NCBI GenBank assembly: GCA_021736135.1 | Contig: JAIPGO010000012.1 | Span: 1 to 59,128 of the forward strand | DNA: 59,128 bases | DNA from: Candidatus Cloacimonadota bacterium | Lineage (GTDB): Bacteria > Cloacimonadota > Cloacimonadia > Cloacimonadales > TCS61 | Reading direction: 5' to 3' | In this document: piece after piece, positions 1 through 59,128 of the stretch | Layout of the letters: the number at the start of each line of letters is the position of its first letter | How positions within the stretch are numbered: position 1 is the first letter of the stretch | The notes under the pieces: model-generated | Told to the model about the DNA's origin: nothing | The model's input: only the letters and a program-made list of their open reading frames with translations | The model's database searches: none | Program-made: the position numbers and the translations under genes

Positions 1-231
1 CGGCTCCGCCGGTCGCTGGGGTGGAGGGGGATGACCGATGTCTATTTCTACAATTAAATATCCCCTATGGGGAAAACGAAAACAGTGATAAGTGATTTTA
101 TAATAGATACTTATAAATGTGCAAACTTGAACTGAAATTGCCAGAAAACAATAATAGTGCATTACTATTGATATTATTCAGCATAAGTTATTGAAAAGGA
201 GTGCCTGAAAGTGAACAGTCTCAAATTCCGC
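1..231 (+). repeat. Dispersed G-rich hairpin element, copy 1 (cut by window edge)
   Basis: Starts inside a GC-rich palindromic stretch followed by a run of G, then a TCCCCTATGGGGA mini-hairpin with an A-rich tail at about 50-82. It ends in a conserved block at about 175-225 that includes the motifs CATAAGTTATTGAAAAG and GAACAGTC. The same blocks in the same order recur at 9225-9465. The middle part is diverged, so this looks like an old mobile or amplified non-coding element rather than a recent duplication. The left part of the hairpin lies outside the window. Confidence 0.7.
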
Positions 232-255
232 AAACCGAAAGATATTTATTAAGCC

Positions 256-285
256 TTGACAAATAAATAATAACATTGATTAATA
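256..285 (+). promoter_or_regulatory. Candidate promoter of the Mrr-type gene
   Basis: A perfect TTGACA at 256-261 is followed after 18 bases by TTAATA at 280-285. It lies 50-80 bases before the start codon at 336, which has its own ribosome-binding site (AAGGGGTGAT). The -35 box is convincing; the -10 is only approximate. Confidence 0.35.
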
Positions 286-335
286 ATTCGCATAGTCATA
301 TGCAAATGATGAATTAAATTAAAAGGGGTGATATC

Positions 336-1250
336 ATGATTCCTGATTTTCAAACAATTATGCTTCCACTACTGGAAATATTAGGAGATAAAACTGAGCA
401 TAGACTCAAAGAACTGATTACTAATATTTCAGATCTGTTTAAACTAACCGAAACCGAACGCAATGAGCTTTTACCTAGTGGAAATCAGGCAATAATCAAT
501 AATAGGGTTGGCTGGGCAATTACATATATGAAAAAAGCAGGATTAATCTTAAGCCCCCAGCGAGCAACATTTATAATCACAGAAAATGGGGTTGAAGTAA
601 TATCAAAAAAAACAGCTAACATCAACGTTGCTTTCTTAAAAAAACTGCCAAAATTCCAGAAATGGCAAGAAGATTTCTCATCGAAAGTGAAAGCGGGAAA
701 TGAAATTGAAGAAGTAATAATTACAACAGATAAATCGCCTCAAGAGATTATTGATCATTCTTTCCAAGAGATTAATAGTCTGTTAAGTATTGAGATATTA
801 GATTTAATTAAAGTTATGGACCCTCATAGATTTGAGCAGTTAGTTATAGATTTACTTATTAAGATGGGATATGGAGGCTCAAAAATAGAGGCAGGTAATG
901 CTATTGGAAAAAGTGGCGATGGTGGAATCGACGGTATAATTAATGAAGACAAACTCGGTCTCGATACAATTTATATTCAAGCCAAAAGGTGGTCAAATTC
1001 TATAAATATCAAAGATGTTCGTGATTTTGCAGAGGCTCTACTTAGTAAGAAATCCAGGAAAGGAGTTTTTATTGCAACTTCATGTTTCCCTAAAAGTGCA
1101 TATGAATTTATAGGTAAGATTGAACCTAAGATTATTCTAATCGATGGCAATAAACTGGTTAACTTGATGATTGAGTATAATTTAGGCGTAACAATAGAAA
1201 CTAAATATGAAGTCAAGAAAGTTGATACTGATTACTTTATAGAAACTTAA
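336..1250 (+). CDS. Mrr-type restriction endonuclease
   Basis: A 304-residue protein with the Mrr layout. The N-terminal half (about 1-105) is a winged-helix-like Mrr_N domain. The C-terminal half (about 155-285) is an Mrr_cat PD-(D/E)XK nuclease domain. The conserved helix reads DPHRFEQLVIDLL, the catalytic strand includes GDGGIDG near residue 193, and the Q-x-K motif is in IYIQAKRW near residue 213. The family cuts modified (methylated) DNA, so a type IV restriction role is likely. No methyltransferase gene is adjacent, which fits type IV. The start at 336 follows a good AAGGGG site. It stands alone in a repeat-rich region, consistent with an acquired defence gene. Function is inferred from motifs only. 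Confidence 0.87.
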   Translation: MIPDFQTIMLPLLEILGDKTEHRLKELITNISDLFKLTETERNELLPSGNQAIINNRVGWAITYMKKAGLILSPQRATFIITENGVEVISKKTANINVAFLKKLPKFQKWQEDFSSKVKAGNEIEEVIITTDKSPQEIIDHSFQEINSLLSIEILDLIKVMDPHRFEQLVIDLLIKMGYGGSKIEAGNAIGKSGDGGIDGIINEDKLGLDTIYIQAKRWSNSINIKDVRDFAEALLSKKSRKGVFIATSCFPKSAYEFIGKIEPKIILIDGNKLVNLMIEYNLGVTIETKYEVKKVDTDYFIET

Positions 1251-1689
1251 ACAGTGAATTTCCCACTCAAGTCTGTGATACCCTCCAGCTGTGCAGTAAC
1301 TTTGCTCGAAGAATGGTGGTGGGTAATCTTGTTAATGTAAAATATTGCTCTTTCTAAAAACGGGAATCTTGATACAGCAAGTTGAAATTATTAGAGAAAT
1401 TTACTAAAATTGCGTTTCCGGACATTAACATGTTCAATAAACTCCACAATATATTGACACTTGTAAGTACCACTTTCATAGATATCCAATTATTTTATTC
1501 AATATGGATCTGTTGTAATTGATCTTGATATCTCTATGTTCTCTGTACTTTAAGTGGTCAAAAGTGTCGGATTTATGGTTCTTCTTTACATTTTCGGAAT
1601 TGAATTCCGAAAATGCATGAAAGGAGTGTAAACTATGACCAGAATTGATGATTAGAGCTTGAACATAGAAAAGCTTTTTTGCATCCTTT
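1251..1689. other. Gene-free stretch after mrr
   Basis: No reading frame here is supported by composition or by a recognisable product. It contains a near-perfect palindrome (1589-1615, listed separately). A GGAG-preceded ATG at 1635 opens a frame that stops after six codons, possibly the decayed start of the ATPase gene whose C-terminal remnant follows. Confidence 0.5.
1589..1615. repeat. Perfect palindrome, 13-bp arms
   Basis: Arms 1589-1601 and 1603-1615 (CATTTTCGGAATT and its reverse complement) are separated by a single G. It sits about 20 bases before a GGAG/ATG pair at 1621-1637, so it could be an operator or terminator of the decayed downstream gene. No T-run follows it on either strand. 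Confidence 0.6.
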
Positions 1690-2026
1690 AAGGGAGAGAG
1701 TTATTTGAGAACTTTGTGATTATGGAATTTCTTAAGAACCAGTTTAATCAGGGGAAAGGAAGCAACCTTTTATTTTCGGGGATAATACCGGAAATGAAAT
1801 AGACTTGATCTATGAGACTGGTTTGAGTACTGAACCGATAGAAATCAAATCTGCGCAAACAGTGAATACCAGTTATTTCAAAGGACTGGATTACTTTGAA
1901 AATTGAATAAAGGCTGTAAGAATTTAATATTTATAATGGGTTGTGATATCGAGCAAAAGGGAGAAGTATTCTATTTATGGTTATCGGCACATTGCAGATT
2001 TGATTAAGAGATTGGAAAAATCCTGA
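1690..2026 (+). pseudogene. C-terminal remnant of an AAA ATPase of the DUF4143 family
   Basis: Conceptual translation across frames gives ELFENFVIMEFLKNQFNQGK, then after a one-base frameshift near 1775 RDNTGNEIDLIYETG and PIEIKSAQTVN, and after further shifts IYGYRHIADLIKRLEKS before a stop at 2024-2026. This succession (ELFENFVI, a DNTGNEIDLI strand, PIEIKSxxT) is typical of the C-terminal nuclease-fold end of ATPases with an N-terminal AAA domain and DUF4143. The AAA part is absent. At least two frameshifts are needed, so the gene is dead. Such ATPases are common in accessory regions, which fits the neighbouring Mrr gene. Confidence 0.7.
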
Positions 2027-2054
2027 TAATGTTTTAAATCCTGGGAATCCTTAT
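2019..2054. repeat. Nonanucleotide tandem array, 4 units
   Basis: Four 9-base units: AATCCTGAT, AATGTTTTA, AATCCTGGG, AATCCTTAT. The array overlaps the stop of the ATPase remnant. A second array of the same family lies at 2135-2170. Confidence 0.6.
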
Positions 2055-2082
2055 CCTGTTGAGGGAAGTTTGGGGGCAATAT

Positions 2083-2121
2083 GCGAAAACTGCGTTTTCG
2101 AGCATTAGCGGGAGCTAATGC
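2083..2121. repeat. Pair of adjacent small perfect hairpins
   Basis: CGAAAAC-TGC-GTTTTCG is followed directly by GCATTAGC-GGGA-GCTAATGC. A diverged stretch near 1414-1450 keeps the TGCGTTT, CATTA and ACTCC segments. This suggests a small dispersed repeat rather than a terminator, since no T-run follows. Confidence 0.5.
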
Positions 2122-2134
2122 ACTCCAAAAGGAA

Positions 2135-2170
2135 AATCCTGTTAATATCTTAAATCCTGAGAATCCTGAT
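2135..2170. repeat. Nonanucleotide tandem array, 4 units (second copy)
   Basis: Units AATCCTGTT, AATATCTTA, AATCCTGAG and AATCCTGAT in perfect 9-base register. It is the same family as 2019-2054, about 80 bases downstream of it and about 30 bases upstream of the hdr operon promoter. Confidence 0.6.
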
Positions 2171-2197
2171 TTTTTAATGAAAATGATTCATTAATTC

Positions 2198-2227
2198 TTG
2201 ACACAATATAGTGAATTATGATTTATA
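2198..2227 (+). promoter_or_regulatory. Candidate promoter of the hdr-tfr operon
   Basis: Perfect TTGACA at 2198-2203, an 18-base spacer, and TTTATA at 2222-2227, about 65 bases before the ATG at 2291. It is the best promoter-like pair upstream of the five-gene operon. Confidence 0.42.
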
Positions 2228-2290
2228 CTGCAACTTTAAATAGCGTGATTCGCAGTAGTGAAGATTAAACTAAATATAATAGAGGACAAA

Positions 2291-4663
2291 ATGGGCGAAA
2301 AAAAGATTGGAGTATTTCTTTGCCAGTGTGGCGGTAATATTTCGAAAACTATCGACCTGGATGCAGTATCGCAATATGTGGAAACCCGTGAAGACGTTGA
2401 TGTAGTAAAAATCCATTCCAATATGTGTTCCGGTGCTGGTCAGAAAATGATCATTGAGGAAGCAAAGGAAAAAGGGTTGAACCGCATCGTGATTGCTTCC
2501 TGCTCACCACATTTTCATGAGAAAACATTCAAGGGAACAATGGAGAAAGCAGGCTTGAATCCCTTCGTGCTGGAACTGGTGAATCTGCGTGAGCATTGTT
2601 CCTGGGCGCATAAAGATCAGCCGGAAATTGCAACGGAAAAAGCCAAGGATCTGGTCAATGCCGGGGTCAACAAAGTGCGGGAAGATTACGAACTGGCGAA
2701 GAAGAAAATCCAGATGGGTAATCGCGTACTGGTAATCGGTGGTGGTATTGCGGGTATTCAGGCAGCGCTGGATCTGGCGGATACGGGTAACCAGGTTTAT
2801 CTGGTGGAAAAAGAGCCGACCATCGGTGGCAAGATGGCAATTTTGACCAAAACTTTTCCTACGGAAGACTGTTCCGCCTGCATAATTTCACCAAAGATGG
2901 CGGCAGCGCAGGATCATCCTAATATCACGCTTTTAACAAATTCGGAGATCGTGAGAACTGTGGGGCATCGTCTGCTATTTGACATTACGGTGGAAAAGAA
3001 ACCGCGTTACATCAAGCCGGAAATTGACATGGATCAATGCCTGATCTGCGAACAATGCGTGCAGGAATGTCCCGTGAGTGCACCCAATAAATGGGAGCAG
3101 GGGATCATGCAGCGCAAGGCTATTTATATTCCGGCAGCTTTGGCAATTCCTTTTAACTATCTGATCGATGATACGGTATGTCTGCATTTCAAGGACGGTT
3201 CCTGCAACAAGTGCGAAACAGTATGTCCTCAGCAGGTGATTGACTTTAGTCAAAAACCCGAAAGAATCCAGTTTATCGTGGATAGCATTATAGTCGCTAC
3301 TGGTTATGATTCGGTTGAACCCTCAGAAAAACCTATGTTTGGTTATGATAAATTCCAGAATGTGGTAACGGGACTGGAAATGGAGCGTATCGTTGATCAT
3401 ATCACGGAAAACCCACCTCCCCGCCCTGTTGGTAAACGAATCGCATTTATCCAGTGCGTCGGCTCACGTGATGAGCAGATCGGCAGGGAATACTGTTCCA
3501 GAGTCTGCTGCATGTATTCTGTGAAGCTGGCTTCACTCTTGAAACAGGCAAAACCAGATAAAGATATTTACATTTTCTATACAGACCTGCGCGCCTTTGG
3601 CAAAGGTTTTGAGGAATATTACAAACGGGCGCAGGATTTAGGCATAAAATTTATCCGCGGTAAGGCTGCGGAATTATATGAAAATCACGAAAATAAGAAA
3701 GTAGTATTAAAAGCGGAAGATACGCTTTCCCGACAGATAATAGAAAGTGAATTTGATCTGGTTGTGCTGGCAATGGGCTTGAAACCAAATGATTCCACGG
3801 AAAAGATCGTTAACTTTCTGAAGCTGACGAAAAGTTCCGATGGTTTTCTGCAGGAAGCGCATCCAAAATATAAGCCGGTTGATACCAATATTGAAGGTGT
3901 TTTCATTTGCGGCACAGCCCAGGGACCAAAGGATATTCCCGATACAGTTGCGCAGGCCAGCGCTGCAGCAGCGCGGGTGATGGTAACTTTGGCGCAGAAG
4001 GAATTTGATGTTGATCCTCAGCTCGCTTTTGTGCATACGGATATTTGCGATGGCTGCCAGAAATGCATTAATGCCTGTCCGAAAAATGCCATAGTGATGA
4101 AAGACGGCAAAGCGGAAGTTGTGGAAGCACTCTGCATCGGTTGTGGGGCCTGCATAGCCGCCTGCCCTGTGGAAGCACTTGATTTTCATAACAGCACTAA
4201 TTTGCAGATGTACCGTACGGTTGACGGCATTCTGGAAGAGAAAAATCCCGAGGAAAACCGCTTAGTGATTTTTGCTGATAACACATGTACTTACCGGGTA
4301 GCAGATGCACTGGGTATCAGAAAGATGAAATATGACATTGATGCACGTATCATCAGAGTGCCCAGTTCGGCGAGAATTACCACGAATCTGATTGTGCATG
4401 CAGTCAAAATGGGCGCGGATGCAGTAGTTCTGGGTGATTGTCCCGCAGCAAGTTCCCAATTTCCGTGGAGTAGAGAAGTAGCGGAAAAATCGATAGCCGC
4501 TGCTGCTGCAATTCTGGAAAACGAAGGAATTGAAGGCAAACGCATCTACTTTGAAGAATTCACGGCTGGCGACCTGGTGAAATTCACCACCCTGGTCAAT
4601 GGACTGGGTGCACAGGTGAAGCAGTTTACCAGAATAACTGAGCAGCAGAGAAAGGATATTTAA
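2291..4663 (+). CDS. hdrA: HdrA-like iron-sulfur flavoprotein with C-terminal MvhD-like region
   Basis: A 790-residue homologue of heterodisulfide reductase subunit A, the FAD subunit that passes or bifurcates electrons in Hdr complexes. An N-terminal domain (GVFLCQCGGNI) is followed by the FAD fold VLVIGGGIAGIQAAL near residue 147 and the HdrA signature TEDCSACIISPKM. Two inserted iron-sulfur motifs follow (CLICEQCVQECP near 250, CNKCETVCP near 305). A ferredoxin pair lies near 586 and 615 (CDGCQKCINACP, CIGCGACIAACP). The last ~120 residues resemble MvhD/FlpD, but most cluster cysteines are replaced. ATG at 2291 was chosen over the in-frame GTG at 2258 because AGAGGA precedes it. First gene of the operon; hdrC follows after 9 bases. 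No hydrogenase or formate dehydrogenase partner is nearby. Confidence 0.9.
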   Translation: MGEKKIGVFLCQCGGNISKTIDLDAVSQYVETREDVDVVKIHSNMCSGAGQKMIIEEAKEKGLNRIVIASCSPHFHEKTFKGTMEKAGLNPFVLELVNLREHCSWAHKDQPEIATEKAKDLVNAGVNKVREDYELAKKKIQMGNRVLVIGGGIAGIQAALDLADTGNQVYLVEKEPTIGGKMAILTKTFPTEDCSACIISPKMAAAQDHPNITLLTNSEIVRTVGHRLLFDITVEKKPRYIKPEIDMDQCLICEQCVQECPVSAPNKWEQGIMQRKAIYIPAALAIPFNYLIDDTVCLHFKDGSCNKCETVCPQQVIDFSQKPERIQFIVDSIIVATGYDSVEPSEKPMFGYDKFQNVVTGLEMERIVDHITENPPPRPVGKRIAFIQCVGSRDEQIGREYCSRVCCMYSVKLASLLKQAKPDKDIYIFYTDLRAFGKGFEEYYKRAQDLGIKFIRGKAAELYENHENKKVVLKAEDTLSRQIIESEFDLVVLAMGLKPNDSTEKIVNFLKLTKSSDGFLQEAHPKYKPVDTNIEGVFICGTAQGPKDIPDTVAQASAAAARVMVTLAQKEFDVDPQLAFVHTDICDGCQKCINACPKNAIVMKDGKAEVVEALCIGCGACIAACPVEALDFHNSTNLQMYRTVDGILEEKNPEENRLVIFADNTCTYRVADALGIRKMKYDIDARIIRVPSSARITTNLIVHAVKMGADAVVLGDCPAASSQFPWSREVAEKSIAAAAAILENEGIEGKRIYFEEFTAGDLVKFTTLVNGLGAQVKQFTRITEQQRKDI

Positions 4664-4672
4664 GAGGAAATC

Positions 4673-5077
4673 ATGGCAAAGAAAATAAAATTAGATGATA
4701 AAACCCAGGCATTTCAGAAACTTGTGGAAGACCTATGCGGACAGAATACGGCAAAATGCGACCAGTGTGGCACCTGTTCGGGTGGTTGCCCTTTCGTGGA
4801 AGATATGGATATCACCCCGGCAGAATTAATGCGTAAAGTGATGCTGGGTCAGGAAGATGTTCTGGAATCGGAAACCATGTGGATCTGCGCCACCTGTAAT
4901 ACCTGCACCGTGCGTTGCCCCCGCAAACTGGATGTTTCCAAAATTGCGGAAGCCCTGCGCCAGATACGGCTGCGTAATGAAATTGACCAGCTTGATATAG
5001 GCAAAATATCCCGCGAAGAAATCAAGGAATTACCCCAGATCGCGCTGATTGCTGCTTTACGCAAGCTTAGCTCTTAG
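4673..5077 (+). CDS. hdrC: HdrC-like 4Fe-4S protein
   Basis: A 134-residue soluble protein with two 4Fe-4S motifs: CDQCGTCSGGCP near residue 30 and CATCNTCTVRCP near residue 72. Size and spacing match HdrC, the electron-relay subunit between HdrA and HdrB. There is no membrane segment. It has a good ribosome site (AGAGGAAATC) and lies 9 bases after hdrA and 46 bases before hdrB, so all three Hdr modules are present in A-C-B order. The physiological partner is unknown. The C-terminal third (about 95-134) is helical, as in HdrC. Confidence 0.88.
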   Translation: MAKKIKLDDKTQAFQKLVEDLCGQNTAKCDQCGTCSGGCPFVEDMDITPAELMRKVMLGQEDVLESETMWICATCNTCTVRCPRKLDVSKIAEALRQIRLRNEIDQLDIGKISREEIKELPQIALIAALRKLSS

Positions 5078-5123
5078 GTCTGATAAGCGAAAATTATAAT
5101 GATATATATAAGGAGAGCTTAAA

Positions 5124-6020
5124 GTGAAAATACCATATTTCCCTGGTTGCTCATTAAAGACGTATGCCAGTGGTTTTGAGAAATCGGCAATTGCAGCCGG
5201 AAAAGCTCTGGATATTGAACTGGTGGAGCTGCCGCGCTGGAACTGCTGCGGCGTGGTGTCATCGCTGACAAAAGATGATCTGATGCATCACCTGGCACCG
5301 GTTCGCAATCTGATGAGATTATCCGATATGAAAACCAGTGGTCTGGCAGATGAAGATAAGCGCTTGCTCGTTTTGTGCTCGATGTGTATGAACACTTTTA
5401 AAAGAACGAACCTCAAAGTGCGAGAAAATTCTGAAGACCTGGCGACCTTGAATGATTTCATGTATCTGGAAGAAGCCAAATATGACGGCAGCGTGGATAT
5501 CGTGCATTTTCTGGAACTGCTCAAGGAATACGGTTTCGACAAAATCAGTGAGTCGGTTAATACTTCGCTGGCTGGTTTGAAGGTGGCACCCTATTATGGC
5601 TGCATGCTCATCAGACCAAAAGAAGTGGGCATTGATGATGCCGAAGAGCCAACGATATTTGAAAATTTAATCAGCTCGCTGGGTGCAGAACCTGTCAGCT
5701 GGCATGCCAAAAACCAGTGCTGCGGCAGTTATCTCACGGTAAATAAGCAGGATACGGTCATTAAACTTACGCGCCGGATTCTGGATAATGCGCAGCAGGA
5801 AAAAGCAGATGTCATTGTAACGAGCTGTCCGCTATGCGCCTTTAATCTCGATAGCCGCCAGGCACTGCTCCAGGAAACAAATCCCGGTTTTGAACCAATA
5901 CCGGTGTTATATTTCACGCAATTAATGGCAATTGCTTTCGGGCTGGATGCTGCAACTTATGGCTTTGAAAAGAACAAGGTGGATCCTATGCCGCTTTTAA
6001 ATAAGAAAGTATTTATCTAA
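5124..6020 (+). CDS. hdrB: HdrB-like protein with cysteine-rich CCG domains
   Basis: A 298-residue protein of the HdrB family. It opens with YFPGCSLKTYASGFEKSA and carries the cysteine-rich CCG signatures: NCCGVVS near residue 40, LCSMCMNTF, YYGCMLIRP, QCCGSYL near 200 and SCPLCAFNL near 235. In methanogens this subunit holds the non-cubane clusters that reduce a disulfide, so a thiol/disulfide substrate is likely. A bacterium would not be expected to use CoM-S-S-CoB, so the substrate is unknown. The start is GTG at 5124, supported by AGGAGAG eight bases upstream. It is the third gene of the operon; tfrB follows after 14 bases. Confidence 0.88.
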   Translation: MKIPYFPGCSLKTYASGFEKSAIAAGKALDIELVELPRWNCCGVVSSLTKDDLMHHLAPVRNLMRLSDMKTSGLADEDKRLLVLCSMCMNTFKRTNLKVRENSEDLATLNDFMYLEEAKYDGSVDIVHFLELLKEYGFDKISESVNTSLAGLKVAPYYGCMLIRPKEVGIDDAEEPTIFENLISSLGAEPVSWHAKNQCCGSYLTVNKQDTVIKLTRRILDNAQQEKADVIVTSCPLCAFNLDSRQALLQETNPGFEPIPVLYFTQLMAIAFGLDAATYGFEKNKVDPMPLLNKKVFI

Positions 6021-6034
6021 GGAGGACTTATATA

Positions 6035-6721
6035 ATGTCAATAGAGAAAAAGATGGTTACAGTTTATATAATGGGCGAACCTCAGCAGGTACCGGAAGGT
6101 TCCACGATCATCATGGCATGGGAATATGCAGGTTTTCAGCTAAAAAAGGGTATTGGTTGCCGGGAAGGCTTTTGTGGCGCTTGCGCTACTGTTTACCGTG
6201 AAAAGGGCGATTACAAGCTGAAAGGCGGTCTTGCCTGCCAGACGGTGGTTACTGATGGTATGTCACTGGTGCAGATTCCTTTTGTACCTTCTGAAAAACC
6301 GCAGTATGATCTGAAAAATCTGGAACCTAATATTGATACATTCAAGGAACTTTTCCCGACTATTTTCCGTTGCGTTGCCTGCAATACCTGCACGAAAGCA
6401 TGTCCCCAGGATATCAAGGTGATGGATTATATTCAGCAATTGAAACGTGGTGATATTGCTGCCGCGGCAGATACTTCTTTTGACTGCATCCGCTGTGGAC
6501 TTTGTGCTTTGCGCTGTCCTGCAGATATTGTCCAGTTTAATGCCGCTACTCTGGCACAAAGGTTATATGGCAAATACCTGGCATTGCGCAGCCCGGAACT
6601 GGAAAACCGTCTCAAAGAAATTGATGACGGAAAATTTGATGCGGAAATTGCTGAACTGAATAACATGGGACATGATGATCTGGTAACAAAATATTATTCC
6701 CGCCAGATCAAAATCAAATAA
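6035..6721 (+). CDS. Fumarate reductase/TfrB-like iron-sulfur subunit
   Basis: A 228-residue iron-sulfur protein. The N-terminal half is a 2Fe-2S ferredoxin domain (GCREGFCGAC near residue 42, then LACQT near 68). The C-terminal half has two 4Fe-4S motifs (CVACNTCTKACP near 113, CIRCGLCALRCP near 151). This is the SdhB/FrdB and thiol:fumarate reductase TfrB arrangement. Archaeal TfrB carries a further C-terminal HdrB-like CCG domain; here that module is absent and a separate hdrB lies just upstream. The ribosome site is TAAGGAGG. Predicted cytoplasmic, linking the flavoprotein encoded 11 bases downstream to the Hdr subunits. Confidence 0.83.
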   Translation: MSIEKKMVTVYIMGEPQQVPEGSTIIMAWEYAGFQLKKGIGCREGFCGACATVYREKGDYKLKGGLACQTVVTDGMSLVQIPFVPSEKPQYDLKNLEPNIDTFKELFPTIFRCVACNTCTKACPQDIKVMDYIQQLKRGDIAAAADTSFDCIRCGLCALRCPADIVQFNAATLAQRLYGKYLALRSPELENRLKEIDDGKFDAEIAELNNMGHDDLVTKYYSRQIKIK

Positions 6722-6732
6722 GGGGGAGAAAA

Positions 6733-8403
6733 ATGTATCCAGATTATATGATGGAATCAATCAGAAAAGTGGAAGCAACTCGGCCACAAAGACTGGCAAT
6801 AGCCAAGAAAATGGGTAAGCAGGTTTTTCCTTCCATGACAGAAGACGAAAGGGAACATATATTAACAACCTATCATCCGGATTATAAAAAAGACGCGCGC
6901 AAAGAACTACGTATTGGACCCAATAAAGGCGAAATGATCACTAATGAAGTGGTGGATATCATGGAATCATATCCCCGCTATAAATCCAGCGATCTGGATC
7001 TTAGTAAAGTTGATTACGAAGTTGATGTGCTGGTGATCGGAGCTGGTTCAGCAGGACTGGCAGCAGCTCTGGAAGCTGGCAAACGCGGCGTAAAAACTTT
7101 GCTTGTTACCAAGTTGAGATTAGGCGATTCCAATTCCATGATGGCTCAGGGTGGCATTCAGGCTGCAGATCAGTCAGATGACAGCCCTACTTTGCATTAC
7201 CTCGACGTGATTGGCGGCGGGCATTTTGATAATAAGAAAGACCTGGTGGAAGCACTGGTGATGGATGCCCCAAAATCCATTAAATGGCTGGAAGATCTGG
7301 GCGTGATGTTTGATAAGAACGAAGACGGCTCGATGATGGTGAAATCCGGCGGCGGCACCTGCCGTAACCGTATGCATTCCACCCGTGATTATACCGGTGC
7401 CGGTATCTGCCGCGTGCTTAGAGATGAATTATACAGTAATGGCGGCGATATTAAATATCTGGAATATGTATCTGCAACCGATCTAATCATGGACGATAAG
7501 GGTCAGGTGGCAGGAGCTATAATTTATCATATTGAGCTCAAGGAATATTTCATTATCAAAGCCAAAACTGTGATCATTGCCACTGGTGGTTTCGGCAGAC
7601 TGCATATCCGCAACTTCGAAACTACCAATCATTACGGTGCTACCGGAGATGGACTGGTCATCGGCTATCGTGCCGGAGCTAATATGCTTTTTATGGATTC
7701 CGTGCAGTATCATCCAACGGGAGCAGTATTTCCGGAACAAATAGTAGGTTTCCTTTGTACCGAAAAAGTCAGGTCACTGGGAGCGCAGCCGATAAATCAT
7801 GATGGCGAACTTTTCGTTTATCCGCTGGAACCGCGTGACGTGGAAGCTTCCTCATTTATCCGCGAATGCGAAGAGGGCAGAGGTGTAAGCACTCCATCAG
7901 GTTTGAAAGGCATCTGGCTGGACAGTCCTCTTATCGACCAGATTATGGGAGAAGGAACTATTGAAAAAAATCTTCCGGCAATGCTGCGGCAGTACCAGCG
8001 CTTTGATATTGACATCAGAAAATATCCTATGCTGGTCTTCCCTACTCTGCATTATCAGAATGGCGGCCTGGAAATTAATGCCAAAGCAGAAACTACCATT
8101 CCCGGACTTTACGTTGCCGGTGAAGCATCCGGTGGTGTGCATGGCAGAAACAGACTGATGGGTAATTCCCAGCTTGATATCATTGTATTTGGCAGAAGAG
8201 CAGGCATCAATGCTGCCGAAAAAGTGCTGGCAGGTATTGAACTGGGTAAATTAACCCTGAAGCATCTGGATGATTACAGCAAAGAAGTTGAGAAACTCGG
8301 CATTGATAAAAAACGTATTTCCCCGTTGATCCTTCCGGATTATATCCCGGATCATATTAAAGCAAAACAGATGACCCAGGAATATCTGGGCACTTTGGTT
8401 TAA
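6733..8403 (+). CDS. Soluble fumarate reductase-type flavoprotein (TfrA/FrdA-like)
   Basis: A 556-residue flavoprotein of the succinate dehydrogenase/fumarate reductase/aspartate oxidase family. The FAD fold is DVLVIGAGSAGLAAALEAG near residue 95-113. Residues matching the catalytic set of FrdA are present: HPTG, the arginine of LEPRD, HYQNGG and NRLMGNSQ. The usual covalent-FAD histidine position reads SNSMMAQGG, so FAD is probably non-covalent, as in aspartate oxidase. About 95 residues precede the FAD domain, longer than usual. No membrane anchor gene follows, so the enzyme should be soluble. It is the last gene before a strong terminator. The likely reaction is fumarate/succinate interconversion; another enoate substrate is possible. 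Confidence 0.84.
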   Translation: MYPDYMMESIRKVEATRPQRLAIAKKMGKQVFPSMTEDEREHILTTYHPDYKKDARKELRIGPNKGEMITNEVVDIMESYPRYKSSDLDLSKVDYEVDVLVIGAGSAGLAAALEAGKRGVKTLLVTKLRLGDSNSMMAQGGIQAADQSDDSPTLHYLDVIGGGHFDNKKDLVEALVMDAPKSIKWLEDLGVMFDKNEDGSMMVKSGGGTCRNRMHSTRDYTGAGICRVLRDELYSNGGDIKYLEYVSATDLIMDDKGQVAGAIIYHIELKEYFIIKAKTVIIATGGFGRLHIRNFETTNHYGATGDGLVIGYRAGANMLFMDSVQYHPTGAVFPEQIVGFLCTEKVRSLGAQPINHDGELFVYPLEPRDVEASSFIRECEEGRGVSTPSGLKGIWLDSPLIDQIMGEGTIEKNLPAMLRQYQRFDIDIRKYPMLVFPTLHYQNGGLEINAKAETTIPGLYVAGEASGGVHGRNRLMGNSQLDIIVFGRRAGINAAEKVLAGIELGKLTLKHLDDYSKEVEKLGIDKKRISPLILPDYIPDHIKAKQMTQEYLGTLV

Positions 8404-8411
8404 TGATTATC

Positions 8412-8446
8412 AGAAAAGCGGTCTTCCGACCGCTTTTCTTTTTCTC
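8412..8446 (+). terminator. Rho-independent terminator of the hdr-tfr operon
   Basis: A 12-bp perfect stem (AGAAAAGCGGTC) with loop TTCC at 8424-8427, followed by TTTTCT. It begins nine bases after the stop of the last operon gene. Confidence 0.9.
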
Positions 8447-8513
8447 ATTTTCCCAATTACGAATCACAGTTCACTCTTTTACAGAACATAACTGATTCAA
8501 TATCTTGTTATGT

Positions 8514-8568
8514 GGTTTATTCTTTCCGGATTAAACTCCTTTTAGTCAAACAGGAAGGTTTGACCTGC
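8514..8568. repeat. TCAAAC/GTTTGA palindromic repeat, copy 1
   Basis: Two linked small palindromes: TTTCCGGATTAA followed by TCAAACAGGAAGGTTTGACCTGC. The same arrangement occurs at 27641-27699, and the second half recurs at 44987-45010. All copies are intergenic. Confidence 0.6.
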
Positions 8569-8791
8569 TCTATTTAAGACACTGTTCATTATAAACAATT
8601 GAAAAACCGTAAGTTGGATTTTGTTTCGGCAAAATTGTGAACCGCCAGGCATATTTCAAGTCAAATTGCTGAATTGACATAAATTACTTGGTATAAAGCA
8701 TATAACGTCAGATGAATTTTATAATTAAATTCATTAATCTTGCTCTATCAGGGAAAGTATTAAAGTAAATTCAAGTAATAATTAACCATAT

Positions 8792-8919
8792 TTTCTCTAT
8801 CCAAATATCTTTCAGGTAAATTACTATCACCCCGTAGCTGCCCACATCACGTGATAACAAAATAATGTTATCACGTGATGTGGGCAGCTACGAGGTGATA
8901 GTATTCCGGTATAGAGAAA
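8792..8919. repeat. Giant hairpin with 37-nt arms
   Basis: Arms 8822-8858 and 8867-8903 pair at 36 of 37 positions around an 8-base A/T loop (AAAATAAT). The one mismatch becomes a G-U pair if the minus strand is transcribed. A further 9-bp outer stem (8792-8800 with 8911-8919, TTTCTCTAT) encloses it. There is no T-run, so it is not a classical terminator. It resembles the hairpin at 44827-44914 in arm length and loop type, but the arm sequences are unrelated. Confidence 0.85.
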
Positions 8920-9224
8920 TTATTGTCTTTGAGAGATACCTTATAAATATGTCAGGGTAAATAAATCCGGTTCATATTCTCAGCTTCTTGAAAGCTAAGT
9001 TTTTTGAGGGTGTACCATGAAACCGAACAGTCTCCTATTTAGTGACTGTTCAATCTAAAACCTTATCAGGTTTGAATATCTGGTAACTTTTTATGAAAAA
9101 GTGCACATTATTTAACTAATTCTCAGATTAGCAGAATTGACAAACTAATTTTTTACTGAGAAAGTTGAGGGAATATTCATTAGTCCGTAGGGCTTATTTA
9201 TTTGTAGAAAAAGATTTTAATCTT

Positions 9225-9465
9225 CCCCCCATCGACCGGCGGAGCCGGTCGATGGGGGGGGAATTCTTTTGTCATTTTCTTCAATTAAATATCCCCTATG
9301 GGGAAAAGAAAAATAGAAGACCAGAGACACTTCACTTAATGCTCTATAACTAAACCAACTTAAGCCTTTTCTGTCAAAAAAACGTTAACCGGTGCAGTAT
9401 TATTTATTTTATTCAGTATAAGTTATTGAAAAGAGAGCCTGATGTTGAACAGTCTTCCTATTTAA
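9225..9465 (+). repeat. Dispersed G-rich hairpin element, copy 2
   Basis: A perfect 16-bp stem (9225-9240 with 9244-9259; CCCCCC then ATCGACCGGC) with a 3-base loop and extra G at its end. It is followed by AATTAAATATCCCCTATGGGGAAAA (9282-9306) and, after a variable middle, by a conserved tail (about 9410-9465) with ATAAGTTATTGAAAAG and GAACAGTCTTCC. It shares its order of blocks with 1-231. It ends about 70 bases before the next gene. Confidence 0.75.
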
Positions 9466-9536
9466 ACGAACAAGAATAATAAAAGAGAACTTGACTTTAG
9501 TTCCCTGATGTAAAATTTGGAAATTTAGGAGTTATT

Positions 9537-10205
9537 ATGCTGTTAGTATTGAATACGATATTGACTGAAGAAGCCCGTCAGCGCTTTGATGAGCTGATCC
9601 GGGATAGAATATACCCGAAGGTGAAGATAACTATCCGCTATTTGACCGATTACTTCGATGACGCAGAAGATTTTACTCACCTGATCATCGGTGGTTCCAG
9701 TCTCTCTGCCGTGGAGGGAAGTGAATGGGATGAAAAGATATTTTCGTTGCTTCATCATTTCATAAGTAATAACAAAGCTGTTCTGGGATTATGCTATGGA
9801 CATCAGGTACTGGCACGTTTTTTAGGTGGCAGCAGTGTTGTTCGCAAAGCCGTGCGAGCGCAGTATGGATTCCGAAAGATCAGGATTTGTGATAACAGAA
9901 TATTTCAGGGACTGTCTGATTTATATGCTATGGAAGCGCATATTGATGAAGTATGCAATCTTTCAGAAGATTTTGAGATCATTGCCAGCGATGATGAAGG
10001 CTGCATCCAGGGCTTTCAATATCAGGGCAAGCCTGTATGGGGATTACAGTTCCACCCGGAACTCAGTTATTTTGACGGACTGGCTTCCTGGGAACGGCGC
10101 ATTCGCGAGAAACCACATCTGAAGGAGTTTTTCTTTGATCCCGTCCCAAATCATAGAGTGATGGAACAGAACCGTCGGATATTTGAGAATTTTCTGGGTT
10201 TCTAA
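9537..10205 (+). CDS. Class I glutamine amidotransferase (GMP synthase-like)
   Basis: A 222-residue stand-alone GATase1 domain. The nucleophile elbow is GLCYGHQ (Cys near residue 87) and the histidine-glutamate pair is QFHPE near residue 175; HLIIGGSS marks the oxyanion strand. These are the residues needed for glutamine hydrolysis, so the domain should be active. Stand-alone members of this family include GuaA-like amidotransferases and gamma-glutamyl hydrolase-type enzymes of unknown substrate; nothing here decides between them. The start at 9537 has GGAG upstream. It is followed by a predicted outer-membrane protein with a 93-base gap, so co-transcription is not certain. Confidence 0.8.
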   Translation: MLLVLNTILTEEARQRFDELIRDRIYPKVKITIRYLTDYFDDAEDFTHLIIGGSSLSAVEGSEWDEKIFSLLHHFISNNKAVLGLCYGHQVLARFLGGSSVVRKAVRAQYGFRKIRICDNRIFQGLSDLYAMEAHIDEVCNLSEDFEIIASDDEGCIQGFQYQGKPVWGLQFHPELSYFDGLASWERRIREKPHLKEFFFDPVPNHRVMEQNRRIFENFLGF

Positions 10206-10298
10206 ATATCCTGCCACCTTAAATTGCTGTTAAGATCTGCATTATACTTGTCAATTACGTTATAGCAGGTATTTTATCCTTGTGGAGTCGGAATATCA

Positions 10299-11234
10299 AT
10301 GAATAAATCTATATTTATTATCATAGTGATTATAACAGTAAATACGGCGTCAGCCCGGGTTTTTACAAATAATCCGCAGCGAGTACCGGGGAAATATCCC
10401 GGTTTTGCGGATATTTATGCTCCCGGAATAAACTGGGATTATTATGATGAAGATAAAGAACCTGATGATTTTGATTATAATTTTGAATTCTTCCTCTGGT
10501 TTTATGAAAGGATGCTGGGATTTGAAAATGCTTTTACTGGCGTAACTTTTGGCGCTGATTACGGTTTATTTTTCCAGGACCGCAATATCTGGGAAGATGC
10601 CATCGGAAAATTGCTGTTAACTGATAGTGAAGATGCATCTCTTGAAGAAAGTCCCGGAATAAAAGGAAGCTGGTTTTTAAGTCTGAGGATCTGGAAACGG
10701 CTTTGGCTGCGGCCTGGTTTAAAATATCATTACTATAATGCTATACTTGAGATCAGAAATTTTGTCCCTCTTCGCAAAAATATCCCTGATCTTGATAATA
10801 ACCTGACCTTAAACACAAAACTGCAATATCTGGAATTCCCTCTGCTGCTGAGATATGACTTTGCCAAAGATACGGAAGTTGTTCCTTACCTTTCATTTGG
10901 TCCGCAGCTGCATGTTTTCCTTTCAGGTAAAGTTTATTGGGATTACACGGCAGAGCTGGAAAACGGCAACGAATGTTTTAGGGATACAGGAACCTTGAAT
11001 GTTTCAAATCTGGATAATTTTGGTGTCAGCATCTATTCATCTTTGGGTATTACTTACCGGCAGCTTTTCCTGGAGATGAGATTTGAAAGCTGCCTCACCA
11101 AGTTAAATAACATCGACCGGAATCATTATCTAAGTGATGAGTCGGGAAAAACTGATACTTTTCTAATGAATGCCTGTAAATATAAGCAGAGCGCTCTGAG
11201 CCTTAATCTGAGGTTTCATTTTCGGGAAACATAG
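10299..11234 (+). CDS. Predicted outer-membrane beta-barrel protein
   Basis: A 311-residue protein I cannot assign to a named family. Residues 1-19 form a signal peptide ending in ASA. An acidic, aromatic-rich segment follows (DYYDEDKEPDDFDY, about 48-65). From about residue 80 onward there are alternating amphipathic strands (FGADYGLFF, RIWKRLWLRPGLKYHYY, LQYLEFPLLLRYDF, VPYLSFGPQLHVFLSG) ending in SALSLNLRFHF. The terminal aromatic strand and the pattern match small outer-membrane barrels of the OmpW/PorT-like type. Its neighbours do not explain its role. Confidence 0.6.
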   Translation: MNKSIFIIIVIITVNTASARVFTNNPQRVPGKYPGFADIYAPGINWDYYDEDKEPDDFDYNFEFFLWFYERMLGFENAFTGVTFGADYGLFFQDRNIWEDAIGKLLLTDSEDASLEESPGIKGSWFLSLRIWKRLWLRPGLKYHYYNAILEIRNFVPLRKNIPDLDNNLTLNTKLQYLEFPLLLRYDFAKDTEVVPYLSFGPQLHVFLSGKVYWDYTAELENGNECFRDTGTLNVSNLDNFGVSIYSSLGITYRQLFLEMRFESCLTKLNNIDRNHYLSDESGKTDTFLMNACKYKQSALSLNLRFHFRET

Positions 11235-11349
11235 CCTCTTTTTACTGCTATAAACCTGTCAGGAATAAATTTAGCTTGCCATATACCGGGTGTAATAATT
11301 TTTTGGATGTTCACTGAAAGAATCAGTGATGATAGATTAAGGAGAGTGA

Positions 11350-11910
11350 ATGGCAACGACATCAGATATTAGAAATGGCATGATCCTCAATTATAAGAAT
11401 GATCTTTATGAGATCGTTGAGTTTCTGCATGTCAAGCCGGGAAAAGGCGCAGCTTTCGTGAGAACAAAGCTAAAAAATATCAAAACCGGAAAAGTTATTG
11501 ACAATACCTTCCGCACCAGCGAGAAACTGGAGGAAGTTAGAGTTGAAAAACATAAAAAGGAATACCTCTATTCCGATGGCACTTTTTTTGTCTTTATGGA
11601 TGCGGTAACCTATGAACAGATCAACGTTCCCGCTGAAGTAATCGGTGATCTGGAATATTTCCTTATCGAAAATATGGAAGTGGCGATGAAGCTTGATCCT
11701 GATGGTCAGATATTGGGCATTGAGCTTCCAACGGTTGTCATTCAGGAAGTTGCGGAATGCGAACCCAACGTCAAGGGCAATTCCGCATCTGTTAGTGGTA
11801 AAAAAGCAACTACTGATCGGGGTTTATCGATTACTGTTCCTTTCTTTATTGAAGTTGGTGACCAGGTTAAGATCGATACCCGTAATGGCGAATACATAGA
11901 ACGCGTATAA
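11350..11910 (+). CDS. efp: Elongation factor P
   Basis: A 186-residue, full-length EF-P. It relieves ribosome stalling at polyproline. The N-terminal KOW-like domain carries the loop KPGKGAAF with the modifiable lysine at residue 32, equivalent to Lys34 of E. coli. The two OB domains follow (about 65-186), ending in VKIDTRNGEYIERV. No EpmA/EpmB, EarP or YmfI-type modification gene is nearby, so the lysine's modification state cannot be read from here. The start has GGAGAG upstream. It is followed after 15 bases by a small zinc-ribbon gene. Confidence 0.95.
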   Translation: MATTSDIRNGMILNYKNDLYEIVEFLHVKPGKGAAFVRTKLKNIKTGKVIDNTFRTSEKLEEVRVEKHKKEYLYSDGTFFVFMDAVTYEQINVPAEVIGDLEYFLIENMEVAMKLDPDGQILGIELPTVVIQEVAECEPNVKGNSASVSGKKATTDRGLSITVPFFIEVGDQVKIDTRNGEYIERV

Positions 11911-11925
11911 TATAAGGAGTGGCGT

Positions 11926-12132
11926 ATGGCAAAAGGAAGATCATTTGCAGCAAAACTGGCGCATGAGCTCAGTACTGAGGGAAAAGTTATCTGCCCTAAG
12001 TGTAATACAGAGATTAAAAGAATTAAACTTGTTCGGAAGAGACTTTCCAAGGGTAACACCTGGATGCCTCGCTACGAATTCGCTAATATCTGTAAATGCA
12101 ACGAAGCTGACGTGATGAGTGGAAAAGTATAG
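11926..12132 (+). CDS. Small zinc-ribbon-like protein downstream of efp
   Basis: A 68-residue basic protein. It starts MAKGRSFAAKLAHE and holds CPKC near residue 24 and CKC near residue 57, a spacing that could bind one zinc. It lies 15 bases after efp with its own ribosome site (AAGGAG), so it is very likely co-transcribed with it. Its size, charge and partner suggest a ribosome- or RNA-associated role. I do not recognise a characterised family, and the function is unknown. Confidence 0.72.
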   Translation: MAKGRSFAAKLAHELSTEGKVICPKCNTEIKRIKLVRKRLSKGNTWMPRYEFANICKCNEADVMSGKV

Positions 12133-12150
12133 ATACGAAATTTCTCTCAA

Positions 12151-12196
12151 AAAATAATTAACCCCGGATGTTCCTCCGGGGTTAATTATTTAATTA
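12151..12196. terminator. Bidirectional terminator between convergent genes
   Basis: A 16-bp stem (12153-12168 with 12175-12190, core ACCCCGGA) with a 6-base loop. An A-run precedes it (a T-run for minus-strand transcripts), and TTTAATTAG follows on the plus strand. It lies 20 bases after the efp operon. Confidence 0.8.
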
Positions 12197-12403
12197 GTAT
12201 AAATCCGTTTTGTGCAGCAGCACCTTACCACTGATATTCTGTCATTTTTTGGCAGAATATTTCATTCGTGGTAATCCTTCTTCTCTTCCTTCCGCGCTTT
12301 CCGCGGTTCAAATTCTTCTTTTTTGGTTCTGGCTTGTCCAGGTTAGGCTTTTGCGAAGAGTCGTATGGTTCTAACTTCTCTGTGCCAGTGACATGTGGCT
12401 ATT

Positions 12404-12437
12404 TGTGAAATCCTATTGCACAAAGTGGGTTAAAACC
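12404..12437. repeat. 33-base dispersed repeat, copy 1
   Basis: TGTGAAATCCTATTG, then ACAAAG, then GGTTTAAA-like bases. It is almost identical to 44670-44702. It lies in the 296-base gap between the terminator and the next gene. Otherwise I see nothing in that gap beyond a pyrimidine-rich stretch. Confidence 0.6.
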
Positions 12438-12486
12438 TTCCCTGTTCCTGCTAATGATCTGGAATTAACTGACAGTATCCATATTT

Positions 12487-13122
12487 CTATTTTAAGGACT
12501 GGCTGATACCTTCTTCCACGGCTTTTATGAGATCAATGAGATACTGCCGGTTGGTGCGGGATAGATATTGCTGGTTTTCAATGAAATCCAGGATCAGATG
12601 ATAAATAAAGTGGCGGTTATGCAGAGCAATATAGCGCGAAGTGATCATGTGCTTTTGTTGAATGATCTTTTCCTCTTCCAGGAGGCTGTTACGCAGCTTG
12701 TTTATCTTTTCCTGGTAGGTTATCTCAAGGTCAGTAAGGTATTTCCGGTTAATTTCATCAACTCCGCCGTTAACCAGATCATTGAGTTCAATTTCGTGAG
12801 GTTTAATATAGTCGAAAACCAGCCTGATGGCAATTTCCCTTTCTTTATCATTGCAGTCCTGCGTCTGGGCTATGATACTACGCATGGCAGAGCATTCCAT
12901 AGTCAAGTCAAGTAGATATTTACTGAATTTATCGGCATCCTTGATAGAAGCATCCATATTTTTTGCTATATTATTAAAAACACTCAGCAGATCAATGGTA
13001 CTGATAATATTCTGATCAAGTTCATCGAGAAAGGCGATATTATTCTTATTTTGCTGACTGGAAACAGGATACGCCGGAACCAGCAGCAGCAGGCAGCATA
13101 TAATGAGTAGAGTATTTTTCAA
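12487..13122 (-). CDS. Secreted or periplasmic helical protein of unknown function
   Basis: A 211-residue protein with a clear signal peptide (MKNTLLIICCLLLLVPAYPVSS). The mature part is almost wholly helical and charged, with two cysteines (about 76 and 89). A possible coiled coil runs from about 115 to 165 (EINRKYLTDLEITYQEKINK). The start is TTG at 13122, supported by GGAGG five bases upstream. It follows the rplS terminator, so it is probably its own unit. I do not recognise a family. Confidence 0.65.
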   Translation of the reverse strand: MKNTLLIICCLLLLVPAYPVSSQQNKNNIAFLDELDQNIISTIDLLSVFNNIAKNMDASIKDADKFSKYLLDLTMECSAMRSIIAQTQDCNDKEREIAIRLVFDYIKPHEIELNDLVNGGVDEINRKYLTDLEITYQEKINKLRNSLLEEEKIIQQKHMITSRYIALHNRHFIYHLILDFIENQQYLSRTNRQYLIDLIKAVEEGISQSLK

Positions 13123-13138
13123 AATATCCTCCGGTTAA

Positions 13139-13166
13139 ATAAAAAAGGGAGCCGGAAGCTCCCTTT
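13139..13166 (-). terminator. Rho-independent terminator after rplS
   Basis: Stem AAAGGGAGC (13144-13152 paired with 13158-13166) followed on the minus strand by seven T. It closes the long translation gene block. Confidence 0.88.
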
Positions 13167-13173
13167 CTATGGA

Positions 13174-13521
13174 TTAGTAGCGTTTTTTCTCTTTAACACG
13201 GGCAGCTTTACCTTTCACTCTTCTTAGGTAGAAGAGTTTAGCGCGGCGTACACGACCCATGCGGACGACTTCGATCTTGCTGATGTGAGGAGAATGAAAT
13301 GGAAAAATTCTTTCAACAGCAATGCCTCCTGAAATTTTACGCACTGTAAATGTATGGGAGATTTTCTCTCCTCTTCTCTGGATCACAATCCCTTGAAAAA
13401 CCTGGATTCTCTCCTTGGCGCCTTCCTTGATGAGATAATGCACCTTAATGGTATCACCAACCCGGAATTCAGGATGTTCGGTTTGCAATTGATCCGCAGT
13501 AGCTTCATGAATGATATTCAT
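13174..13521 (-). CDS. rplS: 50S ribosomal protein L19
   Basis: A 115-residue L19, a 50S protein at the interface with the 30S subunit. It begins [20 protein letters not shown] and ends [18 protein letters not shown]. The start at 13521 was chosen over an upstream ATG at 13635, because GGAGG lies just before it and the usual L19 length begins here. The gene slightly overlaps nothing; its upstream neighbour ends 10 bases away. The order rpsP-khpA-rimM-trmD-(methyltransferase)-rplS is a classical bacterial cluster. It is the last gene before a terminator. Confidence 0.96.
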
Positions 13522-13531
13522 GTTACCTCCT

Positions 13532-14095
13532 TTATTTTTCGGAAAGTAACCGATCCAGAATAATAGCAGCAGCACTTCTGACTGAGAGGTGATTATAATT
13601 AGAAATCCCTTGTATTGGCTCCAGAATATAATCACTTTCGGTCAGTATTTCTTCAGTAAGTCCGTTCCCCGTCCCGAATAAGATCAGACAGGGTCTTTCA
13701 GACGTAATTAACTCTTTTTTGAGATGGGCAAAACTGGTTTGATCATCCCTGATTACAGCAGTCGTGCTGACTACAACAGGATCGAGCTTTTCCTGTGAAA
13801 ATATCGTTTTCTTTGTTTCAGTCAGAGAGGGTGAATATGCAATTCCCGCTAATGCCTGGTTGCGGTCAGGATTATATTTTATGGCAGCCTCCGTATTCCA
13901 GAAAGCCAGAATGCGATTAAGCATTTCCTGCTGGCTGGCAAGCGGAGTGACCAAAAAATATTTTCTGATCCCGAAAGTAAGGCAAGTCCGGGCAATATCG
14001 TGTATGTCCAGATTCGTGATGGAAGTATTCACGGTCTCCCTGAATTTATTATAAACAGGATAATGTATCAGTGCCAGATAAATATTATTCTTCAT
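13532..14095 (-). CDS. SPOUT-like RNA methyltransferase (COG4752 type)
   Basis: A 187-residue protein of the family COG4752/PF09936. It opens [15 protein letters not shown]. Near the C-terminus it has the SAM-binding trefoil-knot signatures [10 protein letters not shown] (about 138) and [19 protein letters not shown] (about 165-185), as in SPOUT methyltransferases. The substrate of this family is not known to me; RNA is inferred from the fold. It starts inside the 3' end of trmD (11-base overlap), and linkage of this family to trmD/rplS supports an RNA-modification role. Confidence 0.84.
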
Positions 14096-14765
14096 CGAGC
14101 AGATCAGGTCTGATTCTTCTGGTCAATTCCCAGGCTTTGTTTTCCCGCCAGGCTGCTATTAATTTATGATTACCATTAAGTAGAACTTGCGGTACCGGTA
14201 AACCCTCGAATTCGGATGGACGCGTATATTGGGGGCATCCGAGCAGACCATCCTGGTGAGAATCCGTCAAGGCGGATTCCATATCGCCCAGAACTTCATC
14301 CTGCAGCCGGGCAACAGCATCAATCAGTACCATGGCCGGTAATTCTCCTCCGGAAAGCACATAATCTCCGATGGAAAATTCTTCGGTAACAAAGGCATCT
14401 CTGATGCGTTGATCTATCCCTTTATAATGTCCGCAGATGATGATGATTTCCTCAATCTGACAGAGACGGTTAATATGGGTCTGTTTGAGCAAGGGTGCTT
14501 GTGGCGTAAAGAAAATCACCGGTATTTCCTTTTCCTGGAAATGCAGGCTTTTCAACGCGGCCAGAATTGGTTCTGGTCTAAGCACCATCCCGGCACCACC
14601 ACCATAAGGATAATCGTCAACCTGATGGTAATTGCCCATACCGAAATCACGAAGATTAACGAAATTGATTTCAATTGCGCCTTTTTTACGGGCACGGCTG
14701 ACAATGCTAACTTCCAGAAAGGAAGTGAATGCTTCCGGAAACAGAGTAATCACATTAATGATCAT
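14085..14765 (-). CDS. trmD: tRNA (guanine-N1)-methyltransferase
   Basis: A 226-residue TrmD, which makes m1G37 in tRNAs and prevents frameshifting. Signatures are YGGGAGMVLRPEPI, CGHYKGIDQR, IGDYVLSGGELPAMVLIDA and the C-terminal TRPSEFEGLPVPQVLLNGNH. The start is ATG at 14765, which shares ATGA with the rimM stop. A longer frame to 14804 lacks a ribosome site and does not resemble TrmD. Confidence 0.96.
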   Translation of the reverse strand: MIINVITLFPEAFTSFLEVSIVSRARKKGAIEINFVNLRDFGMGNYHQVDDYPYGGGAGMVLRPEPILAALKSLHFQEKEIPVIFFTPQAPLLKQTHINRLCQIEEIIIICGHYKGIDQRIRDAFVTEEFSIGDYVLSGGELPAMVLIDAVARLQDEVLGDMESALTDSHQDGLLGCPQYTRPSEFEGLPVPQVLLNGNHKLIAAWRENKAWELTRRIRPDLLDEE

Positions 14766-15277
14766 AAGTTGAGTAAATCCTCGATATTCCGGAAAACGAT
14801 GCATCCTGCCTTTTTATCAAGGGAAACAACATACTGTTCAACGTCCGGGATCATTACTTCCCGTCCGTCGGCAGTTTCCACCACAATAAGATCCGTTGCT
14901 CCAAAGCATTGTACATCAGTTATTTTCCCCAGAACAGCATCATTAAACACTGCCGTAAGTCCAATGATATAATCATCTTCATACTGGCTGTGCAGTTGCT
15001 CAATATCTTCAGCCGGCAGGCACACGGAAACCTTACGGGCTTCTCTGACTTCGTCAGTCACATCTGTTTCCACCAGGCTTAACCAGATATTTTTATCCTC
15101 TCTGATACAATCTATGGTCACAAAACGCACTCTATAATCTGCAAAGATCAAAAAAAATTCTTTCTTACTAAAATAAAAGGGCAGAAAATTCCGATCAGGC
15201 TTAAAAAGCAGGAAATCCGGATTATCTTTCTGTGGAATACCCAGTTTCCCTATCGGAATCAGGTCTTTTATGGTCAT
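14762..15277 (-). CDS. rimM: 16S rRNA-processing protein RimM
   Basis: A 171-residue RimM, a 30S assembly factor. The N-terminal domain (about 1-85) is diverged: the usual GRLGRPHG stretch reads IGKLGIPQ. The C-terminal PRC-barrel is typical (YIIGLTAVFNDAVLGKITDV, then DLIVVETADGREVMIPDVEQYV). Its position between khpA (1 base apart) and trmD (ATGA overlap) is diagnostic. Confidence 0.92.
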   Translation of the reverse strand: MTIKDLIPIGKLGIPQKDNPDFLLFKPDRNFLPFYFSKKEFFLIFADYRVRFVTIDCIREDKNIWLSLVETDVTDEVREARKVSVCLPAEDIEQLHSQYEDDYIIGLTAVFNDAVLGKITDVQCFGATDLIVVETADGREVMIPDVEQYVVSLDKKAGCIVFRNIEDLLNL

Positions 15278-15508
15278 TTATTCAATTATTTCGAGAACAG
15301 CCCTTTTACCCTGTCTGGCAGAGACGGCATTGAGAATAGTCCGGATTGCACCGGCTGTACGTCCCTTTTTTCCAATTATTTTACCAATATCAGCTTTATC
15401 AGCTCTAAGTTCGAAAATAGTTACTTTATCTCCGACGACTTCAGTAACTTCGATAGTAGCCGGATCATCCACAAGAGCTTTAACTACGAATTCAATCAAC
15501 TCTTTCAT
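15278..15508 (-). CDS. khpA: KH-domain RNA-binding protein KhpA
   Basis: A 76-residue single KH domain. The GxxG loop lies in [19 protein letters not shown] near residues 43-60. KhpA works with KhpB in RNA binding and envelope control in other bacteria. The start at 15508 ([16 protein letters not shown]) is chosen because AAGGAG lies just before it. It overlaps the rpsP 3' end by 17 bases. Confidence 0.93.
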
Positions 15509-15860
15509 ATTCGGCTCCTTCTTCAGGGATAATTTCAGCAGTTTCAGTTTCGCTGATTTCAACAGCTACCGGAACCGTTTCCTCTTCCGCTTTTGCGGTG
15601 AATTTCATTGTATGCCATTTTTGCAGCACTCCTGCTTTCCGCAGTAGTGAACGTACAGTATCTGAAGGCTGAGCGCCAACGCCAAGCCAGTAAAGAGCTC
15701 TATCCGACTCTATTTTAAGTGTCAGCGGATCAGTTTTGGGATCGTAATAGCCAATATTTTCCAGGTAGGCTCCATCCCTTTTCTTCCTTGAATCCACTGC
15801 TACTATACGATAAAAGGGCTTATCTATCGTGCCCATTCTTTTCAGTCTCAGTTTTACCAT
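15492..15860 (-). CDS. rpsP: 30S ribosomal protein S16
   Basis: A 122-residue S16. It begins [20 protein letters not shown] and carries [17 protein letters not shown] and [17 protein letters not shown]. The last ~40 residues are an acidic tail ([18 protein letters not shown]) beyond the conserved core. The start at 15860 is supported by AAGGAG; an upstream in-frame ATG at 15950 would overlap ffh and is rejected. Confidence 0.95.
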
Positions 15861-15930
15861 ATAAACTCCTTTTTCCATATCAGAAATATTAAGATATTTT
15901 TTTTCAAGCACCTTTTCCGTCAAGTAAAAA

Positions 15931-17256
15931 CTAAAAGGGGAAAGCACCACTTTTCAAAAACTTAGGGTTATTAAATTTCTTCATCATCAACTTCATCTGC
16001 TCAAATTGTTTGAGGAGACGGTTTACCTGCTGCACACTGGTTCCACTACCCTGGGCAATTCTTTTACGGCGGCTGCCATTGATCAGGGTCGGTTTTTCAC
16101 GTTCCCGCGCTGTCATGGATAGAATGATAGCCTCAATGTGCTTCATTTCCTTTTCATCAACATTGATATTTTTCATTGCTTTACTGTTCATTCCCGGCAT
16201 CATACCCAGCAGTTGCTCCATAGAACCCATTTTTTTCAATTGGGCAAGCTGGTTAAGAAAATCAGTAAATGTAAACTGGTTTTTACGCATCTTATCTGCC
16301 AGTTTCTGAGCTTCTTCTTCATCAATGCTTTTTTCCGCTTTTTCGATCAGCGTAAGTATATCGCCCATTCCCAGTATTCTGGAAGCCATACGATCTGAAT
16401 GAAATTCTTCCAGATCACTGATCTTTTCACCCATTCCCACATAAGTAACCGGTTTACCGGTAACAGCTTTGATGGAAAGAGCAGCACCACCACGGGCGTC
16501 GCTATCCATTTTTGTTAGTATTACTCCGGAGAATTCCAGTTGATCATTAAACTCACGCGCCACGTTTACGGCATCCTGACCGGTCATTGCATCCGCAACG
16601 AATAGTATGTAATCCGGTTGCACAACTTTTTTTACTTCCCGTAATTCCTGCATAAGTTTTTCATCTATATGCAGCCTTCCGGCAGTATCAAATATTAAGA
16701 GGTTAAGGTTTTCCTTTTCAGCAAATTTTAGCGCTTTACTGGCGATTTTTGCCACATTTCGGGAACTATCCGTAAATATGGGTATATCCAGTTGTTTGCC
16801 CAGAACCCGCAATTGTTCTATCGCTGCCGGTCGGTAAATATCACAAGCTACCAGCAGCGGTCTGATTCCCGTAAACTTCTTACGGGCAAGACTTGCCAGC
16901 TTTGCCGTTGTCGTGGTTTTGCCGGAACCCTGCAAGCCAACCATAATTATAGTATTAATTCTGTTGCTATCCATAGACAGTTTAAAATTACCCGTGTCCA
17001 TCAGGGCAATTAACTGTTCATGCACAATCTTTACAACCTGGTGACCGGGAGTGAGACTTTTCATCACTTCCTGTCCGACAGCTTTTTCGGAAACCTGCTG
17101 CACGAAATTCTTTACTATCTTAAAGTTAACATCCGCTTCCAGTAGAGCACGTTTGATTTCGCGCATCGCTTCGCTGATATTATCTTCGGATAGTTTTCCC
17201 CGTCCCTTCAGTTTGCGGAAAATACCGTCAAATTTCTCCTGTAAGCTGTTAAACAT
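15931..17256 (-). CDS. ffh: Signal recognition particle GTPase Ffh
   Basis: A 441-residue Ffh, which recognises signal sequences on nascent chains with 4.5S RNA. The N domain (1-90) is followed by the G domain with P-loop [15 protein letters not shown] near 107, DTAGRLHID near 190, [14 protein letters not shown] near 248 and [12 protein letters not shown]. The methionine-rich M domain (about 300-435) includes [12 protein letters not shown] and [15 protein letters not shown]. It follows rpe by 10 bases. No 4.5S RNA gene is visible here. Confidence 0.97.
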
Positions 17257-17266
17257 GATTTTCCTG

Positions 17267-17908
17267 CTATCTTAGATTGTTTATGCTTTCTGCATAGTCG
17301 GTACTGTGAAAAATATAGGAACCGGCAACTAATATATCGGCACCAGCCTGAACTAACTGGCGCGCATTATCCCGGGTTACACCGCCGTCAACTTCAATCT
17401 GCAGGGAGACGTTTTTCTCTTGAGCTTTTCGTCGCAAAGCCCTGATCTTGTCCTGCGCCAGAGGTAGAAACTTCTGCCCCCCAAATCCTGGATTTACACT
17501 CATGATCAAAACAAAATCAAGATCATTGATTAGCGGAAAAATTGTCTCTACCGGAGTTGCCGGATTTAAGGCAATTCCTGCTTTTATCCCGTATTCCTTG
17601 ATTTTCTGGATATAACGGTGCAGATGCAAAACTGTTTCCTGATGTATGGAAATATAATCAACTCCAATATCAGCCAGAATGTCAATATATTCTTCGGGAT
17701 TAGTGATCATCAGATGAGCATCAAGCGGGATTGAAAAGCACTTTCTGAGCTGCCGTATCAGCGGATAGCCAAATGTCAGGTTCGGCACGAAATGTCCATC
17801 CATAACGTCCAGATGCAGAATATCTGCTCCTCCCAGAACAGCTCTTTGCAGATCCTGCTCCAGATTCATGAAATCTGCTGATAATATAGATGGTGCAATC
17901 TTAACCAT
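17267..17908 (-). CDS. rpe: Ribulose-phosphate 3-epimerase
   Basis: A 213-residue TIM-barrel enzyme of the pentose phosphate pathway, interconverting ribulose-5-phosphate and xylulose-5-phosphate. Signatures are MVKIAPSILSADF, HLDVMDGHFVPNLTFG (metal and catalytic Asp), DAHLMI, SVNPGFGGQKF and EVDGGV. It is full length. It sits between dciA and ffh within the long minus-strand block. Confidence 0.95.
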   Translation of the reverse strand: MVKIAPSILSADFMNLEQDLQRAVLGGADILHLDVMDGHFVPNLTFGYPLIRQLRKCFSIPLDAHLMITNPEEYIDILADIGVDYISIHQETVLHLHRYIQKIKEYGIKAGIALNPATPVETIFPLINDLDFVLIMSVNPGFGGQKFLPLAQDKIRALRRKAQEKNVSLQIEVDGGVTRDNARQLVQAGADILVAGSYIFHSTDYAESINNLR

Positions 17909-17933
17909 AAATTACTCAATATCCAGGGAAACG

Positions 17934-18245
17934 TTAGCGAACGTTCCCCTGTTCATTATTTGTTGTATTGAGAAAAAAAATTATATCCTTGATCGGCAGG
18001 CCATAGCGCTTGTAAGAGGAAATTATTTTGTATTTATACAAGATCATCTCCTGCAGCCAGATGCTGTTTTTGACCCCGACCTTTAAAATACCGTTCTCGA
18101 GTTTTCTGGGTGATGCATTTCTCGCTACGGTCGCACCAACCACCTCCTGCCAGCGCAACCTTACTAGCGTGTAATCATGCAGCTTCTGTCCCGCAATATG
18201 AAGTACAGCTTCCGAGATGAACCCACCAACAGCTTTCCAGCCCAT
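17934..18245 (-). CDS. DciA-like protein (DUF721)
   Basis: A 103-residue protein of the DUF721 family. The fold core reads WQEVVGATVARNASPRKLENGILKVGVKNSIWLQEM with usual DUF721 spacing. DciA proteins load the replicative helicase in bacteria lacking DnaC/DnaI. The start at 18245 (MGWKAVGGF) shares TAATG with the upstream stop. The last ~20 residues (IIFFLNTTNNEQGNVR) are variable. Family membership is likely; the loader role is inferred. Confidence 0.75.
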   Translation of the reverse strand: MGWKAVGGFISEAVLHIAGQKLHDYTLVRLRWQEVVGATVARNASPRKLENGILKVGVKNSIWLQEMILYKYKIISSYKRYGLPIKDIIFFLNTTNNEQGNVR

Positions 18246-18814
18246 TACTTCTTTTTGCCCACCAGAGATAATCCCCACCAGGACAATATCGCTACCACAA
18301 CCGTACACCAGTAGGTTGTTCCCAGGGCATCATAAGCACGATTAAAATACCGCAAAAAATAGCTAATGGCAGCAATCGCCGGAACCGAAGCAAGTGCGAT
18401 AAGAACCAGGTAGCCGATCAGCTTTTTGAGTATTTGATCACCGGCACGATTGATGAACCTTATTGAGAATAAGCCGATAACAATCATCACGGCAGTAACA
18501 AGTAGCATTACTATTGATGCCATTATTGGAAGATTAATTTCAGCAAAAATGAAATAGGGCATCAATAATGCTCCCAGTAGAGAAATGACTCCCAGGATTT
18601 TGCTGAAAAGAGGATTGGTTTTGCTTACATTGTCCGAACTGTGTCTTTGACGCATGACATAGTAATATACTCCGCCAAAAACTAGAAGAAAGAACAGTAT
18701 ATAGAGTGGAACACCCAGTTTCGGGTTATCTGTGGCAAAACCTATGGCTGAAAAGGCAAATAAAAGCACTAACCAGCCAATTACGGTCACAACGGTTTTC
18801 AGGATTTTTTTCAC
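18245..18814 (-). CDS. Integral membrane protein of unknown function
   Basis: A 189-residue protein with about five or six hydrophobic helices: 8-28, 34-53, 70-88, 92-118, 130-152 and 165-182. It starts MKKILKTVVTVIGWLVLL and ends in LVGKKK. A GGAGGA ribosome site precedes it. It lies 14 bases after rplI and overlaps dciA by one base, so it is co-transcribed. I do not recognise a family. Confidence 0.65.
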   Translation of the reverse strand: MKKILKTVVTVIGWLVLLFAFSAIGFATDNPKLGVPLYILFFLLVFGGVYYYVMRQRHSSDNVSKTNPLFSKILGVISLLGALLMPYFIFAEINLPIMASIVMLLVTAVMIVIGLFSIRFINRAGDQILKKLIGYLVLIALASVPAIAAISYFLRYFNRAYDALGTTYWCTVVVAILSWWGLSLVGKKK

Positions 18815-18828
18815 AATATCCTCCAGAA

Positions 18829-19272
18829 TTATTCCTTACCGATACTCACCTTGAGTGATGCATTAATCTCGCCGGGAAAATTGATTTCTACCTGAAATTC
18901 ACCTAAATTCTTCAAGTGGTTTTCCATTTTGACAAACGACTTGTGAACTTCAATTTCTTTTTCGGCAAGAGCTTCGATAATATCAATTTCAGATACAGAC
19001 CCGAATAAATGGTCATTTTCATCAGCTTTACGGGTGAAATGCAGGGAAATTCCACTAACCTGCAATGCCAGGGCCTTATACTTATTTTCCAGTTCAAGAC
19101 GCGCCATCTCGGCTTCACTCTGGATGCTCTCAATCTTGGAAAGATTGTATGTATTGGCTATTATGGCTATATTACGAGGTAACAGATAATTTCTGGCATA
19201 ACCGTCAGCAACATTTATTACTTCTCCGGCTTTACCTTTTCTGTTTATATCTTGAATAAGAATTACTTTCAT
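18829..19272 (-). CDS. rplI: 50S ribosomal protein L9
   Basis: A 147-residue L9. The N-terminal signature is KVILIQDINRKGKAGEVINVADGYARNYLLPRNIA. The long connecting helix (about 45-78) and C-terminal domain (DENDHLFGSVSEIDIIEAL) are both present, so it is full length. The order rpsF-ssb-rpsR-DUF2232-rplI is a classical cluster. Confidence 0.96.
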   Translation of the reverse strand: MKVILIQDINRKGKAGEVINVADGYARNYLLPRNIAIIANTYNLSKIESIQSEAEMARLELENKYKALALQVSGISLHFTRKADENDHLFGSVSEIDIIEALAEKEIEVHKSFVKMENHLKNLGEFQVEINFPGEINASLKVSIGKE

Positions 19273-19287
19273 ATATTCCTCCGATAT

Positions 19288-20169
19288 TCAATTTTTTTCA
19301 TTGAACATTGATTTTATTTTCTTCCGGTGATTCTCCCGGTATTGCAGCCATAGCTCGCTGATTCCCAGGATCACCATTAATATTAGATACAGATAATTCA
19401 GAAATATCGCCAGAAGCACCATAATCCAGAGCGTATTCCTGTTATGTACAACATTTTTTAGATAATAAACACTCACGGCAATTCCCTGGATCAGGAATAA
19501 CGGCATTATCATCAGCAGCATATTACCGCCTATAACTCTCAAAGCCGGCAATAAAAAGAAAACCATCGAGATGATCAGGGGATAAACGAACCAGTAGGGC
19601 AGGATTAGTTCTGAAATCTTAAAACTTTCCATTTCCCGCTGTGAAAGCCAGACCATACCCAGAAAGAGAGCCGTTATGATTACTAAATACCAGATCGCTG
19701 CCCAGTAGGAGTTAAAAAAACTTTCACTTGTAGCCACCGATTGCTGGGCAAGCTGCAGTAATTCCGCATTATCTGCGAATAACTCCGTTGTTAGCTCTGC
19801 AGTCAACTGACTGTTTTTTCGGATCTGCTCCAGCAATAGCTGCCGGAAAAGAAGATTCCGCAATACACCATAACTCAAAGCAATTCCTGCGCTTCTGATC
19901 AAGGCCTGGCTGGCGTCATTGTCCTTTTCAAGAGTTTGAAAAAAAACCAGCGCTACCAGTCCTACCCCCAGAAAGGCATCAAATAATGGCAACACATATT
20001 GCTGGCTGTTCAGCAGGTAAGCGCTGAGGGCAGCGGCTGCCATAAAACTGCCTGCATATTTCAGATTGTGCTTCTGAAAATATCTGAATCCGTATGCTAT
20101 TATAATGAACATACCCCAGAACGGGGAAAAGCCGGCAAAGAAACCTGCCAGTATAGCAGAAAAATACAC
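19288..20169 (-). CDS. YybS/DUF2232-type membrane protein
   Basis: A 293-residue integral membrane protein with about eight hydrophobic helices. Its place between rpsR and rplI, its length and the C-terminal part (LRVIGGNMLLMIMPLFLIQGIAVSVYYL) match DUF2232 proteins, whose function is unknown. It starts at GTG 20169, sharing TAGTG with the rpsR stop, which points to translational coupling. Its own ribosome site lies within rpsR. Confidence 0.75.
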   Translation of the reverse strand: MYFSAILAGFFAGFSPFWGMFIIIAYGFRYFQKHNLKYAGSFMAAAALSAYLLNSQQYVLPLFDAFLGVGLVALVFFQTLEKDNDASQALIRSAGIALSYGVLRNLLFRQLLLEQIRKNSQLTAELTTELFADNAELLQLAQQSVATSESFFNSYWAAIWYLVIITALFLGMVWLSQREMESFKISELILPYWFVYPLIISMVFFLLPALRVIGGNMLLMIMPLFLIQGIAVSVYYLKNVVHNRNTLWIMVLLAIFLNYLYLILMVILGISELWLQYRENHRKKIKSMFNEKN

Positions 20170-20543
20170 TATCTGTCTGTATAGGGTATCAGCGCCATTT
20201 GACGGGCTTTCTTAATTTCTGTGGAAAGCTTTCTCTGATGCTTGGCACAGGTGCCCGAAAATCTGCGCGGTACGATTTTCCCGCTTTCGGCTATGAAACG
20301 CTTCATTAGATTCACGTCTTTATAGTCTAATACGGATTCCTTGTTCTTGCAGAAAAAACATATCTTCTTCTTCATAAAGAACTTTCTTTTCTCGCCTCCG
20401 CGACGATTAACGGCTGGACGACCTGAGCGACGAAATGGCGGGCGTCCGCCTTCTCTATCTTCGTAGGCTCCACGTTCGCCGTTATCAATATTCTTATCAG
20501 TATTTACTGATTCCATTTTAACTACTTCATCTTTTTCAAACAT
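20169..20543 (-). CDS. rpsR: 30S ribosomal protein S18 with long N-terminal extension
   Basis: The S18 core is residues about 53-124 ([16 protein letters not shown], then [22 protein letters not shown] and the C-terminal [15 protein letters not shown]). The cysteines CFFC and GTCAKH suggest the zinc-binding form. About 50 extra N-terminal residues are acidic, then rich in Arg, Gly and Pro ([19 protein letters not shown]), longer than a usual S18. The start at 20543 has AGGAG upstream; ATG at 20516 is an alternative that would shorten the extension by nine residues. Confidence 0.93.
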
Positions 20544-20564
20544 GTTTAAATATCTCCTGTGTTT

Positions 20565-21044
20565 TTAGAAGGGAACATCATCTTCTGTTGATGCTCCACT
20601 GTCACCCATAAACTCCGTATTCATTGCCGGAGCTGTATTGCCGGGATCCGAGCTGGTCTCGAATTTATCATCTGAACTTTGCTTTTCCTGATTGCTGTCA
20701 TTCCATTCCAGATAATTTACTCGACTCGCCTGGATCTCTGTGATCTTGATATTGCGCCCTTCATTATTGGTATAGCTTCTCGTCTGTAATCTGCCTTCCA
20801 CCAGTATGGCACTGCCCTTGGTCAGATTCTCAGCACACGAGGTCGCTTTATCTTCCCAGACCACTACATCAATGTAGCTTGTCTCTGTTTCCCAATTTCC
20901 GTCTTTCTGGTACCGCCGGTCAAAGGCGATTGCCAGTTTTGCCACCGGTGTTCCGGATGCAGTGTAACGAAGATCTACGTCACGGGTCAAACGACCACTT
21001 ATTACTATAGTGTTAATTCTAGGAAACCTGAGTTGCTTTGACAT
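20565..21044 (-). CDS. ssb: Single-stranded DNA-binding protein
   Basis: A 159-residue SSB. The OB fold (about 1-108) includes NTIVISGRLTRDVDLRYT, AIAFDRRY and WEDKATSCAENLTKG. A disordered, Ser/Asn-rich linker ends in the acidic tip DDVPF that binds partner proteins. It lies between rpsF and rpsR, with GGGAGG just before the start. It is full length and should form the usual tetramer. Confidence 0.96.
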   Translation of the reverse strand: MSKQLRFPRINTIVISGRLTRDVDLRYTASGTPVAKLAIAFDRRYQKDGNWETETSYIDVVVWEDKATSCAENLTKGSAILVEGRLQTRSYTNNEGRNIKITEIQASRVNYLEWNDSNQEKQSSDDKFETSSDPGNTAPAMNTEFMGDSGASTEDDVPF

Positions 21045-21058
21045 AATTACCTCCCGTC

Positions 21059-21340
21059 TTATTTTCGGATAATGTTATGACGAATGATATATTCATCAAG
21101 ACGGTAATAACGATCGAGTTCAGAAACTTTCTCGGCTGGAAGGGTGAAATAATTTATGAAGTAATAAGCATCTTTCATTTTCTGAATTTCATAGCTTAAG
21201 ATTCTTTTTCCCCACTCGTCAGTCTCGATCATTTCACCACCCAGCTCCTTGATCAATGCTGTTACTTTCAGGTTTTCCTGAGCAGCATCGCTTTCCGGCA
21301 ACTGTGATGATATCACGATCATACTTTCATACTTGTTCAT
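21059..21340 (-). CDS. rpsF: 30S ribosomal protein S6
   Basis: A 93-residue S6. Signatures are NKYESMIVISSQLPE, the strand GKRILSYEIQKMKDAYYFINY and the C-terminal LDEYIIRHNIIRK. A strong AGGAGG site precedes it. It starts the rpsF-ssb-rpsR cluster, 36 bases after pth. The C-terminus is short, without the acidic tail seen in some S6. Confidence 0.95.
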   Translation of the reverse strand: MNKYESMIVISSQLPESDAAQENLKVTALIKELGGEMIETDEWGKRILSYEIQKMKDAYYFINYFTLPAEKVSELDRYYRLDEYIIRHNIIRK

Positions 21341-21376
21341 ATATGAACCTCCTTTGGACTTAGATCCTGAAGGCGC

Positions 21377-21940
21377 TTAGCCCTCAGAATAGGTGCTTTT
21401 ATTTCTACTGTAATGATTCAGCATCGCCTCAAAATCTTCTTCCAGGTATTTTCCCAGAAGTTCCGAGGCAAACTGAACTGTTTTTTCCAGAGTCTTTTCC
21501 TCTGCTGCGCTAAAATTACTTAATACATAATCTGCCAGGTCCATCTCTGTCTCTGGTAATCCCACTCCTATCCGGAATCTTTTATATTCATCAGTCCCCA
21601 GATAAGTGCTTATCGATTTCAAACCATTATGCCCGCCAGCGCTACCCTTGTGACGAAAGCGCATTGTTCCCAAAGGTATGCTGGTATCATCAGAGATCAC
21701 TAATATCTCTGTTATGCGATAACTGCTGAGTATAGATGTTACTGCCAGACCACTCCGATTCATATAAGTGCGCGGCTTGATAAGAACATAGCTCTTCTCT
21801 GCCACATACTCATAATGCGTTTTGCTGGAGAAAGATTTTCTCCCCTCTACTGCCAGATGATCAAGTACCATAAACCCGATATTATGCCGGTTCCTCGCAT
21901 ACTTAAAACCCGGATTCCCCAGTCCCACAACCAGCTTCAT
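21377..21940 (-). CDS. pth: Peptidyl-tRNA hydrolase
   Basis: A 187-residue Pth that recycles tRNA from peptidyl-tRNA released by stalled ribosomes. Signatures are VGLGNPGFKYARNRHNIGF, with the catalytic His near residue 20, and KPRTYMNRSG near 57. DDTSIPLG and HKGSAGGHNGLKS (about 105-118) complete the active-site cleft. It lies 7 bases after rplY, a widely conserved pairing. Confidence 0.96.
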   Translation of the reverse strand: MKLVVGLGNPGFKYARNRHNIGFMVLDHLAVEGRKSFSSKTHYEYVAEKSYVLIKPRTYMNRSGLAVTSILSSYRITEILVISDDTSIPLGTMRFRHKGSAGGHNGLKSISTYLGTDEYKRFRIGVGLPETEMDLADYVLSNFSAAEEKTLEKTVQFASELLGKYLEEDFEAMLNHYSRNKSTYSEG

Positions 21941-21947
21941 TTAAAAA

Positions 21948-22505
21948 CTATTTGCCTACCCTGGAACCCTTAACCTGTGCCAGTACGGTGTTGCCAGGTA
22001 ATTGTGAATGAATGTTTTCCAGTTTCAGATCACTGAAATGAATTGATTGTCCTACTCCCAGTGGGGATAAATCCAATAGTAGTTTCTCGGGAATATCTTC
22101 CGGTTTACAGGTTATTTCCAGTTTGCGTACCAGTATTTCCAGATTCCCGCCTTCTTTCAGTCCTTTGGCATCACCCGTATATTTTACGGGTATCTCAAAG
22201 GTTATCAATTGCCCTGGAATAAGCTCTTGAAAATCAATGTGCGTCACTCGACGCGACACGGGATGAATTTGCTTTTCTTTTATGACTGTTTTGTATTCTT
22301 TTCCTTCTACTTCAAGTAAGAAGAAGGCAATTTCGCCTATGGTTTTGCGATATTCAGTAATAAAAGTTACTTCATCTATAGTTATAGGAATTGAATCTTC
22401 ACTCCGGCGATATATTACTGCCGGAACCTGCTCCGCATTGCGTATATCCTTTACTATAGATTTCCTGCCAGTTACTCTGCGTGTTGCCTTAATTACTATA
22501 TTCAT
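21948..22505 (-). CDS. rplY: 50S ribosomal protein L25/CTC type
   Basis: A 185-residue two-domain L25 (CTC form). The N-terminal 5S rRNA-binding domain (about 1-95) begins KATRRVTGRKSIVKDIRNAE and ends HPVSRRVTHIDFQEL. The C-terminal beta domain (96-185) includes EIPVKYTGDAKGLKEGGNLE. It sits between prs and pth, the usual order prs-rplY-pth. A GGAGG-type site precedes it. Confidence 0.94.
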   Translation of the reverse strand: MNIVIKATRRVTGRKSIVKDIRNAEQVPAVIYRRSEDSIPITIDEVTFITEYRKTIGEIAFFLLEVEGKEYKTVIKEKQIHPVSRRVTHIDFQELIPGQLITFEIPVKYTGDAKGLKEGGNLEILVRKLEITCKPEDIPEKLLLDLSPLGVGQSIHFSDLKLENIHSQLPGNTVLAQVKGSRVGK

Positions 22506-22528
22506 AATGAATTTTCCTCCGTTAATCC

Positions 22529-23473
22529 CTATCTAAATAAAATGCTCAAGGATTCCTCTGTGTGAATCTTCTTGATGGCTACTGCCAGCATTTCTGCAAT
22601 CGAGATTTGGACGATCTTCGGGCTTCTATTCGCTTCCGGTAACGGAATCGAATTTGTAATGAATACCTGCTCGATCGGGGATTCGTTGATTTTTTCGACT
22701 GCATCTCTTGATAATACTCCATGAACGCAGGCTGCGATGACCCTGCTGGCTCCATACTGCATAGCCGTCCGCGCTGCATCAGTTAAACTACCCCCTGTAT
22801 CAAGTATATCGTCGTGTAAGATTACGGTCTTATCCTTCACATCTCCAATAATACTTGAAACGGTTGCCTCGTCATTATTGCCTGTTCGCCTTTTGTCGCC
22901 TATTGCCAGCCCTAATTTCAAGCGCTCGGCAAGATAACGGGCTCGATGTGCTCCACCTGCATCCGGTGAAACTACCACCGCATTAGACAGATCAAGATGT
23001 TCCCGAAAGTAGCGCGCAAACGTTACCTGCGAAGTTAAATGATCTACGGGGATGTTGAAAAATCCCTGTATCTGATCACTGTGCAGATCCATGGCAATTA
23101 TGCGGTCTGCTCCCGCTGTTGACAATAAATCTGCAACAAGTTTCGCGGTAATCGGCACTCGCGGCTGATCTTTCTTATCCGAACGGGCATAACCGTAATA
23201 AGGAATCACGCAATTGATCTTCGCCGCGGATGAGCGCCGTAAAGCATCAATCATTATCAATAATTCCATCAGGTTGTCATTCACCGGTCGGCAGGTGGGC
23301 TGAATGATAAATACATTAGTCCCACGTACGTTTTCCTTGATCTTTACCCAACTGTTGTCATTGGCAAATTTCTTTATTTCTACTTCGCCAAGGGGAATTC
23401 CGGTATGCCTGGCTACTTCTAATGCCAGTTCCTGATTTGCCCTGCCGGAAAAAAGTTTAAGCTTAGAATACAT
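22529..23473 (-). CDS. prs: Ribose-phosphate pyrophosphokinase
   Basis: A 314-residue PRPP synthase, making PRPP for nucleotide and cofactor synthesis. Signatures are KLFSGRANQELA, the loop IPYYGYARSDKKDQPR, the metal site DLHSDQIQGFF and the PRPP-binding loop ILHDDILDTGGSL. It is full length. ATG at 23473 is taken as the start; an in-frame GTG two codons upstream (23479) is possible, as neither has a strong ribosome site. It follows spoVG closely. Confidence 0.95.
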   Translation of the reverse strand: MYSKLKLFSGRANQELALEVARHTGIPLGEVEIKKFANDNSWVKIKENVRGTNVFIIQPTCRPVNDNLMELLIMIDALRRSSAAKINCVIPYYGYARSDKKDQPRVPITAKLVADLLSTAGADRIIAMDLHSDQIQGFFNIPVDHLTSQVTFARYFREHLDLSNAVVVSPDAGGAHRARYLAERLKLGLAIGDKRRTGNNDEATVSSIIGDVKDKTVILHDDILDTGGSLTDAARTAMQYGASRVIAACVHGVLSRDAVEKINESPIEQVFITNSIPLPEANRSPKIVQISIAEMLAVAIKKIHTEESLSILFR

Positions 23474-23480
23474 AATCACT

Positions 23481-23777
23481 CTATTCGTTGGTGTAGTCGC
23501 TTGTTTCCACGGCGCTTAATGCCTTCTGCAGCTCTTCCTTATATGCCAGTATAATGCGTTCTTCCAGTTCCTGACGGGTCTCCGTATTGATCGGATGGGC
23601 AATATCACGATATTCGCCACTGGATACTCTGCGCGATGGCATTGCCACAAAGAGACCTTTTTCTCCCTCGATAACTTTGATGTTTCTGATAATAAAGGCG
23701 TCGTCTATTACGATATTGACGAATGCTTTTAACTGGTTGCTTTCACGAATAAAAACCTTAACATCAGTAATGTTCAT
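23481..23777 (-). CDS. spoVG: SpoVG-type regulator
   Basis: A 98-residue SpoVG. It matches along its length: MNITDVKVFIRES, the DDAFIIRNIKVIEGEKGLFVAMPSR core split across residues 25-50, and EYRDIAHPI. In other bacteria SpoVG binds RNA and DNA and modulates envelope and virulence genes. It overlaps the ispE 3' end by 14 bases and precedes prs, an arrangement of ispE-spoVG-prs shared with many Firmicutes and spirochaetes. A GGAG site precedes the ATG. Confidence 0.93.
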   Translation of the reverse strand: MNITDVKVFIRESNQLKAFVNIVIDDAFIIRNIKVIEGEKGLFVAMPSRRVSSGEYRDIAHPINTETRQELEERIILAYKEELQKALSAVETSDYTNE

Positions 23778-24615
23778 TTGGTTCTCCTTTAGTCTTTGTT
23801 ATTGTATTCCAGAATCCTTTTCCGGAATAGTAATGTGTAAATCTTTCTGCTGTTGTCCGGTCTGGGCAGAATCCGATTATGGTCGCGCCGCTTCCCGACA
23901 GTATTGCCTGCTCCGCTCCTCCTGACTGTAAATGTTCAATCATCTCTGCAATTTCAGGATATTTGCGGCGGATTCCAGCCTCTAATCTGTTAAAGCTGTT
24001 ACGGCAATCCTTCTTTTCCCAGAATTCCTGCCAGTCCTTTCGCTCCGAATCATATTCAACCAGCTCGTAAGCCTCTTTACTGGATATACCAAATCCTGGA
24101 TTTACCAGAAATATATTATCCAGCCTGATGCCCGGCAAAGTTGTTATCTTCTCACCCCTGGCACTACCTAGAGCCGTTGCCCCTTGAAGAAAAAAATTGA
24201 TGTCACTGCCCCAGCAGGCAGCTATCTCGTTTAATTCAGCCTTGCTTAAACTTAATTCCCAAAGCTTATTCAGAGCCAGTATGGTTTGAGCAGCATCACT
24301 GCTACCACCACCCAGTCCGCCTGCTATCGGAATTTTCTTTTTGAGTTCTATCTCAACACCAGCATTCACGTTATATTTTTCTCTTATAAAGACCGCTACC
24401 TTATATACCAGATTTTCTTCGTTCCTTAGAGAATCTGTATCGGTCAAAATCCTGACTCTCTCTTTTTTTGTCAAAATAAAACTTAACTCATCATAAAGCT
24501 CTATCTCGGAAAATATTGTGCGTATTTCATTATACCCATCGTTTCTCCTGCCCAATACTTCCAGAAACAAGTTGATCTTAGCGTAAGCTTTAAGATTTAT
24601 TGCTCTTGGAATCAC
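23764..24615 (-). CDS. ispE: 4-(cytidine-5'-diphospho)-2-C-methyl-D-erythritol kinase
   Basis: A 283-residue GHMP kinase of the MEP isoprenoid pathway. Signatures are AYAKINLFLEVLG near the N-terminus, the ATP loop PIAGGLGGGSSDAAQ near 88-102 and SGSGATIIGF near 250. The start is uncertain: the family N-terminus points to GTG at 24615, inside the 3' end of the kinase gene upstream (26-base overlap). Longer in-frame starts up to 24705 would only read the other gene's tyrosine-rich tail out of frame. Confidence 0.92.
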   Translation of the reverse strand: MIPRAINLKAYAKINLFLEVLGRRNDGYNEIRTIFSEIELYDELSFILTKKERVRILTDTDSLRNEENLVYKVAVFIREKYNVNAGVEIELKKKIPIAGGLGGGSSDAAQTILALNKLWELSLSKAELNEIAACWGSDINFFLQGATALGSARGEKITTLPGIRLDNIFLVNPGFGISSKEAYELVEYDSERKDWQEFWEKKDCRNSFNRLEAGIRRKYPEIAEMIEHLQSGGAEQAILSGSGATIIGFCPDRTTAERFTHYYSGKGFWNTITKTKGEPNEHY

Positions 24616-26869
24616 CTTGCCTGCCGTAATAATAGAGGTAGTAATAGTTATATTCATAACTGCTGTAATACTTATGAGGTTTGATGCCATTGATGATGGC
24701 GGCATCTATCTCTACCTGAATATTATGAAGCATCTCCTTGGTGCGGCGGATCACTTCCTTATCGGCACGTCCCACTCGTACGACCAGCATCATCAGATCC
24801 ACTTTTGTGGCTAATACCATCGAGTCGGTCACCGCAATGGAAGGCGGAGAATCTATTAATATATAGTCATAATCCCGCTGCAGATCCTCCAGAAGTATGT
24901 TCATGTTCTTGGAGGCAAGCAGCTCAGATGGATTCGGTGGAATTATCCCGCTGGTTATAATATCAAGGTTGGGAACGAAGCTTTTCTTTATGTAATCTTT
25001 ATAATCATGTGGACGTTCTGGTATAAAGTCGCTGATCCCCTCTTCTTTGACAAAATTGAAGAGATTGTACACCATAGGCCGCCGCAAATCCAGATCAACC
25101 AGAATTACGCGATCACCCAACTGCCCGATAGTGATAGCCAGGTTTGAGATGATCGTGGTTTTACCTTCCTTGGGACCGGAACTCGTTACAATTACCGAAA
25201 GTGCTTTGTCTTTCTTTTTCTTAGCAATGATATTTGTACGTAGAATGCGAAATGATTCCGAAGTGGATGATTTAGGAGCATAATTTGTGATCAGCCGTGC
25301 TTCGATCTGATGTAAAAAGGTTTCCAGGCGCACTTTCTCATCTGCATCCGCCTCCTGCATCTCATCTTCGATTATTTCCACGTCATTATCATGCACGTAA
25401 ATGAAGGGTATTGTTCCGGCAATGGGCAGTTTCACATTGCGCCGCACATCTTCATACGTTCTGATCTTGGGATCAAGCGAATTCAGCATTAACGCCAGCC
25501 CTATTCCCATTGCCAGCCCGATCAGCGCTGCCGTGGTCATTTTCTTCTTCACATCCGGCTTGATCGGATAAGTAGGCAGCTCAGCCTTTTCCAGAATGCG
25601 CACGTTGCCGATCTTGGAACGCTCTGCTATCTTGGCATCTTCGTATTTGGCAACGAGCATGGAGTAAGTATCTTCATTGATGCTGTTGATCCGCTCCAGC
25701 CGGGCCAGCTGGATTTCCGTATCAGGCAGAATGGATAGTCTGGTGTTATAAATTTCTATGGCATCTCGTAAACTGATGATCTTGGATTGATCAAGATGGA
25801 TGGCAATCTTCGTCTCAGATATTTCACCGATCAAGGACGCTCTGAAGGCAAGCGGGTCCTGACGGGAAGTCTGATCCGCTGTTAAATTCTGGATTTCTTT
25901 GGATAACTGTTTCTTGGCGTTTTCTATCTTGTTCTTTAAGGATACCAGTTCCGGATGATCTTCTGTATATTCCGGTTTGGTCAATAACTTCACATAGCGG
26001 CTCTGATTGTCCACAATCTCGCTGCGCAGTCTTTCCAGTAACGGTGAAGACAGCACTACTTCAATATCCTGCAGCAGGGTATCCTGTTTGGATAGTTCAT
26101 TATTCAAATAACTCAGATGCTGCTGGTTTACCTGCAGTTCTATTTCCGATGAACTCAGCAGCGCTTCCAGGCTTGATGCCCGGTCTATCAGCTTCTGGGC
26201 TTCCGTGGAAAGCATCGATATACCATTTTCTATTTTATAAATGCGCAGATCCTCTTCCGATATCCGCAGCCTTCTTTCAGATTCCTCTAACTGATCTGCC
26301 AGAAATTCACGCGTATTGCGTAATTCCAGCCGCGCATAATTCGTGTTCTGTTCCATCAATGCATTTGCCGCTGCATTTATTACTGCCTGGCATTCACGAG
26401 GTGAAGTAGATTCATAACTGATCGTCAATATATCCGTATCCCGCCGGGAGTTTACCTGCACTTTACTTTTCAAGATCGAAACCGGATCGGAGGCCCTGCT
26501 TAAGGGAAAGGTGTTAATATCACTCTCTTCCTGAAGGATTTCCCAGGTGATGGCCATTACCGGACGGCTCTTCAGTATCTCCATGTTGTTATTTAAAGAT
26601 GAATTGATGCGACCTGCCTCACTACCCAGTATGAACTGCGTATTGGATGTATCTTCCAGTAATATCTTCGAAGTGGAAATATAGATGCGGGGCATCTGCG
26701 ATACCTGGAACTTGGTAAATGCCACCACGATTAGAAAACTGAAGATGATTATCCATTTATAACGCAATAGTATATTTACATAGTCTTTTATCCCGATATC
26801 AGATTCATCAAATAATGCACTTAAATTCTGATTTATGTGATTTTGCTGTCTTTCCTTATCCTGTTGCAT
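24590..26869 (-). CDS. Wzc-like polysaccharide co-polymerase/tyrosine autokinase
   Basis: A 759-residue inner-membrane protein that controls exopolysaccharide chain length. The N-terminal Wzz domain has one membrane helix (about 34-52) and long coiled coils (about 190-420), with a second helix near 440-460. The cytoplasmic BY-kinase domain has Walker A SSGPKEGKTT near 560, Walker A' LVDLDLRRP and Walker B YDYILIDSPP near 670. The C-terminus carries a tyrosine cluster (YYSSYEYNYYYLYYYG, about 735-750) that would be autophosphorylated. It follows the SLBB gene by 8 bases. No glycosyltransferases are nearby, so the polymer is unknown. Confidence 0.92.
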   Translation of the reverse strand: MQQDKERQQNHINQNLSALFDESDIGIKDYVNILLRYKWIIIFSFLIVVAFTKFQVSQMPRIYISTSKILLEDTSNTQFILGSEAGRINSSLNNNMEILKSRPVMAITWEILQEESDINTFPLSRASDPVSILKSKVQVNSRRDTDILTISYESTSPRECQAVINAAANALMEQNTNYARLELRNTREFLADQLEESERRLRISEEDLRIYKIENGISMLSTEAQKLIDRASSLEALLSSSEIELQVNQQHLSYLNNELSKQDTLLQDIEVVLSSPLLERLRSEIVDNQSRYVKLLTKPEYTEDHPELVSLKNKIENAKKQLSKEIQNLTADQTSRQDPLAFRASLIGEISETKIAIHLDQSKIISLRDAIEIYNTRLSILPDTEIQLARLERINSINEDTYSMLVAKYEDAKIAERSKIGNVRILEKAELPTYPIKPDVKKKMTTAALIGLAMGIGLALMLNSLDPKIRTYEDVRRNVKLPIAGTIPFIYVHDNDVEIIEDEMQEADADEKVRLETFLHQIEARLITNYAPKSSTSESFRILRTNIIAKKKKDKALSVIVTSSGPKEGKTTIISNLAITIGQLGDRVILVDLDLRRPMVYNLFNFVKEEGISDFIPERPHDYKDYIKKSFVPNLDIITSGIIPPNPSELLASKNMNILLEDLQRDYDYILIDSPPSIAVTDSMVLATKVDLMMLVVRVGRADKEVIRRTKEMLHNIQVEIDAAIINGIKPHKYYSSYEYNYYYLYYYGRQGDSKSNKS

Positions 26870-26877
26870 GGCTTATC

Positions 26878-27354
26878 CTATTTGCTGCTGTTTATCATCG
26901 TATATACACTGAAAAAGATCACTACACTGCCTAAAAATGACGATACCCTCTCAATCGCATAAAATGCCGTACCCGCCACAAATACCGTATCTCCGGGCTT
27001 CATGATCGGGATCAGGCTCATATCGCCGGTGCGCATATATTCCTTCAAGTCAACATAGATGATGCGCTCTCCCCCTGCTACCGGGCGGATTATCTTTACT
27101 TTGGATAATTTGGCATTTTCCGTTGGCCCGCCTGCTGATGAAAGCAGCGTTAATAGATCCGTGTTATCCGGAATCTTATATAATCCCGGATTCCTTACCT
27201 GCCCCCAGATGTAAGTATTGATCATGAACTGCTCATTTCCCGCCCCGGGATACTGATATACGGAACCCGGATTAAACGTTGTCATCTCGCTTGTCTGACC
27301 CTGCAGACAAATCGCCACTATCAATGTCAACAGTAATAATAAATTTCTCATCAT
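26878..27354 (-). CDS. SLBB-domain export protein lacking the Poly_export domain
   Basis: A 158-residue secreted protein. A signal peptide (about 1-19) is followed by a single SLBB domain (about 47-130: IWGQVRNPGLYKIPDNTDLLTLLSSAGG, then MKPGDTVFV). A C-terminal hydrophobic helix (about 136-154) follows. Normal Wza-type exporters are about 350 residues or more, with a Poly_export domain before the SLBB repeats; that domain is missing. It may be a dedicated partner of the Wzc-like kinase, with the real pore encoded elsewhere. It is the first gene of the long block. Confidence 0.75.
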   Translation of the reverse strand: MMRNLLLLLTLIVAICLQGQTSEMTTFNPGSVYQYPGAGNEQFMINTYIWGQVRNPGLYKIPDNTDLLTLLSSAGGPTENAKLSKVKIIRPVAGGERIIYVDLKEYMRTGDMSLIPIMKPGDTVFVAGTAFYAIERVSSFLGSVVIFFSVYTMINSSK

Positions 27355-27374
27355 TTCTTTTTCCCTTTGCTAAG

Positions 27375-27403
27375 CTAATTTCTGCCCTCTACTCAAATGT
27401 CAA
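27375..27403 (-). promoter_or_regulatory. Candidate promoter of the SLBB-wzc-translation block
   Basis: On the minus strand a perfect TTGACA (27403-27398) lies 17 bases before AATTAG (27380-27375), about 20 bases upstream of the start codon at 27354. The -10 is weak. Confidence 0.28.
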
Positions 27404-27591
27404 GGTTTTTCAGATTCACCTCTGCCATCTCTTCTAAATCTGGAAGAAAAATACTGCGTTGCACTTATTTGTCTCTCCTTTCCTTATTAAGTAACCAACT
27501 ACTGAAATTATGATAAATTCTGGCAGAGTAATTAGCAAAACCTGCGGATGTTTGTGAACCTCCGCAATGGTTAATCCTGCTTTAACTATTC

Positions 27592-27634
27592 CCTACTTAA
27601 ACAACTTAAGTCCCGTCACATAACACCTGTCAGA
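27592..27634. repeat. 43-base direct repeat, copy 1
   Basis: Contains TTAAACAACTTAA, then TCCCGTCACATAACACCTG. The second copy is 118 bases downstream with only a few substitutions. The TCAAAC palindromic element lies between the two copies. Confidence 0.7.
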
Positions 27635-27640
27635 CTCGTT

Positions 27641-27699
27641 GTAGATTAATCTTTCCAGATTAATTTCTTACATGAATCAAACTGGAAAGTTTGATCTAC
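27641..27699. repeat. TCAAAC/GTTTGA palindromic repeat, copy 2
   Basis: GTAGATTAATCTTTCCAGAT and ATCAAACTGGAAAGTTTGAT each fold on themselves and also pair with each other across the whole 59 bases. It is the best-preserved copy of the element also seen at 8514 and 44987. Confidence 0.7.
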
Positions 27700-27709
27700 A
27701 CTTTAACAT

Positions 27710-27752
27710 CCTATTTAAACAACTTAAATCCCGTCACATAACACCTGCCAGA
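27710..27752. repeat. 43-base direct repeat, copy 2
   Basis: The near-identical partner of 27592-27634 (TTAAACAACTTAA, TCCCGTCACATAACACCTG). Confidence 0.7.
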
Positions 27753-28077
27753 TTCCTGTCAACAATGTAAAAGCCATAATATGTGTAACACATAGTGTCC
27801 CTCAACTTGTTTATTTCTTATAGGTTAAATTCTGCTATGTGTAATAATTAATTTGTCACTTGTATTTACGGATATCACCCAGATAAGGTTCAGGCCTCTG
27901 CGAAGTGAATGAACAAGACCATTTCACTGATCAGTTGTTCAGATAAATATTCTTTTTTAAAGTATTAGGCGTATTGGTCCTATAAGTCCTAACTATATTG
28001 CTTGAGCCGTAATCCCAAAAAGCAAAATCATCAAATTTCCCAACCAGACTCTCCTGGCTTAGCTCATGACAATATAA

Positions 28078-28938
28078 TTAATTGAAGGTAAAACTTCTTT
28101 CCATCGATTCGGCACCGCTGTGCACTTCTATGATCTTATCGTCAATAGGCAGTTGCTCCATCCTTTCGATGATGGCATCCACGCGCCAGATATATATTCC
28201 CGGTTCAGGAATGCTGCCTGTTATTGCGAAATAGTCCAGCAGCGGTTCCTCATCGGAAAGCAGGTTGTAATGCCACAGGAGTTCATAATTTTCGTTAAAC
28301 AGCAGCAGTCTGTATTTAATCGCTGAGTTACTGGAATTCAAGTCCCATTCAAAAATCAGAGTATCAGCCTGACTGAAAATCTGTCCATCTGCCGGTTCGC
28401 GCAACAGCGGTTTATTTACAAGGCAATAACCCGTAGTATCGGAAAAAGCAGTATCGCCGTCAGCATTAGTTGTTTTCACAAAATAGAACCAGGTTTCCTC
28501 AACGATTGTTTCGACGTTGCCGGAAAATGTATCAATATAATAGTCTTTATTATAACTGTAAAAGGGGATGAAATCCAGGTTTTCAATATATTCGGCATTA
28601 TGATTTTGATAATTAGTATAAGAAAAACGAAAAACTTCCAGAGAGACGGTGGTGGGATCACTTATATGTTTCCAGGGAATATAGATCCAGTCACCTTCGA
28701 AATAGGCGTCGATGCCGTTATTTTCAAATTCATAAAAGGTGCTGTCTGCTCCGTAATAACAATTTAGAGTATCAATTATCATTCCATAACTGTTTTTGAT
28801 GATATCGCCGGTATCGCCTTTATGTTCCAGCAGATCGATTTTAAAAGCTTCGGTGGTGTTATCTTCCGGTTTCGTGGTTCCGGCGCACCCGCCAAGCAGC
28901 AGCATTACAATCAATAAAAATAATACCGTTTTTCCCAT
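28078..28938 (-). CDS. Lipoprotein of unknown function
   Basis: A 286-residue predicted lipoprotein. Residues 1-17 are a signal peptide ending in the lipobox LLGGC, with the lipidated Cys at 18. The mature part is beta-rich. About residues 175-265 look like a fibronectin-III-type or sugar-binding-like sandwich (REPADGQIFSQADTLIFEWD, then YIWRVDAI). It starts 4 bases after the PorV-like gene ends, so it belongs to the proS-to-lipoprotein operon. It may be an outer-membrane accessory of the PorU/PorV pair or simply co-expressed. Confidence 0.7.
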   Translation of the reverse strand: MGKTVLFLLIVMLLLGGCAGTTKPEDNTTEAFKIDLLEHKGDTGDIIKNSYGMIIDTLNCYYGADSTFYEFENNGIDAYFEGDWIYIPWKHISDPTTVSLEVFRFSYTNYQNHNAEYIENLDFIPFYSYNKDYYIDTFSGNVETIVEETWFYFVKTTNADGDTAFSDTTGYCLVNKPLLREPADGQIFSQADTLIFEWDLNSSNSAIKYRLLLFNENYELLWHYNLLSDEEPLLDYFAITGSIPEPGIYIWRVDAIIERMEQLPIDDKIIEVHSGAESMERSFTFN

Positions 28939-28942
28939 ATTG

Positions 28943-29956
28943 CTAAAACCTTAGCCTTAAACCAATGCGGTTAGTATTACCAAGAGTATTGGTCACGAAG
29001 GCATAATCCAGCACAAAGTCATAGACGTTTATACTGAGCCCGGCAGCGTATTCATTACCATATTGTCCCAGTCTGAAACTTAACAGCCTGTTATATTGGG
29101 CTTCCAGACCATAGTGATCTTCTCCGTCATAGACATAGTCGTGATCATACGCTAATATCAGGTGCAAATGAAAGCGGTCTATGGGCTGATCAAGAGATAT
29201 GCCCATCTTGGTGTTAAAGAGGATTTCATCCTGATTCTGTGACTCCGTATCCCAGGTAATGGTCGTGCCGCCTATGTTCTGCAGATTAATGCCAAAATTA
29301 ACGTCTCCCAACCATTCCACGTCCACTAGTTCCGAGAACTTTGTTTCCATCAGAAATGCCAGATCAAAGCCGGTGCCGTTACCCAGGTTATTTAATATTT
29401 CACGCTTTATATATTTGATATTTCCACCAAAATAGAGATCCACGGGAATATCAAAGAATGCCCAGCCAAAATCGATGTTTTTCCTGATGTGCTTGGAAAA
29501 GCAGAACTGGAAAAGATCGTCATAACTGGTAAAACTGCTGTCCGGCACGCCAGGTAGATTCCAGTCCAGCCGAGAACTGCGTTCTGCCACATTTGGATGC
29601 TCGATCAGGTAGTCTTCCATAAACACCGGAATATCCGGGATAGTCAATCGCGTCCAGTTCAAGCCGATGGTTACTTCATTCGGCAGGGGTTGGCAGATCG
29701 AGGCATTATCATAATAGGCCAGGTTTTCATAGAGGAAGGCATGCATCACCTCGATTTCCGTATTGCGTATCTGTGATATCCCGGCGGGATTCCAGAAGAT
29801 TGCCGAGGGATCATCTGCCGTGGAAACAACGGCGCCGCCCATGCCCAGCGAACGAACACCTGCCCCGATATACATAAAGTCGCCCGTGTATTTACCGGCA
29901 AAAAGCAGTAATGGTAAACACACGATTAATAAAATGATTGCTCTGTTTTTCTGCAT
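28943..29956 (-). CDS. PorV/UPF0164-like outer-membrane barrel
   Basis: A 337-residue protein. A signal peptide (about 1-20) is followed by the PorV/PorQ hallmark: GAGVRSLGMGGAVVSTADDPSAIFWNPAGIS at residues 31-61. Fourteen or so amphipathic strands follow, ending in NRIGLRLRF. In type IX secretion PorV shuttles cargo to the PorU sortase at the outer membrane. Here it lies directly after the PorU-like gene (8 bases), which strongly supports that pairing. The motor and channel genes (PorK-N, SprA) are not in the window. Confidence 0.82.
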   Translation of the reverse strand: MQKNRAIILLIVCLPLLLFAGKYTGDFMYIGAGVRSLGMGGAVVSTADDPSAIFWNPAGISQIRNTEIEVMHAFLYENLAYYDNASICQPLPNEVTIGLNWTRLTIPDIPVFMEDYLIEHPNVAERSSRLDWNLPGVPDSSFTSYDDLFQFCFSKHIRKNIDFGWAFFDIPVDLYFGGNIKYIKREILNNLGNGTGFDLAFLMETKFSELVDVEWLGDVNFGINLQNIGGTTITWDTESQNQDEILFNTKMGISLDQPIDRFHLHLILAYDHDYVYDGEDHYGLEAQYNRLLSFRLGQYGNEYAAGLSINVYDFVLDYAFVTNTLGNTNRIGLRLRF

Positions 29957-29964
29957 AAATGCAC

Positions 29965-32900
29965 CTATTTCAAGATTGCCATTTTCTGGATTCTTTCAAT
30001 ACTGTCACTGCCTTTGCGCGCCGTTACTTTGTAAAAATATATGCCATTCGCCAGTACATCACCTTTTTCGTCACGGCAATCCCAGCCGATGTTGCTGTAA
30101 GGATATTCGTGATAGCCAATGGATGAGGCAAGGTTTTTAAAGCTCTTCACCAGTCTGCCACTTACCGTGTATACCTTGATGCTCACATCATCGGCATCAT
30201 CGGTGAGAACATAAGTGAAGCGCGTGCGTCCCGTATTAATGGGATCTATGGTGAGTGATTTTACCGGATTGGGATAGTTCGCCACTTTAATTATATCAAA
30301 ATCAGCCTTTACTTCAAAGGATAGTTCACGACTGTAACTGTTGCCATTAAAATCACGGCAGCTCATCTGCAGGTAATGTATACCTTCCGCAATTTCCAGG
30401 AGCTGGTATTTAACTGGAATACTGGTGAGATTGCCCACCGAACGGTTGATACTGTAATTTGCGCTGCTTACCGGTTCGCCGTCTATATAGAAACTCAGTT
30501 CATGGTCAATTACGTCAATCCCGTTACGGTCACCTAATAAAAAAGATACGATTCCCGATTCCGAAACATAACCGCCAAAAGTAAATTCCTGTCCTTCCAC
30601 ATTTACATCGATCGAGGGTATCTCTTCGTCCTGATTATCGTAAATTGTATAAATCCCCGTACGGTCTGCCTGTAAGGTTATGGTCTGCTGACTGCTGTTG
30701 GAACCTATCGACTGGAATACCCATTTGTTATACTTGTCATTCCAGCGATAAACGGAAAGCCGGTCACGACTGCGTATTCCGGTTTTTGTTGCGGGGGAGC
30801 CATAATTAAAAACCATTTCCACTCTTTTACCGGCAGGATAATATCCCAGAGTGTCCATTAGCACACTGGAATCAAGACAGCTTAATTCATAAGCGCTGGA
30901 TATGTCTCCGCTATACAGCATAATGCCTTCGATATCCGGCTGATTTAAGGGTGTGAGAGTTCCTGTCTTCTCCAGCTTAAAGATGGCATCCACTGGCAGC
31001 AGATCTGCCGGAAATGTGCAGACCAGATTGCTGTCCAGAGTGGTTATGCTGTATTCTTCTCTACCGGTTTCAAAAAGCTGCAACTGGTAATCAGGCGTAT
31101 TCAAAGTATAACTGCCAGGGAATTCCTGAGCTTCGTTTACCCGAATGGTAAAGCTGTAGCTGCCATTTAACAGGGGTAATTTTAAATATTGCCAGCACTG
31201 GTCGCCTGCTCCCAGCCCTTCAATTCGCAGCGAATCAAGCAGCACATAACCGTTGCTGTTATATAGTTTCAGGTCACAAGGCTCACTGGCTCGGTTGCCG
31301 TTATTAGTTACTGAAAGGCGTACTGCTGGTTCATTCTCATACGCCGTAATACTAAAATCCGAAAGCAGGAATTTTACTCCTGTTATCCGGAAATAGCTCT
31401 GCCCCGGCAGCAGCGTGCAGGTTTTGGAAGCACCCGTAGTATCTGTTATTATAAATTCCAGACGAACGCTGCTATTATAAGAAAGCGCCGGGATCGGACT
31501 CGCCAACACATAGATGGCTTCTTCTTCATTCCAGACCATTTCTTCATAATAATGGCTGCTCATGGTTCCGGCTTCATTGAAAGGATCTACTCCTGAATTA
31601 TATATTTTTACATGACAGGCTACGCTGTCCACACCATTGGGATCAAAAAAATCTGCTTTCACCTCAATGCCATCTGCCGGCGTAGGTTCGACAGGATACC
31701 AGCTAAGATTATATACTCCCGCTAGTCCAATCGTAAAATTGGTAATTCCCAGAATCTCTCGTCCCTGAGAATAACCGGAAAATTTCACGTATCTGTTATA
31801 AGTTCCCTCCGGCAAAACAGATGCGCCTGGTATTTGCGTAATCCGGTTTACTTCACCGTTCACTGCATCATAAGTAAAAGGATAAAATTCGTTAGCTGAA
31901 ACCTGAGAGTCATTTTCATCATAGAGAAAAAACCTGCCTCTTTCAATATCACTGTCCACTGCTGCACTTAAAATGAGACTGTCATTTAGAGCATAATTAT
32001 ATTTATTCGTTGTAATGTCAGTTCCCAGCTCCGGTCGCACTACTTTTACCATCGGGTCGCCTAAAAGCGCACTGCCCTGCAGCAGGGAAAGCATCACGAT
32101 ACCACCACCTGTCTCTGCTGAAAATCTGATCTTGGTATAATCGATTACTTCGCCTAACGTTTCCAGAGCCGGATTTGTTAATGCACTCAGTAAAGCGCGG
32201 CTGTATGTTTCATCCTGATGAAGATAACCGAATCCGGTGAATCCGATATGACCAATAGCGCCCTGCGCATCCAGAGTTAAAGCTTCACCGATGCACGATT
32301 CACCGGCATTATCAAAAAATGCTGAACCATAACAGCTCATACTGCTGGCAATAAAGAGATTCTCATTATTCAGGTTATCAACGTCATAAATATCAAAAAG
32401 ATCATAGTCATCCCACTGATGCGAAGCGCCATGACCCATGAACTGCACATAAGTGGTGCCGTCATTAATGGCGTTTATCAGGGTTGTTGTATTACCTGAA
32501 TACGAACCCGGCATCCCGCTGGTATTGCAGTAAACCCTGGTTACACGGTATTCCGGTGGAATGGAATTTTTCTTGATGCGTTCACTCTGCTTTGAGAATA
32601 TATTCCCTTCGGAAGCTTTTCCCCCAGTTGCCAGTGTTAGGGAACTATGCCAGAAATCCTGAAACTCCGGCTGGGTCATATAATGCTCAGTTTTATTAAC
32701 GACTGTGCTTATCTGAGCTGCTTGTGTGATGTTTAACCGGGAAATACTGATATCTGCCACGATGTCATTACCGGATATACAGCCCAGCCAGTTATCGCTT
32801 GCTGTCGCTCCACGCGCATCAAACCATAATACTTTCGTAGGTATCTTGTTTGCCCACTTATAAGGACTGCTGTCCCGCTCATCCATTAAACCTTCACCTA

Positions 32901-35031
32901 AAAGAAGACAATGGGTCGGACGCGGTTCCCAGTTGTTATATGTATATTCCAGAAAATCCTTCAGGGACTGCACAGAACGAATGCCATTATTAAACTCATC
33001 AAATATATCCTGCACATAGACAATATCCACCTGCATCCCAGGATCATAACCTTCCCAGAATTCCTCAAATAGCGTTGCCCCTGCCGCGAATTCGCGAACC
33101 GTGATTATTACATAATCAGCACCCCGGGCAGATGATTTGAGCTGGGAAGGATAATCGGGAACTATACTGTCGGGCACTTTTTTTAAAGCTTCCGTTATGG
33201 CCAGATATTCAATATTATCCGAATGAACGCTGTCCTGAAAACTTATCCGATAGGGTGCTATGCCTTCTTCACTCAACGAGGTTACGGTAAGATTGGCAAA
33301 TCTGCTGGAACCGAGCTTATATACGGAAACATCTTCCGTACTGAACCCATCCAGATCAAACTGGTATAATCCTGCCGGTTGCGGTGTGCCTTGCGGTTTT
33401 AATATTGGTTTATGAAATTTTAATATATCTGAATCTGTCTTATATTCGCGCCAGTAAGTCAGATCAAGGTAATCAAGTAATACTTTTTCATACTGGTTCA
33501 CTAGATTGGGCAGACTTACGCTCAGGTTATTTTCCCCCTGATACAGGTCGGTATTTAATATTCGTGAGTTGCTGCCGGTATTACCATATCCCAGGTTTTC
33601 AAATATCTGTTCTCTTTGACCCAGCCATTCACCACTGCTGCCGATATCATTTACCAGAGCAGAATTTATCCTTACTATTGCCCGATGCAAATTCTGGGGG
33701 GTAGGTAAATATAGCAGGGAATCATCATATGTTAATCCCATCAGACAAACTCGTGCTGATGCTTTTCGGATGTTGGAAGCATGCGGATATTCCAGCTCAA
33801 AACTGAATTCTATAAGATCGGGAGCTGAAATACTGCCCCAAAACCAGACATCTTCTCTGAAATAATTGATATTGTATCTCGTCTGTGCGCCTAAATGCTC
33901 TTTCAGGTTTTGCCTTTCGATGTGTAACGTCTGCTCAAATGAGGCTGGGATCGTGAAATTATTCGTGTTGGATTCCACCAGTCCCCCGTTTTCCACCATC
34001 ATACGGCTCCCCAGATGGTCTTCCAGGCTCAGGAATAATTTGTTATCGGTGCTGTAATCATCAAACCAGCTCGTTTCGCCATGATTTATATCGGCATAAA
34101 ACTCAAAATAATCTCCTGCATCAAATGATCCGTCAGCATCCCCATAGAAATTAATGGGCACTGTTCCGTTACGGTCGCTTAGCTCCAGGTAGCGTGGATC
34201 AACATTGTCCCAACTGTAACCCGCATCGTATTCCGTCTCATAAGCTGCCAGATGGCTGGTAATAAACTCATAAGATACTTTATATAATCCTTCTTCCGGT
34301 ATGGTCAGCATATACCGTGTAACCACGCCATCGCTTCTGGGTAAAATCTCTTCGTCTGCGGGAATTCTTGACTGACGCCAGTTACGCGCAAATTGTTCAT
34401 TAAAAAGAAACTCGTCTCCTGCCTTATCCAGTATGCTGCCGGCAGTATTGCCTCGAAATGAAGATTTATCACCACTGATATCAATCCGTAAGGTCAGCTC
34501 TTCATAATAACGCAGCTTATGCCCTGCCGCATTATACTGGAAAGGATGCAGCAGAAAACTGTAAAATCTCCTGTCTCCCGCCATTGCCGTATAGCCTTTC
34601 TCTACGATTCGAAAGGGGAAATAGCTGTCACTGTGATATAGTACTTCGTTTTCTTTAAAACGGTATAACAATTCATCTTCTCTCACATAACTTTCATATA
34701 CAGGTAAAATATTTACGTCTCTAATTGTAACCGGGCTTCCGCTTAAAATCGTCACGTTGATATCACCATCCGGCGGTATGCCCACACTGCCGCTGAAACC
34801 AGGCAGATCAGGCTCTCCTGCATGATTCCCGTAAGCTGCACCTGCGCAATTGATCGTCTGCCATTCTGTACCGTTTATTTCCTGCGTTTCCTGATCCCAG
34901 TCCGGTAAAGTGAAATGGATGATCACATAGTCTTCCGTTACTTCCAGTACTTCAAAATTGTTGCCCCCAAGAAGATTACTGACTATCAGAAGCAACAGCA
35001 GGAGTATATAATTCAGATTATTCTTTTTCAC
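29965..35031 (-). CDS. PorU-like C25 peptidase with sorting domain
   Basis: A 1688-residue secreted protein. After the signal peptide and a large N-terminal beta region comes a gingipain-type C25 peptidase domain (about 610-990). It has the catalytic pair His867 (FMGHGASHQW) and Cys900 (SSMSCYGSAFF), 33 residues apart, as I recall for RgpB. Beta-sandwich domains follow, and the end is an FlgD-like sorting domain (NYPNPVKS, then GIYFYKVTARKG). The gene neighbour PorV suggests this is the PorU-type sortase, although PorU of Bacteroidetes does not necessarily have this C-terminus. The start is GTG at 35031 with a 14-base overlap with the upstream gene; the ribosome site is weak. Confidence 0.85.
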   Translation of the reverse strand: MKKNNLNYILLLLLLIVSNLLGGNNFEVLEVTEDYVIIHFTLPDWDQETQEINGTEWQTINCAGAAYGNHAGEPDLPGFSGSVGIPPDGDINVTILSGSPVTIRDVNILPVYESYVREDELLYRFKENEVLYHSDSYFPFRIVEKGYTAMAGDRRFYSFLLHPFQYNAAGHKLRYYEELTLRIDISGDKSSFRGNTAGSILDKAGDEFLFNEQFARNWRQSRIPADEEILPRSDGVVTRYMLTIPEEGLYKVSYEFITSHLAAYETEYDAGYSWDNVDPRYLELSDRNGTVPINFYGDADGSFDAGDYFEFYADINHGETSWFDDYSTDNKLFLSLEDHLGSRMMVENGGLVESNTNNFTIPASFEQTLHIERQNLKEHLGAQTRYNINYFREDVWFWGSISAPDLIEFSFELEYPHASNIRKASARVCLMGLTYDDSLLYLPTPQNLHRAIVRINSALVNDIGSSGEWLGQREQIFENLGYGNTGSNSRILNTDLYQGENNLSVSLPNLVNQYEKVLLDYLDLTYWREYKTDSDILKFHKPILKPQGTPQPAGLYQFDLDGFSTEDVSVYKLGSSRFANLTVTSLSEEGIAPYRISFQDSVHSDNIEYLAITEALKKVPDSIVPDYPSQLKSSARGADYVIITVREFAAGATLFEEFWEGYDPGMQVDIVYVQDIFDEFNNGIRSVQSLKDFLEYTYNNWEPRPTHCLLLGEGLMDERDSSPYKWANKIPTKVLWFDARGATASDNWLGCISGNDIVADISISRLNITQAAQISTVVNKTEHYMTQPEFQDFWHSSLTLATGGKASEGNIFSKQSERIKKNSIPPEYRVTRVYCNTSGMPGSYSGNTTTLINAINDGTTYVQFMGHGASHQWDDYDLFDIYDVDNLNNENLFIASSMSCYGSAFFDNAGESCIGEALTLDAQGAIGHIGFTGFGYLHQDETYSRALLSALTNPALETLGEVIDYTKIRFSAETGGGIVMLSLLQGSALLGDPMVKVVRPELGTDITTNKYNYALNDSLILSAAVDSDIERGRFFLYDENDSQVSANEFYPFTYDAVNGEVNRITQIPGASVLPEGTYNRYVKFSGYSQGREILGITNFTIGLAGVYNLSWYPVEPTPADGIEVKADFFDPNGVDSVACHVKIYNSGVDPFNEAGTMSSHYYEEMVWNEEEAIYVLASPIPALSYNSSVRLEFIITDTTGASKTCTLLPGQSYFRITGVKFLLSDFSITAYENEPAVRLSVTNNGNRASEPCDLKLYNSNGYVLLDSLRIEGLGAGDQCWQYLKLPLLNGSYSFTIRVNEAQEFPGSYTLNTPDYQLQLFETGREEYSITTLDSNLVCTFPADLLPVDAIFKLEKTGTLTPLNQPDIEGIMLYSGDISSAYELSCLDSSVLMDTLGYYPAGKRVEMVFNYGSPATKTGIRSRDRLSVYRWNDKYNKWVFQSIGSNSSQQTITLQADRTGIYTIYDNQDEEIPSIDVNVEGQEFTFGGYVSESGIVSFLLGDRNGIDVIDHELSFYIDGEPVSSANYSINRSVGNLTSIPVKYQLLEIAEGIHYLQMSCRDFNGNSYSRELSFEVKADFDIIKVANYPNPVKSLTIDPINTGRTRFTYVLTDDADDVSIKVYTVSGRLVKSFKNLASSIGYHEYPYSNIGWDCRDEKGDVLANGIYFYKVTARKGSDSIERIQKMAILK

Positions 35032-35833
35032 CCGCCAGTTCTCTCAGCAGCTTGAATAACTCCAGACAGCTTTTCCGTCGTATTTCCTCGCGATTCCCTT
35101 CAAATTGAAAATGACGCACTTCCATTCGTTCTGCCTTTTTAACGGCTATATAGACGGTACCCACGGGTTTCTTCGGCAGTCCGCCATCAGGTCCCGCAAT
35201 GCCCGTTATCGCTCCGCTCAGATCACTTCCCAGTAATTCTGCTACTCCATCTGCCATAGCCCTGGCTGTGCCTTCGCTTACGGCACCACCATCTTCCAGA
35301 AGCTTGCGTTTTACTCCCAGTATTTTCTTTTTGGCAGCATCGCTATAGGTTACTACTCCCCCCAGAAAATATTGAGATGATCCCGCCAGACTCGTCATCA
35401 ACTGCCCTGCCATACCGCCGGTGCAGGATTCTGCCAGACTCAGGCTGAGTTTCTTCCGTTTCAAAAGATTATGCAGTTTACTTACGGCAGCATCCAGATC
35501 CTTGTTCAGAGCTGTTTCTTTTTTCAGAGGGTGTGCCTGCCATTTCGCAACCTTGCCATGGATCACATCCTCTTCTTTCTTAACTTCCGGCAATAGCTGA
35601 CGGTTCTTCTCTCTTTGCTCTTTGCCGGCAATGATCATGATGTGCTCATCTTTATATTTTATCGTATCTCCGGGATATATCTTCGTTCTCTGCTTGAATA
35701 CGGTCCGCTCATTCACCGTGATCTGTCCGTCAATGATCACCCGCCGGATATGTGCATATTCTTCAAATAGTCCCGCCGCTTTTAAAACCTGATAAAGGAA
35801 TATGTCCTCTGTATTATCAAGATAAAATTTCAA
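35018..35833 (-). CDS. S4 RNA-binding domain fused to PncC/CinA-C amidohydrolase
   Basis: A 271-residue fusion. Residues about 2-68 are an S4-like domain (FLYQVLKAAGLFEEYAHIRRVI, then GQITVN and YPGDTIKY). A charged linker (69-115) follows. Residues about 118-268 are a complete PncC domain, the nicotinamide-nucleotide amidohydrolase that recycles NMN, with LAESCTGGMAGQL near 133-145 and GIAGPDGGLPKKPVGTVYIA near 211-230. CinA-type PncC is normally fused to a MoCF/COG1058 domain or is free. The start is TTG at 35833 with AGGA upstream. The fusion is continuous in one frame with no frameshift visible. Confidence 0.88.
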   Translation of the reverse strand: MKFYLDNTEDIFLYQVLKAAGLFEEYAHIRRVIIDGQITVNERTVFKQRTKIYPGDTIKYKDEHIMIIAGKEQREKNRQLLPEVKKEEDVIHGKVAKWQAHPLKKETALNKDLDAAVSKLHNLLKRKKLSLSLAESCTGGMAGQLMTSLAGSSQYFLGGVVTYSDAAKKKILGVKRKLLEDGGAVSEGTARAMADGVAELLGSDLSGAITGIAGPDGGLPKKPVGTVYIAVKKAERMEVRHFQFEGNREEIRRKSCLELFKLLRELAGEKE

Positions 35834-35962
35834 TTAATTTTCCTGCCTTTTTATGCTATACACTTTTTCATGTTCCGTAAATTAAGCCAAGAGTTTTGAA
35901 CGGTACTCCGGACAATACTCTTGTCCTTAGCTGCAATACACTCATCTCTTAATTTCACTCTA

Positions 35963-37489
35963 TTAATATGCTTTTGCAAAAATAACCCGTCTAGAGCTTG
36001 CTTTGCCACAATAAATACATTTACCTGCTTCCGCTTTACTGTCAAATGGTATATTGCGCAGCGTGACTTTCAGTTCGTTTTTGATGTTTTCTTCGCATTC
36101 TGCGCTGCCACACCAGTGAGACCACGCAAATCCGCCATGTATTTCCGGATTTTCTTCATTTTCGGGTGTAAAGTATCGGTAAAATTCTTCTTTATCGTCT
36201 ATTATTACGCTATTCGCTTCCCGGTTGGCTAATGCTTTATTATATATATCTTCTTGTATTTCGTCCAGTAACTGCGTCACAGTTGTTAGAAATTCTTCCA
36301 CGCCGACGCTTTTCTTATCACGTGGCGCCAGGTTTCTTCTGCCCATAAATACGGTGCCGTTTTCTATATCACGAGGTCCTATTTCAAGCCTGATGGGTAC
36401 ACCTTTCTTGATCCATTGCCAGATCTTTTCCCCTCCCGCCATATCACGGTTATCTATTTCCACCACCAGTTTGCGCTCCACGTAATATTGCTGCCTCAGT
36501 TTTGCAGCCAGTTCCGTTACAAAGGTTTCCACCATTTCCCGCTGTTCCTCCTTGCGGATGATGGGAATGATCACAACATGAGCCGAAGCAATTTTGGGAG
36601 GCAGCACCAGTCCGTCATCGTCACTGTGCGCCATGATCAAAGCTCCGATCAACCGCGTGGATACTCCCCACGAGGTCGTCCAGGCATATTCCTCCACACC
36701 TTCCGAACTCTGAAATTTGATGTTGGAAGATTTAGCAAAATTCTGTCCTAAAAAATGTGAGGTGCCTGCCTGCAAGGCCTTACGATCCTGCATCATCGCT
36801 TCAATGGAATAAGTGCTTACGGCTCCGGGAAATTTCTCGGTTTCACTCTTTTTGCCCTGAATTACCGGCAATGCCAGAAATTCTTCCGCAAATCGCGCAT
36901 ACACGCCTAACATCTTCGCCGTCTCTTCTTCTGCTTCTGACTGCGTGGCATGCACTGTATGACCTTCCTGCCATAAAAACTCCGTAGTCCTCAAAAACAA
37001 CCGCGTCCGCATTTCCCACCTGACCACATTCGCCCACTGATTGATCAGCAGCGGCAGATCGCGGTAAGAATTCACCCATTTACTAAAAGAAGCTCCGATA
37101 ATTGTTTCACTCGTGGGACGCACCACCAGTTCTTCCGTTAAAGCACCACCAGGTTTCAATCCGCCCTTGCCGTCATCTTCCAGCCGCGTATGCGTAACTA
37201 CGGCGCATTCCTTGGCAAAGCCTTCTACGTGCTCAGCTTCCTTTTCAAAATATGACTTGGGTATAAATAAAGGAAAATAAGCATTTACGTGCCCGGTTTC
37301 CTTGAACATATCATCTAAATTGCGCTGTATATTTTCCCAGATGGTATAACCCCAGGGCTTGATTACCATACATCCCCGCACTTCACTGTTCTCTGCCAGA
37401 TCCGCTGCTTTCACCACCTGCTGATACCATTCGGGATAATTCTCCACACGCGTTGGCTCGATCGCAGTCCGCTCCTTCTTCTCCATCAT
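35963..37489 (-). CDS. proS: Prolyl-tRNA synthetase, archaeal/eukaryal type
   Basis: A 508-residue class II synthetase that charges tRNA-Pro. It is the short ProS form without the editing insertion. Signatures are RPTSETIIG, RWEMRTRLFLRTTEFLWQEGHTVHAT and the C-terminal extension with zinc cysteines (HWCGSAECE, KCIYCGK). It begins MMEKKERTAIEPTRVENYPEWY. The 129-base gap to the next gene holds nothing I can name. A TTGACA at 37558-37563 (minus) lies about 70 bases upstream. Confidence 0.95.
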   Translation of the reverse strand: MMEKKERTAIEPTRVENYPEWYQQVVKAADLAENSEVRGCMVIKPWGYTIWENIQRNLDDMFKETGHVNAYFPLFIPKSYFEKEAEHVEGFAKECAVVTHTRLEDDGKGGLKPGGALTEELVVRPTSETIIGASFSKWVNSYRDLPLLINQWANVVRWEMRTRLFLRTTEFLWQEGHTVHATQSEAEEETAKMLGVYARFAEEFLALPVIQGKKSETEKFPGAVSTYSIEAMMQDRKALQAGTSHFLGQNFAKSSNIKFQSSEGVEEYAWTTSWGVSTRLIGALIMAHSDDDGLVLPPKIASAHVVIIPIIRKEEQREMVETFVTELAAKLRQQYYVERKLVVEIDNRDMAGGEKIWQWIKKGVPIRLEIGPRDIENGTVFMGRRNLAPRDKKSVGVEEFLTTVTQLLDEIQEDIYNKALANREANSVIIDDKEEFYRYFTPENEENPEIHGGFAWSHWCGSAECEENIKNELKVTLRNIPFDSKAEAGKCIYCGKASSRRVIFAKAY

Positions 37490-37585
37490 TTTCTCCTTAC
37501 CGGTAACTAATTCACACTTTATTTCTTATTTTAACAAAATTTGTACCTTCACCTCCCTGTCAACCAAAATGCCAACTCAATTTGA

Positions 37586-37627
37586 ATTATCCATCATCCA
37601 TAATCAATTATCAATTATTTAATCATC
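37586..37627. repeat. Heptanucleotide tandem array at the end of a cargo gene
   Basis: About six 7-base units in register: ATTATCC, ATCATCC, ATAATCA, ATTATCA, ATTATTT, AATCATC. It covers the stop codon (37615-37617) of the following minus-strand gene and its 3' flank. Confidence 0.65.
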
Positions 37628-38928
37628 ATTATTTTTCGGCAGGCAACCTGCCCCCCCGCTTCCAGTCTCACCAGATATATTCCCGATCCCGCATTTTGTC
37701 CATCTTGTCCATTGAGTCCATCCCAGTCCACAAAATGCTTCCCAGAACTCATCTCACCATGCATCAGTCGCTTTACCATTTGCCCCTTAAAATTATAAAT
37801 TGCCAAATCCACTTCTGCATCCCTCGCCAACTCAAACTCAATCCGCGTGGAAGGATTAAACGGATTCGGGTAATTCGTAATTATCCATTGTCCATTATCA
37901 ATTATCAATTCTTCATCTACTGCGTTTCCCAGATTAGTTACCAGATATATCCCAACATCAGTACCCATTATGAAATTCGGCGTATATATGGGATATGTCT
38001 CAAAACAGTAAACTTCCGTAAAGTCAAGCTCTGCTCCTATTTCTTCCGGTTCACTCATCTCTTCCGGTTCTACTAAAAACAAGCCATTATCATTCAGGCA
38101 CCCTACCACCAGCATTTCTTCATACTCATATAGCCGGTACGGTTCAAAAAACCAGTTGATCAGCGTCAAACCACTGATCTCACCTTCTGCATATTCCACC
38201 CGATAGACTGCATCGCTATCAGTACCGTCTCCACAAGCTATATAAACTTCTTCATTATAAGGATAGTTCCTTACATAGATATCGTTAATAACCACCGGTA
38301 CTTCATAAGATGTCCAGGTTTCTTCATCTTTCAGATAAATAAAATTTCCTGCTGAGGCAAAAAGTACTTCTCCCGCAGCTTGCTCAATATCGGTCACGCA
38401 TAGACCATTGAAATATGAAATCTCTGACCAGATGTCCCCATCTTCCGAAAAAAGCAAGCCTCCATAACCGGTTGCATATCCATACCCGAAATAGAACCCG
38501 CTGTCTAACTTCTTAACAAATTTCGGATTCATATACCAGCCGATCAAATCAAACTCATGACTCGAAAGATCAAATTCATAGAGTCCATCGCTGTTACTTC
38601 CACAACCGAAAGCAGCAAAAATCCGCGGATTTATTCCGTCCGACGCTACAGATACTGCTCCCAGATTAGTGGCAATCGAATACATCTCCAAGGTGTTAAT
38701 ATAAGTATAATATGCAATTCCCGCATTCATACCCGGTATTGCAAAGACAAGACCATATTCACTAATACCCGCCGCATCGCTATAGATCATATCATAAACC
38801 GGACGTTGAAGTTCAGGATAGAGCAGATCAAAATCACGATCTTCCTGAGCCCACAAAGCCACTGCTGCGAATACAAAAAATAGAAAAATAACGCATTTGC
38901 CAAATAATAACCGGTTGACTCTAAACAT
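37615..38928 (-). CDS. Secreted beta-rich protein with C-terminal sorting domain (paralogue A)
   Basis: A 437-residue secreted protein. A signal peptide (about 1-27, ending ALWAQ) is followed by a beta-propeller-like body (about 30-335). Then come a linker of 7-base DNA repeats (ELIIDNGQWIIT) and an FlgD-like sorting domain from NYPNPFNPSTRIEF to GIYLVRLEAGGQ. It is paralogous along its length to the gene at 41515-42816; a stretch near residues 229-285 (VEYAEGEISGLT, GCLNDNGLFLVE, EEMSEPEEI) is nearly identical. The function is unknown. Probably exported by the PorU/PorV system encoded nearby. Confidence 0.78.
   Translation of the reverse strand: MFRVNRLLFGKCVIFLFFVFAAVALWAQEDRDFDLLYPELQRPVYDMIYSDAAGISEYGLVFAIPGMNAGIAYYTYINTLEMYSIATNLGAVSVASDGINPRIFAAFGCGSNSDGLYEFDLSSHEFDLIGWYMNPKFVKKLDSGFYFGYGYATGYGGLLFSEDGDIWSEISYFNGLCVTDIEQAAGEVLFASAGNFIYLKDEETWTSYEVPVVINDIYVRNYPYNEEVYIACGDGTDSDAVYRVEYAEGEISGLTLINWFFEPYRLYEYEEMLVVGCLNDNGLFLVEPEEMSEPEEIGAELDFTEVYCFETYPIYTPNFIMGTDVGIYLVTNLGNAVDEELIIDNGQWIITNYPNPFNPSTRIEFELARDAEVDLAIYNFKGQMVKRLMHGEMSSGKHFVDWDGLNGQDGQNAGSGIYLVRLEAGGQVACRKIMMIK
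37873..37914. repeat. In-frame heptanucleotide array inside paralogue A
   Basis: Six 7-base units (ATTCGTA, ATTATCC, ATTGTCC, ATTATCA, ATTATCA, ATTCTTC) encode the 14-residue linker immediately before NYPNPFNP. Confidence 0.7.
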
Positions 38929-38956
38929 CTTTTCCTCCTTGCCGCTCTAACTGTCA

Positions 38957-41503
38957 CTATTTTAATAATAACATCTTCTTCGCAGCTAAAAACCTTCCCC
39001 TCGTTGTTAATCTAACAAAATATATCCCCGACCCCACGCTCTGTCTGCTATGTCCGCTGAGTCCATCCCAGTCCACAACATGCCTCCCCGCACTCATTTC
39101 CCCCTGCAACAGCCGCTTCACAAGCTGTCCCCGCAGATCATAAACCGTCAGTTCAATTTCCGCACTTTCCTTCAGCTCAAACTCAATCCGCGTCGCCGGA
39201 TTAAACGGATTCGGGTAATTATTTATTTTATATTTTACATTTTCAATTTTACATTCATCATTGCCCTCCACATAATATTCCGCATATCCCATATCTGGCG
39301 CTTCACCATTATATTCATCTTCATCCAGATCAATGTACACCTCCCCATTCCAGTAAAAGTATGATGTTCCGGTATCAATACATGGCGAAGCTACCTGCAG
39401 TGTAAAAAAACTTCCCGGCGGGTATATCATTAACGGATCCTCGTTCAGATTATTATCCATCCATTGCAGATTGCCATTATTAGTCACTATCTCTTCTTCA
39501 CCACCCTGAACATCAGAATTTGCTATGACTATGTTGCAAGGTTCATAGTAGTTCCCCAGGACAATTTCATACGGTTGATTTTCCCAGAGAAGACAGTTGA
39601 CGAGTACTATATCAGAATTTTCAGAACTATAGATGGCTCCCCCGAAACCCGCCGCATTAACGATCACGGTGGTGTTCACTATATTAATATCACTTCCCCT
39701 GCAGAAAATTGCACCTCCGTAGTTGTCGGCTGAATTATTATTTATTAATACCTTATCCAGTTCTATTTCAGATATACAGCAGTAAATTCCTCCCCCGTCT
39801 AATCCTGAATGGCTGCCGGACACAGTTACTTTTTCCAGTTTTAATTGTGCATTTTGTGCGAAAAGTGCTCCTCCGGGAAATTCCGAATCACCATTAATCA
39901 GGCTTAAATCACTGAGTGAACAATTTTCATCATTGATAAATGCAATAACACGATTGTTCCCATCTGCATCAATTGCTACGTTATGTTGAGATGCTCCGGA
40001 TATATTTATATTGCTTCTCATATTTTCCGGAAATATCTCACCGGTATTGGCAGAACTATAAATTCCCTGTTCTAAGAATATAGTTTGCGGCTGCTCCTCT
40101 GTGGCAGTTATTTTTGCCAGGGCATACGTTATCGAGCCTAAAGGTGCGTCTGCCGATAAACCGCTATTGGCATTACTGCCCGCGGGACTGACATATAAAT
40201 CTGCGGCTACCTGCTCAATGATGCTATGCTGTATATCATAGGGGATTAAGTTTTCGGAATAGATAAAATATTCATCAGGCTCGGCAACCGTAAATGTATC
40301 CACATAAAGTATTGTATTTTCAATTTCTCCAAAAAAACAGACATCCATTCCCTTAAATCCAGCATGATTCATATAAATATTAGAAGGTTCATTCTCGTTG
40401 AAACACAATTCCTCGCAATAAATACCGCCACCATCAACATTTGCCCGGTTATTTCTCACTGTGGTATTGTTCAGATACGTTGCCAGATAATTGTAACAAC
40501 ATATTCCGCCACCGATATTGGCTGAATTATCATGTATTAAAACATTATTTAAATCAGCTTCATTCATAATTTCACAATAAATGCCTCCTCCCTGATTTGC
40601 GGTATTATGCGATATTTCCACATTATTCAGGATCGTATTTGATAGAATCATATGAATACCCCCACCATAATATCCTGAATTACCGGTTACGATAGAATTT
40701 TGCAAGGTTACATTTCCTTCCCAAATCTCTATTCCACCCGTTACGTAACCATTATTATTCCTGATCTCCGAATCTTCGATGATGCATTCGGTATTTCCTA
40801 AAAATATTCCGCCACAATATCCGTCACTGCTATTATTGCTGACTATGACCCGGGAAATATTGCAGTTGTAACCTGAATTTGAATAAATTCCTCCTCCCAT
40901 TTCTTCTGCACTATTGTTTGTTATCCTGCTGTCTGTTATTTCTCCATTATCTGCTTGATCAAAAAAAATACCACCTCCATTGCCGGCTGTATTTAAGTCT
41001 AAGTTAAGATGACACAGTTTCGAACTGGAAGATTCCAGGTAAATTGCTCCACCACGATAACTGCAAGAGCATCCCGATATCGTTAAATATTCCAGCCGGG
41101 GACTCGCATTCAGGCAGTATATACCTCCTCCATTGTAATAACGGTCACCATTGGGATATTCAATTATAAATGTTCCGCTGCCATTAATCAGCGTGAATCC
41201 ACTCAGCACCGCTGTTGAATCCTCATTTCCAGTAAATGATACCACACTGCCGTTCTGATTGCCGTCTATGATCGTCTGGGATATAAATATTGTATCCTGA
41301 GTTGTAATATACAGACTGCTGACTGTGATGTTTTTACCATAAAAATCTATATTCTCCACATAAGTACCCGGCTCTACGAGTACCGTGTCACCATCTACAG
41401 AAACCTCAATTCCTGCCTGGATAAGTGCATAATCACCCGGTATATTGATAACCGCCGCAGACATGATTGATGTCATAAATAATAGCAATATTACCCCTTT
41501 CAT
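38957..41503 (-). CDS. Right-handed beta-helix protein with sorting domain
   Basis: An 848-residue secreted protein. A signal peptide (about 1-17) is followed by two right-handed beta-helix blocks (about 35-370 and 450-680) made of repeats such as NNSAEEMGGGIYSNSG and NVLIHDNSANIGGGICC. They are separated by a DUF1565-like segment (DLYVSPAGSNANSGLSADAPL). These folds occur in adhesins and polysaccharide-acting proteins; no catalytic motif is obvious. It ends with the FlgD-like sorting domain NYPNPFNPATRIEF and GIYFVRL. Predicted cell-surface protein. Confidence 0.85.
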   Translation of the reverse strand: MKGVILLLFMTSIMSAAVINIPGDYALIQAGIEVSVDGDTVLVEPGTYVENIDFYGKNITVSSLYITTQDTIFISQTIIDGNQNGSVVSFTGNEDSTAVLSGFTLINGSGTFIIEYPNGDRYYNGGGIYCLNASPRLEYLTISGCSCSYRGGAIYLESSSSKLCHLNLDLNTAGNGGGIFFDQADNGEITDSRITNNSAEEMGGGIYSNSGYNCNISRVIVSNNSSDGYCGGIFLGNTECIIEDSEIRNNNGYVTGGIEIWEGNVTLQNSIVTGNSGYYGGGIHMILSNTILNNVEISHNTANQGGGIYCEIMNEADLNNVLIHDNSANIGGGICCYNYLATYLNNTTVRNNRANVDGGGIYCEELCFNENEPSNIYMNHAGFKGMDVCFFGEIENTILYVDTFTVAEPDEYFIYSENLIPYDIQHSIIEQVAADLYVSPAGSNANSGLSADAPLGSITYALAKITATEEQPQTIFLEQGIYSSANTGEIFPENMRSNINISGASQHNVAIDADGNNRVIAFINDENCSLSDLSLINGDSEFPGGALFAQNAQLKLEKVTVSGSHSGLDGGGIYCCISEIELDKVLINNNSADNYGGAIFCRGSDINIVNTTVIVNAAGFGGAIYSSENSDIVLVNCLLWENQPYEIVLGNYYEPCNIVIANSDVQGGEEEIVTNNGNLQWMDNNLNEDPLMIYPPGSFFTLQVASPCIDTGTSYFYWNGEVYIDLDEDEYNGEAPDMGYAEYYVEGNDECKIENVKYKINNYPNPFNPATRIEFELKESAEIELTVYDLRGQLVKRLLQGEMSAGRHVVDWDGLSGHSRQSVGSGIYFVRLTTRGRFLAAKKMLLLK
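39218..39259. repeat. In-frame heptanucleotide array inside the beta-helix gene
   Basis: Units ATTATTT, ATTTTAT, ATTTTAC, ATTTTCA, ATTTTAC and ATTCATC encode the linker DECKIENVKYKINN directly before the sorting domain. Confidence 0.72.
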
Positions 41504-41514
41504 CCTTCTCCATC

Positions 41515-42816
41515 TTATTGCAATAATAGCATTTTCTTCGCAGCCAAAAGCCTTCCCCCCGTTGTTAATCTACAATAATATATCCCCGATCCCACACTTT
41601 GTCCATCATGTCCATTACGTCCATCCCAGTCCTCAATATGCCTTCCAGCACTAATTTCCCCTTGCAATAACCGCTTCACCAGTTGTCCCTTGAGATTATA
41701 AACGGCCAGTTCCACTTCCACATCTTCCTCCAGCTCAAACTCAATCCGCGTCTCAGGATTAAACGGATTCGGGTAATTAGTCAGGCTTATCACAGGCTGA
41801 CAGTCATTTTCGGCAGTTCCAATCACCGAATTAGTAAACATATATACTCCTGTGTCCGTTCCCGCAACAAAGTTCGGCATATAAGAGGGAAACCAGTCAA
41901 AGCAATATACTTCCGTGAAATCAAATCCGGAGATGATTTCTTCCGGCTCACTCATTTCTTCCGTTTCCACTAAAAACAAACCATTATCATTCAGGCAACC
42001 CACAACCAGCTGCCCCTCATATTCATATAAACGGTAAGGTTCCGTAAACCAGTTGATCATCGTCAATCCGCTGATTTCACCTTCCGCATATTCCACCCGG
42101 TAAACGGCATCACTATCCGTTCCATCACCACAGGCAATATATACTTCATCAACACCCGGACACGCTTTCACATAAATATCGTTGATCATCACCGGTACTT
42201 CATAGCTTCCCCAGTTTCCCTCATTTTCCAGACAGATCAGGTTCCCTGAGGCAGCAAAAAGCGCGCCCTCATTTGTTTCCTCAATATCTACAACGCCGAG
42301 TCCATAAAAAGCAGTTACTGTTGTCCAGTTGTCACCATCTTCCGAAAAACGCAAGCTCCCATTTTCCCCATATCCATAACTGAAATAAAAACCTGCATCA
42401 AGTTTCTTAATGAATTGAGGATTCATATACCAGTAAATCAAGGAAAATTCATGACTGCTGACATCAAATTCATAGAGTCCGTCGCTGTAAGTGTTACGAC
42501 CGAAAGCACCTAATATTCGCTGATTTGCTTCATCCGCCGCTATGGATACTGCTCCCAGATTGACAACAAGGGAATAAATTTCCAATTCATACTCTGAATT
42601 GTAATAAGCTATTCCGCCATCCAGACCCGGCAGAGCAAAAACAAACGTGTCGATCCCGGGAAGTTCGCTATAAAACATATCATATACTGGTCGATCAAGA
42701 TCTCGGAAGAGTCTTTCATTTTCAAGCTCCACCTGCCCCCAGACTGCTGCTGCTACCAAAACAAATAACAGCATAATTACATACTTGTAAAATAATAACC
42801 GGTTGTCTTTAAACAT
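41515..42816 (-). CDS. Secreted beta-rich protein with sorting domain (paralogue B)
   Basis: A 433-residue secreted protein, the paralogue of 37615-38928. The signal peptide ends near VWGQ, the body is propeller-like, and the sorting domain is NYPNPFNPETRIEF to GIYYCRLTTGGR. Unlike its relatives, its linker (ENDCQPVISLT) carries no 7-base array. It is separated from the beta-helix gene by 11 bases and from the FG-GAP gene by 29, so the four are probably co-transcribed. The function is unknown. Confidence 0.78.
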   Translation of the reverse strand: MFKDNRLLFYKYVIMLLFVLVAAAVWGQVELENERLFRDLDRPVYDMFYSELPGIDTFVFALPGLDGGIAYYNSEYELEIYSLVVNLGAVSIAADEANQRILGAFGRNTYSDGLYEFDVSSHEFSLIYWYMNPQFIKKLDAGFYFSYGYGENGSLRFSEDGDNWTTVTAFYGLGVVDIEETNEGALFAASGNLICLENEGNWGSYEVPVMINDIYVKACPGVDEVYIACGDGTDSDAVYRVEYAEGEISGLTMINWFTEPYRLYEYEGQLVVGCLNDNGLFLVETEEMSEPEEIISGFDFTEVYCFDWFPSYMPNFVAGTDTGVYMFTNSVIGTAENDCQPVISLTNYPNPFNPETRIEFELEEDVEVELAVYNLKGQLVKRLLQGEISAGRHIEDWDGRNGHDGQSVGSGIYYCRLTTGGRLLAAKKMLLLQ

Positions 42817-42845
42817 AGTGTCCTCCTTGCCGCTCTAACTACATA

Positions 42846-44354
42846 TCATTTCAATAATAACATCTTCTTAGAAGCAATAATCTTTCCTCCTGATGCTAAT
42901 CTGCAAAAATAAATTCCTGAACTAACGCTTTGTCCGCTTTGTCCGCTGCGTCCATCCCAGTCCACAAAATGCCTGCCCGCACTCATTTCACCTTGCTCCA
43001 GCAGCGTCACCAGTTGCCCCTTTAAATTATAAACAGCCAGCTCCACCTCAGCACTTTCCATCAGCTCAAACTCAATCCGCGTGGAAGGATTAAACGGATT
43101 CGGATAATTATCAATTTTACATTTTACATTTTCAATTTTACATTCATCATTATCATTACTATGAAGCCCATAAACCGTGGCAGTTGTCCCCAGATTACCC
43201 GTACCGTCGCCATCGTTGACCAAAATCTCGTCCTCTCCATCTCCATTAACATCTCCCAGACCACAGATAAACCAACGGTCATCCGAACCAGTACAATCGG
43301 CCACATTAAAATACGCATCATAACCAAAATCAATAGTATCTCCACCATAATATATTGCCACAATTTCTTCCAGCCGGTTCCAGCAGACCAGATCATCAAT
43401 CCCATCACCATTAATATCAGCAACAATGCGCTTGCCATCTGTCACAATATCATAATCTTCCGCTACCAATTCCCCGGAATCATTTATATTATACGTCCTC
43501 AAACTGCTTTCCTGGCTATAAATGATCAGTTCCTCACGTCCGTCTCCGTTAATATCACCCGTCGGTAACTGCACATAATTACCATTATTACTCAATGTAT
43601 CCGGAATTATGTAGTCACAGACCAGATCGAATTCTTCACCACCCAGATATATTTCCAGAAGACAGGCATAATCCCAGTAGCCCACGCCTCTGCTGGCGAT
43701 CAGATCATCATATCCGTCTCCATTCAGATCACACACGGCAAAATTACTCCCAAACCATTCCTCACTTTCACCTTGAATAGAATAACACTGTTCCGTACTG
43801 AACTCTTCCGCTCCCGGATAAATACGGATGAAACCGCCAAACAGCATTTCAATATACCCGTATAGCAGCAGATCGTCATAACCGTCACCATTAAAATCAA
43901 ACCCGCCATTCAATGGTACACCTTCCGACGTGCTCAATACCAGCTCCGGCTCCAGATCTATCTCTTCAGCACCCAGGCAGATATAAGAATCAACCGCATC
44001 TCCCCAGTATTCACAAGCACACCAGACTATATCCTTATAACCGTCTCCATTCAGATCTCCACCCCAGGTAGGATAACCACTGCAATGGGGACATTCCAGT
44101 TCGAAATTATAAGTTCCATTAAGAGGAATCCCTCCCAGATAAAATTGTAGATAATCCTGGAAGGTTATGCTCATATAATCGTCAAAACCGTCATTATTAA
44201 GATCACTGCCTCTCTGATTCGGATTCGCGCACTTGAAAAGAATACTGTCTCCCGCATCCCAGGTAACGATAGCCTCCAGAAGTTCCTGCCCCATTAATAA
44301 CTGGAAAAACAATAATACAACTAATAGAAATAAGCTTCTAATCGTGTTTTTCAT
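42846..44354 (-). CDS. FG-GAP/VCBS repeat protein with sorting domain
   Basis: A 502-residue secreted protein. A signal peptide (about 1-22) is followed by a seven-bladed-like propeller of FG-GAP repeats with calcium-binding loops (DLNNDGFDDY, DLNGDGYKDIV, DFNGDGYDDLL, DLNGDGYDDLI, DINGDGREELI, DINGDGIDDLV, DVNGDGEDEIL). A linker of 7-base repeats follows (DECKIENVKCKIDN), then the sorting domain NYPNPFNPSTRIEF to GIYFCRLASGGK. It is probably the first gene of the cargo operon; TTGACA at 44432-44437 (minus) lies about 80 bases upstream, and GGAGG precedes the ATG. Confidence 0.86.
   Translation of the reverse strand: MKNTIRSLFLLVVLLFFQLLMGQELLEAIVTWDAGDSILFKCANPNQRGSDLNNDGFDDYMSITFQDYLQFYLGGIPLNGTYNFELECPHCSGYPTWGGDLNGDGYKDIVWCACEYWGDAVDSYICLGAEEIDLEPELVLSTSEGVPLNGGFDFNGDGYDDLLLYGYIEMLFGGFIRIYPGAEEFSTEQCYSIQGESEEWFGSNFAVCDLNGDGYDDLIASRGVGYWDYACLLEIYLGGEEFDLVCDYIIPDTLSNNGNYVQLPTGDINGDGREELIIYSQESSLRTYNINDSGELVAEDYDIVTDGKRIVADINGDGIDDLVCWNRLEEIVAIYYGGDTIDFGYDAYFNVADCTGSDDRWFICGLGDVNGDGEDEILVNDGDGTGNLGTTATVYGLHSNDNDECKIENVKCKIDNYPNPFNPSTRIEFELMESAEVELAVYNLKGQLVTLLEQGEMSAGRHFVDWDGRSGQSGQSVSSGIYFCRLASGGKIIASKKMLLLK
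43107..43155. repeat. In-frame heptanucleotide array inside the FG-GAP gene
   Basis: Units ATTATCA, ATTTTAC, ATTTTAC, ATTTTCA, ATTTTAC, ATTCATC, ATTATCA. They encode the linker before the sorting domain and closely resemble the array at 39218-39259. Confidence 0.72.
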
Positions 44355-44669
44355 TACAACCTCCTGTAAATAATTACCGCAAAATCAATTTTGATTATTC
44401 TCACGAAAGCTTTTGCTCTTTAAGTTCTATATGTCAAGTAAAAAGATAGTCTTTATTCCCTCTGAAATTCACTTTGAACAATTAAACTGTGATGATTATA
44501 GATGAATAGTCAGAAAGTGGATGCTATAGAGTTTACATTTAAGTGATTAATGACAATTGGATATTGACAAATTAAAGGTATTTCCGAGATTAAACTCGGT
44601 ATTTTTTAAAAGTCTCTGAAAAATCCGATAAAGGTAAATCCATAATCTATTATAGAGATATTGTGGTTT

Positions 44670-44702
44670 TGTGAAATCCTATTGTACAAAGCGGTTTAAA
44701 TC
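44670..44702. repeat. 33-base dispersed repeat, copy 2
   Basis: TGTGAAATCCTATTG, ACAAAG and GGTTTAAA. It matches 12404-12437 with only a few differences. Confidence 0.6.
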
Positions 44703-44733
44703 GTAAAATACGTAAAAATCTGAAATGAAACTG

Positions 44734-44763
44734 TTGACAAAATCAGACATAATTCTTTAATTT
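44734..44763 (+). promoter_or_regulatory. Candidate promoter reading into the giant hairpin
   Basis: TTGACA at 44734-44739 and, after 17 bases, TTAATT at 44757-44762 (TAATTT with an 18-base spacer). A transcript starting near 44770 would include the hairpin at 44827-44914. No protein gene follows. Confidence 0.3.
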
Positions 44764-44826
44764 AATCGCATTGATCATACTTCAAATTACCAGCAAAATC
44801 GCTATAAGGTCCCTGGTAGGTTGGTA

Positions 44827-44914
44827 TAAGGTTAGTATGAGGAGTTACAACAAGGCACAATCTAACAAAAAAATGTTAGATTGTGCCTTGTTGTGGCTCC
44901 TTATACTAACCTTA
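44827..44914 (+). repeat. Giant hairpin with 40-nt arms and wobble-compatible mismatches
   Basis: Arms 44827-44866 and 44875-44914 pair at 37 of 40 positions around an 8-base loop (AAAAAAAT). All three non-Watson-Crick positions are G-T or T-G on the plus strand, so they remain paired as G-U in a plus-strand RNA. No T-run follows. It is similar in design, but not in arm sequence, to the hairpin at 8822-8903. Confidence 0.85.
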
Positions 44915-44986
44915 TTGCTACTTTATTACATCCTTAGTACACCCGGCGAGAGTATGTAGCATAATCATCTTGATTAAGCAAAAAAT

Positions 44987-45010
44987 ATCAAACTGGAAAG
45001 TTTGATCTAC
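44987..45010. repeat. TCAAAC/GTTTGA palindromic repeat, copy 3
   Basis: ATCAAACTGGAAAGTTTGAT plus CTAC, identical to the second half of the copy at 27641-27699. It is preceded by another small palindrome (TAATCATCTTGATTA), as in the other copies. Confidence 0.68.
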
Positions 45011-45132
45011 ATAATACATAAACCTGGCATCCCCCCGTAACATTATTCATGATATGAAGTAACTTCTTATCTTATAAAGTAATATTTAAGATTTATCTCT
45101 TATAACTCCCGGTACGGGATATATATGTATAG

Positions 45133-45320
45133 CATAAGGTTGCACCGCAAGCGCTACCTTATGTAAAAAAAGATAAGACGTCCCCCCCCATCCCATCGGC
45201 GCTGCGCGCCGATGGGATGGGGGGGGGACGCATCATCCATAAGGTAGTCTCGGAGTACTGAGCCAACCTTACTCTATACAGATATATCCCTTTCAGGGAA
45301 AAGAAACTCAACCGGAATTG
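45133..45320 (+). repeat. Dispersed G-rich hairpin element, copy 3, multi-branched
   Basis: The central stem 45179-45202/45206-45230 (CGT, eight C, ATCCCATCGGCGC) has loop TGC and a one-base bulge. An outer 10-bp stem (45154-45163 with 45238-45247, CTACCTTATG) encloses it. Side hairpins ATAAGGT...ACCTTAT and AAGGT...AACCTT flank it and compete with the outer stem. ATATCCCTTTCAGGGAAAAG (about 45283-45303) corresponds to the TCCCCTATGGGGA block of the other copies. The element ends about 100 bases before the HAD gene. Confidence 0.72.
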
Positions 45321-45368
45321 ATATTTTATTAAATTTCGGGGGGATGCGAGGTAATACATGAACTGCTT

Positions 45369-45392
45369 GACTGATTGATGATTGGATAAATA
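45369..45392. repeat. Octanucleotide tandem array upstream of the HAD gene
   Basis: Three 8-base units (GACTGATT, GATGATTG, GATAAATA), the same family as the array at 46253-46308 downstream of the gene. Confidence 0.5.
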
Positions 45393-45423
45393 ATCAGGTT
45401 AAATGATTGTTCGGGAGGTTCGG

Positions 45424-46254
45424 ATGAAACCGGTTATTGCGTTTATATATGATTTTGATGGCACACTATCACCGCGTAATATGCAGGAATATGATTTTCT
45501 GCCGCATGTGGGGCTGGAGCCGGGAGAATTCTGGGCAGAGGCTAATAAACGAGCTGTTGATAATAATGCTGATACCATTTTAGCGTATATGACCCTGATG
45601 CTGGAAAAATGCTCCGGTTCTCAGTGCGTGCAGTTGACGCGGGAAAAGTTTGCTGCTTACGGGAAAAACATTGATTTCTTTCCCGGTGTGGAAGACTGGT
45701 TTGGTCTTATCAATAGTTATGTTATTTCTCATGGATTCATACCGCAGCATTACGTTTTATCTTCCGGAGTAAAGGAAATGATCGCCGGCAGTGCTATTGC
45801 CCATAATTTTGAGGACATCTTTGCCTGTTCTTATATCTATGATGAAAAAGGCGTGGCAATTGCTCCCGGGGTTTCCATTAATTATACAGGCAAAACCCAG
45901 TTCCTATTCCGCATCAATAAAGGGGTGCATAACGTCTGGGATAACAGCATCATCAATGATTATGTTCCCAAGGAAGAACGCCCGGTACCTTTCACCCGCA
46001 TGATCTATTTCGGGGATGGTTTTACTGATGTGCCATGTATGAAACTGGTAAAAGACCAGGGTGGACATTCCATTTCGGTTTATAAACCGGGAAAGGGGAA
46101 GGATGAAGCCTGCCGACTTTTTCGGGAGAGTCGCGTTAATTTTACTGCCACAGCAGATTACCGTCCCGGCAGCGAACTGGATACAATCGTAAAAGCAATA
46201 GTAAATAAAATAGTATCCGACACCACCCTTAACCACTTGATCCCGACATATTGA
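45424..46254 (+). CDS. HAD-superfamily hydrolase
   Basis: A 276-residue HAD hydrolase, probably a phosphatase. Motif I is IYDFDGTLSP (nucleophile Asp and DxD acid), motif II is the serine of YVLSSGVKEMI near 110, and motif IV is FGDGFTDVPCMK near 195. A helical cap of about 70 residues lies between I and II. Related enzymes include phosphoserine phosphatase-like proteins, but the substrate is unknown. The start at 45424 is chosen over ATG 45403 because GGGAGG lies directly before it. It is flanked by 8- and 7-base tandem arrays; its stop codon touches the downstream one. Confidence 0.85.
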   Translation: MKPVIAFIYDFDGTLSPRNMQEYDFLPHVGLEPGEFWAEANKRAVDNNADTILAYMTLMLEKCSGSQCVQLTREKFAAYGKNIDFFPGVEDWFGLINSYVISHGFIPQHYVLSSGVKEMIAGSAIAHNFEDIFACSYIYDEKGVAIAPGVSINYTGKTQFLFRINKGVHNVWDNSIINDYVPKEERPVPFTRMIYFGDGFTDVPCMKLVKDQGGHSISVYKPGKGKDEACRLFRESRVNFTATADYRPGSELDTIVKAIVNKIVSDTTLNHLIPTY

Positions 46255-46399
46255 CTGAATGACTGATGGAGGGATAGACTGCTGGACTGATAGACGAATT
46301 GACGGCTAACGATTAACTATTAACGACTAACGATCAACGACTAACGGTCAACGACTAACGATCAACGACTAACGATCAACGACTAACGCTTAACGCTAG
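46253..46399. repeat. Octa- then heptanucleotide tandem arrays filling a convergent intergenic gap
   Basis: Seven 8-base units (GACTGAAT, GACTGATG, GAGGGATA, GACTGCTG, GACTGATA, GACGAATT, GACGGCTA; 46253-46308) run into fourteen 7-base units (ACGGCTA to ACGCTAG, mainly ACGACTA alternating with ACGATCA; 46302-46399). The array starts within the stop codon of the plus-strand gene and ends over the stop codon of the minus-strand gene. Confidence 0.85.
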
Positions 46400-47364
46400 A
46401 TCGTCAACCCCAGCAGCAGATTATTATGACCTTCCCAGGGGGTGAAGAATCGATAAGCAATATCGAGCCGGAAAGTCCTGGAAGCATATTTGAATTTTAT
46501 CCCGCAGCCGATATTGAACTGGTTATTTTCTAGGGAAAAGAGCTGCGTTGAATAACCGCAGCGCAACGCCAGAGCATCAGACAGCAGTTTAATTTCCAGA
46601 CCATTACGGAAGCAGTCCCTGCCATCGGAATATAACGTTTTGTTATAATCAAGACTCAAGGCAGTATTGCTTGACTGGTATGCATATCCAACGATGAGAG
46701 CTACGGGGCGGGATTCGCTGTAACTACCCAGCGCAGTTCCGGTTTCATTACTGGAATTCCAGAAAATATCGTTGAGTAGATTACGGTTGAAAATACCAAG
46801 ACGGTTTTTCTCATTGAGCTGATATTGCACCCCCCAGTCAAGGGCATAACCGAAGGAATTACCTTTCACCTGGTGTTCCAGCCCGTTATTGTCAACATAG
46901 GAGCCAGAGGAGTTATTTCCAAAGCTGCTGCCCAGAAGTTTCAGGTTTGCCCCCAGAGCAAGTTTCTGCAGAAATTCATACTGCGGAAACAGTCTGCCGG
47001 CATTAGCCGACCAGGTAAGGGTCATTTCGTATTCCGACATCACGTCATCACCGCAGAAATCAAGACCCGCACTCAGGATAAAACTGTTATTCAGCTTTAA
47101 GGCAGTACCAAGGTAGTTGTAACTGAGCAACTGGAAATAGGTTGAATTGCTGCACTCAAAAGTATAGTGCTGCATTGTATTTGCCAGGGCAGCGGGATTT
47201 GCCAGGGCGGCAGAGGGAGAATAAGCAGCCAGCGCTATTCCGGCACCACCCATTGCCATTAAGCGGGGATTATAATCATAATAAGCCGGATCGATACCAC
47301 TCAGCCACTCTGCATTCAAGTGGCATAATAATAAAAGCAGCAGGAGTAAAGGTATAACTTTCAT
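46396..47364 (-). CDS. PorV/FadL-like outer-membrane barrel
   Basis: A 322-residue protein. A signal peptide (about 1-18) is followed by PRLMAMGGAGIALAAYSPSAALANPAALAN, the same N-terminal hallmark as the PorV-like protein at 28943-29956 (MGGA, then D/SPSA and NPA). Amphipathic strands continue to the aromatic end YRFFTPWEGHNNLLLGLTI. It lies 8 bases after the giant surface-protein gene, suggesting it helps export or anchor that protein. Whether it is a true PorV paralogue or a general FadL-type barrel cannot be settled by eye. Confidence 0.72.
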   Translation of the reverse strand: MKVIPLLLLLLLLCHLNAEWLSGIDPAYYDYNPRLMAMGGAGIALAAYSPSAALANPAALANTMQHYTFECSNSTYFQLLSYNYLGTALKLNNSFILSAGLDFCGDDVMSEYEMTLTWSANAGRLFPQYEFLQKLALGANLKLLGSSFGNNSSGSYVDNNGLEHQVKGNSFGYALDWGVQYQLNEKNRLGIFNRNLLNDIFWNSSNETGTALGSYSESRPVALIVGYAYQSSNTALSLDYNKTLYSDGRDCFRNGLEIKLLSDALALRCGYSTQLFSLENNQFNIGCGIKFKYASRTFRLDIAYRFFTPWEGHNNLLLGLTI

Positions 47365-47372
47365 TTATTCCC

Positions 47373-50300
47373 CTATTTGATCAGCACAAGCGTGCGGAGC
47401 GCTTCCTGCCTGCCAGTGCTGTCCTCGGCGATCAAGTGCAGCAGATACCTGCCGTTGCGTGCCATGGCTCCTTTATCCGTGTAACCGTCCCAGTAAAGCG
47501 TATTCAGTTCCCCGGGAGCATATTCGCCTTTGAGCATTGTCTGAGCAGTTGCCAGCTGGCGTACAAGTTCACCATTTACAGTATATATGGCAGCGGAAAT
47601 CTTTACAAAGCGGCTTTCCTGCGAAGAAATGCGGAAGGAAATCTGCAGTCCGGGATTAACGCCCACCTGGTCATACGGTGTAAAGGGATTAGGCAGTAAT
47701 TTCAGGTCATAAATTCCGAGTTTTCTCGAAGCTGCCAAAGCGGCGTAATCTTTAGCAAGATGGGTGATATGCTCAATTTCCGGAGCCAGTGGATTTAAAA
47801 TCTCCCAGGTAAGGGATTTATCATTCCAACGGGCACAGAGCAGTTCCGGTTCAGAACTGGTAAAACTGAGTCCCGGCAGTTGCGAAAAAGCACTTTCGGA
47901 AAGATCAGAGCTGGCGCGGAATACGCTGCTGCGGGTTTCATAGCTGATGTCCACTTCCTCATACGGTGGAATGTTACGGGGATTCATGTAAAGCTTTGCC
48001 TGGTACTGCGGATTTTGCAGCATCTGCTCATAAAGCTGCACCTCGCAGTCCAGCCCGGTAGTGAGCACTTCGGTAGAAGTGCCGGCATTGATCAGCTCAT
48101 ATATAGTCACGTTGAAGGAAGCCTTATATTCCTCCAGAGAAAGCGGGTCCGTAACTACAGCCTGAAGTGCGGTTTTACCAATGAAAAAGTCATCAGGTTC
48201 ATAAATAATGCTGCCGGAACTGATCTTAACGTCACCGGCAAAGGAGCTTACAGGAATAACCTGAAACGGCAGAGTCAATTCTCTTCCCTCACCGGTAAAT
48301 ATCTGTACATTATAAATACCGCTGGCACTGTTACGAAGTTCATAGGGACCAGTGATATTAACGCTGGCGACGGAGAATGTGCCCAGCGTAATAGCACAGT
48401 TTACTTCCAGGTAAAAATCTTCATAATCAATCATAGCTGTGATCTGCCCTTCTATTTCCGGTATGCCGAGAATAGCAGCAGAGAAGTCGAGAAGCAGATG
48501 ATTATCAGGGTGAACGCTCAGGCTGCCCAGAGCTCCGTTATTGATCGTCCATTCAATAGTGCCTTCTGCGGCAACTGATTCGCTAAGGTTATTTCCCAGC
48601 AGATCAAATATCTGCAGTTCAAAGAGCAGTTCCGTAGCATAAGGCAGCAGAGGATCTTCGGGGAGAATGCGGGAAAACTGGGCCGAAGGTATGCCGGCAG
48701 CTGATATTTCCAGCACCTGATGATAAGAAGCACTGCTGTAAGTTACCCCGGTAAGAGTGTCTAGTGCCGTAAACCAGAATTCTATATTACCGGCAGCATT
48801 CTGGGCAGGTATTTCTGCCTGAAAATATCCCTCTGAAGAATCCATGGTAAGGCTGACCTGGCTGCCATTAACTTTGAGGTAATGCAGTAGGGCATTGCCC
48901 TGAAAATCTCCTGCCTTATATAGCAGAATAGAGATATTTTCATTGTAATTATAAAAATCTTCATAATCTGCCTGATCAAACCAGAGCGGCAATACTCTCA
49001 TTAACTGATGATAACCCAGAGTATCAAGAATAATCGTCTCGGCTGGGGATACCAGGTAAACGAAATCAGCAGACAGTGAGGGTGATAAACGCAGACTATA
49101 AGCTCCTGTATGCAGCAGAGCTCCGGATGTGCAGTAGCCATACTGGTCAGTAACCATAGTCAGGTTCATTTCCTCATTGCTGAGTCTTGCCGATATACCC
49201 GGTAAACCAATCCCGGTTGCACTGCTGACCGATATTCCCAGTTCGCAAAGGAAATACTGAAAGAAATGGTCATATTGATGATCCGTATTGAAATGGAAAG
49301 AAGGAGAGGTGTAAGTAAATTCTTCCTCGTCATATTGTGCCGTGATCCGCATAATATAATCATCTTCCAGTAAACTGGAAAACAGGTAATAACCTTTCTG
49401 GGAAGCATGCTGCACATATTCTTCACCACCGGCGGCACTTAGCCTTATTTCCGCTCCCGGCAGGGGCTGCAATCCGTTATTTTTCATATAGATGTAACCC
49501 TGCCAGTCCCAGGTATCCGGTACCCAGGTAAACATGAAATCCTCTATAAGTATGCTTTCTTCCTGTATTTCAATATCCTGCCGCAGTTCATAATATTGAT
49601 GGCTGTAATAACTTCCGGAAAGTTCCAGCGAAAAGACATCAGTAATGACCAGATCGCTAAAAAGGTAAGTACTATCAGGAGATGAGCCTTCCAGGATGAT
49701 ATCAATTCCGCTGAGAGACTGCAGCCTCAGGTTGTAACTGTCCAGCGGCTGCCAGGATTCATCCATGATCTTTATACTGCCGGAAATATCCGCATAAAGG
49801 ATGACGGGCTGCAGATAAAAATTCTGCTGGTACCAGCTTTGCTGCCAGTCAAGCTCGATCATCATATTTTCTGCCGGATAGTAGTCATCGCAGGATGCAC
49901 TTAGCTGCCATACCCCGATGGTATCGGCAATGATTTCATAGTAGCCGGAAGCATCTGTAGTGTCGGATATTGAACGGGAGACGGGAGACGGGAGACGGGA
50001 AGACGTGAATCGTGAGTCGTGAGTTGTGAGTCGTGATAATTCTGCTGTGACGATAGCGCCTTCCACGGGTTGATTATTATCAGTGTGGACGTACCCATAG
50101 ATATAGAGTTCTTTGTGAACCAGGTTAAAATCGGCAGTTGGCGGGTTTTGAATCCCGCCGGCGAGAGTAACTTCAATTTCCTCTGCTTCATAATAAGCGG
50201 GGTGCTGCGCCTGCAGGTAATAAACGCCATCTGCCAGGGGACTGAACAGAAAAGTTCCATCAGCAGCAGTTACATAAACGTCTATTGGTATATGCAGCGA

Positions 50301-53300
50301 ATCTGCAAGAGTCACCAGCGCACCGCTGATACCCAGACGTGTATTTATCCGCTGCACCACGCCGCTGATGGCGTTCTGCAAAAACATGAGATGCACATCC
50401 GGCAGTTCCACTATTTCTCCGTGACTTACGGAGACCTCCTGGGGAGGATCAATGAACTGGTAACCTTCGCAGTAATAGACCAGGTTATAGGTTCCGGGGG
50501 CCAGCCCTCGCAATTCATAGATACCGTCTTCTTCGGTTATGTCTTGTGCCCACCTGCCACTGGCAATATTAGTGGCTGTAACCGTTACTCCGGGTTTGGG
50601 ATTATTTAGATATAGTGCTAATCCCCGGATGGAAGCAGCTTCTACAAGAAAAGTGTGAAACCTTTGACTCCCCCCTGCCGGGATAACTACTCCCTGAGCA
50701 ATGCTGGTCAGTTCTTCCCCTGCTTCCGCCCAGACATCAAAATAACCGTTAATATTGGTAAAGAGGTAATCACCAAAATCATTACATTCTGTTTGCTGCA
50801 GTTCACTATTCGGATCTCTGATTTTAACTATTGCCCCGGGATAGGGCTGGTTCTGATAATACACACTGCCGCTAAGACTGTTATTGATGGATTGCAAAAT
50901 AATATCGAGAGCCGGAGATCCCGGGATGACCGGGTCAGGATGTGTGTAAGACAGAAAGCCGAGTTTATTTGCCGTAATTTGATATTCTTCTGTTATTGCC
51001 AGATAATCAATCTGAAAAGCACCACTGGCAAGTGTAGTATCTGCATCAATTATAACATCGCCCTGCCAGACTTTTACAATAGCATTTGCCAGTCCCGTTT
51101 CCGTAGCGCTGTGCACAATTCCGCTGATAGCATCTGCCACCTGGTTCAAGTAAATATTATGCGTTAAAGCATCATAATCGTTAATATTCAGCTGCTGGGC
51201 AAATAGTTCATAACCGGGACGAGAACAGGAAAGTTCATAACTGCCCTCATAAAGCCGGTTAAAAGCGTAATAACCGTTTGACTGCGTTGTATAAGTAAAC
51301 ATAGTATCCGGATTTGCTATAATTACCGTGGCATTTGCCAGAAATCCTTCTATCCCGCTGATGTAACCGCTAACAGATGCATTATGCAAATCTATTTCCA
51401 GAAGCAGACCGCTGATGTCTTCAGCTTCCGTCTCTAGTTCGAGCCAGTCATTGTCATAGTAATTAACCGGCAGACTCGTGGTGACGATCACCTGGCTATA
51501 TGGTGGTGCCTGTGAAAAACTGAAACTACCGTCATCTTCCGTAAAACGCGTATAGGTGGTGGAACCGGTAAGCAGATCCACCGGGATGCCGGTATATATT
51601 CTTCCATTCGTGTCCATCACCATACCTGAAATTTGCAGCGGCTCATTATACTGCAGTTCCAGGTCAAGCAGCAGATCCTCCCGATGCGGCACATATATGC
51701 TGTCCAGCACCAGGGGACTGTAATTTTCTGCAAGCACCTGCAACTGGTAATAGCCTTCATATAAATAGCGGATGCGGTAACTCCCATCGGGCTGTGAAAC
51801 AGCACCGGCAGTTTGACCCGATTGCTGACTGGCAGCTGTAACAATCGCTCCGGATACCGGCTGTCCATTATATGAATCTGTAAGTGTGCCCAGAACCTGA
51901 CTCGTGTGCACAGGTAGAATTACTTCACCAAAATCAAGATTTGCCGTTACCAGTGTATCCTGCCAGTTAATGTTTTCATACCCGTTCTCATCCGCCAGAG
52001 TCCAGAAATTATACGTGGAAAAAGGAGCTAGAGGCTGTAGCAGGAAACTGCCATCGGTGCCTGACTCAGTCTGCGCACCCGTGATCACTCCCTGGCAGTA
52101 AACCTGAATGCCGGGCAGTTCATAACCTTCCTGATCCACCAGAATTCCACTTGCCTGATAATTGTGCGCATATATAACAATATCCACCTGCAGAGGGTCA
52201 TCGCTAAGAAAAACCACTAATTCATCTCCCTGAGAATATCCGGGTTTATTCACTGTAAGCTCATATTCGCGGTTGGTTGCCAGATCTTCCAGCAGATAAG
52301 TACCATTTACTCCCGTTATATCCGAGGAAACGTATCCATCCAGGCTCTGAGCACGCACCGTAGCTCCGTTCACGGCATTTCCGTTCTGATCATGCACAAA
52401 TCCGCTGATAGTGCCGTCAATGCGCAGCAACTCAAAAACGAGCTGCAGTGTATCAGCGGGTATGGGATATACCAGTGTATCGGAAGCAGCATAATTAGTG
52501 AGACTTACGCTAACCACATAAGGCATAAGGCTGGTAATTCCGGTAAGCAGACTGTAACCGCTGGCGTTAGTCACAGCGGAAACGGTTTCCCCGCTGATCT
52601 GATTTTCGGCTGCCACAGTAGCTCCTGCCATACCCGCACCGGCATAAGTTACATTAGCCTCAATAGCGGCTTCAAATGGTTCCAGCAGAACGTCTATCAC
52701 CGTTGTATAGCTTCCCGGCAGAATCCGATTGGCTTCAATATGACCATAATATCCGGCTTTGCTGTAGAGTATGGATTCATATAATCCCGGAATAAGTCCA
52801 TCCAGAGAATAATATCCGGCAGCATCCGTATAGCCGCTGCTGCCGCCACCACCGCTGTAACTGGCACTTATGAGTACGTCTGCCAGTGGTTCTCCACTGT
52901 TTTCATTCATTACATAGCCTTCCAGAACAGCAAAATTCTCCTGCAAATAGAAATCAAGGGAATCAAGCTGACTGCCGGGAGTGAGGGTTATATCCAGAAA
53001 ATCTTCCAGGTAACCGGGTTTTACGGCAGTTACCGTATAATCACCCGCAAACAGGCTGAGTAGCCAGCTTCCATTAATTCCGCTTAAGGTGGAATATACT
53101 GCTTCACCTTCTGCTGTTACCGTAGCGTCGGCAAGTGCCATACCTGCCTGATCATAAACACGTCCGGATATGGTGGATGGCATTTGCGTGAGTATTATTT
53201 CCAGATAGAACTGCTGGGCTATTTCCAGTATTCCGGTTACTGCCGTATTAGCGCTGTAACCAGCTTTAAAGGCATAAATTTCGTAACTTCTGGCCGGTTC

Positions 53301-56300
53301 CACGGTCAGACGGAAGTTGCCGTAACTCCCGCTGATCGTACTATACAGTAATTCACCGGAAGTGGCGGTAATTTCTGCCCCTTCAATCCCAATGCCCTGG
53401 CTGGAAATGATCCTGCCGTTGATATAAGCTTCTATTGGAGTGAGATTGATGTCAATATCCGTTAGCATTTCACCGGGAGCAACCGTTACCATAACGGTAT
53501 CCTGAGGCAGGCAGACGAAATTCTGCTTGGCAGCCCAGAGTTTATAACTGCCGTAACTGAAACTGAATCCGTAATTACCCTGATTATTGGATGTTGTGCT
53601 GAAGAGGCTGAAATTCCCCGACTGTTTCTGGGCAAATACATCTGCAGCAGCTATTATTGTCCCCTGATGATGCACGGTTCCGCTGATGATGCTGGCATTG
53701 GGATACATTTCAAAATTTATGTTTTCCACCAGTTCTTCCGGTGAAAGCGAGATCCGGTAACTGCGGTTCACAGTGTAGCCCTGCCGGTAAGCAGTCAGGG
53801 TATATGTTCCTGGATAAATACTGAGCTCATAATTACCATCTTCTCCCGTCAGAGTATAACTGTCTCCGGCAGTGATAAGCACATCCGGCAGCGGATTGTT
53901 TTCACTTAAAACCGTCCCCCTGATCAAAGCATTATTGGGGAGCAGCACAAAATCAAGATTATCAAGAGTTTCGCTGGTTGCCAGACTTATCTGGTAGGTT
54001 GTCTGACAGGAGTAATGTTCACGGTAAGCGCACATATTATAAGTTCCTGCCAGCAGGTTCAGCTGGTAGTCACCATAATCGTCTGTGATCGTATTTATGG
54101 GATTGCCCATAGCAGGTATTGCCGTGACGGTAACGTTTTTCAATCCTACTACTCCGTTCCGTGCCGTGCCGTTGACCATAGCTGCGGGTTGCAGAATGAT
54201 GTCGGGAACGCTGGTTACAGCCGGTGAGGCAGGAGAAATGACGATTGTCTCCTCATTCAAAGCAGTGTATCCCGGTTTTACCGACTGGATCAGGTATTGC
54301 CCGAAGTTCACTCCGGAAAAGCTGTAAAATCCATTAGCATCTGTGAGTGAGTAGTACTCAGTTCCCCCGGAACTTGCGCTCACGTGCACTCGCATCAATG
54401 GCAGAGCGCTGCTGTTGCGCACGTAACCCTGAATGCTGCGCGAGCTTTCTGTCATAACCAGGTCGGGTAATTGCAGATTTTCCCCGGCTTCTATTCCGGC
54501 AACCTGATCCGAGAGCAGCAGCCAACCCTGTTTATTAGCTTTTAAGGTCCAGGTATCCGGCGTTACAGCCATCAAGTAATTACCATTTACGGCGGTAACC
54601 GTTCGTTCATTGCCGTAACTGTCTTCGGCATTCACAATAGCATTATTGATCACATAGCCGCTTGTATCCGTAACTCGACCGTAAAAATAAGCAGGAGAAT
54701 AGATCATCTCGACTGTGACCTGTGTTGTCTGATTTTCTTCAATCACAAATATTGTATCCCGCGGCTCAAAACCTTCCTTGCTTACTTCCAGAAGATATTC
54801 ACCAACCGGAATAGTTTTATCTTCATTGCCGTTTTCATTTATCGCCAGTGGAAAATTATCGGAAGAACCGGTTATCGGATCTATTTCAGCAGTGGCAAAG
54901 GGTACGGGACTGCCATAGTTATCCCTGATGTGTAAGGCCAGTGTGCCTACCGCAATATCATAAATGAAATGTCCTTGTTCGCTTACCGAGCTAACGGAAC
55001 TAACTTCCTCGGAACTGGTGGCATATACTTTCCAGTTGTAATCCGCATTGATCAGGATGGAAGAGGCGTTCATATCAATGTCCGTATTAGTAGTCACCTG
55101 ATCCCAGACCAGGTAATTACCGGAATTGCCACCCTGCTGGTGGATTTCAAAAACCTGGATCTGGTAATACATGGCTTCTGTCACTTCCGTCCAGCTAAAA
55201 TTTATCTCAGCGCTGCTTAATGGTTCATAATAACCTGGGGTCAGCAGTTGCACCGATGGTATAGTATTTTCAGAATCGAAGTAAAAGGCAAAAGGGCTGC
55301 CTACCACTTTGGAAGAAAGCAGCGGATCGTTTCCGTAACAGTTTATCACGATCCAGTTATATTCATTTCCCGGAATCAGTGGCGGTGCACTGTTCTCAAA
55401 ATAACCGGAAGGATCCGGCATGCCATACATTAGTGCCGTATCATATGTTAGCACCTGCCACACGGTTTCAATACCGGTGACCATGGCATCACCATTTTCA
55501 TCATGCTCGATCACAAAAGGAGTATCTGAAACGCCTATAAGGTAATAGGGAACTCCCGGATTCACTTCCCACTGAAAAATGGGCATCGGTTCTGAAATGG
55601 TAGCGCCATTAGGTGGATATGTCATCTGCGTGGCTTCTCCTGCTTCCACGATGATAGGAAATTCGATGGAAAGATAATCATATTCCGGATTATGCAGAAT
55701 GCCGCGATATACGCTTACGCTTAAACCCAGTTCTGCGGGTGTGGTAACGAGTATATCTTCCCCCCAGACACCGCTGGCAGTGTAATTTTCCAGGATCTCA
55801 CCTCCTGGCATTGAACTGGTATATAACTGGTTATAAAGACCCTGAGGACTCCATATTATCTGCATTTCTTCATTAGCTCTATATAATCCCGTGGGTAGTG
55901 CGCTGATGCGGATATAGCTGCTCAACCGCGCATAATAACTCAAATGTGCCGGATAACCGCCTGCTTCTTCGCTGCTGCAGTAATAACCGCCTGCTTCGCT
56001 GCTCCAGCAGAGAGCCTCACCCTGCGGCTCCAGTTCATAATTTACCGGCTCTGGCGCTGATTGCAGGGCTTCGGAGATGTCACTTCCCGGTTCGATTTCC
56101 CAGTAATACACATCGCTGTAAGTTTTCAGCAGCAGTTCTCTACCGCTGGGGGATAAGTCTCCAGCGGTGATCCCGTAATTCATATAGGTCGCTACATCAA
56201 GAGTAGCTATTTCCGTCAGAAGATTGGAAGTAACCGTACTTTGCGGATAAGCTGCCAGAAAGACATGATCAACTGTACCACTGTAAGGGTTAGCGGGATT

Positions 56301-56834
56301 ACGCTTTGTTACCACGTAAATATCACCACTGCTTTGCTCCGCAAATACCGTCTCAGCATCATAATGGGCTCCTGCAGGATAATGCAGGCTTATCATTTCA
56401 ATATTTACTGCGGCAATATTTCCTTCAAAAGGAACTTGTCCTGAGCTTACTTCCGGCTCCAGGATCCGGTAGATATAGATGTTGTTATATGTACCGTTGT
56501 TATCTCCGATATCTGCCAGAAATAGATAATGCAGCCCGTTCAGTTCACCTGAGGCGATGTCTTCCATATCCCGGAAATTGATTCCCGTCAGGTAATATTT
56601 TGCCAGATGAACGCCACTTGTATTTAACGCATAGATGGCATTTTCACTGCCGGAGTCGTTATGCGTCCAGAGCACGTCACTATCCCAGCCGGATAGTGCC
56701 AGCCCCGAAATTTCTGCTAATTCATTATTCTGAATAAGTCCCCTGTCCAGACGGGGTCCAAAAGATATTACCGAACCGGATATATTTAACAAACTCAATA
56801 AAAACACGAGAAAGAACGGTAGTTGCTTTTTCAC
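47373..56834 (-). CDS. Giant carboxypeptidase-regulatory-like repeat surface protein
   Basis: A 3153-residue secreted protein. After the signal peptide (about 1-20) comes a propeller-like N-terminal region (about 25-330: AEISGLALSG, VLWTHNDSGSENAIYAL, LFLADIGDNNGTYN). Fibronectin-like segments follow (to about 625). Then come roughly twenty or more CarboxypepD_reg/CnaB-like modules (about 625-2450), recognisable by ...GATVTA..., DANGFYSFSGV and LLAGTYTVTAVKPGY-like periods of 75-90 residues. Further beta domains lead to an FlgD-like C-terminus (LPNPFTPYDQ, then GRYLLHLIAEDSTG). A 9-unit 7-base array lies in frame near residue 2270. Probably a surface fibre or adhesin; no catalytic motif was seen. 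Confidence 0.85.
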   Translation of the reverse strand: MKKQLPFFLVFLLSLLNISGSVISFGPRLDRGLIQNNELAEISGLALSGWDSDVLWTHNDSGSENAIYALNTSGVHLAKYYLTGINFRDMEDIASGELNGLHYLFLADIGDNNGTYNNIYIYRILEPEVSSGQVPFEGNIAAVNIEMISLHYPAGAHYDAETVFAEQSSGDIYVVTKRNPANPYSGTVDHVFLAAYPQSTVTSNLLTEIATLDVATYMNYGITAGDLSPSGRELLLKTYSDVYYWEIEPGSDISEALQSAPEPVNYELEPQGEALCWSSEAGGYYCSSEEAGGYPAHLSYYARLSSYIRISALPTGLYRANEEMQIIWSPQGLYNQLYTSSMPGGEILENYTASGVWGEDILVTTPAELGLSVSVYRGILHNPEYDYLSIEFPIIVEAGEATQMTYPPNGATISEPMPIFQWEVNPGVPYYLIGVSDTPFVIEHDENGDAMVTGIETVWQVLTYDTALMYGMPDPSGYFENSAPPLIPGNEYNWIVINCYGNDPLLSSKVVGSPFAFYFDSENTIPSVQLLTPGYYEPLSSAEINFSWTEVTEAMYYQIQVFEIHQQGGNSGNYLVWDQVTTNTDIDMNASSILINADYNWKVYATSSEEVSSVSSVSEQGHFIYDIAVGTLALHIRDNYGSPVPFATAEIDPITGSSDNFPLAINENGNEDKTIPVGEYLLEVSKEGFEPRDTIFVIEENQTTQVTVEMIYSPAYFYGRVTDTSGYVINNAIVNAEDSYGNERTVTAVNGNYLMAVTPDTWTLKANKQGWLLLSDQVAGIEAGENLQLPDLVMTESSRSIQGYVRNSSALPLMRVHVSASSGGTEYYSLTDANGFYSFSGVNFGQYLIQSVKPGYTALNEETIVISPASPAVTSVPDIILQPAAMVNGTARNGVVGLKNVTVTAIPAMGNPINTITDDYGDYQLNLLAGTYNMCAYREHYSCQTTYQISLATSETLDNLDFVLLPNNALIRGTVLSENNPLPDVLITAGDSYTLTGEDGNYELSIYPGTYTLTAYRQGYTVNRSYRISLSPEELVENINFEMYPNASIISGTVHHQGTIIAAADVFAQKQSGNFSLFSTTSNNQGNYGFSFSYGSYKLWAAKQNFVCLPQDTVMVTVAPGEMLTDIDINLTPIEAYINGRIISSQGIGIEGAEITATSGELLYSTISGSYGNFRLTVEPARSYEIYAFKAGYSANTAVTGILEIAQQFYLEIILTQMPSTISGRVYDQAGMALADATVTAEGEAVYSTLSGINGSWLLSLFAGDYTVTAVKPGYLEDFLDITLTPGSQLDSLDFYLQENFAVLEGYVMNENSGEPLADVLISASYSGGGGSSGYTDAAGYYSLDGLIPGLYESILYSKAGYYGHIEANRILPGSYTTVIDVLLEPFEAAIEANVTYAGAGMAGATVAAENQISGETVSAVTNASGYSLLTGITSLMPYVVSVSLTNYAASDTLVYPIPADTLQLVFELLRIDGTISGFVHDQNGNAVNGATVRAQSLDGYVSSDITGVNGTYLLEDLATNREYELTVNKPGYSQGDELVVFLSDDPLQVDIVIYAHNYQASGILVDQEGYELPGIQVYCQGVITGAQTESGTDGSFLLQPLAPFSTYNFWTLADENGYENINWQDTLVTANLDFGEVILPVHTSQVLGTLTDSYNGQPVSGAIVTAASQQSGQTAGAVSQPDGSYRIRYLYEGYYQLQVLAENYSPLVLDSIYVPHREDLLLDLELQYNEPLQISGMVMDTNGRIYTGIPVDLLTGSTTYTRFTEDDGSFSFSQAPPYSQVIVTTSLPVNYYDNDWLELETEAEDISGLLLEIDLHNASVSGYISGIEGFLANATVIIANPDTMFTYTTQSNGYYAFNRLYEGSYELSCSRPGYELFAQQLNINDYDALTHNIYLNQVADAISGIVHSATETGLANAIVKVWQGDVIIDADTTLASGAFQIDYLAITEEYQITANKLGFLSYTHPDPVIPGSPALDIILQSINNSLSGSVYYQNQPYPGAIVKIRDPNSELQQTECNDFGDYLFTNINGYFDVWAEAGEELTSIAQGVVIPAGGSQRFHTFLVEAASIRGLALYLNNPKPGVTVTATNIASGRWAQDITEEDGIYELRGLAPGTYNLVYYCEGYQFIDPPQEVSVSHGEIVELPDVHLMFLQNAISGVVQRINTRLGISGALVTLADSLHIPIDVYVTAADGTFLFSPLADGVYYLQAQHPAYYEAEEIEVTLAGGIQNPPTADFNLVHKELYIYGYVHTDNNQPVEGAIVTAELSRLTTHDSRFTSSRLPSPVSRSISDTTDASGYYEIIADTIGVWQLSASCDDYYPAENMMIELDWQQSWYQQNFYLQPVILYADISGSIKIMDESWQPLDSYNLRLQSLSGIDIILEGSSPDSTYLFSDLVITDVFSLELSGSYYSHQYYELRQDIEIQEESILIEDFMFTWVPDTWDWQGYIYMKNNGLQPLPGAEIRLSAAGGEEYVQHASQKGYYLFSSLLEDDYIMRITAQYDEEEFTYTSPSFHFNTDHQYDHFFQYFLCELGISVSSATGIGLPGISARLSNEEMNLTMVTDQYGYCTSGALLHTGAYSLRLSPSLSADFVYLVSPAETIILDTLGYHQLMRVLPLWFDQADYEDFYNYNENISILLYKAGDFQGNALLHYLKVNGSQVSLTMDSSEGYFQAEIPAQNAAGNIEFWFTALDTLTGVTYSSASYHQVLEISAAGIPSAQFSRILPEDPLLPYATELLFELQIFDLLGNNLSESVAAEGTIEWTINNGALGSLSVHPDNHLLLDFSAAILGIPEIEGQITAMIDYEDFYLEVNCAITLGTFSVASVNITGPYELRNSASGIYNVQIFTGEGRELTLPFQVIPVSSFAGDVKISSGSIIYEPDDFFIGKTALQAVVTDPLSLEEYKASFNVTIYELINAGTSTEVLTTGLDCEVQLYEQMLQNPQYQAKLYMNPRNIPPYEEVDISYETRSSVFRASSDLSESAFSQLPGLSFTSSEPELLCARWNDKSLTWEILNPLAPEIEHITHLAKDYAALAASRKLGIYDLKLLPNPFTPYDQVGVNPGLQISFRISSQESRFVKISAAIYTVNGELVRQLATAQTMLKGEYAPGELNTLYWDGYTDKGAMARNGRYLLHLIAEDSTGRQEALRTLVLIK
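49974..50036. repeat. In-frame heptanucleotide array inside the giant gene
   Basis: Nine 7-base units in register: four ACGGGAG-like units, a transition unit GACGTGA, then four RTYGTGA-type units. The 63 bases encode 21 residues on the minus strand (LTTHDSRFTSSRLPSPVSR region) between VTAELS and the module end DASGYYEI. Confidence 0.85.
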
Positions 56835-58351
56835 CTGCCACTCCCGAAGCGATAGATCAGCCGTGAATCCAGAAATGTTCCGGGAAATCCCAATAATCTC
56901 ATGTTCCAGCGCAGGCGTTCATTAAACTGGTAGTTCAGTCCCGCAGCAAAAGTGAACATGGTCATCATTTCATCCGGTTTCTTTTCCTCGCCCTCATCGT
57001 TCAAGATGTTTTTCATTATCTCTCCCAGGGTGAAATACTGCAGATTCATAAAAATACCCAGCCGCTGGTTTAACTGGTGCCTCAGATTATATTCCAGTTT
57101 TGATTTTACCTTGATGCCATAAGTATAATCAGATTCGGTCACCCGGTCATAAGTGAAGAACCCATTAAGCTGTTTTTCCCTGCCGTTTTCCAGAACCTGT
57201 CCCTGATAACGTAAGGAAAGTTCTCCCAGGTAGGTAGCCAGTATGAACTGATGCTGCGTTCTACCGCGCTCAAGACCAAGTCCCAGCCGTAAAACTCCCG
57301 GATAATTCAGAATAAGAGAACTACACTGGTAGATAACTTCATTTGAATAGGTCATCCGGCTTGGTTCCAGCAGCAGTTCGTCGAATACTTCGTCCTCAGA
57401 TTCTCCAGTCAGAGCTTCGTAATTTACCGCTTCCACCAGATGCATAGTGCCTTCACTGGCTCCTGTTACGCTTTGCCGCAATGGCTGTGAAAATCCCAGA
57501 TCAAGAAGTACTTCCGGACTAATCTGGTAAGATATTCCAGCATTCCAGCCGAAAAGGTCTTCAACAAAAGCTGCCCGCCATTCGTTATCAAGTGTATTCC
57601 GGAAATACTGACTGTCCGTAGGATTATTGAAAGCCTGGGTAATATCCGAATCTCCGCCATATTGACGAATGAAACCTTCCGTCCGGCTTTCGGCATCCGC
57701 TCTCATCTCCAGATGCAGAACGTCTATCCCGATTGCTGCCTGCAAGCCTTCTGAAAATGATCTGCCATAGGCAAATCTGCTTTGGTCCAGACTTATAGAC
57801 ATCTCCCCGGCAATATCATTATCCAGTACTATTCTGGTTTCTTCCTCTCTCAGACTGGTATCTGTTTTCATTGTCATCTGAAGGGAATTCCAGGTCAAAG
57901 ATCCCATAAAACCAAATGGACGCCAGAAAGACATACCCCAGAATCCGGCATTTCCGCTCTCTAACTGAAAATCAAAACTGCGGACTCCTCCCCACTGACC
58001 GGCTCTGAGCTTTTTTTGCGGAAAAATGATTGTCAGCGTATCGGAACTCACACCACCGATATTTGCCTCTATTTCATCATCTATATAATCGTTAAATTGA
58101 TTGATATCCATGCTGAGCTGGGAACTGAAGCCAATTGCCACCTGCGACCAGGCTGAGTTTCTACCCAGTACCGGATTTTCCCGAAACTGACCGGAACTGT
58201 CAAATCCACCCCCAAAACCGGAGAACATATCCAGATAATAATATATCTCTCCGCGAAAACTGCCGCAGTCCAGATCGCTCAGCTCACTCCCGCCCCAAAG
58301 GGGGAAACCGGTTATTACCAGAAGTAATAACAGATAGCAGGACAACTTCAA
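56831..58351 (-). CDS. Predicted large outer-membrane beta-barrel
   Basis: A 506-residue protein by the chosen TTG start at 58351, which gives a good signal peptide (KLSCYLLLLLVITGFPLWGG) and has GGAAGGGAAG upstream. Longer in-frame starts overlap the small membrane gene and are rejected. The mature part alternates amphipathic strands (MSISLDQSRFAYGRSF, FILATYLGELSLRYQG, RLGIFMNLQYFTLGE) and ends LIYRFGSGR. Acidic loops are long. It overlaps the giant gene's start by 4 bases, so it is translationally coupled to it. It may serve as its outer-membrane partner; the family was not recognised. Confidence 0.7.
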   Translation of the reverse strand: MKLSCYLLLLLVITGFPLWGGSELSDLDCGSFRGEIYYYLDMFSGFGGGFDSSGQFRENPVLGRNSAWSQVAIGFSSQLSMDINQFNDYIDDEIEANIGGVSSDTLTIIFPQKKLRAGQWGGVRSFDFQLESGNAGFWGMSFWRPFGFMGSLTWNSLQMTMKTDTSLREEETRIVLDNDIAGEMSISLDQSRFAYGRSFSEGLQAAIGIDVLHLEMRADAESRTEGFIRQYGGDSDITQAFNNPTDSQYFRNTLDNEWRAAFVEDLFGWNAGISYQISPEVLLDLGFSQPLRQSVTGASEGTMHLVEAVNYEALTGESEDEVFDELLLEPSRMTYSNEVIYQCSSLILNYPGVLRLGLGLERGRTQHQFILATYLGELSLRYQGQVLENGREKQLNGFFTYDRVTESDYTYGIKVKSKLEYNLRHQLNQRLGIFMNLQYFTLGEIMKNILNDEGEEKKPDEMMTMFTFAAGLNYQFNERLRWNMRLLGFPGTFLDSRLIYRFGSGR

Positions 58352-58386
58352 ATTATACTTCCCTTCCACCTGGAAAGCTGTTTCTG

Positions 58387-58632
58387 TTAATTCAAAAAAG
58401 CTGCGCTGGCAAAGGCAAATAACGAACCCCAGAACACTATACTGAAAATGGCTCCTATAAGATAGAGGATTAGCATAGCTTGCGCCCAGTTCTGCTTGCT
58501 GGTAGCCGCACCCTTTCCGAAGGCCCAAAGCAGGATGGCAATAAAGCCAATTACCGGAATTGTCGCCACGATCAAAGTCAATAACCACTCGCTTACGGAA
58601 ACAGCTCCAAAACCGTTTTCTCTATACTCCAT
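58387..58632 (-). CDS. Small two-helix membrane protein
   Basis: An 81-residue protein with two hydrophobic helices (about 15-38 and 48-78) joined by a basic loop (GKGAATSKQNWAQ). GGAGGGAG lies just before its ATG, the strongest ribosome site of the locus, and TTGACA lies at 58699-58704 (minus). It is likely the first gene of the unit that includes the giant surface protein. The amino-acid pattern resembles small inner-membrane proteins of unknown function. Confidence 0.7.
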   Translation of the reverse strand: MEYRENGFGAVSVSEWLLTLIVATIPVIGFIAILLWAFGKGAATSKQNWAQAMLILYLIGAIFSIVFWGSLFAFASAAFLN

Positions 58633-59128
58633 AAATCTCCCTCCTGATCATTTTACAGAACAATACTATTAATCGAGTTCCCAAAATTTTCCACAAAGTG
58701 TCAATGAATTTCTCTGATGTATGGCTCATCCCCGGTTTAACCCATATTATACAGTAGAAGTTGTATCCCTGCCGAATAAAAGAGTCTTGATCTTTATTCA
58801 GGACAAATTATCCATTATCAATTAACTCAAGTTTCGCAGGAAATAAAAGCGGCTAAAAATCGGCTATCTTTGCAAAAGCACTAGGCAATAAAATCTACTT
58901 AATCATTTATAAATAAAGTTATTACGTGTCATTTTATCAAAATGGATAATCATGCTGAATAAGCATTATTTTTAGAAGTCAAATTGGCAGTTTATTACAT
59001 TCATCAAAAAAGTAGAATGCTTTTTTCTCGAATTCAGGAATTGAAAACATTTTTTCCATAAATAACTCTTCGTCCATTTCAAATAATTCTATTATTATGA
59101 GTTAGTAATAAATCAGACCAGGGATGGT
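58633..59128. other. AT-rich end of window without a supportable gene
   Basis: It holds a minus-strand TTGACA (58699-58704), a three-unit 7-base array (ATTATCC, ATTATCA, ATTAACT; 58807-58827) and otherwise AT-rich sequence. A 33-codon minus-strand frame starting MDEELFMEKMFSIPEFEKK near 59080-58979 could be a gene remnant but has no recognisable relatives. Confidence 0.5.

Follow-up and report, generated by a model that had tools for sequence, protein, structure and literature searches.

Heptanucleotide arrays form the linker between passenger and sorting domain in a subset of the T9SS cargo genes of the Cloacimonadota genome analyzed here. The repeat class is known, and its coding niche in T9SS linkers is new and well marked, which makes it a clear case of a common, unexplained bacterial repeat class being translated recurrently at one structural position. 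The reading that we favor, with a probability of roughly 0.7, is that a disordered linker under no constraint received copies of this class again and again, and that these were kept only where they lay in frame and free of stops. Observed for the linker arrays themselves were their repeat class, location, frame, avoidance of stops, codon use, constant length, occurrence with varied passengers and tails, and recurrence in a second genus.

The window (the whole stretch of 59,128 nt that was analyzed) is one contig of a 4.14-Mb, 148-contig genome, for which the closest named relatives according to prolyl-tRNA synthetase belong to the Cloacimonadota. The cargo genes and arrays of the window were as follows.

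37577..37631 (-): heptamer array that starts at the stop of gene 37615 and extends into the intergenic DNA on its 3' side
37615..38928 (-): T9SS cargo gene, 437 aa; C-terminal type A sorting domain, passenger a paralogue of that of 41515
37873..37914 (-): heptamer array, linker of gene 37615; six units, in sense of the ATTGATA/ATGGACA/ATGGATA/ATTACGA type, encoding EELIIDNGQWIIT before NYPNPFNP
38957..41503 (-): T9SS cargo gene, 848 aa; right-handed beta-helix/POMP-repeat passenger plus sorting domain
39218..39259 (-): heptamer array, linker of gene 38957; six units of the ATGTAAA/ATTGAAA type, encoding DECKIENVKYKIN before NYPNPFNP
41515..42816 (-): T9SS cargo gene, 433 aa; tail similar in kind to that of its paralogue 37615, linker without an array
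42846..44354 (-): T9SS cargo gene, 502 aa; FG-GAP repeats plus sorting domain
43107..43155 (-): heptamer array, linker of gene 42846; seven units of the ATGTAAA/ATTGAAA type, encoding DECKIENVKCKID before NYPNPFNP
46296..46405 (strand not assigned): intergenic heptamer array flanked by convergent genes, AACGACT/AACGATC type, from the same repeat class
49960..50045 (-): G+C-richer heptamer arrays (ACGGGAG, CGTGAGT), in frame inside a 3153-aa gene and encoding RLTTHDSRFTSSRLPSPVSRSI

When at least 20 of 28 matches were required at lag 7, the window held 6 arrays; shuffled copies averaged 0.0, and lags 4 to 6 and 8 to 13 gave none. ATT recurred every 7 bases exactly as the initial annotation had described at 37873-37914 (6 units), 39218-39259 (6), and 43107-43155 (7), and the linker of 41515 indeed lacked an array. 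That list was incomplete, missing the arrays at 37577-37631, 46296-46405, and 49960-50045, the last of these coding in frame for part of a CarboxypepD_reg domain in the CarboxypepD_reg repeat gene at 47373-56834. Six units do span 42 nt, but one inference fails: when the 37615 linker is aligned with that of 41515, the gaps leave a net difference of only ~6 nt, so the array took the place of linker sequence and did not lengthen it by 42 nt.

All four cargo genes bear the T9SS type A sorting domain (TIGR04183/PF18962, FlgD_ig PF13860), with TIGR04183 scores of 33.5, 37.7, 33.1, and 33.1 bits, each above the NCBIfam cutoff of 23; their secretion via T9SS is predicted. Compared with known type A domains theirs is ordinary, except for the hairpin-loop arrays found in some members. 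In an AlphaFold2 model of the 42846 tail, built from four sequences and of modest quality (mean pLDDT, 62.7), the linker is predicted to be disordered (pLDDT, ~35) ahead of a beta-sandwich, and the second array site described below falls at a hairpin.

Arrays of this kind were not particular to linkers and were spread genome-wide. Across 436 kb of sampled stretches we found 85 period-7 arrays, against 0 to 1 at each of lags 5, 6, and 9 to 13; lag 8 showed a smaller but real excess of 20 arrays. Seventy-five of the 85 were noncoding, and array density was 1.04 per kb in noncoding DNA versus 0.028 per kb in CDS; arrays were counted in the 436 kb of stretches and, in addition, in regions around tails. 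Many unit families were represented (e.g., ATTTTAC, TCGTCCA, ACTCGGA, GTGAGTC, GTTCACT, and ACTAACC), and ATT-type arrays occurred in 48 of 59 related genomes. The arrays of the window belong to the dispersed heptanucleotide short tandem repeats, a known class that occupies the unconstrained DNA of this genome. Octamer (8-nt) arrays were also enriched and were mixed with heptamers in very dense tracts (L056 [contig C80:1-18000], L045, and L057). Noncoding arrays often adjoined short palindromes such as GCAACCTGCGGTTGCCG or CTTCACTGCGTTCAGCG (L039, L322, L323, L325, and L328).

The heptanucleotide repeats known from prokaryotes (cyanobacterial STRR; TAACTGA of Beggiatoaceae, PMC4679880; heptamer-derived satellites, PMC6749651) likewise have 7-nt units and are dispersed and mostly intergenic; the arrays described here share with them both tandem 7-nt periodicity above chance and a chiefly intergenic, genome-wide spread, as well as the exclusion of the stop-bearing orientation from genes. 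PMC4679880 predicted that repeats would be tolerated at the ends of proteins and, in modular ones, between the parts, and it reported several ORF cases. Here, in contrast to the known repeats, many unit families coexist, the coding copies cluster at a single recurring boundary in one secretion class and in one phase, and the coding strand is closed unless units alternate. Two other systems offer partial parallels. Rickettsia palindromic elements (reviewed in PMC10969869) are also short and dispersed, occurring in frame in unrelated genes without conflicting with the function of the proteins, and the arrays likewise lay in frame within several passenger groups; those elements, however, are palindromes of ~150 bp, whereas the arrays are A-rich heptamers of ~35 to 55 bp found almost only in secreted proteins. 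The amino acid tandem repeats of Borgs (PMC9879509) also arise from DNA tandem repeats that yield disordered segments and are enriched in extracellular proteins, but their units are divisible by three, while 7-nt units give no unit-by-unit peptide repeat. Our literature search turned up no report of heptamers in T9SS linkers, nor of any in Cloacimonadota.

Only 7 arrays of the 436-kb sample lay truly inside convincing genes: 5 in T9SS linkers, 1 in a sorting-domain loop, and 1 in a CarboxypepD_reg repeat protein. Three of the 5 linker arrays were the preselected ones of the window, and with the window excluded there remained 2 linkers and 1 loop and nothing else. Among 123 distinct tails examined in this genome, which came from an unanchored profile search and are an unbiased set, an array ended on the NYP codons in 16 genes, and by unit-family count at least 22 linker arrays exist genome-wide among ~300 tails. 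The 7-base autocorrelation that the initial annotation had proposed to look for in related linkers was present: lag-7 scores were bimodal over the 123 tails, with a signal in ~7% of tail linkers. The arrays are real and do sit at a fixed domain boundary. The suggestion of a tolerated hotspot also fits, in that genes with T9SS tails hold nearly all in-gene arrays and the linker is predicted to be disordered.

Two further sites recurred. The first, at +94 to +178 nt in the tail, was the sorting-domain hairpin loop before VxWDG, where the same peptide was encoded as in the linker. The other was the stop codon: among 30 arrays detected in the 300 nt beyond it, 17 started at -2 to +16 nt relative to the stop, and stop codons of T9SS genes opened arrays of several families (L002, L036, L037, L049, L057, L070, L146, L244, and others). 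There the stop codon apparently belonged to the first unit and kept its phase (p ~0.001, although detection favors such cases). One array (L054:16829-16872) overlapped the beginning of a 361-aa gene, whose start codon and initial residues (MENYKSKILLAG) it may provide.

Selection on strand, frame, stops, and length can be read here against a large set of noncoding controls in the same genome. Since 7 and 3 have no common factor, the frame in which a unit is read shifts from one copy to the next until all three have been used after three copies, and only mixed arrays, with ATTGAAA, ATGTAAA, and ATGGAAA alternating in a fixed order, stay open. Slot use followed this: ATTGAAA occurred 0 times among 33 linkers in slot 3, where it would read AAT TGA, and ATGTAAA never occurred in slots 1 and 4, where it would read ATG TAA; in the neutral slot 2 the count was 13 against 10. 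The coding strand was the A-rich one, on which noncoding AT-rich arrays were nearly always closed by stops. The opposite strand was open in more frames and would give hydrophobic peptides (mean GRAVY, 0.97 versus -0.14), yet linkers were always read on the hydrophilic A-rich strand.

According to the favored reading, heptamer arrays would repeatedly take the place of the disordered linker that joins passenger to sorting domain; in some tails they would likewise replace the hairpin loop inside the sorting domain. They would persist since linker and loop may tolerate almost any hydrophilic sequence, as long as the array is read from the A-rich strand, stays in frame, and contains no stop. The resulting peptide (KIENVKCKI- or IIDNGQWII-like) would be a plain flexible spacer of fixed length, probably with no function beyond spacing. 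Arrival may have been by DNA copying (gene conversion or template switching) anchored at ATTAYCC, the NYP codons resembling one more unit; arrays might alternatively be born there, seeded at ATTAYCC. Several findings weigh against so simple an account. Linkers used AT-rich unit families only, whereas most noncoding arrays belonged to other families, so linkers do not sample the arrays at random. Linker arrays were few or absent in many array-rich related genomes, so abundance alone does not produce them.

The phase of the arrays bears on how they are made. ATTAYCC was the last unit in all 30 array linkers that we aligned (four genomes, two genera), but the search pattern applied to relatives imposed this phase, which is therefore no independent evidence there. 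AATTAYCC was the commonest form in array-free tails as well (53 of 98, versus 15 of 17 array tails; p 0.008, uncorrected for shared descent). The constant phase relative to the NYP codons is a handle on how heptamer arrays are made, and it admits a bolder reading, possible though rather unlikely, in which the arrays would act as a dispersed element, overwriting DNA in register with short preexisting seeds (ATTAYCC at NYP, AAA-stop at gene ends); some copying process would write repeats until constrained sequence is reached and would so supply new protein linkers.

Fixed phase, order, and length are also compatible with a single ancestral linker element inherited with duplicated tails, and these three features were identical everywhere, genus g5 included. 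Such descent, in which one ancestral linker array and its sorting domain were duplicated as a cassette and shuffled onto new passengers, the array merely marking the copies, seems unlikely to us. On a weakly resolved tree of 131 tails, array presence was more clustered than by chance (19 changes versus 28.7 when shuffled), and 38957 (beta-helix) and 42846 (FG-GAP) joined unrelated passengers to near-identical linkers and to tails of one starred clade. But starred sister tails disagreed in array presence (L107/L140; 41515 versus its three neighbors; L231/L039), linker identity tracked the identity of the tail (r = 0.11) or of the passenger (r = 0.16) only weakly, and an identical 33-nt linker occurred in genes with strongly differing tails and in unrelated passengers. 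The same sequence, moreover, appeared in the within-tail loop and at noncoding sites. Strict descent was marked down on the disagreeing sisters and on the identical linkers of different tails; from the tree, the sisters, and the weak correlations together, array presence is partly inherited and partly moved or lost. Loop arrays clustered on the tail tree too, a circular result given that the loop columns were in the alignment.

Genera g1 and g5 often had linker arrays, which were sporadic in the rest, though other genera were also array-rich. The same linkers recurred in the second genus (g5). In unbiased tails of six relatives, linker arrays were found in g5 only, and four relatives outside g1 and g5 gave single cases at most, these from the phase-fixing pattern. 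The near-absence of matches to the phylum-wide pattern carries no meaning, as that pattern demanded AWT where units often read ATG.

Codon choice distinguishes copied DNA from conserved protein. In array linkers, K was AAA in 34 of 34 cases, E was GAA in 19 of 19, N was AAT in 33 of 33, and V was GTA in 10 of 11, whereas synonyms were used freely in the tails of the same genes, each codon bias differing (p 0.0075 to 8e-6). Frozen codons (AAA, GAA, AAT) show a DNA-level origin of the array linkers, and amino acid conservation alone, which the initial annotation had named as the explanation that would undo its claim, was rejected on this evidence. It is highly unlikely that KIENVKCKI is a selected protein motif (e.g., a sortase recognition segment) with the 7-base period a by-product of its codons. 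The same peptide was present at two sites and in two genera and always came from the hydrophilic strand despite the more open alternative; but synonymous codons were frozen within the array and free on either side of it, and variation went by whole units (ATGTAAA, ATTGAAA, ATGGAAA; hence TGT/TTG/TGG) and not by chemistry (C/L/W). Most tails also lacked a KIENVKCKI-type peptide, the same DNA was common outside genes, and in the genomes examined no distant relative was seen whose linkers retain the peptide but use other codons. Array-coded linkers should not be taken for conserved secretion motifs.

Linker length was constant. The 30 array linkers aligned without a gap over 11 codons, their paralogues differed by unit substitution at constant unit number, and no unit gain or loss was seen among linkers compared across species (one genome per species) and paralogues. 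L107, with an array, and its paralogue L140, without one, had linkers of equal length, so arrays replace rather than add; this may reflect limits on linker length or the manner in which arrays arise. The tunable spacer put forward by the initial annotation, a contingency locus whose unit number would set the distance from passenger to sorting signal for the sortase, is the least probable reading and a very improbable one: the arrays do sit at that boundary, and three units (21 nt) would preserve frame, but the gap-free linkers of two genera and the L107/L140 pair disfavor it, and ~93% of tails work without any array.

A synteny search via the neighboring proS gene found no close relative with these cargo genes. 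Many contigs (C42, C46, C58, C63, C82, C87, and others; near base 131) stopped ~130 bases past a T9SS tail, which suggests that the assembly was broken by repeats after tails. Flanking the cargo genes of the window were a PorU-like C25 peptidase (29965-35031; 253 bits, below the equivalog cutoff of 420) and a weak PorQ/PorV-like protein (46396-47364).
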